Assembly: GCA_022510385.1 (NCBI GenBank)
Contig: JAFLTQ010000002.1
Location: 124,001 to 188,000 of the forward strand
Source of the DNA: Muribaculaceae bacterium
GTDB lineage: Bacteria; Bacteroidota; Bacteroidia; Bacteroidales; Muribaculaceae
DNA length: 64,000 bases
Direction of reading: 5' to 3'
The notes under the pieces were generated by a model that saw only the letters and a list, made by a program, of their open reading frames with translations, was not told where the DNA came from and searched no databases. Made by a program: the position numbers and the translations under genes. The first letter of the stretch is position 1. Each line of letters starts with the position of its first letter. Positions 1 through 64,000 of this stretch are shown here, in pieces.

Positions 1-307
1 CGTCTTGATTGTTGGTATAGAGATTGGAATAAATGCTTGAGCCTACATGCTCATCCCGGTCGGAATAATACAAGTCTAAATATCCGTCATTGTTATAATC
101 TCCCCAGGCTGAACCCGTATACTGAGCATGATAGAAGTCTCCGGCTCCTTGATAACTGTCTCGCAACGGTTGTCCCGGCACAGGATTGCCGGCTTTGCTA
201 AACTTTACGTTATTTGTCACGGATGTTTGTCCATAAAGTTCAGATGATAAGAAACCTGTAAATAAGGGTAACGCTAAACAGGATACTCCTAAAAGAAATC
301 TTTTCAT
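1..307 (-). CDS. FG-GAP/VCBS repeat secreted protein, 5' end only
   Basis: This is the N-terminal part (about 102 codons) of a minus-strand gene that runs off the left edge. It opens with a signal peptide (MKRFLLGVSCLALPLF and on to about residue 27). The mature start is very close to the N-terminus of the protein at 28620-30599: both share FSKA-NPVP, then DSYQ-AGDFYHAQY-GSAWGDY, then a calcium-loop-like repeat DYNNDGYLDLYY. FG-GAP/VCBS repeats build beta-propellers that usually mediate adhesion or glycan binding. No enzymatic motif is visible in this part. The ATG at 305-307 is the only start in front of the signal peptide. A promoter-like box and the shared operator lie 171-224 bp upstream, which would give a long leader. 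Family assignment is firm, role is inferred. Confidence 0.85.
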   Translation of the reverse strand, partial: MKRFLLGVSCLALPLFTGFLSSELYGQTSVTNNVKFSKAGNPVPGQPLRDSYQGAGDFYHAQYTGSAWGDYNNDGYLDLYYSDRDEHVGSSIYSNLYTNNQD

Positions 308-687
308 TATAAAGCTTTTTAAATACTTGGAATCTATTATTTTTCTATAATTTTTGTGACAATTGTATCTCCTCTTTGCCGACTCATCATCAGGGTGAAA
401 CCATGCTGAAAAATCGGCATTTCCTGACCCAAATGGCATTACTCTTCAATTGTCATCAACATAAATTATCAATTATGCAAAAATATCAAACCATCAGACT
501 ATTAATTAGCCATATTGAAACCAAAAAATAACACATTAGGCTCATTAACTTCAGGATTCTATTTTGGTTGGTTTTTTAAGTCGATTTTCCTCGGTTGTAA
601 AACTGTTGTGTCAAATGATAGTAATTTCGTAACACATCTTATTCTTTATTATCATTAATTGGAAATATGAGTTATATTTGATGATTA
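308..687. other. Divergent intergenic region
   Basis: This 380 bp stretch separates the minus-strand FG-GAP gene from the plus-strand GH36 gene. It holds the operator and -7 box listed at 478-531 and, on the plus strand, a TATATTTG box at 673-680 just in front of the GH36 gene. I see no small gene or strong terminator hairpin here. The rest is AT-rich and unassigned. Confidence 0.5.
478..531 (-). promoter_or_regulatory. Operator (522-531) and -7 box (478-485) upstream of the FG-GAP gene
   Basis: On the minus strand the 10-mer TTATTTTTTG (522-531) lies 36 bp upstream of TATTTTTG (478-485), which matches the Bacteroides -7 consensus TAnnTTTG. The region around the operator is nearly identical to the one at 42640-42672 in front of the SusC/D operon, including GAGCCTA upstream and GGTTTCAAT downstream. 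Transcription would start near 472, leaving about 165 nt of leader before the ATG at 307. Confidence 0.6.
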
Positions 688-2865
688 ATGAATAAAGTAA
701 TAAGAAAAAGAATGAGAAAGAGATTTTTAATTGGATTATTAGGCGCACTTGCATTCACTTCAAATATGGATGCAGAAAACTTAATAATCATGGAGACTGA
801 TAATACGGCTTTAGTGTATGATGTGGCCGATAATAATCGACTTTACCAGCGATATTTCGGGAAGAAACTTAAAAACCGGGCAGACTATTCTCAAATTCCC
901 AACACTTCCGAAGCTCTGATCACTCACGGCATGGAGGATTATTATGAACCGGCAATCCACATAAATCATGATGACGGCAACAATTCATTATTGCTTACCT
1001 ATGTCTCCCATGAAGAGTCTCAGCTTTCCGACGGAGCCAACCTAACTGTAATCACTCTTTCGGATCCGGTCTACAACGATGAGGTGAAACTCTATATCAC
1101 CTACTACCCCGAACATGATATTTTCAAAAGCCATACAGAGATCACCAATAAAGGAAACAAGCCAATCTCACTTGAAAAATATGCGTCCTCCATGCTCCAT
1201 TTCACCAATGGTGACTATTATCTGACTCAGTTCAACGGAGATTGGGCTTCAGAGGCAAATGCAAGTGAAACTAAGCTCGAATTCGGGAAAAAACAGCTTG
1301 ACTCCAAACTCGGGTCAAGAGCCGATATGTTTTGCTCTCCATTCTTCCAGATAGGATTAGACTCTCCGGCATCTGAAAATCAGGGTGATTTACTTGTAGG
1401 CACCTTAGCATGGACCGGTAATTTCCGTTTTACATTCGAAGTAGACCATAGAGGAGAACTGAGAGTGATTTCCGGAATTAATCCCTACTTTTCTACCCGC
1501 ACCTTGAAAAAGGGAGAAACTTTCACTACTCCGGAATTCATATTTACACTTTCAGATTCCGGCAGAGGTAAAGCCAGCCGTAATTTCCACGACTGGGCTC
1601 GCGACCACCAGGTGTATAAAGGGAATGAAAACCGCTTGACTCTCCTTAACAACTGGGAGGCCACCTATTTTGACTTTGATGAAAACAAATTGATAGGCCT
1701 TATAGGGGAAGCAAAAGATTTGGGAGTAGATATGTTCCTGCTTGACGACGGATGGTTCGGGAACAAATATCCCCGCCATAGCGACACCCAGGGACTTGGC
1801 GACTGGAAGGAAACGGCTAATAAATTGCCAAACGGGATTGGCGCTCTCACTGAAGCCGCAAAGAAAAACGGAATCAAATTCGGGCTCTGGATAGAACCGG
1901 AGATGGTGAATCCAAAGAGTGAACTCTATGAGAAACATAAAGATTGGGTGATAACGCTGCCCAACCGTGATGAATATTATTTCAGAAATCAGCTTGTGCT
2001 TGATCTCAGCAATCCTCAGGTACAGGATTATGTGTTTGATATCGTAGACAATCTCATGACCAAATATCCCGATATAGCGTATTTCAAATGGGACTGCAAT
2101 TCTCCGATCACCAACATATATTCAAATTATGAAGGGAAAAATCAAGAGAATCTCTATGTGGATCATGTGAATGGATTATATAAAGTGCTTGATAGAATTC
2201 AAGAGAAATATCCCGAACTGATGATGATGATGTGTTCGGGGGGAGGAGGCCGCACCGACTATGAAGGCCTGAAATATTTCACTGAATTCTGGCCAAGCGA
2301 TAATACCGATCCGGTGGAAAGGCTTTACATACAATGGGGCTTCTCTCAGATTTTCCCGGTAAAAACACTGGCAGCCCATGTGACTACATGGAACAGACAG
2401 TCGCCCGTGAAATTCCGTACAAATGTAGCCATGATGGGGAAACTTGGCTTCGATATCAAGCTCGCCGACATGACAAAAGAGGAGGCCGAATATTGCAAGA
2501 GAGCCATCAGGAATTATAATGAATTGAAACCTATAATACTGGATGGCGACCAATATCGCCTTGTGTCGCCCTACGAGGGTCAGCATGCAGCCACCATGTA
2601 TGTCGGCAAGAATGAGGGAGATGCAGTCTTGTTCACATTTGATATATATCCAAGGTATAAGTCCGGAATTTTTAAATCTGAAGCCAATGTAAAACTTGAC
2701 GGATTAAACCCGGATAAAAAATATAAGGTGACGGAAATTGACACTAATGATGGGAAAAACCGGGAGATAGGAGAATATTCGGGTGAATATCTTATGAAGA
2801 TAGGACTACCCCTCTTCACCGGCAATCGCCTCAACAGTAGAGTATTTACAATCAATAAAGTCTAA
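688..2865 (+). CDS. GH36 alpha-galactosidase, secreted
   Basis: The enzyme hydrolyses terminal alpha-galactosides (raffinose-type sugars, galactomannan side chains or fungal glycans) in the periplasm or at the surface. The length of 725 residues is typical for GH36. After a signal peptide (IGLLGALAFTS) comes the N-terminal beta-sandwich, then the TIM barrel with LDDGWFG near residue 355. YFKWDCN carries the nucleophile Asp469 and PSDNTDP the acid/base Asp538; the 69-residue distance fits the family. A second in-frame ATG at 712 (MRKRFLIG) would give a normal-length signal peptide and a leader of about 25 nt after the -7-like box at 673-680, so 712 may be the true start. The gene is followed 25 bp later by a GH43-like gene, so the two form an operon. 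The shared operator is not seen in front of it. Confidence 0.9.
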   Translation: MNKVIRKRMRKRFLIGLLGALAFTSNMDAENLIIMETDNTALVYDVADNNRLYQRYFGKKLKNRADYSQIPNTSEALITHGMEDYYEPAIHINHDDGNNSLLLTYVSHEESQLSDGANLTVITLSDPVYNDEVKLYITYYPEHDIFKSHTEITNKGNKPISLEKYASSMLHFTNGDYYLTQFNGDWASEANASETKLEFGKKQLDSKLGSRADMFCSPFFQIGLDSPASENQGDLLVGTLAWTGNFRFTFEVDHRGELRVISGINPYFSTRTLKKGETFTTPEFIFTLSDSGRGKASRNFHDWARDHQVYKGNENRLTLLNNWEATYFDFDENKLIGLIGEAKDLGVDMFLLDDGWFGNKYPRHSDTQGLGDWKETANKLPNGIGALTEAAKKNGIKFGLWIEPEMVNPKSELYEKHKDWVITLPNRDEYYFRNQLVLDLSNPQVQDYVFDIVDNLMTKYPDIAYFKWDCNSPITNIYSNYEGKNQENLYVDHVNGLYKVLDRIQEKYPELMMMMCSGGGGRTDYEGLKYFTEFWPSDNTDPVERLYIQWGFSQIFPVKTLAAHVTTWNRQSPVKFRTNVAMMGKLGFDIKLADMTKEEAEYCKRAIRNYNELKPIILDGDQYRLVSPYEGQHAATMYVGKNEGDAVLFTFDIYPRYKSGIFKSEANVKLDGLNPDKKYKVTEIDTNDGKNREIGEYSGEYLMKIGLPLFTGNRLNSRVFTINKV

Positions 2866-2890
2866 GGGCTCTAAAAACTTTTTTAAAGTT

Positions 2891-3856
2891 ATGAAAAAAT
2901 CAATTCTATTGTTTATCCTGTTGTTTACAATAGGTCTGCCCCGGCTGGCCCAAGCTGCCGAACAAAACGACAGTATCTATCTGATGGCTTATTTCAAAGG
3001 TCCTTCCCAACATCTCTTTTATGCTCTAAGTGAAGACGGGCTACATTGGGAAGAGGCAAACGGAGGGGAACCGATTTTCTGTGCCTACGATGAAAGGATA
3101 TGGATGAGAGATCCTTTTCTGCAACGCGTAGACAAGGATGGCAAAACCACTTTTCATTTGGTGCATACATGGGGATGGGATAACCCCGCAATTTTCCATT
3201 GGGAATCAGATAATCTTGTTGACTGGAAGAGTGTTGACGGAGGAAGAGACACCGACTCCGGCAAAATCTATGTGATGGACGGTAAGGATGGGAGACCGGC
3301 TTCCCCTAATGCATGGGCACCGGAATTCACTTATGTGCCGGAAGAGGACACATACTATGTATATTGGTCGTCACGCGTAGATAATCGGCAGCTCCACTAT
3401 GTGACGTCCACTAAAGATTGGATAAGCTTCACAACGCCTCAGGTGCTTTTTGATCCCGGGATTACTGCGATAGACCTTACAGTGGTGCCTCACAATGGTA
3501 AGTATTACGGTTTTTACAAAGATGAGAGAAACGGAAGAAAGACTATTCTGAGGGCAATCACCACATCCTTGAATCCCGAAGTTGATACTTTTAAAGGAGT
3601 GGAGGAAGTGTTTCCCTCAGATTTTAATGTTGAAGTGGAGGGTCCCTCAGTTTTTGCCAAGTTAGATGGTTCTGGATGGATTGGATATGTAGATGAATTT
3701 AATGGCGATAAAGGGTTGATTTTTGCAGAATGTGATGATTTGGAGCAACCATGGAAAATAATTCCGAAAGATATGATAAAGAATGTTCCGGATGTGAAAC
3801 ACGGATCTGTAATCAAGATATCACGAAAAGAGGCTGCAGCTTTGGGTCGTAAATAA
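2891..3856 (+). CDS. GH43-like five-bladed beta-propeller glycosidase, secreted
   Basis: This 321-residue protein has a clear signal peptide (LLFILLFTIGLPRLAQA). Its motifs fit GH43-type arabinosidase-like propellers: WMRDPFL (Asp74, candidate base), NAWAPEF, an Asp in IDLTVV (Asp195, candidate pKa modulator) and VEGPSV (Glu250, candidate acid). It is short for GH43, with no C-terminal beta-sandwich. The canonical N-terminal ADP motif is absent and RDPF seems to take its place, as in the branch close to GH117-like enzymes. The substrate cannot be read from the sequence; furanosides or galactosides are likely. It is coupled to the GH36 gene (25 bp gap), so the pair may trim the same side chain. 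A palindrome followed by a T-rich run ends the unit. Confidence 0.8.
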   Translation: MKKSILLFILLFTIGLPRLAQAAEQNDSIYLMAYFKGPSQHLFYALSEDGLHWEEANGGEPIFCAYDERIWMRDPFLQRVDKDGKTTFHLVHTWGWDNPAIFHWESDNLVDWKSVDGGRDTDSGKIYVMDGKDGRPASPNAWAPEFTYVPEEDTYYVYWSSRVDNRQLHYVTSTKDWISFTTPQVLFDPGITAIDLTVVPHNGKYYGFYKDERNGRKTILRAITTSLNPEVDTFKGVEEVFPSDFNVEVEGPSVFAKLDGSGWIGYVDEFNGDKGLIFAECDDLEQPWKIIPKDMIKNVPDVKHGSVIKISRKEAAALGRK

Positions 3857-3888
3857 TCAGGTTCAGTCGCTTCGCGACTGCAATGGGT

Positions 3889-3916
3889 GGGACTTTTCCA
3901 AAAGTCCCATTATTTT
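3889..3916 (+). terminator. Hairpin terminator of the GH36-GH43 unit
   Basis: GGGACTTTT and AAAAGTCCC form a 9-bp stem with a 2-nt loop, followed by ATTATTTTA. It lies 33 bp after the stop at 3856. The same element recurs at 14620-14658, also downstream of a plus-strand gene. Confidence 0.5.
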
Positions 3917-4063
3917 ATAGTCGCGTAGCGACTGCACATCGTAACCGCTCAGTCCCCTGAGCGGTCAACATATCATCGGCTTTTGGTCATTTTCTACCGC
4001 CCGGGGGACCGGGCAGCTACCGGTGCTTGGTCGGTCAAAACGGGCAGGATTTTTCCAAAATCC

Positions 4064-4102
4064 TTTTTTGCGCGGCGGACGCGACAGGTCGCGTCCCTAC
4101 GG
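4064..4102 (+). repeat. REP-like palindromic element, copy 1
   Basis: The core is GGACGCGAC-ag-GTCGCGTCC (4077-4096), preceded by TTTTTTGCGCGG and followed by CTACGG. The same element of about 39 bp occurs in reverse orientation at 9174-9212, and its core again at 9311-9334. Confidence 0.8.
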
Positions 4103-4111
4103 CGAGAGATT

Positions 4112-4141
4112 GAAAAAGCTCCGCTTTTGTGCGGAGCTTTC
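4112..4141 (-). terminator. Intrinsic terminator of the 4174-6594 gene
   Basis: On the minus strand AAAGCTCCGC-acaaaa-GCGGAGCTTT forms a 10-bp stem followed by TTTTTC. It sits about 33 bp after the stop codon of the minus-strand gene at 4174, which is a classic terminator arrangement. Confidence 0.75.
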
Positions 4142-4173
4142 CCAACAAATCTAAATATGGACAGATAATCTAC

Positions 4174-6594
4174 TTATTTTACTATTACTTTAGAAGCTTT
4201 GCCGTCCACTACCATGATTACTATCTGACCCGGAGCAGGATTGCTTATCTCATTACCGGTGAGGTTGAAGAAACGAGCATTGCCGCTGATTTCTAGGCTG
4301 TCGATCGCAGATGTATCGTCGTCGTCTTTCGGTTCTTCAACTTCTTCACCACCCTGTTCTTCATCTTCTCCACCTCCTACTTCCTCTTTCTCGATGACAA
4401 CAGTTTCCTCAATTTCAGCGTTGATGTTTTCAGTGCCTACGAGGATGAAGCCGGCCGGGATAGTGACAGTGTATTCACCAACAGGGTAACCTTCGAGCTC
4501 TACAGTCAAGACTCCTTCCAAGGCACTTACCTTCGGTTCGAGATCCTCAATATCAAGTTCCTCATCATCAGTCACAACAGAGATAACGAGATCTTCATCG
4601 TTAGCGAGTTGGATGTCAACGTCGAAAGCTACGGTGAAACCGTTTTCGATTTCCCTAACCTCTCCATCAACTTCAGTTCTTGCGATTTTAATGGTTTGGT
4701 CTTTTACAGCTGCATTGATAAAATCTTCACCTACGTTAACGAAGCCGGCCGGTATAGTGACAGTGTATTCACCCACAGGATAGTCTACGAGTTCAACGGT
4801 GAGAACATTGTCTTTAGGAGTAACTTTAGGAGTTAAATTCGTAACATCAACGTCAGCGGGAGCTGTAACGGTTATAACAGCCTCTTCGTCTTCAGTGAGG
4901 TCGATATCTTCGTCGAAAGTAACTGTGAAACCATTTTCAATTTCATCGATAGTGCCTTCTACTTCCTCTTTTACTTTCGGTTCAAAATATAGAGCATGAA
5001 GATTTGCACCATCTTTTCTGTTCAATACAATATAAAGTTTGTGTTTGCCGAATAGAATTGTTGGATCTGCAAGTAAACCACGAGAACCTAATACATTACC
5101 CCATCCACTTGTTTCTTGAACTGGGATTTGAGCAATAGGAGTTTCAGAATTCCATTCCTCCTCACGATCCCACTCCACTGATCCATAGTTTTCAAGGTCG
5201 ATATAAATTTTATAGTTAGAATCTTCAGAGTTAATATATTCGTCATTACCTGTAGCATATTTAGCAACTATGCTTCTAAATTCTATGTTCCCGAAATCAA
5301 GTTCTTCACCTTTATCATCGGTGATTCGAAGTATTGTTCCCTTATTAGTATATCCTACATTACCGGCACTTTCCCATTGACCTGTTTTTAGGATTGTGCA
5401 CATCCATTTATCATTGAAAATCTTGGATTCTGCATCGACTCCATCAGTTCTATTATTACCATCTTTAATTATAAAATCTAAAGTAATCAGGCCTTCATTT
5501 GTAATTGGATCTACATTAGATGGGAATAGATAATCATCAGGGAACTGAGTTACAGGATATAGATTGCCTTCATAAAAACTAACATTCATAATATTATTAC
5601 CTCCATCATTTCCCCATTTAAGGATGACATCATGCTCACCACTTACTTCTCTTTCCAGGTTACAAACCAATGGGATATAAGGCTGCCCATTCCATGCCTC
5701 CATACCATACCATATACACCCGATTCTGTTGCCATCAGTTACTTCGTCTATATAAATTTCGAGTTGTCTCTTTAATCTAACCTTAGCATCATAATCAGAA
5801 AGTTTAGCTTCTAATAAAATTTGGTTATATTTATTTGAGCCAAAATCAACTTTGGATTTAGATTTCATCTCAAGATTATTTCCAGTCCAACCGATAGAAC
5901 CATCGGAATCAATTTTTCCGGAATCATCTCCATTGCCTCCTCCGGATCTTGCAAATTCCTTACCTTCAATAACTACAAATTTATCCTGGTACTTATCTTT
6001 ATTTTCGTAAGGCCAAAGAATGCGTTTACCATTATCGCCATCGTTTATATATATATTATCGTATGGTTTAGTATAAGAAGAGCTGTTATAATAATCGCTT
6101 TCTGTATAAGCTTCTTCTACAAATCCTACTCCAAAGAGGTTTCCTGATCCGTTTTCAAATGATAGATATACATGTTGAACACCTGTTGGCGCTTCTGAAT
6201 AATTATCTACATTTTTACCAAAGTTCTGTCCAAACCTTCGTGGTAAATAGTATGTATAAAATTCTTTAATTGGTATTTTAACAAATGCCTCAGAGCTGCT
6301 ATAGTCACTTCCGGCGCTTAAAACCACATAACCGTCAGTTTGCCAACCATTTGCGAGATCTACAAATGCACCTTTGAATTCGTTGGCGGAAAAGTCAACT
6401 TCGCCCAGATCAAGAACCAAACCATCTATATTTCCCAAAAGATCATTTAATTCATCATATTTTGCGTTTCCTTCAGCGAACTGAAGGTTATTGTTATGAT
6501 GGTCGATTTTGATATAAACATCCTCGGCCGAGATGGTTGGGGAAGCGAAAGCAAGCGCCGCCAAACCACAGAAAAATGTAACAACTTTTTTCAT
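4174..6594 (-). CDS. CBM6-like multi-module secreted protein with two Ig-like domains
   Basis: This is an 806-residue non-enzymatic protein with a signal peptide (VVTFFCGLAALAFASPTISA). Residues about 25-545 hold three beta-sandwich modules like CBM6; the first and third end in the CBM6-type pattern (HKLYIVL then GANLHALYFEP in the third). Two near-identical Ig-like repeats follow (about 548-640 and 641-740), each running from IENGFTV to YPVGEYTVTIPAGF. An acidic linker (about 740-763) leads to a C-terminal tail, RFFNLTGNEISNP to KASKVIVK, which looks like a T9SS or surface-sorting signal. The likely role is glycan binding at or outside the cell surface. No catalytic motif is visible. It is a paralogue of 6859-8916 and 21668-23575; only this copy has the second Ig-like repeat. 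It has its own operator-promoter at 6645-6697. Confidence 0.8.
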   Translation of the reverse strand: MKKVVTFFCGLAALAFASPTISAEDVYIKIDHHNNNLQFAEGNAKYDELNDLLGNIDGLVLDLGEVDFSANEFKGAFVDLANGWQTDGYVVLSAGSDYSSSEAFVKIPIKEFYTYYLPRRFGQNFGKNVDNYSEAPTGVQHVYLSFENGSGNLFGVGFVEEAYTESDYYNSSSYTKPYDNIYINDGDNGKRILWPYENKDKYQDKFVVIEGKEFARSGGGNGDDSGKIDSDGSIGWTGNNLEMKSKSKVDFGSNKYNQILLEAKLSDYDAKVRLKRQLEIYIDEVTDGNRIGCIWYGMEAWNGQPYIPLVCNLEREVSGEHDVILKWGNDGGNNIMNVSFYEGNLYPVTQFPDDYLFPSNVDPITNEGLITLDFIIKDGNNRTDGVDAESKIFNDKWMCTILKTGQWESAGNVGYTNKGTILRITDDKGEELDFGNIEFRSIVAKYATGNDEYINSEDSNYKIYIDLENYGSVEWDREEEWNSETPIAQIPVQETSGWGNVLGSRGLLADPTILFGKHKLYIVLNRKDGANLHALYFEPKVKEEVEGTIDEIENGFTVTFDEDIDLTEDEEAVITVTAPADVDVTNLTPKVTPKDNVLTVELVDYPVGEYTVTIPAGFVNVGEDFINAAVKDQTIKIARTEVDGEVREIENGFTVAFDVDIQLANDEDLVISVVTDDEELDIEDLEPKVSALEGVLTVELEGYPVGEYTVTIPAGFILVGTENINAEIEETVVIEKEEVGGGEDEEQGGEEVEEPKDDDDTSAIDSLEISGNARFFNLTGNEISNPAPGQIVIMVVDGKASKVIVK

Positions 6595-6644
6595 AGCGTT
6601 AGTTTTATATGTTAATAATAGAATAATTACAAATTGGTGATTCG

Positions 6645-6697
6645 CTAAATTATAAATCTTATCTCGTTAATTGTATCACATGTAAATCAATAAATAA
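6645..6697 (-). promoter_or_regulatory. Operator (6688-6697) and -7-like box (6645-6652) of the 4174-6594 gene
   Basis: The plus strand reads CTAAATTA at 6645-6652 (one mismatch to the reverse -7 box) and exactly CAATAAATAA at 6688-6697, 35 bp further. GTATCAC at 6673-6679 supplies the second half of the element, 20 bp from the -7 box. Spacing is the same as at 8952-9004. Confidence 0.6.
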
Positions 6698-6724
6698 AAG
6701 ATATTTATTAGCTCTGAGAATAAG

Positions 6725-6765
6725 ATATTGCGACGTGTCACAAAATTGTTCATTTGTCGCAATAT
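6725..6765. repeat. Inverted repeat ATATTGCGAC / GTCGCAATAT
   Basis: Two perfect 10-bp arms (6725-6734 and 6756-6765) flank a 21-bp spacer. It lies between the promoter of the 4174-6594 gene and the terminator of the 6859-8916 gene. It could be a protein-binding site; TTGCGACAA also appears at 35870-35878 in the HTCS/GH2 divergent region. The long loop makes a terminator unlikely. Confidence 0.45.
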
Positions 6766-6771
6766 ATATAA

Positions 6772-6805
6772 AGAGAGGAGATTGGCTAAATGCCTTTCTC
6801 CTCTC
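6772..6805 (-). terminator. Intrinsic terminator of the 6859-8916 gene
   Basis: GAGAGGAGA and TCTCCTCTC form a 9-bp stem with an inner GGC/GCC pairing. On the minus strand the hairpin is followed by TTTATATATATT. It lies about 55 bp after the stop at 6859. Confidence 0.7.
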
Positions 6806-6858
6806 CGGAAATTATAAGTAAAACAAAAATTTTCTTGGTAATCTAATATCCTGTTGGA

Positions 6859-8916
6859 TTATCTTACGAGCACTTTAGAAGCTTTACCGTTAACAACCTT
6901 GATGCAGATCTGACCTTTTGCAGGATTGCTGATCTCTACGCCGCTGAGGTTGAAGTAGCGAACGCTTTGGCTCACTTCGATGCTGCTGATGGCAGAAGTG
7001 TCTTCATCTTCCTCCTCCGCATCCTCCATCTCTTTCTCTATAACAACTCTTTGGCTGATCACTTTGTTGGTGTAATCGTCGCCTACGTTAACATAACCCG
7101 GAGTGATGGTAACTGTGTAAGCCCCTTCAGGATAACCTTCGAGAACCACTGTGAGTACATCACTTTCATAAGATACAGTCGGAGTCAGGTCGGAAACGTC
7201 TACGCCTTCAGGTCCCTCTACTGTAAGTGTAGCATTTTCATCACCCGAGAGTGTGATATCCTCATCGAAAGTAACGGTGAAACCTTTATCAATTAACTGA
7301 ACTGTTCCGGTTGTACCTTCTCTGTCGGCTGTACCACCCGGTTCGAAGTATAGTGCTTTCAAGTTGGCACCATCAGAACTGCTCAATACGATATAAAGTT
7401 TATGTTCACCTTTGAGACTTGAAGGATCGATTACGTCTCCACGTACACCATATGCGGTAGACCAGCCTCCTGTTGACTGAACTCGAACTTGAGCCACCGG
7501 AGCTACCTGACTGAAGTCAAAGTTTTGCCAATCGTTTATTTCTTCATTATCCTCAAGGTCTAAATAGAGCTTATAATTGGATTTTTCGATAGGACCTCTG
7601 TATGAACCATCGCCGGTTGAATAGTTTGCTACAATAGTACCGAAAGATGTGTTGCCAAAATTATAAGCGTCTCCATTGGCATCTGTTATGCGAAGAACGG
7701 TACCGTTGTTGGTGTAGCCTACATTATCATCTTCCCATTGGCCTGTATTTAAGATTGTACATTTCCAGTCTTCATTATATATCTTGGAGTTATCATCTCC
7801 GCCAACATCTTCCCTTGTATTGCTTGCACTTTGTCTGAAATCGAAAGTAAGAAGACCGTCACTTTCTATCGGCTCCTCATTAAGAGTATATGTGTAGGGA
7901 TCCGGATTTAGAGTAGGATGCCATACATTCCCTTCAAAGAGTTCCAATGAGAAGAGATTCGGACCGTTAACTACATATTTTACAGTTACGGTATGGTTGT
8001 CACCCGTATAAGTTTTATTCAAATTGGCAACGATCGGCAAGAAACCATTATTATTAATTTGTTGACCACAGTAAACTTTACCGGCCAATTTGTCATCAAT
8101 ATAGATTTCCATAAACCTATTGACGTCATTCTTACCGTCAGCTCTTACAAGGAAAACAGCCTGCTGAATTTGCTTGTCGCCGAAATTTACATTTTTGGCC
8201 TCAAGAGTGACTCCATCACTAATCCAACCCCAAGAATCGTTGGCGGTGTCGATGTGAGGAGGATCTCCGTCTGTCACTTCCGGACCTACACTTGCGAAGT
8301 CTGATGCTAAGAGTACAACTTTTTTATTATCGTAATCGGGATGTTGGCTCGGATAACGGAGCCGTAACCCTACCAATCGGGAATCTACTGTCCAGTAACC
8401 GTCTTTGTCGTCAGCTTGAATATAATCATCGTCATCATATGTGCTCTCATTAAGTCCTACGCCCATTACGTTGTCAGTGAAGCCATCATATTTAAGCCAA
8501 AGTTGCTGTACGCCTGATACAGTGCTGTTTTCAATGTTTGCTCCATATGGACGACCCACCTGATAGCTCAAGTCATTAATCCAAATAGGAATACTTACAA
8601 CTTCTGTTGCATTGTTATAATCATCACCGGCACAAAGAATAATATTTCCGGTAGCATCGCCCCACCCGCGACCGAGTTCTACGAAAGCTGATTTGAATTT
8701 ACTGCCATCGCCGAAATCAACAGGTCCGAGTCCTATAATTGTCTCTGAGCTTGTGTTACTGATCAAGTGACTGACATAATCTATTAGACCGGCCCCTATA
8801 ATCTCGAGATCCGGATTCTGATCACTGGCCGGAAGGTAAACATCTTCGGCCGAAATGGTTGGCGTCGCTATAGTGAGCGCCGCTAACCCGAATAAAAGTG
8901 TAAAAACTTTTTTCAT
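6859..8916 (-). CDS. CBM6-like multi-module secreted protein with one Ig-like domain
   Basis: This 685-residue paralogue of the 4174-6594 protein has the signal peptide VFTLLFGLAALTIATPTISA. Three CBM6-like modules cover about residues 25-530; the last ends HKLYIVLSS, GANLKALYFEP. One Ig-like domain follows (about 535-630, KGFTVTFDEDI to YPEGAYTVTITPGY), then a short acidic linker and the sorting-type tail RYFNLSGVEISNP to GKASKVLVR. It should be an exported glycan-binding protein. No catalytic residues are recognisable. It has its own promoter and terminator, so it is transcribed alone. The short DNA between the two paralogues and the similar upstream boxes point to local gene duplication. 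Confidence 0.8.
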   Translation of the reverse strand: MKKVFTLLFGLAALTIATPTISAEDVYLPASDQNPDLEIIGAGLIDYVSHLISNTSSETIIGLGPVDFGDGSKFKSAFVELGRGWGDATGNIILCAGDDYNNATEVVSIPIWINDLSYQVGRPYGANIENSTVSGVQQLWLKYDGFTDNVMGVGLNESTYDDDDYIQADDKDGYWTVDSRLVGLRLRYPSQHPDYDNKKVVLLASDFASVGPEVTDGDPPHIDTANDSWGWISDGVTLEAKNVNFGDKQIQQAVFLVRADGKNDVNRFMEIYIDDKLAGKVYCGQQINNNGFLPIVANLNKTYTGDNHTVTVKYVVNGPNLFSLELFEGNVWHPTLNPDPYTYTLNEEPIESDGLLTFDFRQSASNTREDVGGDDNSKIYNEDWKCTILNTGQWEDDNVGYTNNGTVLRITDANGDAYNFGNTSFGTIVANYSTGDGSYRGPIEKSNYKLYLDLEDNEEINDWQNFDFSQVAPVAQVRVQSTGGWSTAYGVRGDVIDPSSLKGEHKLYIVLSSSDGANLKALYFEPGGTADREGTTGTVQLIDKGFTVTFDEDITLSGDENATLTVEGPEGVDVSDLTPTVSYESDVLTVVLEGYPEGAYTVTITPGYVNVGDDYTNKVISQRVVIEKEMEDAEEEDEDTSAISSIEVSQSVRYFNLSGVEISNPAKGQICIKVVNGKASKVLVR

Positions 8917-8951
8917 AGTGTTAGGTTTTTGAATAATTATTTGGTTTTACA

Positions 8952-9004
8952 CAAAATTATAAATCATACTGATTTATTAATATCACATTTAAACCAATAA
9001 ATAA
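8952..9004 (-). promoter_or_regulatory. Operator (8995-9004) and -7 box (8952-8959) of the 6859-8916 gene
   Basis: The plus strand shows CAAAATTA (reverse of TAATTTTG, a perfect -7 match) and CAATAAATAA 35 bp further. ATATCAC at 8980-8986 lies 20 bp from the -7 box. Predicted leader is about 30 nt. Confidence 0.65.
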
Positions 9005-9175
9005 CAATAAAACCATAGAGCAATTATAGGGAAGCGTGTAGGGATGTTTGAAATTTGTTCTAATGTGTCAATTGTTGCAAAATTAGTAGCAGCGTAGATT
9101 GGTAGGAGCTTATAGATAAATTAAATAAGTTATTTTTGGTTGTTAATGGGAGGAACTTAAATATTAAGAGCAACC

Positions 9176-9334
9176 GTAGGGACGCGACCTGTCGCGTCCA
9201 CCGCGCAAAAAAGTAATATTCAAAATCCATTACTCTCCCAATCAATTTCACAGCTATGATTAGAAGGCACAGGTCACTTGGTGGGAGTGAAAAGAGGAAA
9301 TCTCCGGGGCGGACGCGACAGGTCGCGTCCCTAC
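9176..9334. repeat. Inverted pair of REP-like palindromes (REPIN-like)
   Basis: GTAGGGACGCGAC-ct-GTCGCGTCC (9176-9199) and GGACGCGAC-ag-GTCGCGTCCCTAC (9311-9334) are inverted copies 111 bp apart. The left copy continues into CCGCGCAAAAAAG, the same flank as copy 1 at 4064-4102. Paired inverted REPs of this size form a mobile unit in other bacteria. No transposase is present here. Confidence 0.7.
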
Positions 9335-9433
9335 AAAGCAATCCACATTTAAGACCTTCGGGCTACATCGAATCGACGGTATAATAATACGTTTTTTCCG
9401 AATAATCATAAACACATATAATCAAAACTCATC

Positions 9434-12400
9434 ATGAAACTCAAACACTATTTTAGACATGGATGTCTCGGTCTTATGGCTTTGGTTGCCATGAGCACAT
9501 CGATGCCTATGTCTGCGGAGACAGCACGTGTCCGACATGTGTTGAACCCTAATGCAGTGAGACAGACCAATGAAGGATGGGGTGTCTCTCTCTGTTGGTG
9601 GGCAAACATGTGCGGTAATTGGGATGATGCCAAAATCGACCAGTTGGTAGATTGGTTGGTAAGTGAAACCGGATTGAACTATAACGTATTCCGTTACAAC
9701 ATTGGAGGTGGCGACGATCCGAGCCATACCCACATGCAGAACGGGAAAGGAATCCGGGCTGAGATGCCGGGCTTCAAGGCATCCGCGACTGCAGATTACG
9801 ACTGGACTCAGGATGCGGCCCAAAGAAAGATAATGCTGAAGATAAAGGAGAAACGCCCTGACGCAATCTTCGAGGCTTTCAGTAACTCTGCTCCCTATTG
9901 GATGACCACAAGCAAATGTTCATCCGGAAACTCGGGATTTCTTAACCTTACTGCATCTGAGAATCTTCCGGCAAGCAGTTATACTGATTTCGCAAACTAT
10001 CTGGTGGATGTATGCAAACACTACAAGGATACTTATGGGATAGAATTCAGAACATTGGAACCTTTCAACGAACCGAATACAACTTATTGGAAGAAGGAGG
10101 GGGATCAAGAAGGTTGTGTTTTTAATCCATCATCACAGGTTGCCTTTATAAAGGTGTTGAAGCCCATACTTGAAGCATCGGGTTTAAAAACTGTTATCTC
10201 TGCAGCTGATGAGACATGTCTACAGACAGCCGTTTCAGGGTTCAAGCAGTATCAGAGTTCAAACATATTGGATATGGTGGGTCAATTCAATGCACACAGT
10301 TATACTTCTACCGCCTATCCTACAACCAATACTACCCGTTCCCAGTTCAGTGCGTTGGCTCATGGAACAGGTAAGAGGGTGTGGCAAAGCGAGACAGGGC
10401 CTATCGATCTTAACCTTAATGATGCCTACGCTGAGATGCTTGTAATTGCACAGCGTCTGATTGAGGACGTGAAATATATGGAATCTGAATCTTGGCTTGA
10501 CTGGCAGTATGTAGAAGAATGGAGCGAACAGTGGTGTCTTGTTAAAGCAGGGGATTTCAATAACCCCAATATGGAAAGGACGAAGAATTATTACTTGCGA
10601 CAGCAGGTGACCCGTAATATCAGTCCCGGTTATAAGTTTATCTCGACTGACAGTGACAATGCATTGGCGGCTGTAAGTCCCGACGGCTTAAGAATGGTGT
10701 TAGTGGTGGTCAATCAAGGCACAGATCCTGTCAGACATGAATTCGTTCTTTCAGGTTGTTATGCATCGGGTTTACCGATAGCTTACAAGACCACACAGGA
10801 AAACAATTATGCACGAATTAGTGTGGAAGAGAACGACGGAGTGTACGGTCTTGAGATTCCCGCCAAAAGTGTCGTGACATTCTTAGTGAACCTGCAGCCG
10901 TGGCAAGCTGCCGAGGAGGGTATTATTGATGGCGGCTACTATATGATCAAACCGCAATACAACCAACAAAGAGCATTGGTGGCCAACAACGGAGCGCTTA
11001 GCGTTCAGGACATCAATCATAACGGAACTTGGGAAGGCAATAACCTCTCTTCTCCGGTGGCCGGGAATATTGCATGGCAGGTTATAGATTATGGAAATGG
11101 CTATGCTTTGAAAAATGCCGAAGGTTATTTATTATATTTAGATGGCAACAATCTGAAAGCTACGAAAGATGTTGACGTGGCAATGAACGGTTGTGAATTC
11201 GGAATCGAAAGCGTGACTCCCTTGCATTATAGAATTACGTCAGCAGGCAAAGCGTTGTCGAATTCATCGGGCACAACCGTGACAATGGCAAATAACGGTA
11301 CAGATCTTTCCCAGGGACAGCTCAACTGGATTCTTGTGCCGGTGAATGTAACATCCACTCAGGATGATGAGGCCGATCAACCGGCAAGCCCGGATCCCAT
11401 TCCTGACAATATCGACTATTCCAACTGGATGGCAGATATCCCGGATGCAGCCTTGGTGACTATGCTATCAATCCCGGGGACCCACGATTCTGTGACAGGC
11501 GAAGGCTTCGCAAGCAGTTTAACTGCATGGTCTGCGCAAACCCAGGATCAGACCCTCGAACAGCAGTTCGCCCTCGGTATCCGTGCCCTCGACCTCCGAC
11601 CCGGTTTGAACGGAAACACTTTGTATTGCTACCATGGAATAGCACAGCTCAAACTGACAATGGAACAAGCTCTTAAGAAAGTGACAGCCTTCCTTGATGC
11701 ACACCCCACAGAGTTCTTCGTGATTCATCTTTTCCCGGGGAACGACAGTAATGGGGCCACAATCAAGGATCCGATGAATGCTTTGTTGTCTCAGGCTGAC
11801 ATCAACCCCTATCTTGCAGAGTTCCGCCCCGGTCTAACAGTGGGAGATATGCGAGGTAAGATTGTCTTCATAAAAAGATGGGATTTCGACGAATGGAAAT
11901 CACCCTATGCTTGCCGTGTGGACAACTGGAATGATACAGAGAATAATGACGGCGTGACTTACAAGTATCCTAACGGAACAATCAAAGTAGATGACAATAC
12001 ATTCTATTATGAACCTGACCTCTGCGTACAAGACCTTGCACAGACAGAAACGGCTGCTAAGATGAATGCCAAGGTGAAGGCCATGCAGGATTTGGTTGAC
12101 CACACATCCGCTTTAGGCTTCCAGAACCGGAACACATTGACATGGAGCTTCAACTTCCTTTCAGCTTATGCCGGTAGCACATCCACAGGGAGTGGTTATG
12201 GTCAAAATGCCAACAGACTCAACAAGGAGATGATCGATAAGATCACGAGCGATTCTTATATTCCCGGACCTCTCGGAGTAGTAATGATCGACTGGGTTGG
12301 CGGTACAACTCACTCTTGCCCTAAATTGTTAGGAAGCGACACTTGGAATACCTACGGAGAAGAGGTTGTGCATAGAATTGTGAACAACAACTATCGGTAT

Positions 12401-14524
12401 ATCAATCAGATCACACCAAAGGTTGCAGCCCCGACATTTATCAGAGTAGACAAGAGCTCGAGCGCTCTGAAGCGTAACGGATATAGGGGTAACCTCGAAT
12501 TCGTTGACTTCGACAACGACGGCAATCTCGACCTGTTGCAGCGTCACCGCCAGGCAAATCAAAGCTGGAGCATCGAAAACAACATCTATTTCAACGACGG
12601 GAATTCTTTCAGTAAACAAAGCAAAATATCTGACGACGGTCTTTCTTTGACAAGAATAGTCGTTCCTTTGGATTACAACCGCGATGGGAAGGTTGACTTG
12701 CTTTACGGATTGAATACATCGAAATTTGCCGTCAACCAGGGCTCGGGAACCTTCAAGCTTAACAGTACGGTTGTTCTTCCGAGCGGCTCTACTCTTGGTA
12801 TGACCGATGCTATCATCGAGCAGAGAGGTGACGGAATGTTGGTGCCGGTGGATCTTGACATGGACGGCTATCCGGAGCTTGTGACCTTTGATGCCACCAA
12901 GACGGCACTCGCCGACCCGATGGCCGGTTTGCCTATCCTTTATGTCAGCAACAAGGGTAAATACACAGCATCGACAGTAGAACTTCCTAAGGTGAAGGGA
13001 GGCACAATAGCTGTTGGCGATATCGACAATGACGGTCGTTCAGACCTTGTGATCACCGGTCAGAACCAGTCGGGAGTTAACGAATTATGGGTATGCATGA
13101 ACAAAACAGACGTACAGAGTCAAATAAAGTTTGAGAATGTTCTTCTTGAGAATCTTGCTGACTATGCAACCTATCATGGGGCAATATCACTTGCCGACCT
13201 TAATAACAACGGATATCTTGATATAGTCATAACGGGAGCAGTCAAGACAACGAGTCGTTCGTTCAATGTATTGCTAAACCGCGGTAACCTTAATTTCGAG
13301 GCAGTAAGAAATCCGGGTCTGACTCCTTTACGCTACTCAAGCATCGATATCAAGGATCTTAACGGTGATGGGTATGCCGACATAGCCTATATGGGGGATT
13401 CAAGCAAAGGAGCAGTTGCAGGAGTAGTGATGAATCAGAGAGACGGTAAGTTTGCAGATTTCAATATCGACTTCCTGATGCTCGGCAGCGGCGGTAGTGT
13501 AAGAATAGCAGATTATAACAATGACGGACATCCTTCGATAGCATTCATGGGGAATTCAAAGAACAGTGAATACTTCGCGCTCTACGATCAGGTTGTTGCT
13601 CCTGTAGCCAAGGTGTCGGCTGATTTGTCAGCAATGAAAGTAGAGTCAACAATTTCTGAGGATGATCTCGGCAGAGTGGTGATCGAATGGGATGATCTTG
13701 ACCCCTGCTACAGATATAATTATGTTGTGAAACTTCTCAATGGTGACATCGTTGCAGCAGTACCCGTAACGGTAAATGAAGAATCAGGATCTCTGTTGCT
13801 GTCAAGGACAGTGACAGCTGTTGGAGGAAACAAGGTTGCCCTAAACATCGATCGAGCCGACGTTGAATCATACGGCGTACATGCCATAGCGGCTGACGGC
13901 TCCACATCAATGATTTATCTTAAAGATGATATCAAGGTTGATGACGGCGATGACGACGGCGATGACGACGGCGATGATGATGATGACGATGACAATGGCG
14001 ACAACACCGATCCGGGTGATGGCGGCGACAATGGCGACAACAACGATCCGGGCGATAACGGCGACAACGGCGACAACACCGATCCGGGTGATAACGGCGA
14101 CAACGGCGACAACAACGATCCCGGCGATAACGGTGACAACGGCGACAACAACGATCCGAGCGATAACGGCGACAACGGCGACAACAACGATCCCGGCGAT
14201 AGCGGCGACAACGGCGACAACAACGATCCCGGCGATGGAGGTGATAACGGCGACAACAACGATCCCGGCGATGGCGGCGACAATGGCGACAACAATGATC
14301 CCGGTGATGGCGGCGACAACGGCGACAACAACGATCCCGGTGATGGCGGCAACCCGGGCGGGGATGACAACTCAGGTGTCGGTTCAATGTCGAACGAAGA
14401 AGCTACTCCCGAATATTATGACCTACAGGGCCACAAGGTGAGCAAACCCGGTAACGGCCTTTACATAGAAAGAATAGGGAATAAAGTGACGAAGAGAATA
14501 TTCAGGAACGGCATAATGCAATAG
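9434..14524 (+). CDS. GH30 - beta-trefoil - PI-PLC X - FG-GAP fusion enzyme, secreted
   Basis: This 1696-residue protein has a signal peptide (MALVAMSTSMPMSA). Residues about 30-490 form a GH30 domain of the endo-beta-1,6-galactanase-like type: GWGVSLCWWAN, acid/base Glu213 in EPFNEP, nucleophile Glu320 in QSETGP. About 495-640 is a ricin-like beta-trefoil. About 660-985 is a phosphatidylinositol-specific phospholipase C X domain with His684 (IPGTHDS), Asp720 and Arg722 (LDLRPG) and His734 (CYHG), the bacterial PI-PLC catalytic set. FG-GAP repeats (DFDNDGNLDLL type) run from about 1000 to 1390, then a beta-sandwich. Ten acidic 12-residue repeats follow, and the tail EYYDLQGHKVSKP to KRIF looks like a sorting signal. 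PI-PLC enzymes cleave PI or GPI anchors, so the protein could both depolymerise and release GPI-anchored proteoglycans. That combined role is inferred. A strong terminator follows. Confidence 0.85.
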   Translation: MKLKHYFRHGCLGLMALVAMSTSMPMSAETARVRHVLNPNAVRQTNEGWGVSLCWWANMCGNWDDAKIDQLVDWLVSETGLNYNVFRYNIGGGDDPSHTHMQNGKGIRAEMPGFKASATADYDWTQDAAQRKIMLKIKEKRPDAIFEAFSNSAPYWMTTSKCSSGNSGFLNLTASENLPASSYTDFANYLVDVCKHYKDTYGIEFRTLEPFNEPNTTYWKKEGDQEGCVFNPSSQVAFIKVLKPILEASGLKTVISAADETCLQTAVSGFKQYQSSNILDMVGQFNAHSYTSTAYPTTNTTRSQFSALAHGTGKRVWQSETGPIDLNLNDAYAEMLVIAQRLIEDVKYMESESWLDWQYVEEWSEQWCLVKAGDFNNPNMERTKNYYLRQQVTRNISPGYKFISTDSDNALAAVSPDGLRMVLVVVNQGTDPVRHEFVLSGCYASGLPIAYKTTQENNYARISVEENDGVYGLEIPAKSVVTFLVNLQPWQAAEEGIIDGGYYMIKPQYNQQRALVANNGALSVQDINHNGTWEGNNLSSPVAGNIAWQVIDYGNGYALKNAEGYLLYLDGNNLKATKDVDVAMNGCEFGIESVTPLHYRITSAGKALSNSSGTTVTMANNGTDLSQGQLNWILVPVNVTSTQDDEADQPASPDPIPDNIDYSNWMADIPDAALVTMLSIPGTHDSVTGEGFASSLTAWSAQTQDQTLEQQFALGIRALDLRPGLNGNTLYCYHGIAQLKLTMEQALKKVTAFLDAHPTEFFVIHLFPGNDSNGATIKDPMNALLSQADINPYLAEFRPGLTVGDMRGKIVFIKRWDFDEWKSPYACRVDNWNDTENNDGVTYKYPNGTIKVDDNTFYYEPDLCVQDLAQTETAAKMNAKVKAMQDLVDHTSALGFQNRNTLTWSFNFLSAYAGSTSTGSGYGQNANRLNKEMIDKITSDSYIPGPLGVVMIDWVGGTTHSCPKLLGSDTWNTYGEEVVHRIVNNNYRYINQITPKVAAPTFIRVDKSSSALKRNGYRGNLEFVDFDNDGNLDLLQRHRQANQSWSIENNIYFNDGNSFSKQSKISDDGLSLTRIVVPLDYNRDGKVDLLYGLNTSKFAVNQGSGTFKLNSTVVLPSGSTLGMTDAIIEQRGDGMLVPVDLDMDGYPELVTFDATKTALADPMAGLPILYVSNKGKYTASTVELPKVKGGTIAVGDIDNDGRSDLVITGQNQSGVNELWVCMNKTDVQSQIKFENVLLENLADYATYHGAISLADLNNNGYLDIVITGAVKTTSRSFNVLLNRGNLNFEAVRNPGLTPLRYSSIDIKDLNGDGYADIAYMGDSSKGAVAGVVMNQRDGKFADFNIDFLMLGSGGSVRIADYNNDGHPSIAFMGNSKNSEYFALYDQVVAPVAKVSADLSAMKVESTISEDDLGRVVIEWDDLDPCYRYNYVVKLLNGDIVAAVPVTVNEESGSLLLSRTVTAVGGNKVALNIDRADVESYGVHAIAADGSTSMIYLKDDIKVDDGDDDGDDDGDDDDDDDNGDNTDPGDGGDNGDNNDPGDNGDNGDNTDPGDNGDNGDNNDPGDNGDNGDNNDPSDNGDNGDNNDPGDSGDNGDNNDPGDGGDNGDNNDPGDGGDNGDNNDPGDGGDNGDNNDPGDGGNPGGDDNSGVGSMSNEEATPEYYDLQGHKVSKPGNGLYIERIGNKVTKRIFRNGIMQ
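13994..14353 (+). repeat. Ten tandem 36-bp repeats encoding GDNGDNNDPGD(G/N)
   Basis: The repeat encodes ten 12-residue units (consensus GDNGDNNDPGDG, variants T for N, S for G, N or S at the end). It is preceded by an Asp-rich run of DDG. The Asp/Asn/Gly spacing resembles calcium-binding loops, so the region is probably a rigid, calcium-dependent linker between the catalytic part and the sorting tail. Near-identical codons suggest recent expansion by slippage or recombination. It is coding and is not a CRISPR array. Confidence 0.85.
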
Positions 14525-14547
14525 TTTCATAAGTGGCTCAGCCACAA

Positions 14548-14586
14548 CAAAAATTAGCCTCACTCTAACGTGAGGCTAATTTTTTA
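14548..14586 (+). terminator. Strong terminator of the GH30-PLC gene
   Basis: AAATTAGCCTCAC-tctaac-GTGAGGCTAATTT is a 13-bp perfect stem followed by TTT. It lies about 24 bp after the stop at 14524. A small hairpin, GTGGCTcAGCCAC, precedes it at 14534-14546. Confidence 0.85.
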
Positions 14587-14619
14587 TTCGGATATACGCC
14601 CCCCGGGAGGTTTCCGGAA

Positions 14620-14658
14620 TGGGCGGGACTTTTCCCAAAAGTCCCAGTATTTGAATAG
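14620..14658. repeat. Second copy of the GGGACTTTT palindrome element
   Basis: GGGACTTTT-ccc-AAAAGTCCC (14625-14645) lies in a 39-bp stretch almost identical to 3884-3920 (TGGGCGGGAC at the left, ATTTGAATAG at the right). It sits between convergent genes, as the first copy does. Confidence 0.7.
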
Positions 14659-14697
14659 ATTTAAGGAAAAATCCTTCCCGGTTTGATTGATACTACT

Positions 14698-16941
14698 CTA
14701 AATGGTTATGCTAAATGATTTTGTTTGGTCGGAAGATGATCCGATGCCAATAATATATTCCCCGGGTTCCACCTTATATTTTCCATCGGGAACATACATC
14801 TTTAACTCGTCAACCGGTATATCTATGGAAACATTAACCGTGTCACCGGCCGGCACATTCACTTTTTTGAAACCTTTAAGTTGCTTTACCGGCGTAAGAA
14901 TGGATGAGACAGGATCGGAAACATATACCTGCACAACATCCTTACCATCCCTTGCTCCGGTGTTTTTTACGTCTAAAGTCACATTAATCATATCACCGTT
15001 CACATTAACTTTCTCATTGGAATATTCGAAATCAGTATATGACAGGCCGCTTCCGAAAGGCCAAAGGGCATATGGTTTCTCAAAAATATAACGGTTTGCC
15101 GGATTTTCAAGAGAGCCTCCATGATCTCCGGCATACTCCTTGTCGGTGGGATAATAATTGTAGAAGCAAGGAAGATTGCCTGTGGAACGTGGGAATGACA
15201 CGTTTAATCTGCCTGAAGGGTTCACGTTCCCGAGGATAACATCTGCGAGTGAGTTACCTTGTTGTTCACCGGCATACCACTGCACAAGAAAAGCATCTGC
15301 ATTATCCTTCACCCAAGGCAAAGCGAGGGGTTTGCCGGATATAAAGGCCACAATAATAGGCTTGTTTAATTTCTTGAGTTCCTGCAAAAGTTTGAGCTGC
15401 TGCCCGGGCAATTCAAGCGACGAGAGATCAAAACCCTCCCCGGCAGTGGTGTGCTTCGGATTTCTGGCAAGATAAGTTGAGCGCGTGCCTACTGCAGCGA
15501 TAATTACGTCGGCATCCCTTGCTGTCTCAATTGCTTTGTGGATGTTAGAATCATCCTGACTCCACCAGTCACATCCTTCTTCATATCTGATATGGACATC
15601 TTTGCCTCCCTTTTCTTTGAGAGCCTGAAGGAGAGTGACCCCGATATTGTTGTCGTTCTGCACCCAGCTGTAGTCACCCATAACAGCATAATCGGCGTTG
15701 GGACCAACCACAGCTATATTCTTGTATTTGTTAAGGTCGAGAGGGAGTATCCCATTATTTTCAAGCAAAATCACACTCTCGTCAGCCACCTCCTTTGCCA
15801 AAGCGATGTGTTGAGGGGAATGAATGAGAGTCATGTCATACGGATTACTATTCCCGGGATTGTCGAATAATCCGAGCCGGAATTTTGTTTTAAGAATTCT
15901 TCTTACAGCCTCATCAACTAATTCAACGTCAACCAGACCCTGATTAACCTGGTCGACAAGTGATTTGTAGCAATCATCAATATCAAGGTCAATTCCGGCA
16001 TATAAAGCCTGACGTGCCGCCTCCTCGTTAGAGGCTGCCGTATGGTGGAAATTATTAAGACGTTCCACAGATCCCCAGTCTGAATATACATAACCGTCGA
16101 ATCCGAGTTCGCCTCTGAGAATATCGGTCATGTAATAGCGCGAGCCGGTGACCGGGACACCGTCATAAGCGCTGTAACAACTCATTATAGCCAATGGTGA
16201 ACTCTTTTCTATCACTTTTCTGAAAGGATATAGATAGAGATTATGAAGCTCCAGGGTGCCTCCGGGCACACTCGCACAGTTAAGGCCTCCTGTGGGAGAA
16301 CCGTGAGCGACAAAATGTTTTGGCATACAGGCAACCCCATTTTCCTGATATCCGTTGACAAAAGCAGAGGCAATTTCGGATATCAGGAAGGGGTCTTCTC
16401 CATAAGTTTCTTCAATACGTCCCCATCTCAGTTCACGTGCAATATCAAGCACCGGAGACAAAACCTGGCGATGGCCGATTGCCTGTGCCTCAGCGGCACA
16501 CGCTTCAGTCATCCGATAAATTAAGTCGGGATTAAAAGTCGAGCCTTGTGCAAGGGCATGGGGGAAGAGTGTGCAACTGTCCTGCAGAATTCCCTGGATT
16601 CCTTCAACGCATATGATTACAGGGATTCCGAGACGTGTGTTTCGCATGTAAGAGTTAAGGGTGTCGATTCGAGCCTTACATTCATAGGCCGAAGTGTTCA
16701 TTTCATGTATGGTACCCACACTTTTGCCTCCGAAATTATAATCGAAGGAATCGGGACCACCCAATGCGCGGTTTTGAAGCTGAAGCACCTTTTCCTCTAA
16801 AGTCATCCTGCTTAGGAGGTCTTCAACTCTGTCGTCGACATTATAGTTTTTGTTTTTATACAAAGGAGTCACCTCAGCGGTGACAGACATATTAAAAAGG
16901 GTTATTAAACCCAATAATAAGAAAGAATGGCGGTTAATCAT
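14698..16941 (-). CDS. GH3 beta-glycosidase (BglX-like), secreted
   Basis: This 747-residue exo-acting beta-glucosidase-type enzyme has a signal peptide (FLLLGLITLFNMSVTA). The GH3 TIM barrel starts with VEDLLSRMTLEEKVLQLQ. KHFVAHG and GYVYSDWG are present; the nucleophile is Asp288 in SDWG. The alpha/beta sandwich with AVGTRSTYLARNP follows, and a fibronectin-III-like domain closes the protein (GLSYTDFEY onward). It has no PA14 insert, unlike the GH3 at 57617. It lies 104 bp after the GH2/FG-GAP gene on the same strand, with a hairpin between them. No own operator-promoter is seen. Beta-glucosidase or beta-xylosidase specificity cannot be separated from the sequence. Confidence 0.92.
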   Translation of the reverse strand: MINRHSFLLLGLITLFNMSVTAEVTPLYKNKNYNVDDRVEDLLSRMTLEEKVLQLQNRALGGPDSFDYNFGGKSVGTIHEMNTSAYECKARIDTLNSYMRNTRLGIPVIICVEGIQGILQDSCTLFPHALAQGSTFNPDLIYRMTEACAAEAQAIGHRQVLSPVLDIARELRWGRIEETYGEDPFLISEIASAFVNGYQENGVACMPKHFVAHGSPTGGLNCASVPGGTLELHNLYLYPFRKVIEKSSPLAIMSCYSAYDGVPVTGSRYYMTDILRGELGFDGYVYSDWGSVERLNNFHHTAASNEEAARQALYAGIDLDIDDCYKSLVDQVNQGLVDVELVDEAVRRILKTKFRLGLFDNPGNSNPYDMTLIHSPQHIALAKEVADESVILLENNGILPLDLNKYKNIAVVGPNADYAVMGDYSWVQNDNNIGVTLLQALKEKGGKDVHIRYEEGCDWWSQDDSNIHKAIETARDADVIIAAVGTRSTYLARNPKHTTAGEGFDLSSLELPGQQLKLLQELKKLNKPIIVAFISGKPLALPWVKDNADAFLVQWYAGEQQGNSLADVILGNVNPSGRLNVSFPRSTGNLPCFYNYYPTDKEYAGDHGGSLENPANRYIFEKPYALWPFGSGLSYTDFEYSNEKVNVNGDMINVTLDVKNTGARDGKDVVQVYVSDPVSSILTPVKQLKGFKKVNVPAGDTVNVSIDIPVDELKMYVPDGKYKVEPGEYIIGIGSSSDQTKSFSITI

Positions 16942-16978
16942 GATCTATAATCAAAATCAGCGTTCAACAAAATCTTAT

Positions 16979-17008
16979 TACCCCCGACAGCTTTGGAATG
17001 TCGGGGGA
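16979..17008 (-). terminator. Hairpin between the GH2/FG-GAP gene and the GH3 gene
   Basis: CCCCCGACA and TGTCGGGGG form a 9-bp GC-rich stem with a 9-nt loop. On the minus strand it is followed by TAATAAGATTTTG, not a clean T-run. It may end most transcripts of the GH2 gene or set the ratio of the two products. Confidence 0.55.
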
Positions 17009-17045
17009 ATATACCGGTTTAGTAAATAATAAGTTATTAGATTAT

Positions 17046-20000
17046 TTAATAAGCTACGAGCAGCTTTTGGGTTTCCAATGATTTAGGACCGGCAAACCTT
17101 ACAACCAGAATACCTTCAGGCAAATTCTCCGCTACCCCTTCAGTAGCGTTGGTGGCTGAAAAAACCTTTATTCCTTTGTCATTATATATGGATAAGGCAT
17201 TAAAATCGGGACTTAATGAATAGTGAAGGTTGCTTCCCTCCAATGATATTTTATTATGTTTTTTTACTACGATTTCTCCGACACCTGCAGAGGAGGGATT
17301 AAACTCTCCTTTAGCGAAGACGCCGGCTGCTTTTCCGTTGTCGATGGCCTGCACTCCCCATTCATAATCGGCATCTTCCAAGGGTATCCTCATGGAATAA
17401 TAGTTGGTGGTGATGGCCGATGTCAGTTCGTCGGTCTTAATAAAACCGGTTTCGGGAGTAACCGGAAGCACGGCGGCAATTTTGTCAGATCCTTTTTTCC
17501 TTACATAAAGATTGTATCTGAGAGCCTGAGAAGGAGTGGTGTCGTCTTCGGGAGCACTCCATGAGAAAGTGGCAACTCCGGTTTCATTGTTGTAAGCCAC
17601 CTTAATGTTTTCAGGCTTGGCTGGAGCTGCGTTGGGCTCAGCAGCAGTATTGTTTTTGTAAAGGACGGTGAGACAGTCGGAACCTTGGTTGCAACCTCCG
17701 GCAGTCCATCCCATTAGCCATGCGTCGAGAAAACCGTCCCCATTATAATCAACGAGATGGTTATTTCCATGGCTTACCCTTGCGAATGAATTTGTGCCTT
17801 TCACGTCATTGAAATATGTCATTGTGGGAGTGAAGGAGAAATCACCTTTGTTCATATAAGCCCATGAAGTGATTTCATGTCCGGAGGTGTCGCTATGTCC
17901 ACCTAAGATAATATCTAGCTTTCCATTGTTGTTGATGTCACCTAAAGCCGGGAGGGCACCATCGACTCCTTCAAAACCGCAATCCGATTGCTGCATGAGT
18001 GTGAATAGACGCTCTCCGAGATTCCTGTAGATGAATACAGATTTTGCATTCCCGCCATTAACGCCTGAATATCCCGTGACGAGGATATCCTGCAGGCCGT
18101 CGTTGTCGAAATCACCCACAGCAACGGATGAATTGTAGGAACCTGACAAAACTTGTCTTTCTTCACTGAAAGTGCCGTCGCCGTTATTCCAGTAGACGCG
18201 AAGATTCCCCTCGTTGACACCATATCCTGAAGCCACAATGTCTAAAAGAGCGTCATTATCCATATCGGCAAAATAAACCGACCCGCAAGCCAGGCGCGCA
18301 AAGGGTGCTTGGCCGTCAAGAGGGTTTTCTATCAATTTGAAACCGTTTCCACCTTCATTATGGAAAAGATATACCGCTCTTTTGTCGGAATAGACATAAG
18401 TTTCTCCTTCCTCATCAGTGAATTCATAATCGTCACGTCCTGTGATAACTATGTCTTGAAAACCGTCGTTGTCGTAGTCACCTACCGCAACCCAGTGGCG
18501 ACCTCTACCTCCCCCCATGTCGTTATAAAGGGGAAGAAGACCCATCAGGTTATTTTCTACAGTGGCTTGATTAACCTCTTCAAACTTGCCGTTTCCGTTG
18601 TTATGAAAAAGGAAAGCTGCCTTGTCTTCGATACCATTGGAATAGTTGTAGGTTTTGAGACCGGGAATGAATAAATCTACATTGCCGTCGTTGTCATAAT
18701 CGATAGCCACAGGGCAGGAAAAGAAGCAGTTGGCCAAAGGGTTATTCTGTTCAGAAAAGGAATCGTTGCCGTTGTTTTTATAAATCACCGACATGTTGGG
18801 AGCCGTAGTTGAATGGCTGTTGCGGCCGGTGTAAGCAACCTCTAACTTGCCGTCATTGTCTAAATCAGCCCAGACTACATTGTTTCTGTCGGCAGTGTGG
18901 CGAAATTCCTGGGATAATTTTGAGAATTTGGGAGCCTGCACAGCTTCCGGTTCCGTGAAATCAGTATATTCCACATCTTTGATATCATCGAAGTTTTCCT
19001 CATAATCGAAGTCGGCTTCTACGATTGCCGAGATACCCACATCCATTATCTGTTCACCCGAACCTTGTCTTCCGGCTACGGCGATAAGATTCCATGCGTT
19101 AGGTTTCAAGGCTGCGAGTGCATCCGGGAAAATCTCAACATTGGAGTATCCCATCATGTAACCGCCTCTTTTGGCAGCCGGGACGCCGTTAATGTATACA
19201 TCCATGTCATCATCATGGAAGATAGTGAGTCGAAGATTTTCGAAGAGATTTTCATCAAGGTCGCCGAGATAGAACCAGCGTCTCATGAATATCTGAGGAG
19301 TAGTCCAGGATGTGCCGATATATTTATTATTTGGGGCATTCATACTACCGAACGCAGCGAGTCCCTCTTTCCATTGGCTGTCGTTGAAACCGGGTTCATT
19401 CCAATGGCGAGGCACATTGTCGAGAGTGTAGCGCCATTTGTATTTATGGTCACGTGCGGTTGACAGAATGGTCTTCACCATCAGATTGGTTTGCGGTAGG
19501 TTTACACACTCTACGATCTGATTTTTCAGCTCTCCATAAGGAGAATAAGGTTTCATCACCTTTCTGTCGTAGGTCATAATACCGTTTTTCTCGATTTCGA
19601 CATCGGCAATCTGGGTATAAACGGCAGCATTCAAGCCATCGAGATAAAGGTTTTTGATTTCCTTGCAGAGATTGCCGAAATATGCTGTAAAGTCTTCGGG
19701 AGCCTCCACTGTTGTGTATTGGAAGTCGCCGCCGGGCCAGATATGTCCCGGAATTTTAAGAGTTATACCGCCGTATTCTCCACACACAGCAGCCCTATTG
19801 GTTGCGGAAGGGCATGATGGCCATGGATAACTGTGACTGTCTCGGATATCACCGATTTCATAGTCAGTCCAACCGCTGGCACAACAGATGAGTGATGTCT
19901 TTCCGAATCTTGAAGGAGAAAGTCTGTTAACCCATGAATCTACCCTCTGAGTCATTCTTTCGGTGTCAAACTGTCCCCACCCTTCGTTGAATACTACCCA

Positions 20001-21305
20001 ATGTATTATTGAGGGGAAGTTTTTCAGAGCCTTGACAATGTTCTCTGACTCGGCTTCGAAATTGCTCTTGGCAAACTCTTCATGGCCGGCTACAATATTC
20101 GGACTTGGGAGATCCTGCCATACTAAGAGACCCTCCTTGTCACAGTAATAATACCAGCGAGCCGGTTCAATCTTGATATGCTTTCTCACCATGTTGAAAC
20201 CAAGATCTTTCATCACCTTGATATCATACAATAATGCATCGTCGGAAGGAGGTGTATACAGACCGTCGGGCCACCATCCTTGATCCAGCGGACCCATCTG
20301 GAATATCTGGTTGTCATTAAGATATATACGAGGAATGTTGTTATTATCTTTCTTAACTTCAATTTTTCTCATTGCGCAGTAACTGTCGACTGTATCAACA
20401 ACTTTACCATCCTTGAGGAGATTGATTTTCAGATCATAAAGATAAGGCGATTCAGGCGACCAAGGCTTAACATCTCCGGAGAAATCAATAGCAGTTGCCA
20501 CTCCGGGCTTCACATTGGAAATGGTTCCCACTTTCTCGCCCTCTTTGTTGAAAACAGAAGCTTCAAAAGTGAGATTAGCGTCTGATCCTCCCGCATTTAC
20601 AGTTATATAGAGTTTCTTCTGATTCAGGTTTGGTTCAAGTTCAAAGTCTGCAATATAAGATGAAGCAACCGGTTCGATCCAAACTGTCTGCCAAATACCG
20701 CTGACAGCAGTATACCAGCAAATAGACGGATTTTTTGACTGCTTGCCCGTGGGCTGACCTTCTGAGCCGGTGTTGTCATAGACATAAACAGCCAGTTCCT
20801 GTGGCCCGGAGGGATTCAACGCGTCGGTGATATCGAAGCTGAAAGGATCGTAACCACCGGTGTGGCTCCCTACCAATTTTCCATTTACATATACCTTTGT
20901 TTCCCAGTCGACAGCTCCGAAATTAAGGAGTATCCTGTCGCCGTCAAAACTTGCGGGCACCTCAAAGTTGCGTTTATACCAGTAGCATTGTTCATCGCTT
21001 TTTTCCATCACTCCCGAAAGGGCTGATTCGAGAGGAAAGGGGACAAGAATTTCTTGATCATACGTGAAACTCGCAGAGTAGTTTTCACCCTTTTTACCTT
21101 TCCTAAGATCCCAAATTCCGTTCAGGTTCAGCCATTTCCCCCTTTCCATCTGAGGACGCGGATAGTCCGGCAAAACATTGTCGGGGTTAATTTCATTAGC
21201 CCATTTAGTCATCATGGGGCCTTGTTTCACTTGCCAGGCTCCGGTCGGGGAGGCGGCAAATAAAAGCGCCATGCATGTCAATGCTGTTGAAAGTAAACTT
21301 TTCAT
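17046..21305 (-). CDS. GH2 glycosidase fused to FG-GAP repeats and a T9SS-type tail
   Basis: The protein has 1419 residues when started at the ATG at 21305, which directly precedes the signal peptide MKSLLSTALTCMALLFAA; a start ten codons upstream would add a non-signal extension. The N-terminal part is a GH2 enzyme: sugar-binding beta-sandwich (WLNLNGIWDLR), Ig-like domain, and TIM barrel with acid/base Glu441 in NEGWG and nucleophile Glu510 in CGEYGG. A further galactose-binding-like domain follows (about 600-760). FG-GAP repeats run from about 790 to 1240 and match the protein at 28620-30599. A fibronectin-III-like domain and a typical T9SS type A tail (ALSIYNDKGIKVF to TQKLLVAY) end it. 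Beta-galactosidase-type activity on a surface or secreted enzyme is likely. The operator-promoter at 21446-21498 drives it. Confidence 0.88.
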   Translation of the reverse strand: MKSLLSTALTCMALLFAASPTGAWQVKQGPMMTKWANEINPDNVLPDYPRPQMERGKWLNLNGIWDLRKGKKGENYSASFTYDQEILVPFPLESALSGVMEKSDEQCYWYKRNFEVPASFDGDRILLNFGAVDWETKVYVNGKLVGSHTGGYDPFSFDITDALNPSGPQELAVYVYDNTGSEGQPTGKQSKNPSICWYTAVSGIWQTVWIEPVASSYIADFELEPNLNQKKLYITVNAGGSDANLTFEASVFNKEGEKVGTISNVKPGVATAIDFSGDVKPWSPESPYLYDLKINLLKDGKVVDTVDSYCAMRKIEVKKDNNNIPRIYLNDNQIFQMGPLDQGWWPDGLYTPPSDDALLYDIKVMKDLGFNMVRKHIKIEPARWYYYCDKEGLLVWQDLPSPNIVAGHEEFAKSNFEAESENIVKALKNFPSIIHWVVFNEGWGQFDTERMTQRVDSWVNRLSPSRFGKTSLICCASGWTDYEIGDIRDSHSYPWPSCPSATNRAAVCGEYGGITLKIPGHIWPGGDFQYTTVEAPEDFTAYFGNLCKEIKNLYLDGLNAAVYTQIADVEIEKNGIMTYDRKVMKPYSPYGELKNQIVECVNLPQTNLMVKTILSTARDHKYKWRYTLDNVPRHWNEPGFNDSQWKEGLAAFGSMNAPNNKYIGTSWTTPQIFMRRWFYLGDLDENLFENLRLTIFHDDDMDVYINGVPAAKRGGYMMGYSNVEIFPDALAALKPNAWNLIAVAGRQGSGEQIMDVGISAIVEADFDYEENFDDIKDVEYTDFTEPEAVQAPKFSKLSQEFRHTADRNNVVWADLDNDGKLEVAYTGRNSHSTTAPNMSVIYKNNGNDSFSEQNNPLANCFFSCPVAIDYDNDGNVDLFIPGLKTYNYSNGIEDKAAFLFHNNGNGKFEEVNQATVENNLMGLLPLYNDMGGGRGRHWVAVGDYDNDGFQDIVITGRDDYEFTDEEGETYVYSDKRAVYLFHNEGGNGFKLIENPLDGQAPFARLACGSVYFADMDNDALLDIVASGYGVNEGNLRVYWNNGDGTFSEERQVLSGSYNSSVAVGDFDNDGLQDILVTGYSGVNGGNAKSVFIYRNLGERLFTLMQQSDCGFEGVDGALPALGDINNNGKLDIILGGHSDTSGHEITSWAYMNKGDFSFTPTMTYFNDVKGTNSFARVSHGNNHLVDYNGDGFLDAWLMGWTAGGCNQGSDCLTVLYKNNTAAEPNAAPAKPENIKVAYNNETGVATFSWSAPEDDTTPSQALRYNLYVRKKGSDKIAAVLPVTPETGFIKTDELTSAITTNYYSMRIPLEDADYEWGVQAIDNGKAAGVFAKGEFNPSSAGVGEIVVKKHNKISLEGSNLHYSLSPDFNALSIYNDKGIKVFSATNATEGVAENLPEGILVVRFAGPKSLETQKLLVAY

Positions 21306-21445
21306 AGTATTTTTAATTTTATATATAATTCTCAAACCATTTTTGCCTCCGGTAATAAAGATGCTGGAAAGATGTTATTCTATTTAGGTTAACTTTAAGA
21401 AAAGTTCCTTCAGTATCCTCTTAACGATAGGCAATTTTGTAAAAA

Positions 21446-21498
21446 CAAAAATACTATGATACTGTATTTCTTTAAAGTACTCTTGTTTCAAAAAATAG
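21446..21498 (-). promoter_or_regulatory. Operator (21489-21498) and -7 box (21446-21453) of the GH2/FG-GAP gene
   Basis: The plus strand reads CAAAAATA (perfect reverse -7 box, identical to the one at 478-485) and CAAAAAATAG 35 bp further, one base off the 10-mer. CTCAT lies 10 bp beyond, as in the copy at 522-545. Confidence 0.55.
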
Positions 21499-21586
21499 CG
21501 TAAAAATCTCATACTCCGGCGAAATTTCTTACTTCGTCGTTTCGTAAGTCCAAACTGTAGAGGTAAAAAAAGAGGCATGGGTAAAG

Positions 21587-21622
21587 AAAAAGAGTGTGCC
21601 GGGACCGGTGGCACACTCTTTT
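21587..21622 (-). terminator. Intrinsic terminator of the 21668-23575 gene
   Basis: AAAAGAGTGTGCC and GGCACACTCTTTT form a 13-bp perfect stem. On the minus strand it is followed by TTTCTTT. It lies about 45 bp after the stop at 21668. Confidence 0.85.
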
Positions 21623-21667
21623 CACCTTTAAGACAAACTTTTATACCTAAAAATACCTTATAAAAAT

Positions 21668-23575
21668 TTATTTAACGATAACCTTAGATACTTTGACCTT
21701 CTTGTCAGCATCTACACACTTCACTACATATAGACCTACCGGCACCGGCATTGCGTAAGTTCCGGCTACATTGAAGCTTTCATTAGCAACTTTAGCACCG
21801 TTGATATGGTAAACTACCACCTCAGTAGAATCTAATGTTGAAACACAGATGCTGCCGTTAGCAGAATAAACCTTAACGGAAGAATTGTTATCTTTTGAAA
21901 CAGACTTAATACCTGCCAAACCTGGATTATGTTCAAAATAGATGTCAAATACATTGGCACCAATGTTGTCTTCCGGAGAATTGTAGACCATGTAAAGATC
22001 GTGTTCACCTGTTACTTTCTGAGTAAATTCACCGCGAACGTGTTTTGAAATACCCCAAGCACCTGTACCTTGAAGTCTTACAACAGCTACGGGTTCATGA
22101 CCTTCGAGAATTCCCTCAAGATTACCGGTCCATTCGTCAGCCGGGATGTTGTAGTTAGGATCCAGGTCAAGATAGAAGCTGAAGTTAGCCACGCTGATGT
22201 CGCCGGCCCAGGAAGTTTCGGCTGAATGGTTAACAACGATATGAGTATAGGCATCATCTTCGCTGTCGCCGAAATTAATCGGCGAGCCGTCAGGCATATA
22301 GAATGAGATAACAGTGCCCGGGCCTGTGTAACCTACGTTACCGGCGCTTTCCCATACACCTCTTGCCTTGATTTCATAAGCCCAAGGATCACCCTGACCT
22401 TCGGGAGTGCCAACATATGTGAAGTGGAATGCATCATCAAGCGGAAGTTCGTCTACTACAGACACGCCACACTCAGAAGCCTCCATCCAAGGAGTTCCTT
22501 CATAAAGGCCTATACCGCGTAAGTCGCACTGGCTACCCGGAGTCACCCATTTAACGATGAGTTGATGAACGCCGGAAACTTCCTTTAAGAGATTTACAGC
22601 CAATGGATAATAAGTATTATCCATTTCACGTCCAACCCATACTCTTGCTATCATGTTAGCTTCATTATTAGCGTCGTCGATATAAGCCTCAAGGAAGTTG
22701 TTGAGATTGGTATTACCCCATTTCACGAAGAACATAATCTGTTGGAAACGGTTGTCGCCGAAGTCAACCTGAGTGCCAAGCTGCAAACCATCGAATGTCC
22801 ATCCCCAGTGATGTAACCAACCTCCTTCTTCAGCCAGGTTATCATCGATACGAGTGTCAGGATGCTCTGTGTCTTCCCCAACCGGTACTAAAGGAGTGAA
22901 AACATCTGCATCAAAATATTCGCTCTTGTCGTCATAGCGCGGGTCTTCCATAGGATAACGGAGACGAATACCTATATCACCGTTATAGCCGTCCCATCCG
23001 TTTTCTTCACCTACGAAATCCTCTTCAGCATATTCTGCCTCGTGGAAACCGATACCGAAGATATTACCGTTACCACCTTCGAAAGTGAGGTAAACCTTCT
23101 TTTGGCCGGTGGGTTTAACATATTGGATTGGTTCATCTCCTAAGTATATAGACTCGCTTACACCGTTTTCATAAACATTATAGCCCATGTTGGCGGCAAA
23201 ACGACGAGGCACATAGTAAGAACGATATTCATTGATTTCCATCTGAGTGAAGGGAAGAGCATCTTCCCAGTCTGAGCCGGCCCAAAGGATTGCCCAGCCA
23301 TCGGTGAACCAACCGTTTGCGAAGTCAATGTAAGTTGCTTTGTAAGTATCACCATCGCCGAAGTCAACAGTACCGAGTTCTACGAGAGTGCCGGAGGAAG
23401 TGCCGGGAGCAGTGTGACCGATGAGTTTGTGTACCATATCAAACTGACCCCCTCTTTCGATAATACAGTCAGGATTAGTGTCGTTTGTGGGAATATAGAC
23501 ATCTTCGGCAGACATCTTCGGAGCGAAGGCGAATGATGCAGCCATTCCCAACATTAGAAGAGTAATTTTTTTCAT
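21668..23575 (-). CDS. CBM6-like three-module secreted protein with T9SS type A tail
   Basis: This 635-residue third paralogue of the CBM6-like family has the signal peptide ITLLMLGMAASFAFAPKMSA. Three CBM6-like modules lie at about 25-175, 250-365 and 400-545; the last ends HDLYMVYNSPED then FDIYFE. The Ig-like domain of its paralogues is missing. Instead the tail from about residue 555 is a canonical T9SS type A sorting domain (VYHINGAKVANES, VPVGLYVVKCVD, KVSKVIVK). It should be a secreted or surface-attached glycan-binding protein without catalysis. It is transcribed alone from the operator-promoter at 23611-23663 and has its own terminator. Confidence 0.82.
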   Translation of the reverse strand: MKKITLLMLGMAASFAFAPKMSAEDVYIPTNDTNPDCIIERGGQFDMVHKLIGHTAPGTSSGTLVELGTVDFGDGDTYKATYIDFANGWFTDGWAILWAGSDWEDALPFTQMEINEYRSYYVPRRFAANMGYNVYENGVSESIYLGDEPIQYVKPTGQKKVYLTFEGGNGNIFGIGFHEAEYAEEDFVGEENGWDGYNGDIGIRLRYPMEDPRYDDKSEYFDADVFTPLVPVGEDTEHPDTRIDDNLAEEGGWLHHWGWTFDGLQLGTQVDFGDNRFQQIMFFVKWGNTNLNNFLEAYIDDANNEANMIARVWVGREMDNTYYPLAVNLLKEVSGVHQLIVKWVTPGSQCDLRGIGLYEGTPWMEASECGVSVVDELPLDDAFHFTYVGTPEGQGDPWAYEIKARGVWESAGNVGYTGPGTVISFYMPDGSPINFGDSEDDAYTHIVVNHSAETSWAGDISVANFSFYLDLDPNYNIPADEWTGNLEGILEGHEPVAVVRLQGTGAWGISKHVRGEFTQKVTGEHDLYMVYNSPEDNIGANVFDIYFEHNPGLAGIKSVSKDNNSSVKVYSANGSICVSTLDSTEVVVYHINGAKVANESFNVAGTYAMPVPVGLYVVKCVDADKKVKVSKVIVK

Positions 23576-23610
23576 AATGTAAGATTTGGTTAATACTATA
23601 TTTTGTTTTA

Positions 23611-23663
23611 CAAAAGTAAAATCAAATAAAAATCATACATAACACACTTGTTTCAATAAATAA
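23611..23663 (-). promoter_or_regulatory. Operator (23654-23663) and -7 box (23611-23618) of the 21668-23575 gene
   Basis: The plus strand reads CAAAAGTA (perfect reverse -7 box) and exactly CAATAAATAA 35 bp further. ATAACAC at 23639-23645 lies 20 bp from the -7 box, in the place of ATATCAC in the other copies. Confidence 0.65.
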
Positions 23664-23683
23664 AACAGTTATGTCAAAATAGA

Positions 23684-25630
23684 TTATTTGTAGCTGTCGG
23701 TTCTGAATGGAGTGAGTGGCAATCCCGATTGATTATAGATGTTGCAGTTGGGATTGTCGGCCCATCCGTATCTGGCAGCCACCGGATGTTTCACTTCGTC
23801 GGATGAGAGTGTTATTATGTTTCCATCAATAACAGCATTAGCGGGATGGAAAATCATATCGGCACCGCATATGACGAAAGATGGTTTCCCCTCCCCTTTC
23901 TGACTAAGAGGTTGTGTGAAAGAGAGGATAACCTTGTCTCCCTTAACTTTCATAGAATCAAGCCAAGGCATTTCATATTGACCTATATTATAAGTCTGAG
24001 CAAGAGCCGCTTTTGCCAAACGAGCGCCCACATCCTGTTTATTTTTAGGATGGATATCGTATGTCTCACCGATATCTACAGCGGTTGCCATCCCGGTTTT
24101 GTCAAGTTTCAGTGCATTTGTCTGCGCTTCTCTGAGATGAGCCCATGTAGATTCGGGCTGCACCTCGTTCCTTTCAAGGAAATTTGCAAGTTGTACGAAA
24201 TAGAAAGGCAAGTCTCTATTCCAAGTGTCTCTCCAGTCGTTTATCATTGCCTGGAAAAGAGGAGTATATTGTCTCCATCTGTCGACATTTGCCTCACCCT
24301 GATACCAGATAGCACCTTTTACCGGGAAGTCTTTCAACGGATATATCATCGCGTTATATAAATTCCCCGGATAATTCTGACTTTCGGGATATTCCGGCTT
24401 TTTGGGTTGTTGGGCCAAAGGGACTCCGACATGATATTTCCAGTTGCCGGCCAAAGAGATGACTTCATCGCCACATGCGAGCGACAATCCTTCGGGTTCC
24501 CCGCAGATACCGCCTGTGCCGCTGTTATCTTGCACTTTGACTGCAATCAGGGCTTTATTGCCGGTTACGGCGTTGGCCGGAATTGTATATGTGCGTTGCG
24601 CCCAATAGTCACGTCCCTGTCCTACCTGCACTCCGTTGAACCATGTGGTGTCTTCATCATCAATCTTACCTACATTAAGAACGAGGTCTTTATTAACCCA
24701 TGAATCAGGGATATCGACGGAAAGCTGAAACCAAACGGATCCGTCATAATTCGGAAGACCGTTATATTCGAAAGCACCGGGAAGTTTCATGTCCTTCCAT
24801 TCCGGATGATATTGCATAGCCCAGACCGGTTGACCCCCGAACATTCCGGGATCGGAACTTTCCAAAGCGACCTGCCAATTTCTTACATCGTTGTCATATT
24901 TAGCTTTAAGGGCATCAAGATTCCCATTGCACTCTTCAATTTCTGCTGCATGCTCGTCAATGTCGACAACACCTTTCAAGGTGGGAATAGAGGTCCATGC
25001 CTCACAAGGAGTGCCGCCCCATGATGTGTCTATCACACCTATCGGGACATTAAGCATGTTGTTGAGTTCACGGGCATAAAAATAAGCCACGGCAGAAAAA
25101 TTCTCCAATGAAGTAGGTGAACAGACTGCCCAACCGTCACCATTTAGCTGCATGTCGAAACTGTCGACCGGTTTTTGGGAAACAACCCTTTTCAACTGCA
25201 GGAGACGAATGTTGTCATGATTGCCATCAGCAAGTTCCTGTTCAAAGTTTTTCACTTGACCCCATCCTTTCACAGGCATTTCCATATTGGATTGGCCCGA
25301 GCATACCCATACTTCGCCGCAGGCTACATTGTTGAGCGTTCTGGCATCTCCGTCGTCAAGTCTTATAGTATAGGAGGCGCCGGGGGCCGGTGACGAGAAT
25401 GAGACGCTGAAATCCCCGTTTTTATCAGATTGAGTCGTAAACTTCTCTTTTGTCCAACTTGGCGAGATGGTTACTTTCTTTCCCGGTCTCGAAGATTTAC
25501 CGTTAATCACGACATCTTCACCCTGTTGTAATACCATATTGTCGGAGAAATATGGCGGAAGTGTTATTACAGCTCCGGATGAAAGCCACCCCAGAGCTAA
25601 CAATGAATAAGATAAAACAAATTTCTTCAT
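23684..25630 (-). CDS. Sialate O-acetylesterase-type SGNH esterase, secreted
   Basis: This 648-residue carbohydrate esterase matches the SASA family (sialate 9-O-acetylesterase type). After a signal peptide and an Ig-like domain (FSDNMVLQQGEDVVINGKS), VCSGQSNM carries the nucleophile Ser114. WYQGEANVDR is the conserved oxyanion block. DIHPKNKQDVG carries Asp525 and His527. A galactose-binding-like domain is inserted at about 270-400 (WFQLSVDIPDSWVNKDLVL). In glycan loci such enzymes remove O-acetyl groups from hemicellulose, pectin or sialic acid. Since no sialidase is near, deacetylation of the main glycan is more likely. It lies 69 bp after the GH2 gene at 25700 on the same strand and is probably in that operon. 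Confidence 0.9.
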   Translation of the reverse strand: MKKFVLSYSLLALGWLSSGAVITLPPYFSDNMVLQQGEDVVINGKSSRPGKKVTISPSWTKEKFTTQSDKNGDFSVSFSSPAPGASYTIRLDDGDARTLNNVACGEVWVCSGQSNMEMPVKGWGQVKNFEQELADGNHDNIRLLQLKRVVSQKPVDSFDMQLNGDGWAVCSPTSLENFSAVAYFYARELNNMLNVPIGVIDTSWGGTPCEAWTSIPTLKGVVDIDEHAAEIEECNGNLDALKAKYDNDVRNWQVALESSDPGMFGGQPVWAMQYHPEWKDMKLPGAFEYNGLPNYDGSVWFQLSVDIPDSWVNKDLVLNVGKIDDEDTTWFNGVQVGQGRDYWAQRTYTIPANAVTGNKALIAVKVQDNSGTGGICGEPEGLSLACGDEVISLAGNWKYHVGVPLAQQPKKPEYPESQNYPGNLYNAMIYPLKDFPVKGAIWYQGEANVDRWRQYTPLFQAMINDWRDTWNRDLPFYFVQLANFLERNEVQPESTWAHLREAQTNALKLDKTGMATAVDIGETYDIHPKNKQDVGARLAKAALAQTYNIGQYEMPWLDSMKVKGDKVILSFTQPLSQKGEGKPSFVICGADMIFHPANAVIDGNIITLSSDEVKHPVAARYGWADNPNCNIYNQSGLPLTPFRTDSYK

Positions 25631-25699
25631 TTTTTCTTGTTGATTTTAATATACCTTTTTCCCTCTAATTCTTAGTATCACCTCTTTCGGGGAAATAAC

Positions 25700-28594
25700 T
25701 TAATTAATACTGTGAGACACAACCGAATCAGATCCATCCTTGAGACCCGGAGATGATACCTTGACCTTTATTTCTCCCGCATTAAAAGTGGTGCGGACGG
25801 CAGCTCTCATAAGTCCCCCTTCGGCTTGCAATTCATTATCACCGGGAGCATGATAGTTCATGGCTCTGTTTTCGGTGATGTAGAAATTGTAACTGCCCTT
25901 ATATTTACCTTCTCCTTCAATGTTAAAAGTGAGGTTATTGTCAGCGAACGGACACCAGTTACCATCCTTATCCACGATTTTTGCAGTGACTATGAAAGCA
26001 TCGGAGCCGTTAGCCAGCAGTTTATGATCTTCGCCTTCCGGCATAGAGCATGTTTTTTCTATTTTAACATCAATGGCGTAAGGTTCCCCTGCGGTAGAAA
26101 CAGATTCAGAACAAATCTGATTACCTTTTTCATCAAGTCCCACAGCGGTAAGGGTTCCGGCTTCCCAAGGGATATTCTCCCAAGTGCACCGGCGTGTGGA
26201 AGGATGAGGTATCACCACTCCTTTTGACACACCGTTTACAAACAACTCAACAGCCGGGCAGTTGCTCCAGGCATTTACCGGAACTGTATCTTTAAAATTC
26301 CAATGAGACTGAAGAGCCACGCCCGGTTTCTTTTCGTAACTGTTCCAAAGAGCATCGCGATAGATTCGGTATTTGAGTTTCGGGAACCTGTTTCCGTCCA
26401 TAGCGCAAGAACCGAGGCTTTTCTGATTTTTTTTGCCATTGAGATAGATAGTGTACCCTTCTCCGTAGGTTTCAGTGAGCATCCAGTCTATCCATCCGCA
26501 CGCTTTATGATCGAGATTATGTAAATAATCATCGACATAGAATTGAGAGAATTTCACCTCGTTGTCGTAATCATGGCGCGCTATACAGAAACTCGGATTT
26601 CCCGACCAATTTGTGCCATATACCTCGGTATTCAAAGATGGAGAACCCTCCACTTTCTCATATTTGTTGGTATATCCCACCACAATAAGATTTTCGCTGT
26701 CCCATCCCGGAGGATAATTGTCACGATTGAGGACTATACGGGGGGCGATAAAATCATATTTGACAACTTGTTCCAGAGTTCTTGAAGGAAGATAGTGATC
26801 CGACTCACCGGGGAGCCCGTTGTTAGATTCCCAAACCACTACAGAAGGATGGTTTCTGAAAGCCACTATTGCGTCTCGGTCATATTCATATTTATATGTA
26901 CTTGCCGGCTCTCCGCGAAGCGACCATTCATTGTCTCCACTGTCGAGAATAATCATAATTCCATATTCATCGCATGCCTCTATAGCCTCATAGAATGGAG
27001 GTTGATGTCCAACGCGCAGGGCGTTCCCACCACATTCAGCAATTCGAAGCATGTCTTCCCTTCTGAAATCAACAGGTAAAGCAGCCCCGAGGCCCGGGTA
27101 AATATTACGATATCCGAAACCTTGGAGAATAGTCTTTTCACCATTGACATAACAGTAATCCTTATCCCAAGTTATTTCACGGATACCCATTTTTTCTATG
27201 GTCTGATCCGAGAGTTTGCCGTCGACGTAAACGGAATTTACTACTGAATAAAGATATGGAGAACCGTTTGGCGAACCGTTTGGATACCATAATTCAGGAT
27301 TTTTCAAGACCCCGGAGAAATCAAAATTAAGAGTTTGACCGGGCTGAGCTTTCTTTGTGTCGTCGAAACTTAAGACAGTATTGCCTGATTTGTCTTTAAG
27401 CTCTGTCACCAATGTGACAGATTCTGACTTGCCGGAAGCATTCTCTACGTTGGTAATGAAACGAAGAGTAGCTTCTTCCCGGTTGGCTTTTACCGTACCG
27501 AAATATGTGCCCCATTTTCCATGAGGAGCGAAGGTGTTGATCGGGATAAAAACTTTTTCCTTACTATAAAGGTAAACCGGAGAGACGATACCACCCATAG
27601 CCTGTCCGAAACCCTCGTTTTCTGCAAAACCGGGATATGTGAAGAAAGTGTCTCTTGAATTGGAGACTCTTACAGCTATCTGATTTTCTTCTCCCCAGTT
27701 TATGAATGGAGTGATATCGGCAGCAAAAGGGATAGAACTGCCAATATGAGTGACAGCATCGGGTTGTTCAACCTCCGTTGTTTCAAGAATTACGGGGTGA
27801 CCGTTGACATAAACAGTGGCTCCGATATTAACACCGTTAAACCTAAGAAAGAATTTTTTATTTTTCTCAGATTCGTGGAAATTTACTTTTTTCCTGTACC
27901 AAGCTTCCCCTCTCCAACATAGTTCTCCTTTTGTTGAATTAAGGAAAGAGTCGTGTTCGTTAAAACAATGAGGTATACCCACCGCTTCCCACTCACTGTC
28001 ATCAAAATTAATATCTGAAAGCATCTCTACGGTGAGTTCTTCTTTTATTTCAGGAAATGCAATAACTTCTGCAATCGGTTGATTTGCATAGAGACGGAGT
28101 TGCCGGAATGAGTTTCTTACCGGGATATTTACATAGGTGCTCTCTGTATTCTGAATAAAACCGTATGTATCGTCGATCGCCGCCATTTCATTTGAAATGT
28201 TTTTCTGACATTCCAGAATATCTTTGTCAGAATTCAGGGGCATCCAGTTTTGACCGTCGACACTCCCTTCCACCAATAGCGCGACTGCAGAGATGGAGTC
28301 ACCCGAGAAATGTAGTGTCAAAGAGCTTATATCTTTAATCTCAGGAAAAATGATTGTGAGTTTGTTTTCTTTATCTGCAAAATAAGAAGTCTTGAAATCT
28401 CCGTCAGTGATTTTCTCTACGGGTTTAGGGCCAACGCACACCAAAGCCTTTGTTGCAAGGTTATTGTCGTTTTTAACTATTTTCGAGAATTTCCAGGGTG
28501 TGTTGCCTAAATTGGTTATGGTTTCTGCACCAAGAGTTTGACTTAAACTTAATGAGCTTAAGGCACACAACAGAAAAGGAACAAACTTATTCAT
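25700..28594 (-). CDS. GH2 glycosidase with N-terminal discoidin-like domain and atypical acid/base site
   Basis: The 964-residue protein has a signal peptide (LLCALSSLSLSQTLGA). A discoidin-like (F5/8 C) segment is inserted near the N-terminus (about 55-180, ITDGDFKTSYFAD). The GH2 sugar-binding domain (GEAWYRKKVNF), Ig-like domain and TIM barrel follow. The nucleophile is Glu657 in NTEVYG. Where most GH2 enzymes have W-x-x-x-N-E, this protein reads WESNNG at 588-593, so Gly593 takes the place of the acid/base Glu. Either Glu589 or a nearby Glu (GES) substitutes, or the enzyme has an unusual mechanism or is inactive. Two Ig-like domains end the protein. It lies 25 bp after the FG-GAP gene in the operon that starts at 30599. 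Confidence 0.85.
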   Translation of the reverse strand: MNKFVPFLLCALSSLSLSQTLGAETITNLGNTPWKFSKIVKNDNNLATKALVCVGPKPVEKITDGDFKTSYFADKENKLTIIFPEIKDISSLTLHFSGDSISAVALLVEGSVDGQNWMPLNSDKDILECQKNISNEMAAIDDTYGFIQNTESTYVNIPVRNSFRQLRLYANQPIAEVIAFPEIKEELTVEMLSDINFDDSEWEAVGIPHCFNEHDSFLNSTKGELCWRGEAWYRKKVNFHESEKNKKFFLRFNGVNIGATVYVNGHPVILETTEVEQPDAVTHIGSSIPFAADITPFINWGEENQIAVRVSNSRDTFFTYPGFAENEGFGQAMGGIVSPVYLYSKEKVFIPINTFAPHGKWGTYFGTVKANREEATLRFITNVENASGKSESVTLVTELKDKSGNTVLSFDDTKKAQPGQTLNFDFSGVLKNPELWYPNGSPNGSPYLYSVVNSVYVDGKLSDQTIEKMGIREITWDKDYCYVNGEKTILQGFGYRNIYPGLGAALPVDFRREDMLRIAECGGNALRVGHQPPFYEAIEACDEYGIMIILDSGDNEWSLRGEPASTYKYEYDRDAIVAFRNHPSVVVWESNNGLPGESDHYLPSRTLEQVVKYDFIAPRIVLNRDNYPPGWDSENLIVVGYTNKYEKVEGSPSLNTEVYGTNWSGNPSFCIARHDYDNEVKFSQFYVDDYLHNLDHKACGWIDWMLTETYGEGYTIYLNGKKNQKSLGSCAMDGNRFPKLKYRIYRDALWNSYEKKPGVALQSHWNFKDTVPVNAWSNCPAVELFVNGVSKGVVIPHPSTRRCTWENIPWEAGTLTAVGLDEKGNQICSESVSTAGEPYAIDVKIEKTCSMPEGEDHKLLANGSDAFIVTAKIVDKDGNWCPFADNNLTFNIEGEGKYKGSYNFYITENRAMNYHAPGDNELQAEGGLMRAAVRTTFNAGEIKVKVSSPGLKDGSDSVVSHSIN

Positions 28595-28619
28595 AAATTC
28601 CTGTAGAAATTTCGCTTTT

Positions 28620-30599
28620 TTATTTTATGATCTTGAGGAGTTTACGGTTCAATCCGTCGGTTAAAGTTGCGATATAGAGTCCTACAGAAATATCCGGCAT
28701 ATACGACCCGTTGCCACTTATAAGAAATGACTCAATTTTGCGTCCGTCTACAGACGTTATTTCGAGAAGAGCCCCTTCATTAGCAGTATATTTGATATTG
28801 TTGCCATCCCAGACCAATGAAATATTGTTTGCATCAATTTCATTAATTCCGGTAAGGAGATTGAATTCTGATTTTGCAAATGCACCTCCCGCATTGTTGC
28901 TGTCGATGGCCTGTACTCCCCACTCATAATCGCCCCCTTCAGAGATGATCATTTGATATGTGCAGATGCGAATGTCTCCTGAAATATTAGCCACTTTCAC
29001 AAAACCTGTGTTTATATCTGCCGGTACAGTCATAGCAATCTTGTCGGAGCCCTTCTTCTTTACAAACAGATTATATCTCAGAGCACCTTGCGGGGTTACA
29101 TCATCTTCAGGAGCGCTCCATGAGAAAGCCACTTTATTATTTCCAAGGGGAGTCGCCTTAAGATTATCGGGAGAGGAGGGAGTCTTGTTGGGAACAAATC
29201 CTTTCGACTCGCTGTCGTTATGATAAAGCACGGCAGAACAACCCTTGGCACAGTTTCCGTTTATCCATCCGAACATCCATGCATCGAGAAAACCGTCGTT
29301 GTCATAATCTACAAGATGATGGCTTCCGTGGGTGATTCTTTGGAAAGAGTTGGTTCCTTTTAAATCATCATAATAAGCGCCATAACTTTTGAATCCGAAG
29401 TCACCGTCGTTAAGATAAATCCAAGTTGTATGCTCGTGCTTGGATCCGTGGCCACCTATAAGAATATCCGGGAATCCATCGTTGTTGACATCTCCAACGG
29501 AAACCTGACCACCGTCTACACCTTCCAATCCAAGATTTTCAACCTTAACGAACTTACGGTTACCCAAATTTCTGTAGATATTGAATTGTTTTGATTTTGT
29601 GTTGAAATGATATCCCGGCATAATAAGGTCGGGTAAACCGTCGCAACTTAAATCAGCGGCAAGACAGGAAGAGTCTGTGATCCCGACGAATTGATTTCCG
29701 GTGTCTTCAGTGAAAGTGCCGTCTCCGTTGTTCCAATATATATATGCCTCGGAATTCCTTGTTTCGCCATACCCTGTTGAAAAGATATCGAGGAAACCGT
29801 CACCGTCAAGATCTACAAACTGGACACTACCGTCGGTCAATCCGTGGAAATTGGAATTTTTAAGAGGAAATTCTTGAATTTCAAATCGTTCTCCGTTAAT
29901 ATTCCGATATAGATAAACAGCTCTGACTGCCTCTTCGGGATGATCGGAGAGGCTGCGTGCGTTCTCATCAAAACCGGTCATGATAATATCTGTGAATCCG
30001 TCGTTGTCGTAATCACCTGCCGACACCCAGTTGTGACCTTTTCCACCGTTACGGCCATTGTATAAGGGAATAATGCCCGGGTCTTCCATTTCATCGAATT
30101 CCCATTTACCGGAAGCATTCCCTTTATTTATATAAACTTTCACGACTATTTCGTTCAGTTTGGTGTCAGCATCAGCCCAAGCGTGGCCCCATTCAGAAAG
30201 GCCCGGAAGCACCATATCCAGCAAGCCGTCGTTATTTATATCAATCCATACAGGGCAAGAGAAAGAAACAGGAGAAAAAGTGGACGCGGATTGCCGGGTA
30301 AATGTACCGTCTGTATTGTTCAGATAAAGATTTGAATATATGGCATTACCTACATGATCATCCTTGTCTGCATAATAGAGGTCGAGATAACCGTCGTTGT
30401 TATAGTCACCCCATGCTGACCCGGAATACTGTGCATGATAGAAGTCACCGGCATCCTGATAAGAGTCTCTTTTGGCTTGAGCCGGAACCGGATTCTGAGC
30501 TTTGCTGAATTTTATGTTGCTATTGATATCTTGAGCGTTTATTGCTCCCGAAAAGAGCAACAAATATGTGATTACAGCTAAATATTGTGATAATTTCAT
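28620..30599 (-). CDS. FG-GAP/VCBS repeat protein with fibronectin domain and T9SS tail
   Basis: This 659-residue protein has a signal peptide (MKLSQYLAVITYLLLFSGAINA). About seven FG-GAP/VCBS repeats follow (DYNNDGYLDLYY, DINNDGLLDMVL, DYDNDGFTDIIM, DLDGDGFLDIFS, DVNNDGFPDILI, DYDNDGFLDAWM), which should fold as a calcium-binding beta-propeller. Next come a fibronectin-III-like domain (KATPLGNNKVAFSWSAP) and a T9SS type A-like tail (EITSVDGRKIESF to LLKIIK). No catalytic motif is visible. The same propeller and Fn3 block forms the C-terminal half of the GH2 at 17046-21305, and the N-terminus matches the partial gene at 1-307. Glycan or surface binding is inferred. It is the first gene of the FG-GAP/GH2/esterase operon. 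Confidence 0.85.
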   Translation of the reverse strand: MKLSQYLAVITYLLLFSGAINAQDINSNIKFSKAQNPVPAQAKRDSYQDAGDFYHAQYSGSAWGDYNNDGYLDLYYADKDDHVGNAIYSNLYLNNTDGTFTRQSASTFSPVSFSCPVWIDINNDGLLDMVLPGLSEWGHAWADADTKLNEIVVKVYINKGNASGKWEFDEMEDPGIIPLYNGRNGGKGHNWVSAGDYDNDGFTDIIMTGFDENARSLSDHPEEAVRAVYLYRNINGERFEIQEFPLKNSNFHGLTDGSVQFVDLDGDGFLDIFSTGYGETRNSEAYIYWNNGDGTFTEDTGNQFVGITDSSCLAADLSCDGLPDLIMPGYHFNTKSKQFNIYRNLGNRKFVKVENLGLEGVDGGQVSVGDVNNDGFPDILIGGHGSKHEHTTWIYLNDGDFGFKSYGAYYDDLKGTNSFQRITHGSHHLVDYDNDGFLDAWMFGWINGNCAKGCSAVLYHNDSESKGFVPNKTPSSPDNLKATPLGNNKVAFSWSAPEDDVTPQGALRYNLFVKKKGSDKIAMTVPADINTGFVKVANISGDIRICTYQMIISEGGDYEWGVQAIDSNNAGGAFAKSEFNLLTGINEIDANNISLVWDGNNIKYTANEGALLEITSVDGRKIESFLISGNGSYMPDISVGLYIATLTDGLNRKLLKIIK

Positions 30600-30616
30600 G
30601 GTAATTGGATTTTTTA

Positions 30617-30669
30617 CAAATTTATAGGAATGACATCACTCAAAATATCACGATAGAGTCAATAAATAA
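30617..30669 (-). promoter_or_regulatory. Operator (30660-30669) and -7 box (30617-30624) of the FG-GAP/GH2/esterase operon
   Basis: The plus strand reads CAAATTTA (perfect reverse -7 box) and exactly CAATAAATAA 35 bp further. ATATCAC at 30645-30651 lies 20 bp from the -7 box. The gene downstream is unrelated to the CBM6-like family, so the element is not merely copied along with a gene duplication. Confidence 0.65.
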
Positions 30670-30680
30670 TATTTTGGTCA

Positions 30681-31691
30681 TCAATCTTTAAACGATGGAA
30701 CATTTTCATTCCACGGGATGTCTATGTTCTCACCATCTACTTTAATCGGAAGCCATACGTATCTTGAATCGATGAGATTGCTTTTATTCCAGCGATCAAA
30801 CATTATCACATAATCTTCGGATCCGTCTTCAGATACAGGAATCACATAAGTGCTTTGGCAATAGAAAGTTTTGTCGGAATCTTTGCCGGAACAGGGATTG
30901 CCGACAGTTTTCCAAGGACCCATAATTGATGATGCAACAGCATATTCAGCTTCGTTAGGCGACCAACCTGAGCACCCCGAGGTGACCATAAAGTAAAAGT
31001 CGCCATGTTTGAAGATAGCGGGAGCCTCTCTTGATTGATTTTTTAGGGCCACGCTGTAGACTCCTGATTGTGAGAGGAAATCGTCTGAGAGTTTACTTAT
31101 GTGAAGAGTTGAGTTTCCTTCAGAAGAATAAATTAGGTAACCACTCCCATCTATGTCTTTAAAAAGAGTCATGTCTCTACATTCCGAACCGTTCGGACGT
31201 TCCGACCTCAAATAGACGAAAGGACCCACGGGCGAATCGCTTACAGCCACTCCGCATCTTGCGTAATTATAAGCTGCATTATCAATGTGCATCCACATAA
31301 CAAATTTTCCTGTGGAATCATTATAGATGACTTTAGGACGTTCAATGACCATTGTCGGGTGTATGTCGGATCTTGTATTTTCAATTTCAGGTTTTAAGAC
31401 GATGCCCTCAAACTTCCAGTCTTTGAGATTTTTAGAGGAATAACACCCTACCCCGCCGGCATCGGTTCTGAAACATTCCCAATCTATTCCCGGAGAGCGG
31501 TAAGTGTTCTCTCCTTTTGACTCACCATACCAATAATAAGTGCCGTTGTGGAACAGGATTCCTCCACCGTGAGCGTTAATGGGGTTGCCATCTGTGTCTG
31601 TCCAGACGTCGCCCTGTTTTAGTTCCGAAGCGAAGGCAGTGGCAACTCCACACAAAACCGAAATGAGTAAGAGAGATTTTTTTAATTTCAT
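30681..31691 (-). CDS. GH43 glycosidase of the exo-beta-1,3-galactanase type, secreted
   Basis: The protein has 336 residues from the ATG at 31691, which directly precedes the signal peptide KKSLLLISVLCGVATAFA. An upstream in-frame extension would overlap the regulator gene and lacks signal character. NAHGGGILFHNGTYYWYGE opens the propeller and is typical of the GH43 subfamilies that hold exo-beta-1,3-galactanases. SREAPAIF carries the likely acid Glu222. FYCQSTYV carries Gln279 at the position that serves as base in a characterised fungal enzyme of this group. TSGCSGWSPNEAEY is also conserved. It should cleave galactose from beta-1,3-galactan, the backbone of type II arabinogalactan. It begins 31 bp after the regulator gene on the same strand and is probably co-transcribed with it. 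Confidence 0.83.
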   Translation of the reverse strand: MKLKKSLLLISVLCGVATAFASELKQGDVWTDTDGNPINAHGGGILFHNGTYYWYGESKGENTYRSPGIDWECFRTDAGGVGCYSSKNLKDWKFEGIVLKPEIENTRSDIHPTMVIERPKVIYNDSTGKFVMWMHIDNAAYNYARCGVAVSDSPVGPFVYLRSERPNGSECRDMTLFKDIDGSGYLIYSSEGNSTLHISKLSDDFLSQSGVYSVALKNQSREAPAIFKHGDFYFMVTSGCSGWSPNEAEYAVASSIMGPWKTVGNPCSGKDSDKTFYCQSTYVIPVSEDGSEDYVIMFDRWNKSNLIDSRYVWLPIKVDGENIDIPWNENVPSFKD

Positions 31692-31722
31692 GGCTGTAAA
31701 TGTCATAAGTGTGGTAATTGTC

Positions 31723-34700
31723 TTAAAAATCCAAATTAGTATTGTTTTTTTGCATTCGGCATTGTTTCTCAAATTCCTTTGGAGTCATACCGAATTGTTT
31801 CTGGAATTGTTTTATAAAATATGAAGCGGAATTGATTCCTACGTGATAGCAAACCTCTCCGGTGCGATATTTTCCTTCCGACAGGAGTTCGGCCGCCTTT
31901 TTAAGACGGATGACACGAATGAATTCCGTAGGTGAAAGTCCGGTAACAACTTTAATTTTCCTATGCAGACTTGAGCGTGACATGAAGATAAGCTCGGAAA
32001 GTTTCTCCACTCCGAAATTCGGATCTATGATATTGTCGTGGACTATTTTTGTCAGTTTCTGGATAAAATCCTGATCCGCTTTGTTAAGACCGGATTGTGA
32101 GACAATATTCAAAGGATCTCTGCTGAATGATTTCCTTTCTCTTTCCTGATTTTCAAGAATAGAGTTTATCTGCGCCATTAAATGGTTGAAGGAGAATGGT
32201 TTCTCGATATAGACATTAGCACCGTATTTAAGACCCTGAATCTTTGAAACCACATCATCTTTAGCAGATAATAAAATTACAGGGATATGGCTATATTCCA
32301 ATGTGTTTTTCACATAATTGCAGAATTCCAATCCGTTCATACCCGGCATCATAATATCAGAAATAATAAGATCTACCTGATTATCCTTAAGCAACTGAAT
32401 TGCTTCAGAGGCATCGGAAGCCCCTATGACGTTGAAGGAATGTTTCAGTTTATTGATAATGAAATTTCTCATCTCATTATTATCTTCAACGACTAATAGT
32501 GTCAGGTTGATGGGTTCCTCTTTTTGCGGCAGTTCGGTTTCGTCATCGATAACATCCGGAAGGATATGTGTCGGAGCGTAGTCGGAAACGACCGGGAACT
32601 CGAGAGTGAAACAATTAAGATTGTTATGATGACTATAAGTTATTGAACCTCTCAGGAGCTCAACAAACGACCTGACAAGAGAAAGACCTATACCGGAAGT
32701 TCCCTGGATATTTTCATTTTCCTTTAACTGAAAGAAGGGTTCGTAAATCAGTTCCTTATATTTATCAGGGATAAGATTACCGTCGTTGAGGAAATTTATT
32801 TTCACATTATTATTTTCATCAACTACGTTTATTTCTATAGTATAGTTTGAATATTTTATGGCATTCGAAAAGAGATTGCTGAAAATCTTGACAAGTGTGT
32901 TCTTGTCTGCCAGAACGTAAGGATGGGTCTTAAGGGTAGAAATAGTCATCTGGCGTCCCTCGGAAATGGCCATAGACCTGAACCGTTGGAACTGTTCGGT
33001 GAGCACTTCCATTATATCCACAGGTTTAAGGGCAATATCCATTTTTTTGTTTTCCAGCTTCCGGTAGTCGAGCAACTGATTTATGAGTGACATCAATTCG
33101 GATGTGTTCCGGCTCATTATCTTCAGGTTGTCTCTGAGTTCGGGGTCATTAGGTTTTTTCTCCAACATTGACTCAAGAGGCCCATTGATTAGGGTGAGCG
33201 GCGTGCGGATTTCATGGGCTATCTGGGTGAAGAAGTCCATTTTATATCTGTAAAGCTCCTTTTCCTTGTCATCTTCAAATTTTTCCTGACGTGCTTTACC
33301 TTTTTTATATTCCATTTTTCTGGTATACCAGATTATGGCGATTATCAAGGCAATGAAAAGTAGAATATAAATACACCAGGCCCAAACGGACATATACCAA
33401 GGAGCCGCTACTCTGATAATCATACGAGTGGGTTCTTCCTGCCATAATCCGCTATTGTTAGATCCCTTCACCATAAAAGTGTAAGTTCCCGGGAACAAAT
33501 TCGCATAGGAATCGCTATGAGTTTCAGAAGTGTAGACCCAGTCGTCGTCGATCTTATCTAATTTATAAGCATATTTATTAGCTCTTGGTTCCGTGAAGCT
33601 GAGAGAGGCGAAATTAACCTTGAAATTATTCTGGCCGTAATCCAGATTCAGGTGCTTGAGATCGGAGACGGAAGTTTTGTCTTGTTCGTTCCCCAGGACA
33701 TAATGCTCATCACCATTGATTGTGACCGATGTAATCAAGACGGGAGGAACATATAAATTGGGCATGGAGTGGTATGGATCGAAAGAAATCAATCCTTCGG
33801 AGGTTCCGAAATAAAATATACCGTTTGAACCGATCAATCCCGATTTATAGTTAAATTGATTAGACGGAAGGCCGTCGAGGGTTGTATAAATATCGATCTT
33901 TTCATTTTTAGGATCAAAGGAGACAAGACCGTTGTTGGTGCCGAACCATAATTTGTTATTCTTGTCTTCCAATATTTTGTAAGAGGTGTCGTCGGGAAGC
34001 CCTTGCGCCAGAGATATAGTGTGGAAATTATCATTATCTTTGTCGAAACGGCAGATACCACCCCTGTCGGTTGAAAACCAAATAGTGCCGTCAGAAGTCT
34101 CAAAAATACCGTTTACCGAGTTTGAACTCAGAGAAGCCATATCGTTTTCAGAATGACGGTAATGTTTTGTCTTCCCGGAGCCGGGAGAATAGCGGAAGAC
34201 CCCGTTACCCATAGTAGCCACCCAAATTGATTTATCTGATCCCTCGATAATATCAAAGATATAGTTCATCCCGAACTCTTCCATATGACGGGTTTTCATT
34301 GTTTTGGGATCGCATACATAAACTCCCCATCCGTTACCGATCCATACATTCCCTTCAGAATCTTTGCAAAGGGCATAAATGCTGGACTCATTCAGGTTAA
34401 GATCTTTGTCGAAGTAATGAGTGACACTACCATTAGAGACATTAAAGACATCAAGTCCGTTTTTGAAATAACCCACCCAAATATCGCCATTGACATTATG
34501 CATTGAGAGAGTGCGGCCTTTGTGATTAAAATCTGATTTCGAAATCTTGGAATTGAATGTTTTTTCTGCCGGATCATAGATATTTATCCCCATATCTTCA
34601 GTGCCGACCCATATTCTTCCTTGGCTATCTTCGACAATTTCTCTAACTCTTTTACTATTGATTGAATGGGAGTCGGAGGTTGGGACATGTCTGATAAAAT

Positions 34701-35721
34701 TCATGGAATAATTCGGCAGATAATTTACGCCACCTATGTTAGTGCCGACCCATACCCCGTTTTCCCTGTCTTTGTAAATACGGTTTACCTGATTGTCTGT
34801 CAGAGAATATAGGCACATAGGATCCTTGAAGACATGTTCCACAGATCCTTCGTTTTCATTCACTATAAATATTCCGGATTGCGTAGCGACCCACAGTTCG
34901 TCGTCAATATAGTTAAGGTCGCGGATTATCTGGTAGTGTATTTCCGGGGTTTCGAAATCGCTGACGATGTTCCTGCGTTTGTTCAACCGACGCAACTTAC
35001 CCTCATGAACTCCTATTACAAGTTCGGTGCCGTTGTCACAGAGTCGATAAATGTTTTCACCTTCAAGGGTAGCACCGGTGCTGTCACCTAAATATTGAAC
35101 GAACTCTTTCTTATCACTATTGAAAAGATAAATACCCTTTCCGTTTGTACCAATCCAGACGAATCCGTTTTTATCAACACAGATACATTGCGGGCTGCCA
35201 TGGTCAGGCAAATTCTCTTCTCCGAAATTGAAATGCATAAGCTTGGAATCGGGGCTCATGCAAAATAGACCCTGATTCGGCAGAACAATCCACACATTCC
35301 CTTTATTGTCGCTTTTTATATCGGAGACCCAGTCGGTCATTTCATAGCCGTCATCAGTCTTATCGTCGATAAAAGAGAAACATTCGTTAAGGGGATTGTA
35401 AATGAAGACACCGTTGTCGGTGCCGACCCATATCTTATTATTTGAGTCTTCAAAGAGGGAAGAGATATTATTGTTGCGCACCCCTTTCAGATTGTCGAAG
35501 CAGTCAAAAGTACGCATAAAATAGCCGTCGAATCTGTTGAGTTTGTTTTTGGTGCCAAACCACATAAATCCCCGGCTATCCTGCAAGATTGCCTTGACGT
35601 CAGTCTGTGATAGACCTTGCTCGCTGTTGTAGCATCTGAAATAGTGACGTAGGAATGCATTTTGAGCTTTCCCACCTAAAAACGAAATGAAAAATATAAC
35701 TAATAATATTATTTTTTTCAT
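31723..35721 (-). CDS. Hybrid two-component system regulator (HTCS)
   Basis: This one-protein sensor and regulator has 1332 residues from the ATG at 35721, which precedes the signal MKKIILLVIFFISFLGGKA; the 23-codon upstream extension is not signal-like. About fourteen periplasmic propeller repeats (DSRGFMWFGTKNKLNRFD type) and a Y_Y_Y domain (LFPGTYTFMVKGSN) form the ligand sensor. A membrane segment lies at about 778-800 (WAWCIYILLFIALIIAIIWY). The histidine kinase has His836 in HEIRTPLTLI and ATPase motifs (GTSGIGLSLV). The receiver has Asp1122 in IISDIMMPG. An AraC-type helix-turn-helix ends the protein. It should activate the surrounding operons when oligosaccharide binds. A copy of the shared operator lies directly upstream, which suggests autoregulation. 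Confidence 0.95.
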   Translation of the reverse strand: MKKIILLVIFFISFLGGKAQNAFLRHYFRCYNSEQGLSQTDVKAILQDSRGFMWFGTKNKLNRFDGYFMRTFDCFDNLKGVRNNNISSLFEDSNNKIWVGTDNGVFIYNPLNECFSFIDDKTDDGYEMTDWVSDIKSDNKGNVWIVLPNQGLFCMSPDSKLMHFNFGEENLPDHGSPQCICVDKNGFVWIGTNGKGIYLFNSDKKEFVQYLGDSTGATLEGENIYRLCDNGTELVIGVHEGKLRRLNKRRNIVSDFETPEIHYQIIRDLNYIDDELWVATQSGIFIVNENEGSVEHVFKDPMCLYSLTDNQVNRIYKDRENGVWVGTNIGGVNYLPNYSMNFIRHVPTSDSHSINSKRVREIVEDSQGRIWVGTEDMGINIYDPAEKTFNSKISKSDFNHKGRTLSMHNVNGDIWVGYFKNGLDVFNVSNGSVTHYFDKDLNLNESSIYALCKDSEGNVWIGNGWGVYVCDPKTMKTRHMEEFGMNYIFDIIEGSDKSIWVATMGNGVFRYSPGSGKTKHYRHSENDMASLSSNSVNGIFETSDGTIWFSTDRGGICRFDKDNDNFHTISLAQGLPDDTSYKILEDKNNKLWFGTNNGLVSFDPKNEKIDIYTTLDGLPSNQFNYKSGLIGSNGIFYFGTSEGLISFDPYHSMPNLYVPPVLITSVTINGDEHYVLGNEQDKTSVSDLKHLNLDYGQNNFKVNFASLSFTEPRANKYAYKLDKIDDDWVYTSETHSDSYANLFPGTYTFMVKGSNNSGLWQEEPTRMIIRVAAPWYMSVWAWCIYILLFIALIIAIIWYTRKMEYKKGKARQEKFEDDKEKELYRYKMDFFTQIAHEIRTPLTLINGPLESMLEKKPNDPELRDNLKIMSRNTSELMSLINQLLDYRKLENKKMDIALKPVDIMEVLTEQFQRFRSMAISEGRQMTISTLKTHPYVLADKNTLVKIFSNLFSNAIKYSNYTIEINVVDENNNVKINFLNDGNLIPDKYKELIYEPFFQLKENENIQGTSGIGLSLVRSFVELLRGSITYSHHNNLNCFTLEFPVVSDYAPTHILPDVIDDETELPQKEEPINLTLLVVEDNNEMRNFIINKLKHSFNVIGASDASEAIQLLKDNQVDLIISDIMMPGMNGLEFCNYVKNTLEYSHIPVILLSAKDDVVSKIQGLKYGANVYIEKPFSFNHLMAQINSILENQERERKSFSRDPLNIVSQSGLNKADQDFIQKLTKIVHDNIIDPNFGVEKLSELIFMSRSSLHRKIKVVTGLSPTEFIRVIRLKKAAELLSEGKYRTGEVCYHVGINSASYFIKQFQKQFGMTPKEFEKQCRMQKNNTNLDF

Positions 35722-35726
35722 AATCG

Positions 35727-35769
35727 CAAATATAGAAAGATATAAAATCCTATTCTTTTCAAAAAATAA
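35727..35769 (-). promoter_or_regulatory. Operator (35760-35769) and -7 box (35727-35734) of the HTCS gene
   Basis: The plus strand reads CAAATATA (perfect reverse -7 box) and CAAAAAATAA 25 bp further, with ACATTAG and CATTAA beyond as in the copy at 522-546. The spacing is 10-11 bp shorter than in the other copies, about one turn of the helix. The -7 box is only 5 bp from the ATG, so the transcript would be nearly leaderless. Confidence 0.5.
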
Positions 35770-35862
35770 AACATTAGTCGCATTAATCAACTCCGAAGGG
35801 GTTAGAATGAATAGATTAGGAATAAGGGGGAAGGGTGACGATTAAGTTTTAAGCGTTCTGTA

Positions 35863-35915
35863 ATATAAATTGCGACAATAGTAGTAAGAGGCTCTTTATA
35901 TAATGTATAAATTTG
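35863..35915 (+). promoter_or_regulatory. -7 box (35908-35915) and weak operator of the GH2/GH92/CotH unit
   Basis: TAAATTTG is a perfect -7 match 27 bp before the ATG at 35943. The stretch ATATAAATTG ends exactly 35 bp upstream of it and matches 7 of 10 bases of TTATTTATTG. The box is well supported, the operator copy only weakly. Confidence 0.4.
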
Positions 35916-35942
35916 CTAAAAGTCATTTTAAGGGCCCAAATT

Positions 35943-37943
35943 ATGAATAAGATAAAACAGAGCCTACTAATTCTAAGCTTGCTGATACCGTGCCTTGCAA
36001 CTGAAGCGAGGACAAAAATTCCGTTGACAGAAGGGTGGATGTTTTCCAAAACTCCGGCAACCGGTGAGGCAAGGCAATGGAATATAGTGAATGTGCCCCA
36101 TACATGGAATTCTGAAGACGGATGTACCCCCGATTATTATCGGGGTGGAGGTCGCTATGAATATAGGATAAATAGAGACACCATTCCCGGGGACGGGAGA
36201 TTGTTTTTACGTTTTGAGGGGGTGTCTCAGGATGCCGATGTGGAGGTGAACGGCAGGCAAGTGGGCAATCATAAGGGAGCTTTCACTGCTTTTTGCTTTG
36301 AAATCACAGATTACTTAACGGAGGGTGAAAATAAAATAACCGTAGATGTTTCCAACGCCCCTGATCCCAATATCGCCCCCTTGGAGGGTGACTTCACAGT
36401 TTTCGGGGGTATTTACCGACCCGTTGCGCTAATCTCACTTCCCTCCACATGTATCTCACCTCTGGATTATGCCTCTTCAGGAGTCTATGTCACTCCCTAT
36501 GATATTTCCTCAGAAAGTGCCAAAGTGAAAGTGAAGGCCAAACTTGACGGCGAGGAGCTTGCAAACAAAAATAATTTATCCCTGACAGTCAATATTATCG
36601 ATCCTTATGGGGAAGTAATAGAGTCAAAAACTTTTAAGTGTGACAAGTTAAAAACGTCAAAAGCAGAAATTGAGGGAAAATTCAAGATAAAAAACCCTGT
36701 CTTGTGGAGTGACAAGAATCCTGCACTCTACACAGTCAAGGCGGAGTTGCTCAACGGGAAAACATCTAAAGATGTGGTTGAAGAGAAGTTCGGTTTGAGA
36801 AACGTTTCAATAGACCCCCGCTCCGGTTTTTACCTTAATGGAGAGAAACATAGATTGAAAGGAGTGAATCGGCATCAGGATCGTAAAGGTAAGGGCTGGG
36901 CTATATCCAACAAGGATCATGACGAGGATATGAGCATGATCAAAGCAATGGGAGCAAATGCCATAAGACTCGCCCACTATCCTCATTCCTCATATTTTTA
37001 TGATTTATGCGACAAGGAGGGGATGCTGGTTTGGGCAGAGGTGCCTTTTGTGGGACATGGAACCGAATCCCGGGAATTCAGTGATAATATAAGTGAACAA
37101 TTGAGGGAGCTGATACATCAGAATTACAACCGACCGTCGATATTTTGCTGGGGTCTCTTCAATGAGATAGGGAATGAAAACATGACCCCGGTTGTGGAAC
37201 TTCTAAATTCTATAGCACATGAAGAAGATCCTTCTCGATTTACAGTTGCAGCTACCAACCAGGACAATAAGTCATTCAATAATGTGCCTGACTTTATAGC
37301 TTACAATACCTATCCCGGATGGTATTGGGCAGATCCGTCGACAATGGGCGCGGCGATAGATTGGAAGAGTAATGAAAGAGGTGTCGGGATAAGTGAATAT
37401 GGAGCCGGAGGGAGCGTTAAGTGTCACGACCAGAACATTTCCTCGGCACCCAAAACAGACGGATCCTATCATCCGGAGGAATGGCAGTCAAAGGTGCATG
37501 AAGGGAATTATGCCGAGATTAAAAAACATCCGCATGTTTGGGGGACTTTTGTGTGGAACATGTTTGACTTTGCGAGTGGCGGCAGAAAAGAAGGTGATAC
37601 AAACGGCATGAACGATAAGGGGCTTGTCACATATGATCGCAAGACTCCTAAAGATGCCTATTACTTCTATCAGGCTGAATGGAGCGATACTCCGGTGATG
37701 CATATAACCTCTAAAAGACATGAAATCCGTGAAGAGGATACAACTCCCGTCAAGATATACACAAACTGCAAGAATCCTTTGTTAATGGTTAACGGAGAAA
37801 TATTAGGGTCACCCGACAGCTTTGATGGAGTCGTGGCCCAATGGAATTCCATTGCGTTGCAACAAGGTGAAAACCTTGTAGAGGTAACCGGGGAGTATGA
37901 AGATAAAAAGATATCTGACAATTGCAGATGGATAAAAAAATGA
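35943..37943 (+). CDS. GH2 beta-glycosidase, secreted
   Basis: This 666-residue GH2 enzyme starts at the ATG at 35943, which directly precedes the signal peptide (SLLILSLLIPCLATEA) and leaves a short leader behind the -7 box at 35908. It has the sugar-binding beta-sandwich (NVPHTWNSEDGC, YRGGGRYEY), an Ig-like domain and a TIM barrel (GVNRHQDRKGKGWAIS). The acid/base is Glu408 in FNEIGNE and the nucleophile Glu485 in ISEYGAGG. It is compact, with no extra C-terminal domains. Beta-galactosidase activity is most likely; beta-mannosidase or beta-glucuronidase cannot be excluded. It is the first gene of a three-gene unit divergent from the HTCS. Its stop codon overlaps the next start (ATGA). Confidence 0.9.
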   Translation: MNKIKQSLLILSLLIPCLATEARTKIPLTEGWMFSKTPATGEARQWNIVNVPHTWNSEDGCTPDYYRGGGRYEYRINRDTIPGDGRLFLRFEGVSQDADVEVNGRQVGNHKGAFTAFCFEITDYLTEGENKITVDVSNAPDPNIAPLEGDFTVFGGIYRPVALISLPSTCISPLDYASSGVYVTPYDISSESAKVKVKAKLDGEELANKNNLSLTVNIIDPYGEVIESKTFKCDKLKTSKAEIEGKFKIKNPVLWSDKNPALYTVKAELLNGKTSKDVVEEKFGLRNVSIDPRSGFYLNGEKHRLKGVNRHQDRKGKGWAISNKDHDEDMSMIKAMGANAIRLAHYPHSSYFYDLCDKEGMLVWAEVPFVGHGTESREFSDNISEQLRELIHQNYNRPSIFCWGLFNEIGNENMTPVVELLNSIAHEEDPSRFTVAATNQDNKSFNNVPDFIAYNTYPGWYWADPSTMGAAIDWKSNERGVGISEYGAGGSVKCHDQNISSAPKTDGSYHPEEWQSKVHEGNYAEIKKHPHVWGTFVWNMFDFASGGRKEGDTNGMNDKGLVTYDRKTPKDAYYFYQAEWSDTPVMHITSKRHEIREEDTTPVKIYTNCKNPLLMVNGEILGSPDSFDGVVAQWNSIALQQGENLVEVTGEYEDKKISDNCRWIKK

Positions 37944-40192
37944 ATACCATGAGGAAAATAATGACGGTCATGTTTCTTTTATCACTGGCAACGGTCTATG
38001 CCGGAGAAAAAGAATTGATTGAATATGTCAATCCGATGGTTGGAACCGCTCTTAAAGGAGAGGGAGGTACGGCACCCTTTGTAGGGAGACCCTTTGCCAT
38101 GACTAATTTTTTGGCTCAGACCCGAGAAAACAAGATGGGTAGTATGGCCTACGTCTATGATGATGACCATATTATGGGATTCCTGGTCTCTCATCAGCCG
38201 ACGGTGTGGATGGGTGACTACGGATATGTGTCGTTAATGCCACAGACGAGCGGAAAGGTTGAAACGCTTCCGGAAAAAAGGAAACTATCCTTCTCTCACA
38301 AACAAGAAAAATCCACCCCGGCCTATTACAGCGTGATAATGTCGGGGGAAGAAGGAGACATCAAGTCGGAAATGTCTGCAGCAAGCCGGGCAGGATTGAT
38401 GCGATTTAAATTCCCTAAGAAATCGGTAAAGCGTGTTATAATACAAGGAATCAATCTAAATCCGGGGCTCTCAGACTGGTGTAATGATATCGGGAGTAGA
38501 AAAGGTAAAATGAAGGGTTGGATAAAGATTGATACAATCAAAAATGAGATAATCGGGTATAACTCTGACAGGCAGTCTGCCCAGTTAGGGCCGGAATTGC
38601 CTAATTTCAAGGGATGGTTTGTAATCAAGCCTGACAAAAAGATAAAAGATTACGGAGTTTGGTCGGGAGATACCATATTCCGTGGAAGACCTGAGATGGA
38701 GTGCGATCTTGGCGGCGCTTTTGTGGAATTTGACAATAAGGAAGGTGAGAATGTGACATTTGCCGTTGGCATGTCATTTATTGACCTTGATCAGGCAAGA
38801 ACCAATATGGAGAAAGAGCTACCGGGTTTTAATCTTGAGAAACTTGAGAAGCAGACAAGAAGTGAATGGAATGATAAATTGGCGAAACTTCAGGTTTCAA
38901 CAAAGGATGAAGAAGCCAAGAGAATATTCTATACGGCCTTATTTCATTGCTATTTGTTCCCGAGAGAATTTTCAGAAGATGGGAGATATTACAGCGCATT
39001 TGATGACAGGATCCACGAAGGGACTTCCTATAACGATTATTCATTGTGGGATACATTCAGGGCCTTCCATCCTTTGATGACGATATTGGAACCGGGACTC
39101 ACCAACGAATGGATCACATCTTTGCTACAGATGTACAAAGAGGGAGGATGGATGCCTATGTGGCCAAATCCCTCCTATACCAATATTATGATAGGGACAC
39201 ATGCTGACGCAGTGATAGCAGATGCCTTTATGAAAGGCTTGAGGGATTATGACGTAAACCTTGCCTATGAAGCCATGCGTAAAGACGGGATGGTGCCTCC
39301 TGATTACGACACTGTAAGCAGATATGGCGACCGTGATCGCTGGAAAGCATTTGAAGGAAGAGCCGGAGCCAGCTGGTATCATACCTTGGGTTACATTCCT
39401 GATGACAGGACGGCTGAATCGGTGTCAAGAACATTGGAATATGCCTTTGACGACTGGTGTATAGCTCAGATGGCCCGTGAATTAGGTCATATGGATGATT
39501 ATGAGTCTCTAATGAAATGGGCCGGAAATTATAAGAACATTTATAATCCGGAAAAGGGTTTTATGCTGCCACGTAAATATGACGGCAGTTGGATTGATCT
39601 TGATGACAATGACCGCCATGGCTTCACGGAAGGTTCAAAATGGACATATCTTTTCTGTGTGCTACAAGATATTCCGGGGATGATCGAAATGATGGGAGGA
39701 AAGGAGAAGTTCGCCGCTAAACTTGATGATAATTTCAATAAGAACCATTATTGTCATGACAATGAACCGGGGCACCATTATATTTATCTGTATAATTATT
39801 GTGACCGGCCATGGGAAACCCAAGAGTTAGTCCGGTTACATACAGACATAAATTATAAGAATGCTCCCGACGGGCTCAACGGGAACGATGATTGCGGACA
39901 AATGTCTGCATGGTATCTATTCTCTGTGATGGGTTTCTACCCTGTAACGCCCGCAAGCAATATGTTTGCCATAGGCGCTCCGCAATTTGAAGAGATTCAA
40001 ATTGACAGAGTTGGTGACTCGAAACCTTTGCGTATCAAGGCCAAAGGTCTAAGCAAGGATAATATTTATGTAGAAAAAGTTATGGTTGACGGACGCCAAC
40101 TGACTGATTCTCATATCAGATGGGATGATCTGATGAATGCTGAGGAAATTGTGTTCACCATGACATCCGAACCTGTGATATTTTGGAATTAA
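37940..40192 (+). CDS. GH92 alpha-mannosidase, secreted
   Basis: The protein has 750 residues from the ATG at 37940, which overlaps the GH2 stop as ATGA, so translation is probably coupled. Weak upstream in-frame starts would add only a few residues. The signal peptide (MTVMFLLSLATVYA) is followed by the GH92 opening EYVNPMVGT. Typical motifs are SLWDTFRAFHPLMTI, DNEPGHHYIYLYNY (Glu609, proton donor position) and GNDDCGQMSAWYLF (Asp650, Asp651, base region). GH92 enzymes are calcium-dependent, inverting exo-alpha-mannosidases that act on N-glycans, yeast mannan or GPI-type mannose. Linkage specificity cannot be told from the sequence. The CotH gene follows 14 bp later. Confidence 0.93.
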   Translation: MNTMRKIMTVMFLLSLATVYAGEKELIEYVNPMVGTALKGEGGTAPFVGRPFAMTNFLAQTRENKMGSMAYVYDDDHIMGFLVSHQPTVWMGDYGYVSLMPQTSGKVETLPEKRKLSFSHKQEKSTPAYYSVIMSGEEGDIKSEMSAASRAGLMRFKFPKKSVKRVIIQGINLNPGLSDWCNDIGSRKGKMKGWIKIDTIKNEIIGYNSDRQSAQLGPELPNFKGWFVIKPDKKIKDYGVWSGDTIFRGRPEMECDLGGAFVEFDNKEGENVTFAVGMSFIDLDQARTNMEKELPGFNLEKLEKQTRSEWNDKLAKLQVSTKDEEAKRIFYTALFHCYLFPREFSEDGRYYSAFDDRIHEGTSYNDYSLWDTFRAFHPLMTILEPGLTNEWITSLLQMYKEGGWMPMWPNPSYTNIMIGTHADAVIADAFMKGLRDYDVNLAYEAMRKDGMVPPDYDTVSRYGDRDRWKAFEGRAGASWYHTLGYIPDDRTAESVSRTLEYAFDDWCIAQMARELGHMDDYESLMKWAGNYKNIYNPEKGFMLPRKYDGSWIDLDDNDRHGFTEGSKWTYLFCVLQDIPGMIEMMGGKEKFAAKLDDNFNKNHYCHDNEPGHHYIYLYNYCDRPWETQELVRLHTDINYKNAPDGLNGNDDCGQMSAWYLFSVMGFYPVTPASNMFAIGAPQFEEIQIDRVGDSKPLRIKAKGLSKDNIYVEKVMVDGRQLTDSHIRWDDLMNAEEIVFTMTSEPVIFWN

Positions 40193-40206
40193 AAAATTAT
40201 GTAACC

Positions 40207-42624
40207 ATGAAAAATAAACTGTCGCTCATAATAATCGCTTTGTCTCTCCCATTCATCGGGGAAGCAAAATTATGGATTAATGAGATTATGCAATCAAATA
40301 TCGATGAGCTGTATGTTGAGAATGAATTTCCCGACTCATGGTTTGAAATTTATAATGAGGGTGGCAACGCGATGCGACTTGTAAATTATCGTGTGGGTGA
40401 CAGTAAAAATTTTGAGAAAGCTTACGTATTGACGGCCACCGGAATTGGAGCCGATGGACATGCTGTGGTTTATTGTGATAAGGTAGGCAAAGGAAATCAT
40501 ACCGATTTTAGAATAGATTCCGGTAAGGGAGATTTATATCTGTTTGATCCCAGAGGAGAAATAGTAGACCACATATCCTACCCTAAGATGATAGCCCCCA
40601 ATGTGGCATACGGCAGAACGGTGGATGGAGGTGAAGAATGGGGGTATGAGTTGAAGCCCACTCCGGGAGAAAAAAATGAAGGAGGTGTCACCTCTCTCCT
40701 ACTTCCTGATCCTGTATTTTCAATGAAAGGGAATGTCAGATATGGCGATTTGAGCGGGCAAAAAATAAAAGTGAGTATACCGGAAGGGGTGGAACTTCCT
40801 GCGGATACACGTTTATATATAACCACTGACGGTTCTGAACCTTCCATTGAGTCTCCGTCATATGAAAAAGAACATGAATTTACGGTCAGACAAGCCAATA
40901 CCCTTATTGTAAGGGCTAAACTGATTTCTTCGGAAGCTCTTTCACCAAGGTCTGTGACCCATTCCTACATTTTCCATCCCAGAGAGGTGGATTTACCTGT
41001 AATCTCTTTGAATACAAGTGACAACTATCTATACGACGTGACAGTTGGGATCTGGAGGAATTATGGAGAAGATTGGAGAAGACCTCTAAATGTGGAATAT
41101 TTCCCGGGCCCGGGATCCAAACAGGAAATTAATCAGGTTGGAGAGTTCAGGATCCATGGAGGATGGTCAAGAGCTCATCCTCAGAAGTCATTGGCAGTAT
41201 ATGCAAATAAACGATTTGGAACAAAAAGATACTCCTATCCCTTCTGGAATGACAAGAAAGAAATGGAGGAAGTAAAATCCTTTATACTAAGAAACGGAGG
41301 AAACTGTTTTGACCATCAGCGCATTAACGATTCTTTTGTCCAGACGCTATTTGGAATAAATTGCAAAGATATCGACTGGCAGGCTTATCAGCCGGTGATA
41401 TGCTATATAAACGGTGAATATAAAGGAATCTATGATCTTAGGGAACGTTCGAATGAGGATTATGTGGAAGCGAATTATGACGGACTTGAAGACATAGACA
41501 TGATTGAAAACTGGGAAGAGTTAAAAGCAGGGAGTATTGACTCATTCGAGGAATTAAAAAAACTATATAACAATAATCCGAAATACAAAGAGATGGAAGC
41601 CGCCATTGATGTTGAAAACTTTGTCAACCTTTTTGTGGCGAATGCTTGGGCCACAAACACGGATTTCCCGGGTAATAATATGGTGATGTGGCGACCACAG
41701 AAAAATGATGGCAAATGGCGTTGGATTTTTAAAGATATGGATTTTTTTGCCTCAAATCCTTCTGATTTTAACTATTTCAATTTTCTTTTCCATACGGGTA
41801 GTTACAGCGTTGGAGAGGGGAATGCCGACCATGCCGTAAAGCTATTCCAAGTAATGAATGGGTTCCCTGAATTCCGAGAGATGTTGTTTGATCATTTCTT
41901 TGTTTATATGGGAGATTTTCTACGTCCTGAAGTTACTTCCGAGCTGCTGGATGCGATGCGAGAGGAATTGAGGGAAGAATATCCGTTTCATATAGACTGT
42001 TATTCCATATGGATCAATATGGATGGTTGGAACCGGGAGCTTGATGATCTTAAAAGATGGTGTGAGAAAAGAACTTCCTCTTTACCCGACAAATTGATCA
42101 AATATTATGATCTGGGAAGATCTACGGTTATCAATATAATCGGTGGAGAGAGCGGCTTTAGTATAAATGAAATACCAGTAAACGGCGATGACTTTTACGG
42201 AAAGTGGCCTATGAAACGTCGTATGACTTTAAAAAGCAACGATGAAAATTCAGGCTGGAGATTAATCTACAATAATTATAAAGGCATACGTCAAGTTTTC
42301 GAAGCTTATTCGAGTGAATATGAATTTACACCTGAGGAGGGCATGAACGACATATATATCGAAAATATCTCAACCTTAGGAGTAGATAAGCCCAAAGCTC
42401 AAGAGGAGAATAAAGTCAGAATAACAGTAGCCGGAGAATTAGTGGCAGTCGAGTCATCTCAAATCATTACCGGCATATCTGTTTATGACATCACGGGACG
42501 CTTGATCTTTAAAGCCTCTCCTTCCTCAAGAGACGTAAAATTTGAGTCGGGAGGGAAGGGAATATATATTGTCAAAGTCGAATTGGCAGACGGGAGCAAT
42601 GTTGAAAAAAAATTACAGTTATAA
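40207..42624 (+). CDS. CotH-kinase family protein with lamin-tail domain and T9SS tail
   Basis: The protein has 805 residues from the ATG at 40207, which precedes the signal peptide (LSLIIIALSLPFIGEA). A lamin-tail domain comes first (about 20-130, LWINEIMQSNIDE, DSWFEIYNE). A chitobiase/Fn3-like sandwich follows (YITTDGSEPSIESPSY). A CotH domain covers about 270-600, with EFRIHGGWSR, YINGEYKGIYDLRE and RWIFKDMDF. CotH proteins have a protein-kinase-like fold, and the Bacillus founding member phosphorylates spore-coat proteins. The C-terminus is a T9SS type A-like tail (ISVYDITGRLIFK to VEKKLQL). Its place right after a GH92 gene suggests a role in processing the glycoprotein target or surface proteins, which is unproven. 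Confidence 0.82.
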   Translation: MKNKLSLIIIALSLPFIGEAKLWINEIMQSNIDELYVENEFPDSWFEIYNEGGNAMRLVNYRVGDSKNFEKAYVLTATGIGADGHAVVYCDKVGKGNHTDFRIDSGKGDLYLFDPRGEIVDHISYPKMIAPNVAYGRTVDGGEEWGYELKPTPGEKNEGGVTSLLLPDPVFSMKGNVRYGDLSGQKIKVSIPEGVELPADTRLYITTDGSEPSIESPSYEKEHEFTVRQANTLIVRAKLISSEALSPRSVTHSYIFHPREVDLPVISLNTSDNYLYDVTVGIWRNYGEDWRRPLNVEYFPGPGSKQEINQVGEFRIHGGWSRAHPQKSLAVYANKRFGTKRYSYPFWNDKKEMEEVKSFILRNGGNCFDHQRINDSFVQTLFGINCKDIDWQAYQPVICYINGEYKGIYDLRERSNEDYVEANYDGLEDIDMIENWEELKAGSIDSFEELKKLYNNNPKYKEMEAAIDVENFVNLFVANAWATNTDFPGNNMVMWRPQKNDGKWRWIFKDMDFFASNPSDFNYFNFLFHTGSYSVGEGNADHAVKLFQVMNGFPEFREMLFDHFFVYMGDFLRPEVTSELLDAMREELREEYPFHIDCYSIWINMDGWNRELDDLKRWCEKRTSSLPDKLIKYYDLGRSTVINIIGGESGFSINEIPVNGDDFYGKWPMKRRMTLKSNDENSGWRLIYNNYKGIRQVFEAYSSEYEFTPEEGMNDIYIENISTLGVDKPKAQEENKVRITVAGELVAVESSQIITGISVYDITGRLIFKASPSSRDVKFESGGKGIYIVKVELADGSNVEKKLQL

Positions 42625-42654
42625 AGCACTCAATAAGCGTGTGAGCCTATTGCG

Positions 42655-42708
42655 TTATTTTTTGGTTTCAATGTGATAGGTATGAGTTTCAATGATTAAA
42701 TATATTTG
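42655..42708 (+). promoter_or_regulatory. Operator (42655-42664) and -7 box (42701-42708) of the SusC/D operon
   Basis: TTATTTTTTG lies 36 bp upstream of TATATTTG, a perfect -7 match, in the 136-bp gap before the operon. GTGATAG at 42673-42679 is the second half-element, 21 bp from the box. GTTTCAATG occurs twice, at 42665 and 42686, 21 bp apart. The surroundings match those at 511-550 in reverse over about 40 bp. Predicted leader is about 46 nt. Confidence 0.7.
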
Positions 42709-42760
42709 CACTATAACAAATTAGCCTTAACTCAGATAATTAACGTTAAAATATAATTAC

Positions 42761-44911
42761 ATGAAAAATGTAAAAAGATTTACGGGACGTATTTTAATTT
42801 TAGCTGTTATCTTATTGCAATCCTCAATTATATTGCGAGGAGAAACTGTGAGCAATAATTTATGGTCAATTATCCACGACCCGTCAACACATCAGTCTGA
42901 AATTCAAAAAAAGTCTGTATCTGTGCTTAAAGGCGTTACCCCGCGTTTTAAAGCCAATGGGAAAATAATGGGAACCGAAAACTATGACAAGGTTTCTTAT
43001 TCCGAGAGAAATATAACAGATGAAATAGGGGAAGCCAAACAGTTTACTATCAAATATGAATCTCAGGATACAAATCTTCCTGATGTGGAGCAATCTTTTT
43101 ATCTCTACAATGATAAAGATTTTATTCTTACGGATTTGACATTGTCAGGGAAGAATGGAGGCGAAGCATCCACCAACTATCTTGCCCCGATATTCACGAA
43201 AGAAAACAACGTATTTCTGCCACAAGATAATAACAACCGTTTTCTGACAGTACCCTTTGATAACGATGGTTTTATAGAATATGGTTCTTATCCGTTAAGC
43301 TGTACATCTCCGGGAGCCTCCGATCAAGCCACCGGAAGAGTTGCCCGTGACAGCATATCCTTTGAGGTAACGGCTATATTCAATGGGATTATACAACAGG
43401 GTATGGTAATCGGGTCAGTGGATCATGACACATGGAAGTCCGCAATAAGAATAACGGGGAGCCCTCTAAGTCAGGGAGCAGTGACAAGTCTTGAAAGTTT
43501 TAGCGGAGTCACTCATGCAGTGACAAGAGATACTAACGGGAATTATTTACAACCGCATGGAACAGTGAGCGGACCGAGTGTAAGGTCAGCCAGAATGATT
43601 CTCTATTACTCTGATGACTGGAGAGATGGTCTTGAAACATTCGGAGAGGTTTGTGCCCAAATTTCCGGTAAGGCAAAATATGACGGACCCACCCCTTACG
43701 GATGGAACAGCTGGGGAGGTATGGCAACCAATGTTAATTATTCCGGTGTGATTTCAGTATCTGATTTCATAAAAAACAACTTACAAGGTAAAGGGGGTTT
43801 TGGCGACGGAGTAGTATATGTTGGTCTCGACTCTTTTTGGGATAACATGAATTGGGATGAACTCAAGGCATTTGCCGATCATTGCTATGAAAACGGTCAG
43901 GTACCCGGAATTTACTGGACTCCGTGGTGCGACTGGTTGTTCAGTGGCTCAAGAGCCGTCGAGGGGAATAATGGATATTTCTATGAACAGGGTTATCTGA
44001 AGGTGAACGGAGCCACAAAAAATGTTGCAGGCGCACTCTGTATGGATCCAACCGCTCCCGCAACTATATCTCGGCTTAATTTCTTCATAGATAAATTTAA
44101 ATCATGTGGATTTAAATATCTTAAATTGGACTTTTTAACCAACGGTATTGTAGAAGGAGACTCATATTGGGATAAGAATATAACAACCGGAGTGCAGGCT
44201 TACAATTATGGAATGAAAAAGCTTAGGGAAAGATGTGGAGACGATATGTTTATAGTAGAGTCCATAGCCCCGTTGTTCCCCGCACAATATGCTAATGCAA
44301 GAAGAATCAGTTGTGACGCCTGGGGAGAAATGTATCATATTGCCTACATGATGAACAGCTATTCTTTCGGATGGTGGTTGAATCGTGTCTATAATTTTAA
44401 TGATCCCGATCATCTCGTGATGGGTAATCGTAGTGATGCAGAAAATATGTCGAGAATGACAACAGGAGCAATCACAGGTTATTTTATGCTTGGTGACAAT
44501 TTGAGTACTGCCGGTTCCTTTATCGGGACAGGGCTTTCTCAACAAAAAAGCGTGAAATATTCCACAAACGAAGCTGTGAATGATGTGGTTAAATTAGGTG
44601 GAGGGTTTCGTCCTGCCTATGGCCATAAACTTACCAAATATAATGATGTTTACGGAGGTCACAGATATGTAATTGACCTTTTCTATAAAGAGACGGATGA
44701 CTGCTATTTAATAGCATATTTCAATTATAGTCAAGGGAATAAGGATAACGATACTATAGATCTTGAATTACTTGGAATCAATCCGTCAGATATTGATGTT
44801 TCAAAAAGTTTTGAATGTTGGACGGGTGGTTCTGTAGAGATATCAGGAAACAAACTGACTTTTAAGAATGTAAATGATCAGGCAAGACTTTGGAGACTTT
44901 ATAAGAAATAA
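42761..44911 (+). CDS. Clan GH-D alpha-galactosidase-like enzyme (GH27/GH36 type), secreted
   Basis: This 716-residue protein begins with a signal peptide (ILILAVILLQSSIILRGE). An N-terminal beta-sandwich leads to a TIM barrel that starts YGWNSWGGM. YLKLDFL carries the likely nucleophile Asp457. FNDPDHLV carries Asp548 and Asp550, candidate acid/base. The IYWTPWCDWL segment fits the GH-D substrate pocket. It resembles GH36/GH27 enzymes but is clearly different from the GH36 at 688-2865. Alpha-galactosidase or alpha-N-acetylgalactosaminidase activity is plausible. It is the first gene of the SusC/D operon and therefore under the operator at 42655. Confidence 0.8.
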   Translation: MKNVKRFTGRILILAVILLQSSIILRGETVSNNLWSIIHDPSTHQSEIQKKSVSVLKGVTPRFKANGKIMGTENYDKVSYSERNITDEIGEAKQFTIKYESQDTNLPDVEQSFYLYNDKDFILTDLTLSGKNGGEASTNYLAPIFTKENNVFLPQDNNNRFLTVPFDNDGFIEYGSYPLSCTSPGASDQATGRVARDSISFEVTAIFNGIIQQGMVIGSVDHDTWKSAIRITGSPLSQGAVTSLESFSGVTHAVTRDTNGNYLQPHGTVSGPSVRSARMILYYSDDWRDGLETFGEVCAQISGKAKYDGPTPYGWNSWGGMATNVNYSGVISVSDFIKNNLQGKGGFGDGVVYVGLDSFWDNMNWDELKAFADHCYENGQVPGIYWTPWCDWLFSGSRAVEGNNGYFYEQGYLKVNGATKNVAGALCMDPTAPATISRLNFFIDKFKSCGFKYLKLDFLTNGIVEGDSYWDKNITTGVQAYNYGMKKLRERCGDDMFIVESIAPLFPAQYANARRISCDAWGEMYHIAYMMNSYSFGWWLNRVYNFNDPDHLVMGNRSDAENMSRMTTGAITGYFMLGDNLSTAGSFIGTGLSQQKSVKYSTNEAVNDVVKLGGGFRPAYGHKLTKYNDVYGGHRYVIDLFYKETDDCYLIAYFNYSQGNKDNDTIDLELLGINPSDIDVSKSFECWTGGSVEISGNKLTFKNVNDQARLWRLYKK

Positions 44912-44953
44912 TTAACCTAAAAATAGAATAAAAAAATAATTACCAATAACATC

Positions 44954-46291
44954 ATGAAAAAATCCTTTACTAAAACAATCCATTTAGGGGTATTTAGTAG
45001 CGCTTTGTTACTCATTTCCTGGGGGTGTAGTGACAAAAAGGAGGCAGTGGAGGAATATGATCCGTCCCAACCTGTCGAGCTTACTGATTACTATCCTACG
45101 GAAGGAGGCGTAGCAACGCAAATGATCTTGAATGGGAAGAACTTTGGTACAGACATTTCCAAAATCAATGTCTATGTAAATGGCTTCCCGGCAACTGTTG
45201 TAAGTTCCAATGGAGAGAAAATCTATGTTATCTGTCCGAGGAAACCGGGAGAAGGTAATGAAGAATCACAAATTATTTGTGATGTAGAAGTTGAAATCGG
45301 TGGTAAACGTTTAAGTTATAACACTCCGTTTATTTACACCATTAAGACAGTGGTAACTACCGTTTGTGGCACTCCCGGGAAGATGGACGACGAAGTAACC
45401 ACAGGAACTTTAGCTCAGACAATCATAACCCACCCTACCTATCTGGCCATAGATGCAGATAACAATATGATTGTAAGTCTACGTAACAATAACAGTTATT
45501 ACAATAACAACAAGGTTATACTGGTAAATGAAGATGAAGATCAAAGTCGTCTTTTGATTCCTGACACGGGAGCCCCGCTAAATCAGCCCTGTATGCTGGA
45601 TAATGGAACAACAGTGTATATTCCTACTGATAACGGCGATGATTTTTGGGTGATGTCTTCAGAAAATATGTGGTCTCCGATGAAACAGAATTTAAAACCT
45701 GCTCAAGGACAATCCTCAATTACTATAGACTTCAAGCACTCATTTGCCATGTGTACGGTTGACGGGTACATGTATTTTAGACCCAAGAACGGTATTCTCT
45801 ATAAATTCGATCCGGCAACCAACCTTACACAGTTGATTGACAATAATCTTATGAGTTCAAGTGACTGTTATATGACCTTCAGTAAAAAGAATCCCAACAT
45901 GCTCTATATGGCTTATACAAACAGCAACAACATCTATAGCTATGATATAAAGAGTAAGAGTCATAAACTTATAGCCGGTAGCGCGTCAGGTACACCGGGA
46001 TATCTTGACGGTAATGGCAATACAGCACTTTTTAATGAGCCGCGCCAACTTATCCTTGACGAAAATGACGATATCTATATTGCTGACACAAACAATCATT
46101 GTATAAGAAAGGTAACTCCTGACGGTAAAGTAAGCACCGTAATCGGCCAGGGAGGAGAATCCGGTTACAGGGATGGAGATCCGGAAGTTGCTTTGTTCAA
46201 CCGTCCATTTGGTGTCTGCATAAATAATGACGGCATCATATATGTTGCCGACTATGATAATTATGTCATTAGACGTCTGGCAATCGAATAA
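44954..46291 (+). CDS. IPT/TIG and NHL-repeat surface lipoprotein
   Basis: This 445-residue lipoprotein has a lipobox ending LISWGC, with Cys near residue 25 followed by SDKKE, a surface-export-type acidic start. An IPT/TIG domain comes first (VELTDYYPTEGG, NGKNFGTD). A six-bladed NHL-like propeller fills the rest (about 130-445; repeats such as PRQLILDENDDIYIADTNNHCIRKV and RPFGVCINNDGIIYVADYDNYVIRRL). It should be a surface glycan-binding protein that works with SusC/D. It sits directly upstream of the susC-like gene, where such lipoproteins are often found. No enzymatic motif is visible. Confidence 0.85.
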   Translation: MKKSFTKTIHLGVFSSALLLISWGCSDKKEAVEEYDPSQPVELTDYYPTEGGVATQMILNGKNFGTDISKINVYVNGFPATVVSSNGEKIYVICPRKPGEGNEESQIICDVEVEIGGKRLSYNTPFIYTIKTVVTTVCGTPGKMDDEVTTGTLAQTIITHPTYLAIDADNNMIVSLRNNNSYYNNNKVILVNEDEDQSRLLIPDTGAPLNQPCMLDNGTTVYIPTDNGDDFWVMSSENMWSPMKQNLKPAQGQSSITIDFKHSFAMCTVDGYMYFRPKNGILYKFDPATNLTQLIDNNLMSSSDCYMTFSKKNPNMLYMAYTNSNNIYSYDIKSKSHKLIAGSASGTPGYLDGNGNTALFNEPRQLILDENDDIYIADTNNHCIRKVTPDGKVSTVIGQGGESGYRDGDPEVALFNRPFGVCINNDGIIYVADYDNYVIRRLAIE

Positions 46292-46330
46292 ATCCGGACA
46301 TATTCCATAACAACTAACCAAACATTTGAA

Positions 46331-49300
46331 ATGAAAAAATATTTATTAATAATAATTGCTTTATTCTGTTTAAACGGAATTGCGCTGGCTCAAAATGATT
46401 TAGTGACAGTTTCGGGAACAGTATATGACGAAACGAAAGAGCCGGTGGTGGGCGCGAGCGTCTTTATAAAGGACCGTCCGGGCACCGGTACTGTAACCGA
46501 CATTGATGGTCATTTTAAGATCAATGTTGTGAAGAATGATGTCCTTTGTGTCACTTACATTGGATATAATCCTTATGAACAACGCATCACCGAACCTAAC
46601 TCCAATCTGGAGATAGATCTGACCACATCTGAAAATATGCTTGAAGAAACAGTGGTTGTGGGTCTTGGCACGCAAAAGAAGATAAGTGTGGTTGGAGCTG
46701 TAACTTCGGTAGATCCCGGTCAATTACAGACTCCGGCAATCAATATTCAGAATATGCTTGGTGGAAAGGTTCCCGGTATTATAACGATGCAGTCGAGCGG
46801 AGAACCGGGAAAGAATATTTCTGAATTCTGGATTCGCGGTATAGGAACTTTCGGAGCCAATAGTAGTGCTTTGGTTCTAATTGATGGTCTTGAAGGTAAT
46901 CTCAGTGATATTGACCCGGCCGATATCGAATCTTTCTCAGTGCTCAAGGATGCATCTGCAACAGCGGTATATGGTGTAAGAGGTGCTAACGGTGTTGTAT
47001 TGGTTACAACCAAAAGAGGTAAGGCTGACAAGCTTGAGGTTTCAGGACGTATTAACTTTTCAATTACCCACCTTACAAACATGCCTGTATATTTGGGATC
47101 GTATGAATATGCCAAACTTGCCAACGAAGCTCGTGTAGTACGTGGTAATTCTCCATTATATACAGATACAGAACTTGATATTATCAAATATAATCTTGAT
47201 CCTGACCTTTTCCCTAATGTTAACTGGCAGAAAGAGCTGTTGCATGAAAATGGTTTTACACAGTCTTATTTTGTGAATGCGAGAGGTGGCGGTTCTTTAG
47301 CACGTTATTACCTTTCCTTAGGATATTCCAATGAATCATCAGCATATCGTCAGGATAAAAGCTCGAAATATTCAACAAATGTAGGGTATCAGACCATGAA
47401 TTATCGTGCTAATCTTGATATAAACCTTACAAGAACCACTCAGCTTTATTTTGGAACCGACGGATTCCTTTCAATCAAGAAGGAGCCGGGAAACCAAAGC
47501 ACCGACGATCTCTGGAGAACTACAAGAAATCTTACTCCGATCACTATACCGACTATTTATTCCACGGGACATTTACCTGCATATGGTGTTGACAACGCAT
47601 ATTCTCCATATGTTATGCTAAATAACACCGGTATGACTGACAACAGGAATTTCCGAGCAAAAGCAACCCTTTCGATACTTCAGGATTTATCGATGGTGAC
47701 TGAAGGATTGAAGATTAGGATTCAGGGAGCTTACGACAACCAGACCTCATTGTGGGAAAGACGTTCCATTCGACCGGAAATGTATTTTGCGACCTCAAGA
47801 AAACACACCGGTGAATTAGGTCTTGTTAAAAGAGTGGAGGCTGAACCTGTAAATTATACAAAGGGAGAGGTGCAGTACTACAAACTTCATTTTGAAGCAA
47901 CTGCAACATGGGATAGATTATTTAATCAGGAACACCGTGTGGGAGCATTGCTCTATTATTATATGAGTAGTGAGCAGACCAGTTCGCAAAGTGATGCTAC
48001 TTCCGACCAGACATTAAAAAGTATGTTTGCAATTCCTATAAAATATCAAGGTGTTTCAGGTAGGATTACATATGGATTCCGTAACACATATTTTATAGAT
48101 GCCAATTTCGGTTACACCGGTTCTGAAAACTTTGAGAAAGGTCATAGATTCGGTTTCTTCCCATCAGTGGCAATTGGTTGGGTGCCGACTCAATATAAAT
48201 TCATGTCGGCTATCTCCCCTGTATTAAGCTTCCTGAAGATCAGAGCCTCTTATGGAACGGTAGGTAATGACAGAATTACAGCCGACCGTTTCCCATATAT
48301 CACATTGTTGAATTATGGAGCCGGCGGAGGCTGGGGTAGTTCAAACGGCTTCATAACAGAAAGTCGTATCGGTGCTAACAATCTAAGATGGGAGAAAGCA
48401 ACAAAGGCCGATATTGGTATTGAAGGAAGAATGTTTGATGACAGACTTGATTTTACAGTAGACTTTTTCCGGGATGTACGTGATGGAATTTATCAACGAA
48501 GGGAACAGATACCTGACTATGTCGGCTTGACCCAGATGCCATACGGTAACGTGGGTAAGATGAGAAGCTGGGGTTCTGACGGCAATATATCATTTACTCA
48601 GAGTTTCGGTAAGGATTGGACCCTTATTGTAAGAGGTAACTTTACATATTCTGCTAATAAAGTGGACAATTGGGAACAGGCCGATATGCCTTATGGATAT
48701 CAGAACTATTCAGGTTTTGTATATAATGCTTTCAGAGGCTATATCGCTCTCGGTCTTTTCCGAGATGAACAGGATGTTGCACAAAGTCCAAAACAGACAT
48801 TTGGTGTGTATCAACCCGGTGACATAAAATATAAAGACGTTAATGGCGACGGAGTGATCAATGAAGACGATATGGTGCCATTATCTTATCCTAATTTCCC
48901 AAGGCTTATGTATGGCTTTGGTGCTGAATTGCGTTGGAAAATGTTAACTCTAAGCGTATTGTTCAGAGGAACAGGTAATACAGATTATTATTATGTAAAC
49001 GGAACAAGCGGCGGCGAGGGATATATCCCCTTCTATAATGGAGAGACTGGAAACGTATTAAAGATAGTAGCTGATCAAAACAATCGTTGGACTCCGGCTT
49101 CATATTCAGGAGATCCTTCAACTGAAAATCCGAATGCACGTTTCCCGAGACTAAGCTATGGAAGAAATGAAAACAACAATCAATTTTCAACCTTCTGGCA
49201 TGCCAACTCGCGTTATCTTCGTTTGCAGGAAATAAATCTGAACTATCATGTAATTCCCGGCAGATTCCTTAAGACACTTGGATTAACGTCAATGGATTTA

Positions 49301-49429
49301 CAATTTGTAATAAATAATTTGTGTGTATGGAGCCCAATGAAGCTATGGGATCCGGAGCAGGCCTCCCTCAATGGCGCCGCCTATCCAATTCCGACTTCTT
49401 ACGCAATCCAGTTGTATCTCAATTTCTAA
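46331..49429 (+). CDS. SusC-like TonB-dependent outer-membrane transporter
   Basis: This 1032-residue protein imports oligosaccharides across the outer membrane with energy from TonB. It has a signal peptide (LLIIIALFCLNGIALA), an N-terminal carboxypeptidase-regulatory-like domain (VSGTVYDETKEPVVGASV), a TonB plug (GGKVPGIITMQSSGEPGK, SVLKDASATAVYGVRGANG) and a 22-strand barrel ending in an aromatic residue (YAIQLYLNF). The length is normal for the family. There is no N-terminal STN domain, so control by an anti-sigma factor is not expected; the HTCS fits better. It pairs with SusD 29 bp downstream. Confidence 0.97.
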   Translation: MKKYLLIIIALFCLNGIALAQNDLVTVSGTVYDETKEPVVGASVFIKDRPGTGTVTDIDGHFKINVVKNDVLCVTYIGYNPYEQRITEPNSNLEIDLTTSENMLEETVVVGLGTQKKISVVGAVTSVDPGQLQTPAINIQNMLGGKVPGIITMQSSGEPGKNISEFWIRGIGTFGANSSALVLIDGLEGNLSDIDPADIESFSVLKDASATAVYGVRGANGVVLVTTKRGKADKLEVSGRINFSITHLTNMPVYLGSYEYAKLANEARVVRGNSPLYTDTELDIIKYNLDPDLFPNVNWQKELLHENGFTQSYFVNARGGGSLARYYLSLGYSNESSAYRQDKSSKYSTNVGYQTMNYRANLDINLTRTTQLYFGTDGFLSIKKEPGNQSTDDLWRTTRNLTPITIPTIYSTGHLPAYGVDNAYSPYVMLNNTGMTDNRNFRAKATLSILQDLSMVTEGLKIRIQGAYDNQTSLWERRSIRPEMYFATSRKHTGELGLVKRVEAEPVNYTKGEVQYYKLHFEATATWDRLFNQEHRVGALLYYYMSSEQTSSQSDATSDQTLKSMFAIPIKYQGVSGRITYGFRNTYFIDANFGYTGSENFEKGHRFGFFPSVAIGWVPTQYKFMSAISPVLSFLKIRASYGTVGNDRITADRFPYITLLNYGAGGGWGSSNGFITESRIGANNLRWEKATKADIGIEGRMFDDRLDFTVDFFRDVRDGIYQRREQIPDYVGLTQMPYGNVGKMRSWGSDGNISFTQSFGKDWTLIVRGNFTYSANKVDNWEQADMPYGYQNYSGFVYNAFRGYIALGLFRDEQDVAQSPKQTFGVYQPGDIKYKDVNGDGVINEDDMVPLSYPNFPRLMYGFGAELRWKMLTLSVLFRGTGNTDYYYVNGTSGGEGYIPFYNGETGNVLKIVADQNNRWTPASYSGDPSTENPNARFPRLSYGRNENNNQFSTFWHANSRYLRLQEINLNYHVIPGRFLKTLGLTSMDLQFVINNLCVWSPMKLWDPEQASLNGAAYPIPTSYAIQLYLNF

Positions 49430-49458
49430 CCTAAGTTCTATTAATTATAGATTTAATC

Positions 49459-51480
49459 ATGAAAAAATATTATAAAATAATTTTTATATGGCTATTGTTG
49501 CTTCCGGTCTTCGCAGGAGTATGGTCGTGCGACAGTTATTTGGATGTGGATAGCTATTTTGACGATACCCTTAAGTATGACTCAATATTCTCCAACAGGC
49601 AGAATCTTGAAAGGTATCTATGGGGAGCAGCAGGAGAATTGCCTGATGAAAGTGCCATTTTCGGTAATGATGTTTGTCCGGGTATCACAGGATCCGATGA
49701 AATCTTCACCCTTATGGATTATGGTTTGTTCCATGGAAAGGCTTTAATGCTCGGGCTGGTAAGTCCTTCAGATCTTCGTGGAATGAACTCATGGTCTCCT
49801 TCCTATAAGGTGATACGCAAGGCAAATCTTGTGCTTGCAAGGATTAATGAATGTCAAGACATAACCCCTCTTCAGAGAGCCGAACTTATTGGATATGCTC
49901 ATTTCCTGAGAGCTTATGCCTATTATTTTATTCTCATGAATCATGGTCCGGCAGTGATCTTGGATGATATTGTATTTGACAATAACCTTGAAACAGAGGC
50001 CTATGACATGCCGCGAGCTACATATGATGAAACGGTTGAATATATCTGCTCGGAACTTGAGAAAGCGGCTCAAAACATTCCCGATGATGTTCCGATTGCT
50101 AATTTTGGCCGTCCCACAAGGGGAGCAGCATATGCTCTTATAGCAAGAGTAAGGCTACACGCCGCAAGTGATGCCTTTAATGGTGGCGCTTCTGCAAGGC
50201 GTTATTTCAGCAATTGGAAACGTTCATCAGATGATGAATTTTATGTTTCACAAACCTACGATGAGAGAAAATGGGCTCTTGCAGCAGCCGCTTGTCAGAG
50301 AGTGATAGATATGAACAAATATCAACTTCATACTATAGAGAGATCAGCGGGACTTGATGATATGACTCAAAGGACTCCTGACCTTCCTGCAAACGTATCT
50401 CATGAGGATTTCCCTTACGGAGCAGGCAATATAGATCCATATAAATCATATTCCGAACTTTTCAATGGTAACACTTATGCCGTGCAGAACAAAGAGATAA
50501 TATGGGCAAAAAGTACGGGTAATGTAACCAATTTCACACAGCAATCATTCCCCATTTTTATGGGTGGATATAACGGTATGTGTCTTCCTCAGAAAATCGT
50601 GGATGAGTTCCGCATGGTCGACGGTAAAACAATTGAGGAAGCTTCACGTGCGGGAGAATATGATGAGTCAGGTTCACAAAGAAATATACAATACTTTTCA
50701 GGATATCGCCTATCTGCTGGAACAAACAATATGTATGTTAACCGGGAGATGAGATTCTATGCATGCGTCGGATTTAACGGATGTTGGTGGTCGGGAAATT
50801 CATGTAGTAGTAACATTAATATCAGTAATATGCAAGTATACTATTATACCGGTGGAAACGCAGGTCCTCAACTGGCTGTAAGTTCACATGAGCCACGTAA
50901 TACTTGTATTACCGGATACGTGTTGAAGAAATATATACATCCGGATGATAACTGGTACGGTGGTGACGGTGCAATGCGGGTTAACAAGACATTTTATATC
51001 ATTCGTTATGGCGAAATCCTTCTTTCTTACGCTGAAGCGATTAATCATCTGACTTCGACCCATACTGTAGAAATGGAGAGCGGCCAAACTTATACTCTTT
51101 CCAGAAGTGGTAACCTTAATGATGCAATCTTTGCAATGAATCAGATACGTTATCGTGCCGGTCAACCCGGTTTGACCTCTGCTGAATATAGCGACGAAAG
51201 TTCAATGGAGGAGACCATTCGTCATGAGCGTCTGATAGAAATGCTATGTGAAGGACGCAGATTCTACGATATCCGCCGTTGGGGCATTATGGAGGAAGTG
51301 GAAAGCCAACCTATAGTAGGGATGAATGTATATGGAAATTACGACAAATATTATCAGCGTACAATAGTAGATCATGCTGACAGTCGTAACCGTTCAGTGG
51401 ATAAAAAAATGGTATTCTTGCCATTAAGCCGCAACGAGGTTTTGAAGGCTAAGAAGCTTGATCAAAATCCCGGATGGTAA
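49459..51480 (+). CDS. SusD-like starch-binding-type outer-membrane lipoprotein
   Basis: This 673-residue lipoprotein has a lipobox ending FAGVWSC, with Cys at about residue 24. It caps the SusC barrel and delivers glycan to it. The TPR-like helices (AELIGYAHFLRAYAYYFIL, RGAAYALIARVRLHAASDAF) and the C-terminal RagB/SusD block (IRHERLIEMLCEGRRFYDIRRWG) are typical. It is longer than many SusD proteins (about 550), through inserts in the middle third. It is co-transcribed with SusC. Confidence 0.96.
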   Translation: MKKYYKIIFIWLLLLPVFAGVWSCDSYLDVDSYFDDTLKYDSIFSNRQNLERYLWGAAGELPDESAIFGNDVCPGITGSDEIFTLMDYGLFHGKALMLGLVSPSDLRGMNSWSPSYKVIRKANLVLARINECQDITPLQRAELIGYAHFLRAYAYYFILMNHGPAVILDDIVFDNNLETEAYDMPRATYDETVEYICSELEKAAQNIPDDVPIANFGRPTRGAAYALIARVRLHAASDAFNGGASARRYFSNWKRSSDDEFYVSQTYDERKWALAAAACQRVIDMNKYQLHTIERSAGLDDMTQRTPDLPANVSHEDFPYGAGNIDPYKSYSELFNGNTYAVQNKEIIWAKSTGNVTNFTQQSFPIFMGGYNGMCLPQKIVDEFRMVDGKTIEEASRAGEYDESGSQRNIQYFSGYRLSAGTNNMYVNREMRFYACVGFNGCWWSGNSCSSNINISNMQVYYYTGGNAGPQLAVSSHEPRNTCITGYVLKKYIHPDDNWYGGDGAMRVNKTFYIIRYGEILLSYAEAINHLTSTHTVEMESGQTYTLSRSGNLNDAIFAMNQIRYRAGQPGLTSAEYSDESSMEETIRHERLIEMLCEGRRFYDIRRWGIMEEVESQPIVGMNVYGNYDKYYQRTIVDHADSRNRSVDKKMVFLPLSRNEVLKAKKLDQNPGW

Positions 51481-51516
51481 TTATTAAATTCCTAATCATC
51501 AATTATTTGAAAGAAT

Positions 51517-52470
51517 ATGAAGAAAATTTTATTAGCTTCCGCCTTAGTGGCGATATTGGGCAATATGTCTTCCTGTAATGAAGACTCCCAATTTCAAGGA
51601 GAGCTTTATAAGAAGGTGATATATGTCTTGAGTGATGACGATCTTATTTTTCAATCGGAACATCAATTAGGAGAAGTATCAAATGGATATCTGACTCTAT
51701 ATTGCGGAGGAACTGAACATATTCAGAAAGACGTGGTCGTAGAGATGGAATTTGATGATACGTTGCTCGATGAATATAATTATAGGAACTTTGATCTTGA
51801 TTATTCTAAATATGCTATTCTCTTGCCGGAAGATCATTATGAGATCGACTCTTTTGAAACTACATTAAAAGCTGATTCGGAAGACAATTATTCCTTGTTG
51901 CCGATAAAGATAAATCCCGATGGATTAAATCCTGACGTAGAATATATGTTACCGATGCGTATAAAAACTATCTCGGACTATGAATTGAATCCTGATAAGG
52001 TAAGAGTTATGCTTAATGTAAAACAAAAAAATCAGTACGCATCTACTTTAACCACCACCTATTATCAGACATCGGGTCATGAAACACGTCATTTATCTAC
52101 CGGTGATGTGCCGTCAACAATATCTGTCACCCGTCCGGTTGTTCCTGTAAGCAAAAACCAGATCCGTATGTTTGCAGGATCCCATACCTATGTAGTGGGC
52201 TCTTTGGATCCTGAGGAGGTAGATAAATATGCCATGACAGTAACATTGAATGATGATGGCACTTTGACAATAACTCCTTATGGTTCAATTGTTATCGAGC
52301 AGCTCGGAGGTCCTGAAGATAATTATTATTTTACAAATAATATCACCGGATACTTGACATTGGTAATGAACTATAGATATAGAGAAACATTGTCTGTAAA
52401 CGGACAGGATGAAGAGTGTTGGATCTCTATGATAGAGACAGCGGTTAGAAGAACGACAACAACCAATTAA
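51517..52470 (+). CDS. DUF1735-type surface glycan-binding lipoprotein
   Basis: This 317-residue lipoprotein has a lipobox near LGNMSSC. The N-terminal beta-sandwich (about 25-170, with TLYCGGTEHIQKDVVVEM and LLPIKINPDGLNPDVEYMLPMRI) matches the DUF1735 domain found in SusE-position proteins and in front of some GH18 endo-glycosidases. The C-terminal half is another beta-rich domain of the DUF4361 kind. No catalytic motif is present. It should be the SusE/F-position binding protein of this locus. The GH92 gene starts 6 bp later, so the two are tightly coupled. Confidence 0.82.
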   Translation: MKKILLASALVAILGNMSSCNEDSQFQGELYKKVIYVLSDDDLIFQSEHQLGEVSNGYLTLYCGGTEHIQKDVVVEMEFDDTLLDEYNYRNFDLDYSKYAILLPEDHYEIDSFETTLKADSEDNYSLLPIKINPDGLNPDVEYMLPMRIKTISDYELNPDKVRVMLNVKQKNQYASTLTTTYYQTSGHETRHLSTGDVPSTISVTRPVVPVSKNQIRMFAGSHTYVVGSLDPEEVDKYAMTVTLNDDGTLTITPYGSIVIEQLGGPEDNYYFTNNITGYLTLVMNYRYRETLSVNGQDEECWISMIETAVRRTTTTN

Positions 52471-52476
52471 AAAACC

Positions 52477-54720
52477 ATGGTAGGTTATAAAAATATGATA
52501 ATGATTTGCCTTGCTCTGGCTGTATCCTTTACAACCGGAGCCAAGGTTAATCCGGTGGATTATGTTAACCCTTATATGGGTAATATCAGCCATATTCTAC
52601 AACCTACCCGACCCACGGTGCATAGGCCTAACAGTATGTTAAGGATCTATCCCAAACGTGGAGATCATACCGAAACCTTTATTAACGGCTTACCCGTAAT
52701 TGTGGTAAATCATAGGGAGAATACAGCTTTTGATCTGTCGGCAACCAGGAAAACTCCCGGAAATTTCCGACAGGTGGTCAGAACAGATTATGATAATGAA
52801 GAAATTACACCTTATTCCTATAAAACATCTTTAGAGAATCACGGAATTTTATCAGAGTTTTCACCGTCTCATCGTTCTGCCTTATATTCTTTCCAATTCC
52901 CGGGTGAGGAAGAAGCCCATGTCCTTTTAAATGCCGGAGGAGGCGAAATAAATGTGGATGATACCACTATATATGGATGGCAGCCTACATGGGGAGGGGT
53001 AAAGGTCTATATTTATATGAAATCGGATACGAGACCGCTGAGAACCGGAATCCAAGCCGACCGGGGAATCTCCTATGGAGAAAACTTAGGTAAAGGTGAT
53101 GATGCATGTGCTATCCTGACGTTCAAAGGAGATTCAAAAGTGAATCTGAAATATGGTATCTCCTTTATAAGTGTTGAACAGGCTAAAAATAATCTCGAAA
53201 AAGAGATACCTCATTATGATATCAACCGGCTTTATAAAGAAGGCCGCGATGAGTGGAATGAGAAGCTTGGGAAAATAAGGGTTAAAGGGGGTGATGAAAA
53301 TGATAAAAATGTATTTTACACTTCCTTATACAGATGTTATGAAAGGCCGGTAAATATAAGTGAAGATGGGAGATATTTTAGTGCTGCCGATCATAAAGTG
53401 CATGATGATGAAGGAAGACCATTTTATACGGATGATTGGTTATGGGACACCTATCGTGCGGCCCATCCCCTTCGTACGCTGATATTTGCCGGGATGGAAG
53501 AGGATATGATTCATTCTTTGGTTAGGACAACAAATCAATCGAAAGATCATTGGTTTCCTACTTTCCCTTCAATAACCGGTGATTCACGTCGTATGAACTG
53601 TAATCATGGAGTGGCTGTCGTTGCAGATGCTATTTCAAAAGGGCTTGATAATTTTGATGTAGAAACAGCCTTGGAGCAATGTCGAGGGGCCATAGAGGAT
53701 AAGACACTGGCTCCATGGTCGGCAAGACCCGGAGGATGGTTAAACGAATTTTTTGCTTTAAATGGATACGTGCCGGCATTAGCACCGGGAGAAAAAGAGA
53801 TACAACCTGATGTGAATGATTGGGAAAAAAGACAACCTGTCCCCGTAACTTTAGGCACATCTTACGATTATTGGTGTCTCTCAAAGATAGCTGAAGCAAT
53901 CGGCAGGAAAGAAGAATCAAAAAAATACAAAGAAAAATCCTATAATTATAGGAATCTCTTTAATCCTGAGACTGCATTTTTCCATCCCAAGGACAAAGAG
54001 GGAGGATTCATTCCAAATTTTGATTACAGATTTTCCGGAGGTCAAGGAGCAAGAGAATATTATGCAGAAAATAATGGTTGGACATATCGATGGGATGTTC
54101 AGCATAACATAGCGGATCTTATAAATCTGATGGGTGGGAATGAAAAATTTTCATCTAACCTTGATCAGACATTTGATGAATGGCTTGGTAGAAGCAAGTA
54201 TGATTTTTATTCTCAATTGCCTGATCAAACCGGTAATGTCGGTCAATTTTCAATGGCCAATGAACCGTCATTGCATATCCCCTACCTGTATAATTATGCA
54301 GGGCAGCCATGGAAAACTCAAAAAAGAGTAAGAGATTTAATTCATCAGTGGTTTAGAAATGACTTGATGGGAATGCCGGGAGATGAAGATGGCGGTGGTA
54401 TGTCAGCTTTTGTTGTCCTCTCTATGATTGGTCTATATCCCGTCACACCCGGGTTGCCTATCTATAATCTCAGTTCACCCTTTTTTGATGAAGTGACGAT
54501 AGAGACCGAAGATGGCAAGAGTTTTGAAATAAAAGCTCCCGGAACAAATTCAAATAAAAAATATATAAAATCAGCTCGTTTGAATGGAAAACATATAGAC
54601 AAACCTTGGATTTATCATGATGAAATTGTAAATGGAGGAGGTTTGGTATATGAAATGTCTGAGACTCCAAATAAGAGTTGGGGTAGTTCTAAAGAAAGCT
54701 CGCCACCTTCAGGATTATGA
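52477..54720 (+). CDS. GH92 alpha-mannosidase, second copy, secreted
   Basis: This 747-residue GH92 protein starts 6 bp after the DUF1735 gene. Its signal peptide is MIMICLALAVSFTTGA. It opens DYVNPYMGNISH. The proton donor position is Glu596 in NEPSLHIPYLYNY. The base region reads GDEDGGGMSAF (636-638), where the copy at 37940 has GNDDCGQMSAW. The N-terminal domain is also divergent (HTETFINGLPVIVVNHREN). The two GH92 proteins are therefore not recent duplicates and probably act on different mannosidic linkages. It should be an exo-alpha-mannosidase in the periplasm or at the surface. Confidence 0.92.
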   Translation: MVGYKNMIMICLALAVSFTTGAKVNPVDYVNPYMGNISHILQPTRPTVHRPNSMLRIYPKRGDHTETFINGLPVIVVNHRENTAFDLSATRKTPGNFRQVVRTDYDNEEITPYSYKTSLENHGILSEFSPSHRSALYSFQFPGEEEAHVLLNAGGGEINVDDTTIYGWQPTWGGVKVYIYMKSDTRPLRTGIQADRGISYGENLGKGDDACAILTFKGDSKVNLKYGISFISVEQAKNNLEKEIPHYDINRLYKEGRDEWNEKLGKIRVKGGDENDKNVFYTSLYRCYERPVNISEDGRYFSAADHKVHDDEGRPFYTDDWLWDTYRAAHPLRTLIFAGMEEDMIHSLVRTTNQSKDHWFPTFPSITGDSRRMNCNHGVAVVADAISKGLDNFDVETALEQCRGAIEDKTLAPWSARPGGWLNEFFALNGYVPALAPGEKEIQPDVNDWEKRQPVPVTLGTSYDYWCLSKIAEAIGRKEESKKYKEKSYNYRNLFNPETAFFHPKDKEGGFIPNFDYRFSGGQGAREYYAENNGWTYRWDVQHNIADLINLMGGNEKFSSNLDQTFDEWLGRSKYDFYSQLPDQTGNVGQFSMANEPSLHIPYLYNYAGQPWKTQKRVRDLIHQWFRNDLMGMPGDEDGGGMSAFVVLSMIGLYPVTPGLPIYNLSSPFFDEVTIETEDGKSFEIKAPGTNSNKKYIKSARLNGKHIDKPWIYHDEIVNGGGLVYEMSETPNKSWGSSKESSPPSGL

Positions 54721-54766
54721 AGGAAGGCGCAAGAAAAAGTGTGAAAAATTTAACTAACAGCCGGTT

Positions 54767-56188
54767 ATGAAAATCAAGATATTAGCTATATTTACTTTCA
54801 TTATATCAATTAGTTCAAGTCTTCCTTCCATAGCTTCCGAAACAATATGGGTTTCAACAACTGCGAATAATCCCTGGCAGGTCAGAAATGAAATTACAAC
54901 AATTCCTTTTACAGCTGAAATATTAAATGATGCCATAATCACTTCCTATGGAGAACAGACAATGGAAGGATTTGGTACATGTCTCAATGAGTTGGGATGG
55001 GATGCTCTAAACCATCTTTCACAAAAGGATAACGAAGCATTAATGGAAGAACTGTTTCATCCTGAGAAGGGTGTCAGGTTAGGATATTGTCGATTGTCAA
55101 TAGGAGGGAATGATTACTCTCGAAATTGGTATAGCTATAATGAGACAGAGGGAGATTTTGAGATGGTTAATTTCTGCATTGACAGAGATTATGAAGCATT
55201 GATACCTTATATTAAAGCTGTTAAGAAAATTAATCCCGGGCTTCGCTTATGGGCTTCTCCCTGGAGTCCGCCGACATGGATGAAGACAAATCGTCACTAC
55301 GCTACTCAGAAAGGAGATTACAATGATTTAGATGAAAATAATCAGGTGCTTGCAGGCGACCATTTCATTCAGGAGCCACGATATCTTTCAGCTTATGCCC
55401 TATATTTATCAAAGTATATGAATGCATACAATAAGGAAGGTATAGATATAGAGATGTTACAATTCCAGAATGAACCTTATACCAGAAATCAATGGCCTAC
55501 ATGCCTTTGGACACCTGAATCTATGAGGAATTTTATAGCCAATTATCTGGGACCAAAATTTTCAGCCGAACATCCTGATGTTGAATTATGGTTTGGAACT
55601 TTTAACAGTAACAGCATAGAAGATCTTAATCATGTTATGCAAGATCCGGAAGTATTGAAATATATTCATGGCATTGGTCTGCAATGGGAAGGTAAGGAGA
55701 TAGCAGACAAAGTTTCTGAATTATATCCCGACATGAAGTTGATGCAGACAGAGAATGAGTGTGGGGGAGGCACTTTTGATTGGCCGGCAGCTGAACACAC
55801 TTTTGACTTATTGAAGACATACATAGATGGAGGCGTAGGCTCTTATATGTATTGGAATGCGGTTTTGGCTGATAAAGGCACAAGCACATGGGGATGGAAT
55901 CAGAATGCAATGGTTGTGATTGATTCAAAAACAGGTGAAATCACTTATACACCGGAATTTTATCTGATGAAACATCTCTCTCATTACGTAGATCCGGGAG
56001 CTGTAAAATTAAAAACTATGGGTAAGGATGAGAATATGCTGGCATTCCGTAATCCAAAGGGAGAAACGGTAATGTTGCTTGTAAATAAATCCCATAAGCC
56101 CAAACAAATGAAAATCGGTGTAAAAGAAGAAGTGCTTACATTCACATTAGATCCTAAATCCTTTAATACTATAATTTATAAAGCTTGA
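54767..56188 (+). CDS. GH30 beta-glycanase, first of a tandem pair, secreted
   Basis: This 473-residue GH30 enzyme has the signal peptide IFTFIISISSSLPSIA. The TIM barrel holds GFGTCLNELGWDAL near the N-terminus, SPWSPPTWMKTN, acid/base Glu236 in FQNEPYT and nucleophile Glu329 in QTENECGGG. The C-terminal beta-sandwich (ETVMLLVNKSHKPKQMKI) completes the fold. The pattern fits the GH30 subfamilies with glucosylceramidase and endo-beta-1,6-glucanase activity. In Bacteroides such genes next to SusC/D and GH3 act on beta-1,6-glucan. The next gene is a paralogue 10 bp downstream. Confidence 0.9.
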   Translation: MKIKILAIFTFIISISSSLPSIASETIWVSTTANNPWQVRNEITTIPFTAEILNDAIITSYGEQTMEGFGTCLNELGWDALNHLSQKDNEALMEELFHPEKGVRLGYCRLSIGGNDYSRNWYSYNETEGDFEMVNFCIDRDYEALIPYIKAVKKINPGLRLWASPWSPPTWMKTNRHYATQKGDYNDLDENNQVLAGDHFIQEPRYLSAYALYLSKYMNAYNKEGIDIEMLQFQNEPYTRNQWPTCLWTPESMRNFIANYLGPKFSAEHPDVELWFGTFNSNSIEDLNHVMQDPEVLKYIHGIGLQWEGKEIADKVSELYPDMKLMQTENECGGGTFDWPAAEHTFDLLKTYIDGGVGSYMYWNAVLADKGTSTWGWNQNAMVVIDSKTGEITYTPEFYLMKHLSHYVDPGAVKLKTMGKDENMLAFRNPKGETVMLLVNKSHKPKQMKIGVKEEVLTFTLDPKSFNTIIYKA

Positions 56189-56198
56189 ATTTCACGAC

Positions 56199-57623
56199 AT
56201 GTGTGACAATATATTAAAAATTAACCTGTCATTATTTTTACTCTTTGCATGGTTGCAGGGTTCTGCAAAAGTTGAATGGCATTCATCGGTAGAAAATAAT
56301 TATTGGATAAAAGAGAAACAACCGGTTTTGTCAAAGCAACAGTCGAAAGGAAGTAAACTTATTAAAGTAACCGATCAAAAGGCCCAAAAGATTGATGGTT
56401 TGGGGGGCACCTTTAACGAGATTGGATGGGACATGCTTTGCCTTTTGGATGAGTCTGCCCGTAATAAGGTTTTTTATGAATTATTCTCTCCTGAAGAATC
56501 TAATTACTCTTATTGCCGGATGCCGGTCGGAGCGAGCGATTATGCATTGAACTATTATTCGTTAAATGATGTTGCCGATGATTTCGACATGATAAATTTC
56601 AGTGTCGACAGAGACAGACATATCCTGATGAAATATATAAAAGCAGCTCAGACAGTGCGTCCGGATTTGAAGATTTGGGCCTCCCCCTGGAGTCCTCCCG
56701 CATGGATGAAAACCAATAATCATTATGCAAGCTCTATAGACAATGATGAGATAAACCATAATGGTTTGCCTGACCATCTTGAGCAAGAATTGCCATGCAC
56801 AGGCTTTAAAATGCAAAAGAGATATCTTGAGGCATATGCGAAATATTTTGTAGAGTTTGTGAATGCATATTCAAACAATGGAATAGAAATTTCAGCATTA
56901 AATGTTCAAAACGAACCATGCTCCACTCAAAAATATGCAAGTTGTGTATGGCGACCTGAGGATCTGGCATATTTTATAGGGAATTTTCTCGGGCCGGAGT
57001 TTGAACGGGAGGGAATACCGACAGAAATATACTTTGGAACAATCAACAGGGATAATCCTGAATTTACAAGAGTTGCTCTTAATTATCCTCCGGCAGCGAA
57101 ATTTCTGGCCGGAGCCGGATTCCAATGGGATGGGAAGGGAGCCATACCATATATTAGTAAAGAATATCCCAATTTGAAAATGATGCACACCGAGGCGGAA
57201 TGTGGAAACGGTTCGAATGACTGGGATGCAGCGGAACACACCTGGTGGCAAATGGTGCATTATCTCACTAACGGTGCATGTGTTTTCACTTATTGGAATA
57301 TGGTTCTTGATAATGAAGGAGTAAGTCCATGGGGATGGAAACAGAATGCTTTGATATCTATCGACAAAGATAAAAAAGAGGTAAGATACAATCCGGAATT
57401 TTATCTGATGAAGCATTTATGTCATGCTGTTAATCCGGGTGATTACAGATTAGAGACCCAAGGAGACAATGATATTCTGGCATTTAATAATTCGCAAGGT
57501 AAAACTACGGTAGTTTTGGTAAATAGGGAAAATATTGAAAAACAAGTTTCTTTAAAGGTTGGGAATGAATATTTAAACATTATTCTTAAACCGAAATCAT
57601 TTAATACATTTGAAATATGTTAA
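56199..57623 (+). CDS. GH30 beta-glycanase, second of a tandem pair, secreted
   Basis: This 474-residue enzyme is collinear with the preceding GH30. It has the signal peptide LSLFLLFAWLQGSA, GLGGTFNEIGWDML, SPWSPPAWMKTN, acid/base Glu239 in VQNEPC and nucleophile Glu332 in HTEAECGNG. The family features are intact but the two proteins differ throughout, so duplication was not recent and specificities may have split (for example endo and exo action). It may keep the lid loop ALNYYSLND instead of YSRNWYSYN. Its stop overlaps the next start by 7 nt. Confidence 0.9.
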   Translation: MCDNILKINLSLFLLFAWLQGSAKVEWHSSVENNYWIKEKQPVLSKQQSKGSKLIKVTDQKAQKIDGLGGTFNEIGWDMLCLLDESARNKVFYELFSPEESNYSYCRMPVGASDYALNYYSLNDVADDFDMINFSVDRDRHILMKYIKAAQTVRPDLKIWASPWSPPAWMKTNNHYASSIDNDEINHNGLPDHLEQELPCTGFKMQKRYLEAYAKYFVEFVNAYSNNGIEISALNVQNEPCSTQKYASCVWRPEDLAYFIGNFLGPEFEREGIPTEIYFGTINRDNPEFTRVALNYPPAAKFLAGAGFQWDGKGAIPYISKEYPNLKMMHTEAECGNGSNDWDAAEHTWWQMVHYLTNGACVFTYWNMVLDNEGVSPWGWKQNALISIDKDKKEVRYNPEFYLMKHLCHAVNPGDYRLETQGDNDILAFNNSQGKTTVVLVNRENIEKQVSLKVGNEYLNIILKPKSFNTFEIC

Positions 57624-60184
57624 GGAAAAGGAATTTATTGGGTTTAATTTTAATTTCAATTGCAGGTCTCAATTCGATAAATGCATTTGCAGACTGTGAT
57701 TGTCATCCGCTTTATAAAGATTCATCAGCACCCATGCACGATAGAATCATGGATCTTTTATCCCGGATGACTGTGGAAGAAAAAATTTCATTAATGACTA
57801 ATAATGCACCGGCGATTCCTCGACTTGATATAGATAAATATAATCATGGCAACGAGGCTTTACATGGAATTGTAAGGCCCGGGAAATTTACAGTTTTTCC
57901 ACAAGCCATAGCTTTGGCCGCCACTTGGAATCCTGATCTTATCCATCAGGTTGCTACCTCTATTTCAGATGAAGCAAGAGGAAAATGGGCAGAGCTCGAA
58001 TTAGGTAAGAAACAGAACCAGGGATCGAGTGATCTTTTGTCTTTTTGGTCGCCGACAGTAAATATGGCAAGAGATCCGAGATGGGGTCGAACTCCGGAAA
58101 CCTATGGAGAAGATCCATTCCTTACCGGTAGTATTGGTGTCGCTTTTGTAAAAGGGATTCAGGGTGACCATGAGAAATACCTGAAAGCTACGGCGTGTCC
58201 GAAACATTTCGCTGCCAATAATGAGGAGCATAACAGGTCGCGATGTAATGCAATTATTTCGGAAAGAGATTTAAGGGAATATTATCTGCCGGCATTCGAG
58301 AAGTGTATTGTTGATGGGAAAGCTCAGTCAATCATGACAGCTTACAATGCAATTAACGGTGTTCCGTGTGTCGTTAATAACTATCTGACTCAAAAAGTGC
58401 TTCGAGACGATTGGGGATTTCAAGGATATATCGTTTCAGATTGTAGTGCCCCTCTATGGATGGTGACCGACCACAAATATGTTAGAGATCTGGAAACAGC
58501 AGCCGTCTTAATGATGAAAGCCGGATTGGATATCGAATGTGCTCACGATGTTTATTGTGAACCTCTGTTAAATGCCTACAAGAATTATAGGGTGACTGAT
58601 GCTGAGATAGATTCTGTTGCTTATCATATTTTAAGAGGGAGAATGTTGTTAGGTCTTTTTGATGATCCGAAAGATAATCCCTATAATTTTATCAGTCCGG
58701 ATAAAGTTGGATGTCCCGAACATCAGCAACTGGCTTTAGAGACTGCACGTCAAAGTATCGTACTTCTTAAGAATGATAAAAATACTCTTCCGATAAAAAC
58801 AAATAAGATAAAATCAATTGCTGTAGTGGGTCCGAATGCCGACACTTATGAGTTTGGTGATTATAGTGGTTCCCCCGTTAATGCTCCTGTAAACGTTCTG
58901 GATGGGATACGTGCTCACGCAGGCAGTAATGTCAAAATAGTTCATGCACCATGGATTTCAAGCGCTGTGGGTAACGAACCGATTCATAAAAGTTTTTTAC
59001 CCAAAGGTGTTAAAGCTGAATATTTCAACAATCCTGATCTTGAAGGAACACCGAATGTTCGTATAGAAGAGGAAATTTATTATGACCCGGCCAATCGTCC
59101 ACCGGATCCTTTTCTTCCTGTTGGCCCTATGTCGGCAAGATGGTCGGGTGAACTGGCGCCAACAGTAAGCGGGAATTATACTCTTAATATGAGGTCGGAT
59201 GATGGTTGCAGAGTTTATGTAGATGGAAAATTAATAATTGATGCTTGGACTTCTCATCCCGTTGAAGACAATAAGGCTGTTGTAGAACTTGAGGGAGGTA
59301 AAGTTTATGACCTCGTTGTGGAATATTTTGATGGAGGTGGAGATTGTTTCGGTCGTATGTATTGGACAGCACCTGATATAGATTCTCGTGATAGGATAGA
59401 ATTGTTTGGAGAGGCAGGTAAAGCGGCGTCTGAATGTGATATGGTTGTGGCAGTTCTTGGTATTGACAAATCCATCGAAAGAGAGGGACAAGACAGATAT
59501 ACAATCGAATTGCCGGCTGATCAGCAGGAATTTATCAGAGAGATTTATAAAATAAACCCCAATACGGTGGTAGTGCTTGTAGCGGGCAGTTCATTAGCTA
59601 TTAATTGGATAGATCAAAACATTCCTGCAATTGTAGATGCATGGTATCCAGGTGAACAAGGTGGGAATGCTATTGCAGAAGTGCTTTTCGGTGAATACAA
59701 TCCCGGAGGAAGGCTCCCGCTGACTTTCTATAATTCACTTGAGGAATTACCTGCCTTTGATGATTACAGTGTCAAAGGGCGGACTTATCAATACTTTACA
59801 GGCACGCCTCTTTATGATTTCGGATATGGTTTAAGTTATACCAATTTTAAGTATAAAGACCTGAAAGTTGAGGATAAAGGTGATGATCTGGAAGTGACCT
59901 TCACAGTACAGAACACCGGGAAATATGATGGAGATGAAGTCTCTCAAGTATATGTGGCTTATCCTGAGACCGGCACATATATGCCTATAAAACAATTACG
60001 TGGATTTGAGAGAGTCAATATTCCGAAAGGGAAAAAGGAAGTGGTTTCCATTGTAATACCCAAGAAGGATTTGAGATATTGGAATGAAGAATATCATCAG
60101 TTTGTAACCCCAAAGGGTAAATATCGGATAATGGTCGGTTCCTCTTCGAAGGATATACATCTTAACCAAGAGATAAGTATATAA
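57617..60184 (+). CDS. GH3 beta-glycosidase with PA14 insert, secreted
   Basis: This 855-residue GH3 enzyme has a signal peptide (LLGLILISIAGLNSINAFA). The TIM barrel has KHFAANNEEHNR and GYIVSDCSAP with nucleophile Asp275. The alpha/beta domain follows, with a PA14 domain inserted at about 460-590 (GVKAEYFNNPDLEG, RSDDGCRVYVDGKLIIDAW). A fibronectin-III-like domain is at the C-terminus (GLSYTNFKY). PA14 inserts in GH3 shape the sugar subsites. With two GH30 genes upstream, an exo-beta-glucosidase that finishes GH30 products is likely. It overlaps the preceding gene by 7 nt. Confidence 0.93.
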   Translation: MLRKRNLLGLILISIAGLNSINAFADCDCHPLYKDSSAPMHDRIMDLLSRMTVEEKISLMTNNAPAIPRLDIDKYNHGNEALHGIVRPGKFTVFPQAIALAATWNPDLIHQVATSISDEARGKWAELELGKKQNQGSSDLLSFWSPTVNMARDPRWGRTPETYGEDPFLTGSIGVAFVKGIQGDHEKYLKATACPKHFAANNEEHNRSRCNAIISERDLREYYLPAFEKCIVDGKAQSIMTAYNAINGVPCVVNNYLTQKVLRDDWGFQGYIVSDCSAPLWMVTDHKYVRDLETAAVLMMKAGLDIECAHDVYCEPLLNAYKNYRVTDAEIDSVAYHILRGRMLLGLFDDPKDNPYNFISPDKVGCPEHQQLALETARQSIVLLKNDKNTLPIKTNKIKSIAVVGPNADTYEFGDYSGSPVNAPVNVLDGIRAHAGSNVKIVHAPWISSAVGNEPIHKSFLPKGVKAEYFNNPDLEGTPNVRIEEEIYYDPANRPPDPFLPVGPMSARWSGELAPTVSGNYTLNMRSDDGCRVYVDGKLIIDAWTSHPVEDNKAVVELEGGKVYDLVVEYFDGGGDCFGRMYWTAPDIDSRDRIELFGEAGKAASECDMVVAVLGIDKSIEREGQDRYTIELPADQQEFIREIYKINPNTVVVLVAGSSLAINWIDQNIPAIVDAWYPGEQGGNAIAEVLFGEYNPGGRLPLTFYNSLEELPAFDDYSVKGRTYQYFTGTPLYDFGYGLSYTNFKYKDLKVEDKGDDLEVTFTVQNTGKYDGDEVSQVYVAYPETGTYMPIKQLRGFERVNIPKGKKEVVSIVIPKKDLRYWNEEYHQFVTPKGKYRIMVGSSSKDIHLNQEISI

Positions 60185-60229
60185 TGCTTGAAAGAACATC
60201 AGGGTTATCTTATTTTTATTATTATGTAT

Positions 60230-60264
60230 CTTCTCTGTCTGCTATGTTTATGCAGACAGAGAAG
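60230..60264 (+). terminator. Strong hairpin between the GH3 and GH38 genes
   Basis: CTTCTCTGTCTGC and GCAGACAGAGAAG form a 13-bp perfect stem with a 9-nt loop, 45 bp after the GH3 stop. It is followed by TTATGCTTCATT, not a clean T-run. It may attenuate or stabilise the operon transcript instead of ending it. No -7 box of the TAnnTTTG type is seen before the GH38 start at 60329. Confidence 0.5.
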
Positions 60265-60328
60265 TTATGCTTCATTAGAGAGGCTTAAGACAGCAAACCT
60301 TTTAGTCAAAGCAATTTGAAAAACTAAA

Positions 60329-63300
60329 ATGATAAAATCACATTTTTTTAAAAAATTATTGTCAACAGGAACTGCTTTGTTGATAACATTTCTTGCATTT
60401 TCAGAAGAAAAGGTTTACTGTGTTTCTAACGCTCATTTTGACACACAATGGAATTGGACCGTCAGGACTTCAATCAAGGAATATCTCGCAAATACCTTAA
60501 GAAGAAATATATGGCTTCTTGAGAATTATCCTGACTATTTGTTCAATTTTGAAGGCGGAATCAAGTATGCCTGGATGAAGGAATATTATCCGGAGGAATA
60601 TGAAAAAATCAAAGAATATATAAAAAATGGCAGATGGCATGTGAGTGGTGCTTCCTGGGATGCCAATGACACAAATATTCCTTCTCCGGAGTCGCAATTA
60701 AGAAATATTTTATATGGTCAGAAGTATTATATGGATGAATTCGGAGTGAAGTCTGATGACATTTTTCTCCCGGATTGCTTCGGATTTAGCTACACCTTAC
60801 CTTCTATCGCATCTCATGCCGGTCTTATAGGATTTTCAACTCAGAAGTTACAATGGCGTAACAATCCCTTTTATGAAGATGGCAGTAAAGTGCCCTTTAA
60901 TATAGGGCTTTGGAAGGGTATAGATGGATCGGTATTGATGAGTTGTCTTAATGCAGGAGACTATACGCGTAAATTTGATGGCAGACCTGTGACTTCCAAC
61001 AAGGATGTAATGGATTTAGTTGAAAAGTCTCCCAATAAAAACGCGTTCATGTATTATGGAGTAGGTGACAGAGGAGGCTCACCTACTATAAAATCCGTTA
61101 TTTCTGTCACCTCCCCGGATAATGAAATAAGGGTGATACCGGCTACCTCCTCTCAAATGTTTTCAGATTATCTGCCTTTTGACAAACATCCTGAATTACC
61201 TGTCTATGAGGGAGAATTGCTTATGGATGTTCATGGGACCGGATGTTACACTTCTCAGGCAGCAATGAAAGCCTTGAATAGAAAAAATGAAACATTGGCT
61301 GATGCTGCCGAAAGAATAAGTGTAATGGCTAATTATCTAACAGGTCATCCTTATCCTAAAGAGGAATTGGAAACAGAATGGAAAAGATTCATCTGGCATC
61401 AATTTCATGATGACTTGACCGGAACAAGTATTCCGGAAGCTTATACATTTTCTTGGAATGATGAGTTGATCGCTCAAAACAAGTTTCTTGATCTTATTGA
61501 TGGAGCCGCTTCTGCAATTTCCAAAGTCCTTGACACAAGAGTAAAGGGCACTCCTATTATGGTATATAATCCTGTCGCTAAAGAACGAAGTGAAAGTGTT
61601 ACAGTGGAAATTCCTGTCAATACACAACCTTTGTCTGTTTCAGTGAAAGACCCTCAAGGGAAAAAGCTGTCTGCTCAGATCAATAAAGTTGAAAACGGGG
61701 TGGCCTCCGTTACATTTAACCCTCAGGTTCCTCCTCTGAGTGTATCTGTTTTTGATGTGCAATTTTCAAATAAAAAAGAGAGTGAAAAATCTTCTTTTAT
61801 AGTGACAGACAAATCTATCGAAAATAATATTTATAGGATAACCTTAGATGATAATGGAGACATTTCTTCCATTTTTGACAAGCGGAATTCCAAAGAACTT
61901 GTTGACGGTTCCTTCGGTCTTGTACTTTTTGATAATAATGAATCATATTGGTGGCCGGCATGGGAAATCCATAAATCTGTTTTGGATCAGAAACCGAGAA
62001 ATGTTGATAAAAATGTAAAAACTTCAATTGAAAATATAGGAGATGCATCTGCGACTCTAAAAATAAGTCGCAGTGACGGTGATTCTGAATTCATTCAGTA
62101 TCTCACTTTATACAATGGAGGTGAAGATGATCGTATTGATGTGGATTGCGTGATCGACTGGCATTCTCCGGCTACCTTGCTTAAGGCTCAATTCAATACT
62201 ACAGTGAATTCTGCTGAAGCAACCTATGATCTTGGGTTGGGGCAAGTGAAACGGGGGAATAATACCACAACGGCTTATGAAGTGCCGGCACAATATTGGG
62301 CGGATTTAAGTGATGACAATTATGGAGTCACTATTTTAACTGACAGTAAATATGGGTGGGATAAACCCTCCGACAATCAATTGAGGTTAACACTGCTCCA
62401 TACACCTTCTACGGGGTATGAGGGTTTCAATTATCAGTCATCTCAGGATCTCGGTCATCATAGATTCAAATACTCAATTATCGGCCATCCGGGAAATCTT
62501 GATTCTCCCTCTGCCGTCTTTGCTGCAGAAAAGATGAATAATCCTTTGATAGCATATATTCTACCGAAACATAAGGGTCATTTAGGGAAGGAATTTTCAT
62601 TTATTGATATCTCCGGCAAGGATTATCCATTACTCAAGGCTCTTAAAATGGCTGAATCAGGAGATAAGATTGTAATGCGTCTTTATAATATTTCCGGAGA
62701 AGCACAAGAAAAGGCTAACCTGAGATTCCCGGCAGATATTACAAGTGCCCAAAATTTAAACGGTATTGAGGAAACAGTGTCGCCTCTTGAAATTCAAGGC
62801 AACACTCTGCCGGTTGAAATAGCCAACTTTTCTATAGCCACATATGGGCTGAATTTAGATAGCAAAGAAAGTAAACAATATAAAGAAATATTGATGGATC
62901 TCCCCTACAACCAATTGGCATTCACGAAAAATCACTTTACAAATGATGGGGATTTTAACAATCAGGGTCTTTCTTATGCACAGGAAATTGTCCCTGACAC
63001 AGTGAAATCGAATGGCATAAGATTCAAAATTTCTAAGGATGTAAACCGTAATCATGTGTTGGTATGCAAGGGTGACACTATAAATTTACCGGCTTCCAAT
63101 GAAGAGCGCACCCTTTATCTGCTTGCCTCGTGTAAAGATAATGACACCGAAAATATTAATATCAGGGTAAATAACAGGGTGGTAAATTTAGATGTGCCAT
63201 CATTCAGAGGAAAATACGGACAATGGGGATGGGAAGGATTTTCAGAATCATCACTGAGAGAACAACCTCTTGCTTATGTTGGCACCCATACACATTCGGC

Positions 63301-63487
63301 AGAGCAGGGAGACATCCCTTATGAATTAAATTATATCTACCGCTACCAAGTGGAAATTCCTAAAGATAATGTAGAGATAATTTTGCCGGAGAATGACCGG
63401 GTGGCAATTTTTGCACTGACAGTTTCTGAAAATAATATTCAGGAAGCAAAAAGAGTGACCGATCCTCGCTATGTGCCCGGTAAATAA
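60329..63487 (+). CDS. GH38 alpha-mannosidase, secreted
   Basis: This 1052-residue zinc-dependent retaining alpha-mannosidase has a signal peptide (STGTALLITFLAFSEE). AHFDTQWNW supplies His36 and Asp38 for zinc. LPDCFGFSYTLP carries the nucleophile Asp149. HQFHDDLTGTSIPEAY carries the further conserved His. The middle helical domain and the C-terminal beta-sandwiches (about 480-850) are of family type, and another beta domain ends the protein. Export is unusual compared with cytoplasmic GH38 enzymes of other bacteria. With two GH92 proteins it points to alpha-mannose-rich glycans as substrate. It follows the hairpin at 60230. Confidence 0.93.
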   Translation: MIKSHFFKKLLSTGTALLITFLAFSEEKVYCVSNAHFDTQWNWTVRTSIKEYLANTLRRNIWLLENYPDYLFNFEGGIKYAWMKEYYPEEYEKIKEYIKNGRWHVSGASWDANDTNIPSPESQLRNILYGQKYYMDEFGVKSDDIFLPDCFGFSYTLPSIASHAGLIGFSTQKLQWRNNPFYEDGSKVPFNIGLWKGIDGSVLMSCLNAGDYTRKFDGRPVTSNKDVMDLVEKSPNKNAFMYYGVGDRGGSPTIKSVISVTSPDNEIRVIPATSSQMFSDYLPFDKHPELPVYEGELLMDVHGTGCYTSQAAMKALNRKNETLADAAERISVMANYLTGHPYPKEELETEWKRFIWHQFHDDLTGTSIPEAYTFSWNDELIAQNKFLDLIDGAASAISKVLDTRVKGTPIMVYNPVAKERSESVTVEIPVNTQPLSVSVKDPQGKKLSAQINKVENGVASVTFNPQVPPLSVSVFDVQFSNKKESEKSSFIVTDKSIENNIYRITLDDNGDISSIFDKRNSKELVDGSFGLVLFDNNESYWWPAWEIHKSVLDQKPRNVDKNVKTSIENIGDASATLKISRSDGDSEFIQYLTLYNGGEDDRIDVDCVIDWHSPATLLKAQFNTTVNSAEATYDLGLGQVKRGNNTTTAYEVPAQYWADLSDDNYGVTILTDSKYGWDKPSDNQLRLTLLHTPSTGYEGFNYQSSQDLGHHRFKYSIIGHPGNLDSPSAVFAAEKMNNPLIAYILPKHKGHLGKEFSFIDISGKDYPLLKALKMAESGDKIVMRLYNISGEAQEKANLRFPADITSAQNLNGIEETVSPLEIQGNTLPVEIANFSIATYGLNLDSKESKQYKEILMDLPYNQLAFTKNHFTNDGDFNNQGLSYAQEIVPDTVKSNGIRFKISKDVNRNHVLVCKGDTINLPASNEERTLYLLASCKDNDTENINIRVNNRVVNLDVPSFRGKYGQWGWEGFSESSLREQPLAYVGTHTHSAEQGDIPYELNYIYRYQVEIPKDNVEIILPENDRVAIFALTVSENNIQEAKRVTDPRYVPGK

Positions 63488-63524
63488 AATAGAAAATTGT
63501 ATATTTATTATTAAATCTAAAATA

Positions 63525-64000
63525 ATGAAGAAAATATTGATAGGCGTATTGGCTCTTTCATTTTGCAGTCTCACCAACGCAGAGATAAGAAGTAAAGGGA
63601 ATTTTAATTATCCGGTTACGAAGAGAATGACCAATCCCCTATTCGTGGAATTTGATTCCCCGATGTTTGAAAGCGACAGCATTGGGCCACTTTATACAGC
63701 TGATGCCTCTGCTCATGTATGGGAAGATGGAAGGCTTTACGTGTATGCAAGCCATGATATGGAACCGGCTCAGGGATGTGACAGAATGGATCGATATCAT
63801 GTTTTTTCTACAGATGATATGTTAAATTGGACTGATCACGGTGAAATTCTAAATGCTTCTCAAGTGGAATGGGGTTGCCCTCAAGGAGGTTTTATGTGGG
63901 CTCCGGATTGTGCATATAAAAATGGGAAATACTATTTTTATTTTCCACATCCGGATGATGAAGCCTGGTGGCACACCTGGCAAACCGGTATTGCCGTAAG
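63525..64000 (+). CDS. GH43 family glycosidase, 5' end only
   Basis: This gene starts 37 bp after the GH38 stop and runs off the right edge (158 codons visible). The signal peptide is KKILIGVLALSFCSLTNA. The mature part reads NPLFVEFDSP, TADASAHVW, RLYVYASHDME, DMLNWTDHGE and FMWAPDCAYKNGKYYFYFP. This is the N-terminal part of a GH43 five-bladed propeller, with the candidate base Asp in TADASAHV. The later pKa-modulator and acid residues are outside the window. It looks like the last visible gene of the SusC/D operon. Arabinofuranosidase, xylosidase or galactosidase activity cannot be told apart. Confidence 0.85.
   Translation, partial: MKKILIGVLALSFCSLTNAEIRSKGNFNYPVTKRMTNPLFVEFDSPMFESDSIGPLYTADASAHVWEDGRLYVYASHDMEPAQGCDRMDRYHVFSTDDMLNWTDHGEILNASQVEWGCPQGGFMWAPDCAYKNGKYYFYFPHPDDEAWWHTWQTGIAV

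Follow-up and report, generated by a model that had tools for sequence, protein, structure and literature searches.

A single gene in the 64,000-nucleotide stretch of DNA analysed here (the window) joins a GH30 glycoside hydrolase to a bacterial-type phosphatidylinositol-specific phospholipase C (PI-PLC), and by alignment both domains retain their catalytic residues. The enzymes are of known kinds; their arrangement is new and comes from one draft genome, probably of an animal-gut bacterium. We propose that the gene encodes a two-enzyme protein, secreted and probably held at the surface, that acts on GPI-anchored arabinogalactan proteins (AGPs) of plant membrane and wall debris, a reading to which we assign a probability of roughly 0.45. 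In the titles and abstract openings listed from the openly licensed literature that we searched, we found neither a GH30/PI-PLC-type fusion nor a PI-PLC within polysaccharide loci described.

Two enzymes in one open reading frame

The gene spans positions 9434-14524 of the plus strand and runs for 1,696 codons from an ATG without an internal stop. Its 1,696-residue product has the order GH30, trefoil, PI-PLC, FG-GAP propeller, beta domain, acidic repeat and tail. A sequence-only reading had already placed GH30, trefoil, PI-PLC and FG-GAP modules in one frame; profile searches bear this out, and the observation is real. The first 29 residues (9434-9520) form a hydrophobic, signal-like stretch whose hydropathy over 12 residues peaks at 1.99. 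They are followed by a subfamily-5-like GH30 catalytic barrel with its beta-sandwich (about residues 31-490; 9524-10903) and a ricin-type beta-trefoil (residues 495-637; 10916-11344). A linker that is polar by hydropathy (residues 638-660; 11345-11413) marks the junction. Nothing in it is hydrophobic enough for a second signal peptide: the hydropathy maximum is -0.49, compared to 1.99 at the N-terminus.

Beyond the junction lies the Bacillus-type PI-PLC domain (residues 661-1004; 11414-12445), with H684, D685, D720, R722, H734, R815, D867 and D953. Next comes a seven-bladed FG-GAP beta-propeller (about residues 1010-1395; 12461-13618), for which we found both the seven calcium-type Dx[DN]x[DN]G loop repeats and the propeller fold. 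A beta-rich domain without a Pfam name (13619-13933) is shared with the PLC-FG-GAP proteins of relatives. An Asp/Gly/Asn-rich repeat linker follows (13939-14350), built of 12-base and then 36-base units, the latter in 10.0 copies at 13991-14350. In each of the nine 500-base windows between 9500 and 13999 the G+C content stays within 43-49%; it does not jump at the junction, and it reaches 57% in the repeat.

The trefoil segment matches trefoil chains in the PDB. The RicinB_lectin_2 profile matches four of the five members of its alignment (A5), the window's row being the sole non-match, and in the first predicted model the block means for the trefoil are mostly below 60. Both AlphaFold models cover segments outside the GH30 domain. 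The protein ends in a sorting-signal-like tail (14381-14524) common to PLC-FG-GAP proteins. Since this tail is shared and SprA is encoded in the same genome, the protein may leave the cell by type IX secretion; the sorting-domain model TIGR04183 has no match on it at E 1.

The PI-PLC domain retains its catalytic residues

The PLC segment has the TIM-barrel fold of PI-PLCs. The four residues singled out in the sequence-only reading (His684, Asp720, Arg722 and His734) align to catalytic residues of the Bacillus enzyme (1gym), which supports their assignment as a putative active site. More broadly, the positions of His32, His82, Asp274, Asp33, Arg69, Asp67, Arg163 and Asp198, aligned to 1gym, are invariant in all 28 aligned PLC domains. 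The roles of these eight positions are those that we take the Bacillus enzyme to have.

The domain also departs from the B. cereus/thuringiensis PI-PLC (1ptd, 1gym). Tyr200, presumably an inositol contact in the Bacillus enzyme, is replaced by alanine, and only four of the 28 rows have tyrosine there; the Lys115 position is occupied by phenylalanine. The stretch from R815 to D867 covers 52 positions, compared to 35 between R163 and D198 in Bacillus. Strands are predicted within it, but model residues 350-366 have pLDDT values below 50. Strand Vb, which a passage of PMC5773145 links to good GPI cleavage by bacterial PI-PLC, would lie in this stretch if the domain has a counterpart of it. The same source states, in a passage on substrates, that bacterial PI-PLCs cut PI, lyso-PI and GPI alike.

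One expectation of the sequence-only reading failed, namely that the Pfam PI-PLC-X model would recognize the domain: PF00388 has no match on the protein at E 10. The model is silent on the whole genome and in control genomes too. Among relatives it matches two of eight at E 0.01 (0.0057 and 5.8e-8) and none of two others at 0.001, although these relatives align with the B. cereus-type PI-PLC. Because the PI-PLC fold and the alignment to 1gym are present, this silence does not indicate that the domain is absent. The predicted PI-PLC would cleave PI or GPI.

The GH30 domain resembles a beta-1,6-galactanase

The Glyco_hydr_30_2 profile that had been suggested for the first domain does recognize it (PF14587; 79.3 bits compared to a cut-off of 27, E 4.5e-22). 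Among solved structures it is closest to 24td, the chain of a secreted endo-beta-1,6-galactanase (E 4.9e-41), followed by AcXbh30A (2.5e-11). Glu213 and Glu320, previously proposed as the catalytic pair, align to the acid/base Glu217 and the nucleophile Glu320 of 24td. This chain is described in PMC13431644 as Sa16Gal30A, a GH30_5 endo-beta-1,6-galactanase of Streptomyces avermitilis, whose Gln229 reads the axial O4 of galactose. Asn216, Gln229, Tyr294, Trp350 and Trp359 of that enzyme correspond to Asn212, Gln225, Tyr290, Trp357 and Trp367 here. The glutamine also aligns in the GH30_4 chain 3clw, so by itself it is no proof of subfamily 5.

Other positions differ. Trp222 of Sa16Gal30A is replaced by Tyr218, the distal-site Trp341 by Tyr348, and Arg301/Asp302 by Thr301/Arg302. 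At subsite -2, Asp354/Pro355 become Glu361/Glu362 with a gap alongside in the alignment, and Lys114 is unaligned. In the GH30 tree, from which one sequence (L112) was left out, the window's branch is long and its placement weak (86/77).

The sequence-only reading had left a choice between beta-1,6-galactanase and beta-1,6-glucanase. We favor the former because the nearest solved enzyme belongs to GH30_5 and the galactose-reading glutamine is kept; the NCBI model for the beta-1,6-glucanase BT3312 is absent among the protein's matches at E 1. A GH43_24-type exo-beta-1,3-galactanase encoded in the same locus points likewise to the galactanase. The GH30 domain is a predicted endo-beta-1,6-galactanase.

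The gene lies among glycan-degradation genes

The fusion gene stands alone on the plus strand between minus-strand genes. At the start of the window are two plus-strand genes for a GH36 alpha-galactosidase-like protein (688-2865) and a weakly arabinofuranosidase-like one (2891-3856; NF052546, E 1.4e-13, 51 bits compared to a cut-off of 500), the latter without a PDB match at E 0.01. On the other side, the minus strand encodes a GH3 (14698-16941), a GH2 with FG-GAP repeats (17046-21335), a SASA-type esterase (23684-25630), a second GH2 (25700-28594), a stand-alone FG-GAP protein (28620-30599), the GH43_24-type exo-beta-1,3-galactanase (30681-31772) and a hybrid two-component regulator (31723-35790). 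The galactanase matches 6eug (E 6.5e-90), 3vsf (1.7e-57) and 5flw (5.4e-39). By label, its best solved relatives include a beta-glucanase (6eug), a ricin B lectin (3vsf), a galactan 1,3-beta-galactosidase (7bys) and an exo-beta-1,3-galactanase (5flw). We assume the subfamily name GH43_24 for it and take 6eug and 6euf to be Bacteroides enzymes of the exo-beta-1,3-galactanase kind.

Positions 35913-63487 (plus strand) make up the other half of the window and encode a GH2, two GH92 enzymes, a CotH kinase-like protein, an alpha-galactosidase-like protein (42761), a SusC-like/SusD pair (46331-51480), tandem GH30 enzymes (54767 and 56199), a GH3-PA14 protein and a GH38-like one (60329). The second of the tandem GH30 genes (56199-57623) matches the BT3312 beta-1,6-glucanase model at 3.7e-50, below the model's cut-off. 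Given the two GH92, GH38-like, GH30 and GH3 genes, a substrate containing mannose or beta-1,6-glucan is conceivable. Judged as a type II arabinogalactan locus, the region has the GH43_24 enzyme and the hybrid regulator, and the only SusC/D pair seen in the window lies in the other half; a scan of seven ORFs from the 20 kb that precede the window found none.

Several further features of the region deserve mention. Three minus-strand paralogues (4174-6594, 6859-8916 and 21668-23575) share 31-40% identity along most of their sequence and have no Pfam match above cut-off; the last has a T9SS sorting-domain match. FG-GAP repeats recur in the GH2 at 17046-21335, in the stand-alone minus-strand protein at 28620-30599 and at L091:18298-19998, as if they were a common docking module of the region; the first two proteins are 43.6% identical over 544 residues. 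Fimbrial genes lie shortly upstream of the locus (L091:9644-14754, minus strand) and encode an Mfa2-like anchor and a fimbrillin C-terminal domain, and a third GH92 gene lies past the end of the window (L092).

The fusion is found once and its halves occur apart

The GH30-PLC fusion was found in one genome only, with no second case among the genus, order and class genomes searched. A 974-residue query at E 1e-20 matched 12 of 111 genomes of the genus: the gene itself with both halves, six with the GH30 half and five with the PLC half. Both halves therefore occur apart in the genus, the trefoil having been inspected in five of the six GH30-half genomes. At a looser E of 1e-10, among 101 genus genomes a single further one (G720) carries, on separate contigs, a PLC and a weak match of GH30 type (3.9e-11). 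No match other than the gene itself spans both halves in 393 genomes of the order or 395 of the class, where at most two candidates were scored per genome and where the genus, order and class samples overlap. Among plasmids, 41 of 72,556 records matched and none covered 80% of the query in one place.

Within the family, a PLC match at E 0.001 turned up in 57 of 297 genomes. We inspected the ORFs at 30 loci and in 20 larger regions; most of the remaining matches lie in open frames shorter than 460 residues, too short for the fusion, and outside the inspection stand frames in G112, G023, G082, G098 and G020 (785-902 residues), G051 (566), G085 (577) and G148 (481). A one-genome-per-species pattern scan of 295 relatives kept 78 loci, all with a PLC ORF and none with GH30 in that ORF; a ruminant or deer is named for 23 of these 78 relatives. 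Across 197 loci whose trimmed flanks could hide a fusion with a more distant PLC, an ORF with both PLC and GH30 appeared in only three, all of them loci of the gene itself.

We also asked what surrounds the free PLC genes. In a genome of the same genus (G702), two PLC-FG-GAP genes stand in tandem behind a hybrid regulator, a GH36 and a GH2, with a GH95 two genes further. Of the independent evidence that PLCs of this kind work in glycan loci, this arrangement is the strongest hint. A general placement of PLC genes in glycan loci is not supported by 92 neighbors from the 78 loci, counted as the nearest ORF on each side with those below 220 or above 900 residues excluded. Among the 25 most frequent of 119 neighbor families, Mg-chelatase-like and HAD-hydrolase proteins are commonest with five members each, and GH36, GH43 and alpha-L-fucosidase have two members each. 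GH36-type genes near a PLC in three loci (L114, L147 and L153) are too few for an association. Another locus has three consecutive plus-strand PLC genes (L032:6000-14325), all with FG-GAP matches, the first weak (7.2e-5).

A proposed role on GPI-anchored arabinogalactan proteins

Type II arabinogalactan, according to PMC13431644, carries beta-1,6-galactan branches on a beta-1,3-galactan backbone, so the predicted beta-1,6- and beta-1,3-galactanases of the locus fit one substrate. A review (PMC7769824) counts 55 of 85 Arabidopsis AGPs as predicted to be GPI-anchored, draws their release by PI-PLC, and gives the sole plant GPI structure at the review's date as Man-Man-Man-GlcN-inositol on phosphoceramide. 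The sequence-only reading had suggested that the protein shaves a GPI-anchored glycoprotein off a cell surface while cutting its glycan, an interpretation that the analysis supports in part. The galactanase evidence and the many AGPs predicted to be GPI-anchored make plant AGPs a concrete candidate that it had left unnamed. We also count for this candidate the GH36 and the weakly arabinofuranosidase-like genes, since gum arabic AGP, according to the abstract of PMC8939339, bears alpha-Gal-(1->3)-Ara.

In the mechanism that we propose, the trefoil and propeller would tether the protein to glycan, and the PI-PLC domain would attack the GPI anchor at its inositol phosphodiester, using metal-free general base/acid catalysis. 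His684 and His734 would presumably be the general base and acid, assisted by Asp953 and Arg722, if the roles are those of the Bacillus enzyme. Cleavage of the anchor would free the protein from lipid and, together with trimming of beta-1,6-galactan, could bring a membrane-tied AGP within the cell's reach. What the analysis establishes is the domains, their folds, the alignment of the catalytic residues and the surrounding genes; from these we infer the substrate, the choice of GPI rather than plain PI, and the action of both steps on one molecule. More tentative, and with the odds leaning against it, is the stronger proposal that this is a dedicated enzyme in which one polypeptide cuts both anchor and glycan of GPI-anchored AGPs, and that the PLC-FG-GAP genes of related gut Bacteroidales are the anchor-cutting parts of glycan loci. 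The anchor-plus-glycan idea comes from a single gene.

Against the AGP reading stand the occurrence of the fusion in one genome, the free PLC genes of relatives with no tie to glycan genes among their 92 neighbors, the changes at the Tyr200 and Lys115 positions, the low model confidence in part of the region where strand Vb would lie, and the GH92, GH38-like and BT3312-like GH30 genes in the same 64 kb, which type II arabinogalactan does not explain. The chief rival is that the PLC acts on plain PI or lyso-PI of plant or host membranes, in inositol phosphate scavenging or membrane opening, while GH30, trefoil and propeller only dock the protein and the activities are independent. We consider this unlikely but serious. 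It would suit the absence of a recurrent CAZyme neighbor among the 25 most frequent of 119 families, the fusion of one relative's PLC to a purple-acid-phosphatase-like enzyme, which fits phosphate scavenging, and the broad substrate range given in the passage of PMC5773145. However, the PLC here and in G702 lies among glycan-degradation genes, and the domain to which it is fused is galactanase-like and has a complete set of catalytic residues.

The right half of the locus would instead suit another GPI-anchored glycoprotein, such as mannoproteins of the fungal wall, which GPI remnants link to beta-1,6-glucan: the plus strand from 37922 to 63487 holds the two GH92, the GH38-like, the GH3 and the two GH30 genes, one of them BT3312-like (3.7e-50, sub-cut-off). 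This is improbable, as the fusion's own GH30 matches a galactanase, with the BT3312 model absent among its matches at E 1, and no function of a GH43_24-type enzyme in attacking fungal walls is known to us. It seems rather remote that the two halves were brought together by recent accident or by misassembly and have no joint function. The fusion occurs once, in a genome of 53 contigs, and its halves are apart in the genus, but the frame is open throughout, the G+C content is even at 43-49% (9500 to 13999), a linker replaces the PLC signal peptide and both catalytic sets are complete. Shaving of an animal host's GPI-anchored proteins is very improbable: although the PI-PLC fold and residues are as in bacterial enzymes that release GPI-proteins, the neighbors are of plant-glycan type, the partner is galactanase-like, and a ruminant or deer is named for 23 of the 78 relatives.

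If the AGP reading is right, gut bacteria gain access to plant glycoproteins tethered to membranes by cleaving the lipid anchor as well as the sugar, and a single enzyme could release and trim GPI-anchored AGPs. Descriptions of glycan loci in the openly licensed literature were not found to include a lipid-anchor step. The gene would also be a first clue to the role of PI-PLC genes in gut Bacteroidales.

Relation to known proteins

A tree built from 28 PLC domains groups the window's domain with four from PLC-FG-GAP proteins (support 98/95) and places a fifth FG-GAP-bearing PLC (L140) elsewhere. The PLC-FG-GAP proteins (L098/L114, L031/L113 and L032/L115) show the same succession of PLC, propeller and beta domain, followed by the tail wherever the sequence extends that far. 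In contrast to the fusion, they have a signal-like start before the PLC and no GH30. The GH30-trefoil proteins of the same genus (L093-L097) supply the other half of the comparison, with GH30 followed by a trefoil-like segment. They lack PLC and propeller, and there is an extra N-terminal trefoil-like domain, by a Pfam scan of L093. At the cut-off used, no neighbor at these five loci resembles the window's other proteins save for one match in L097 to the C-terminal tail. Because of the PLC tree grouping, the separate halves in the genus and the hydropathy of the junction, the gene looks as if a GH30-trefoil protein had been joined to a PLC-FG-GAP protein whose signal peptide gave way to a linker.

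Compared with solved enzymes, the fusion carries a PLC that Sa16Gal30A lacks. A parallel in design comes from another genome of the same bacterial family, where a fusion of a purple-acid-phosphatase-like enzyme to a PI-PLC (L035:8050-11820, minus strand) also pairs a PLC with a second enzyme; in three further loci (L038, L040 and L046) the PLC is at about the same position as in L035. There, however, the partner is a metallophosphatase and the PLC is C-terminal.
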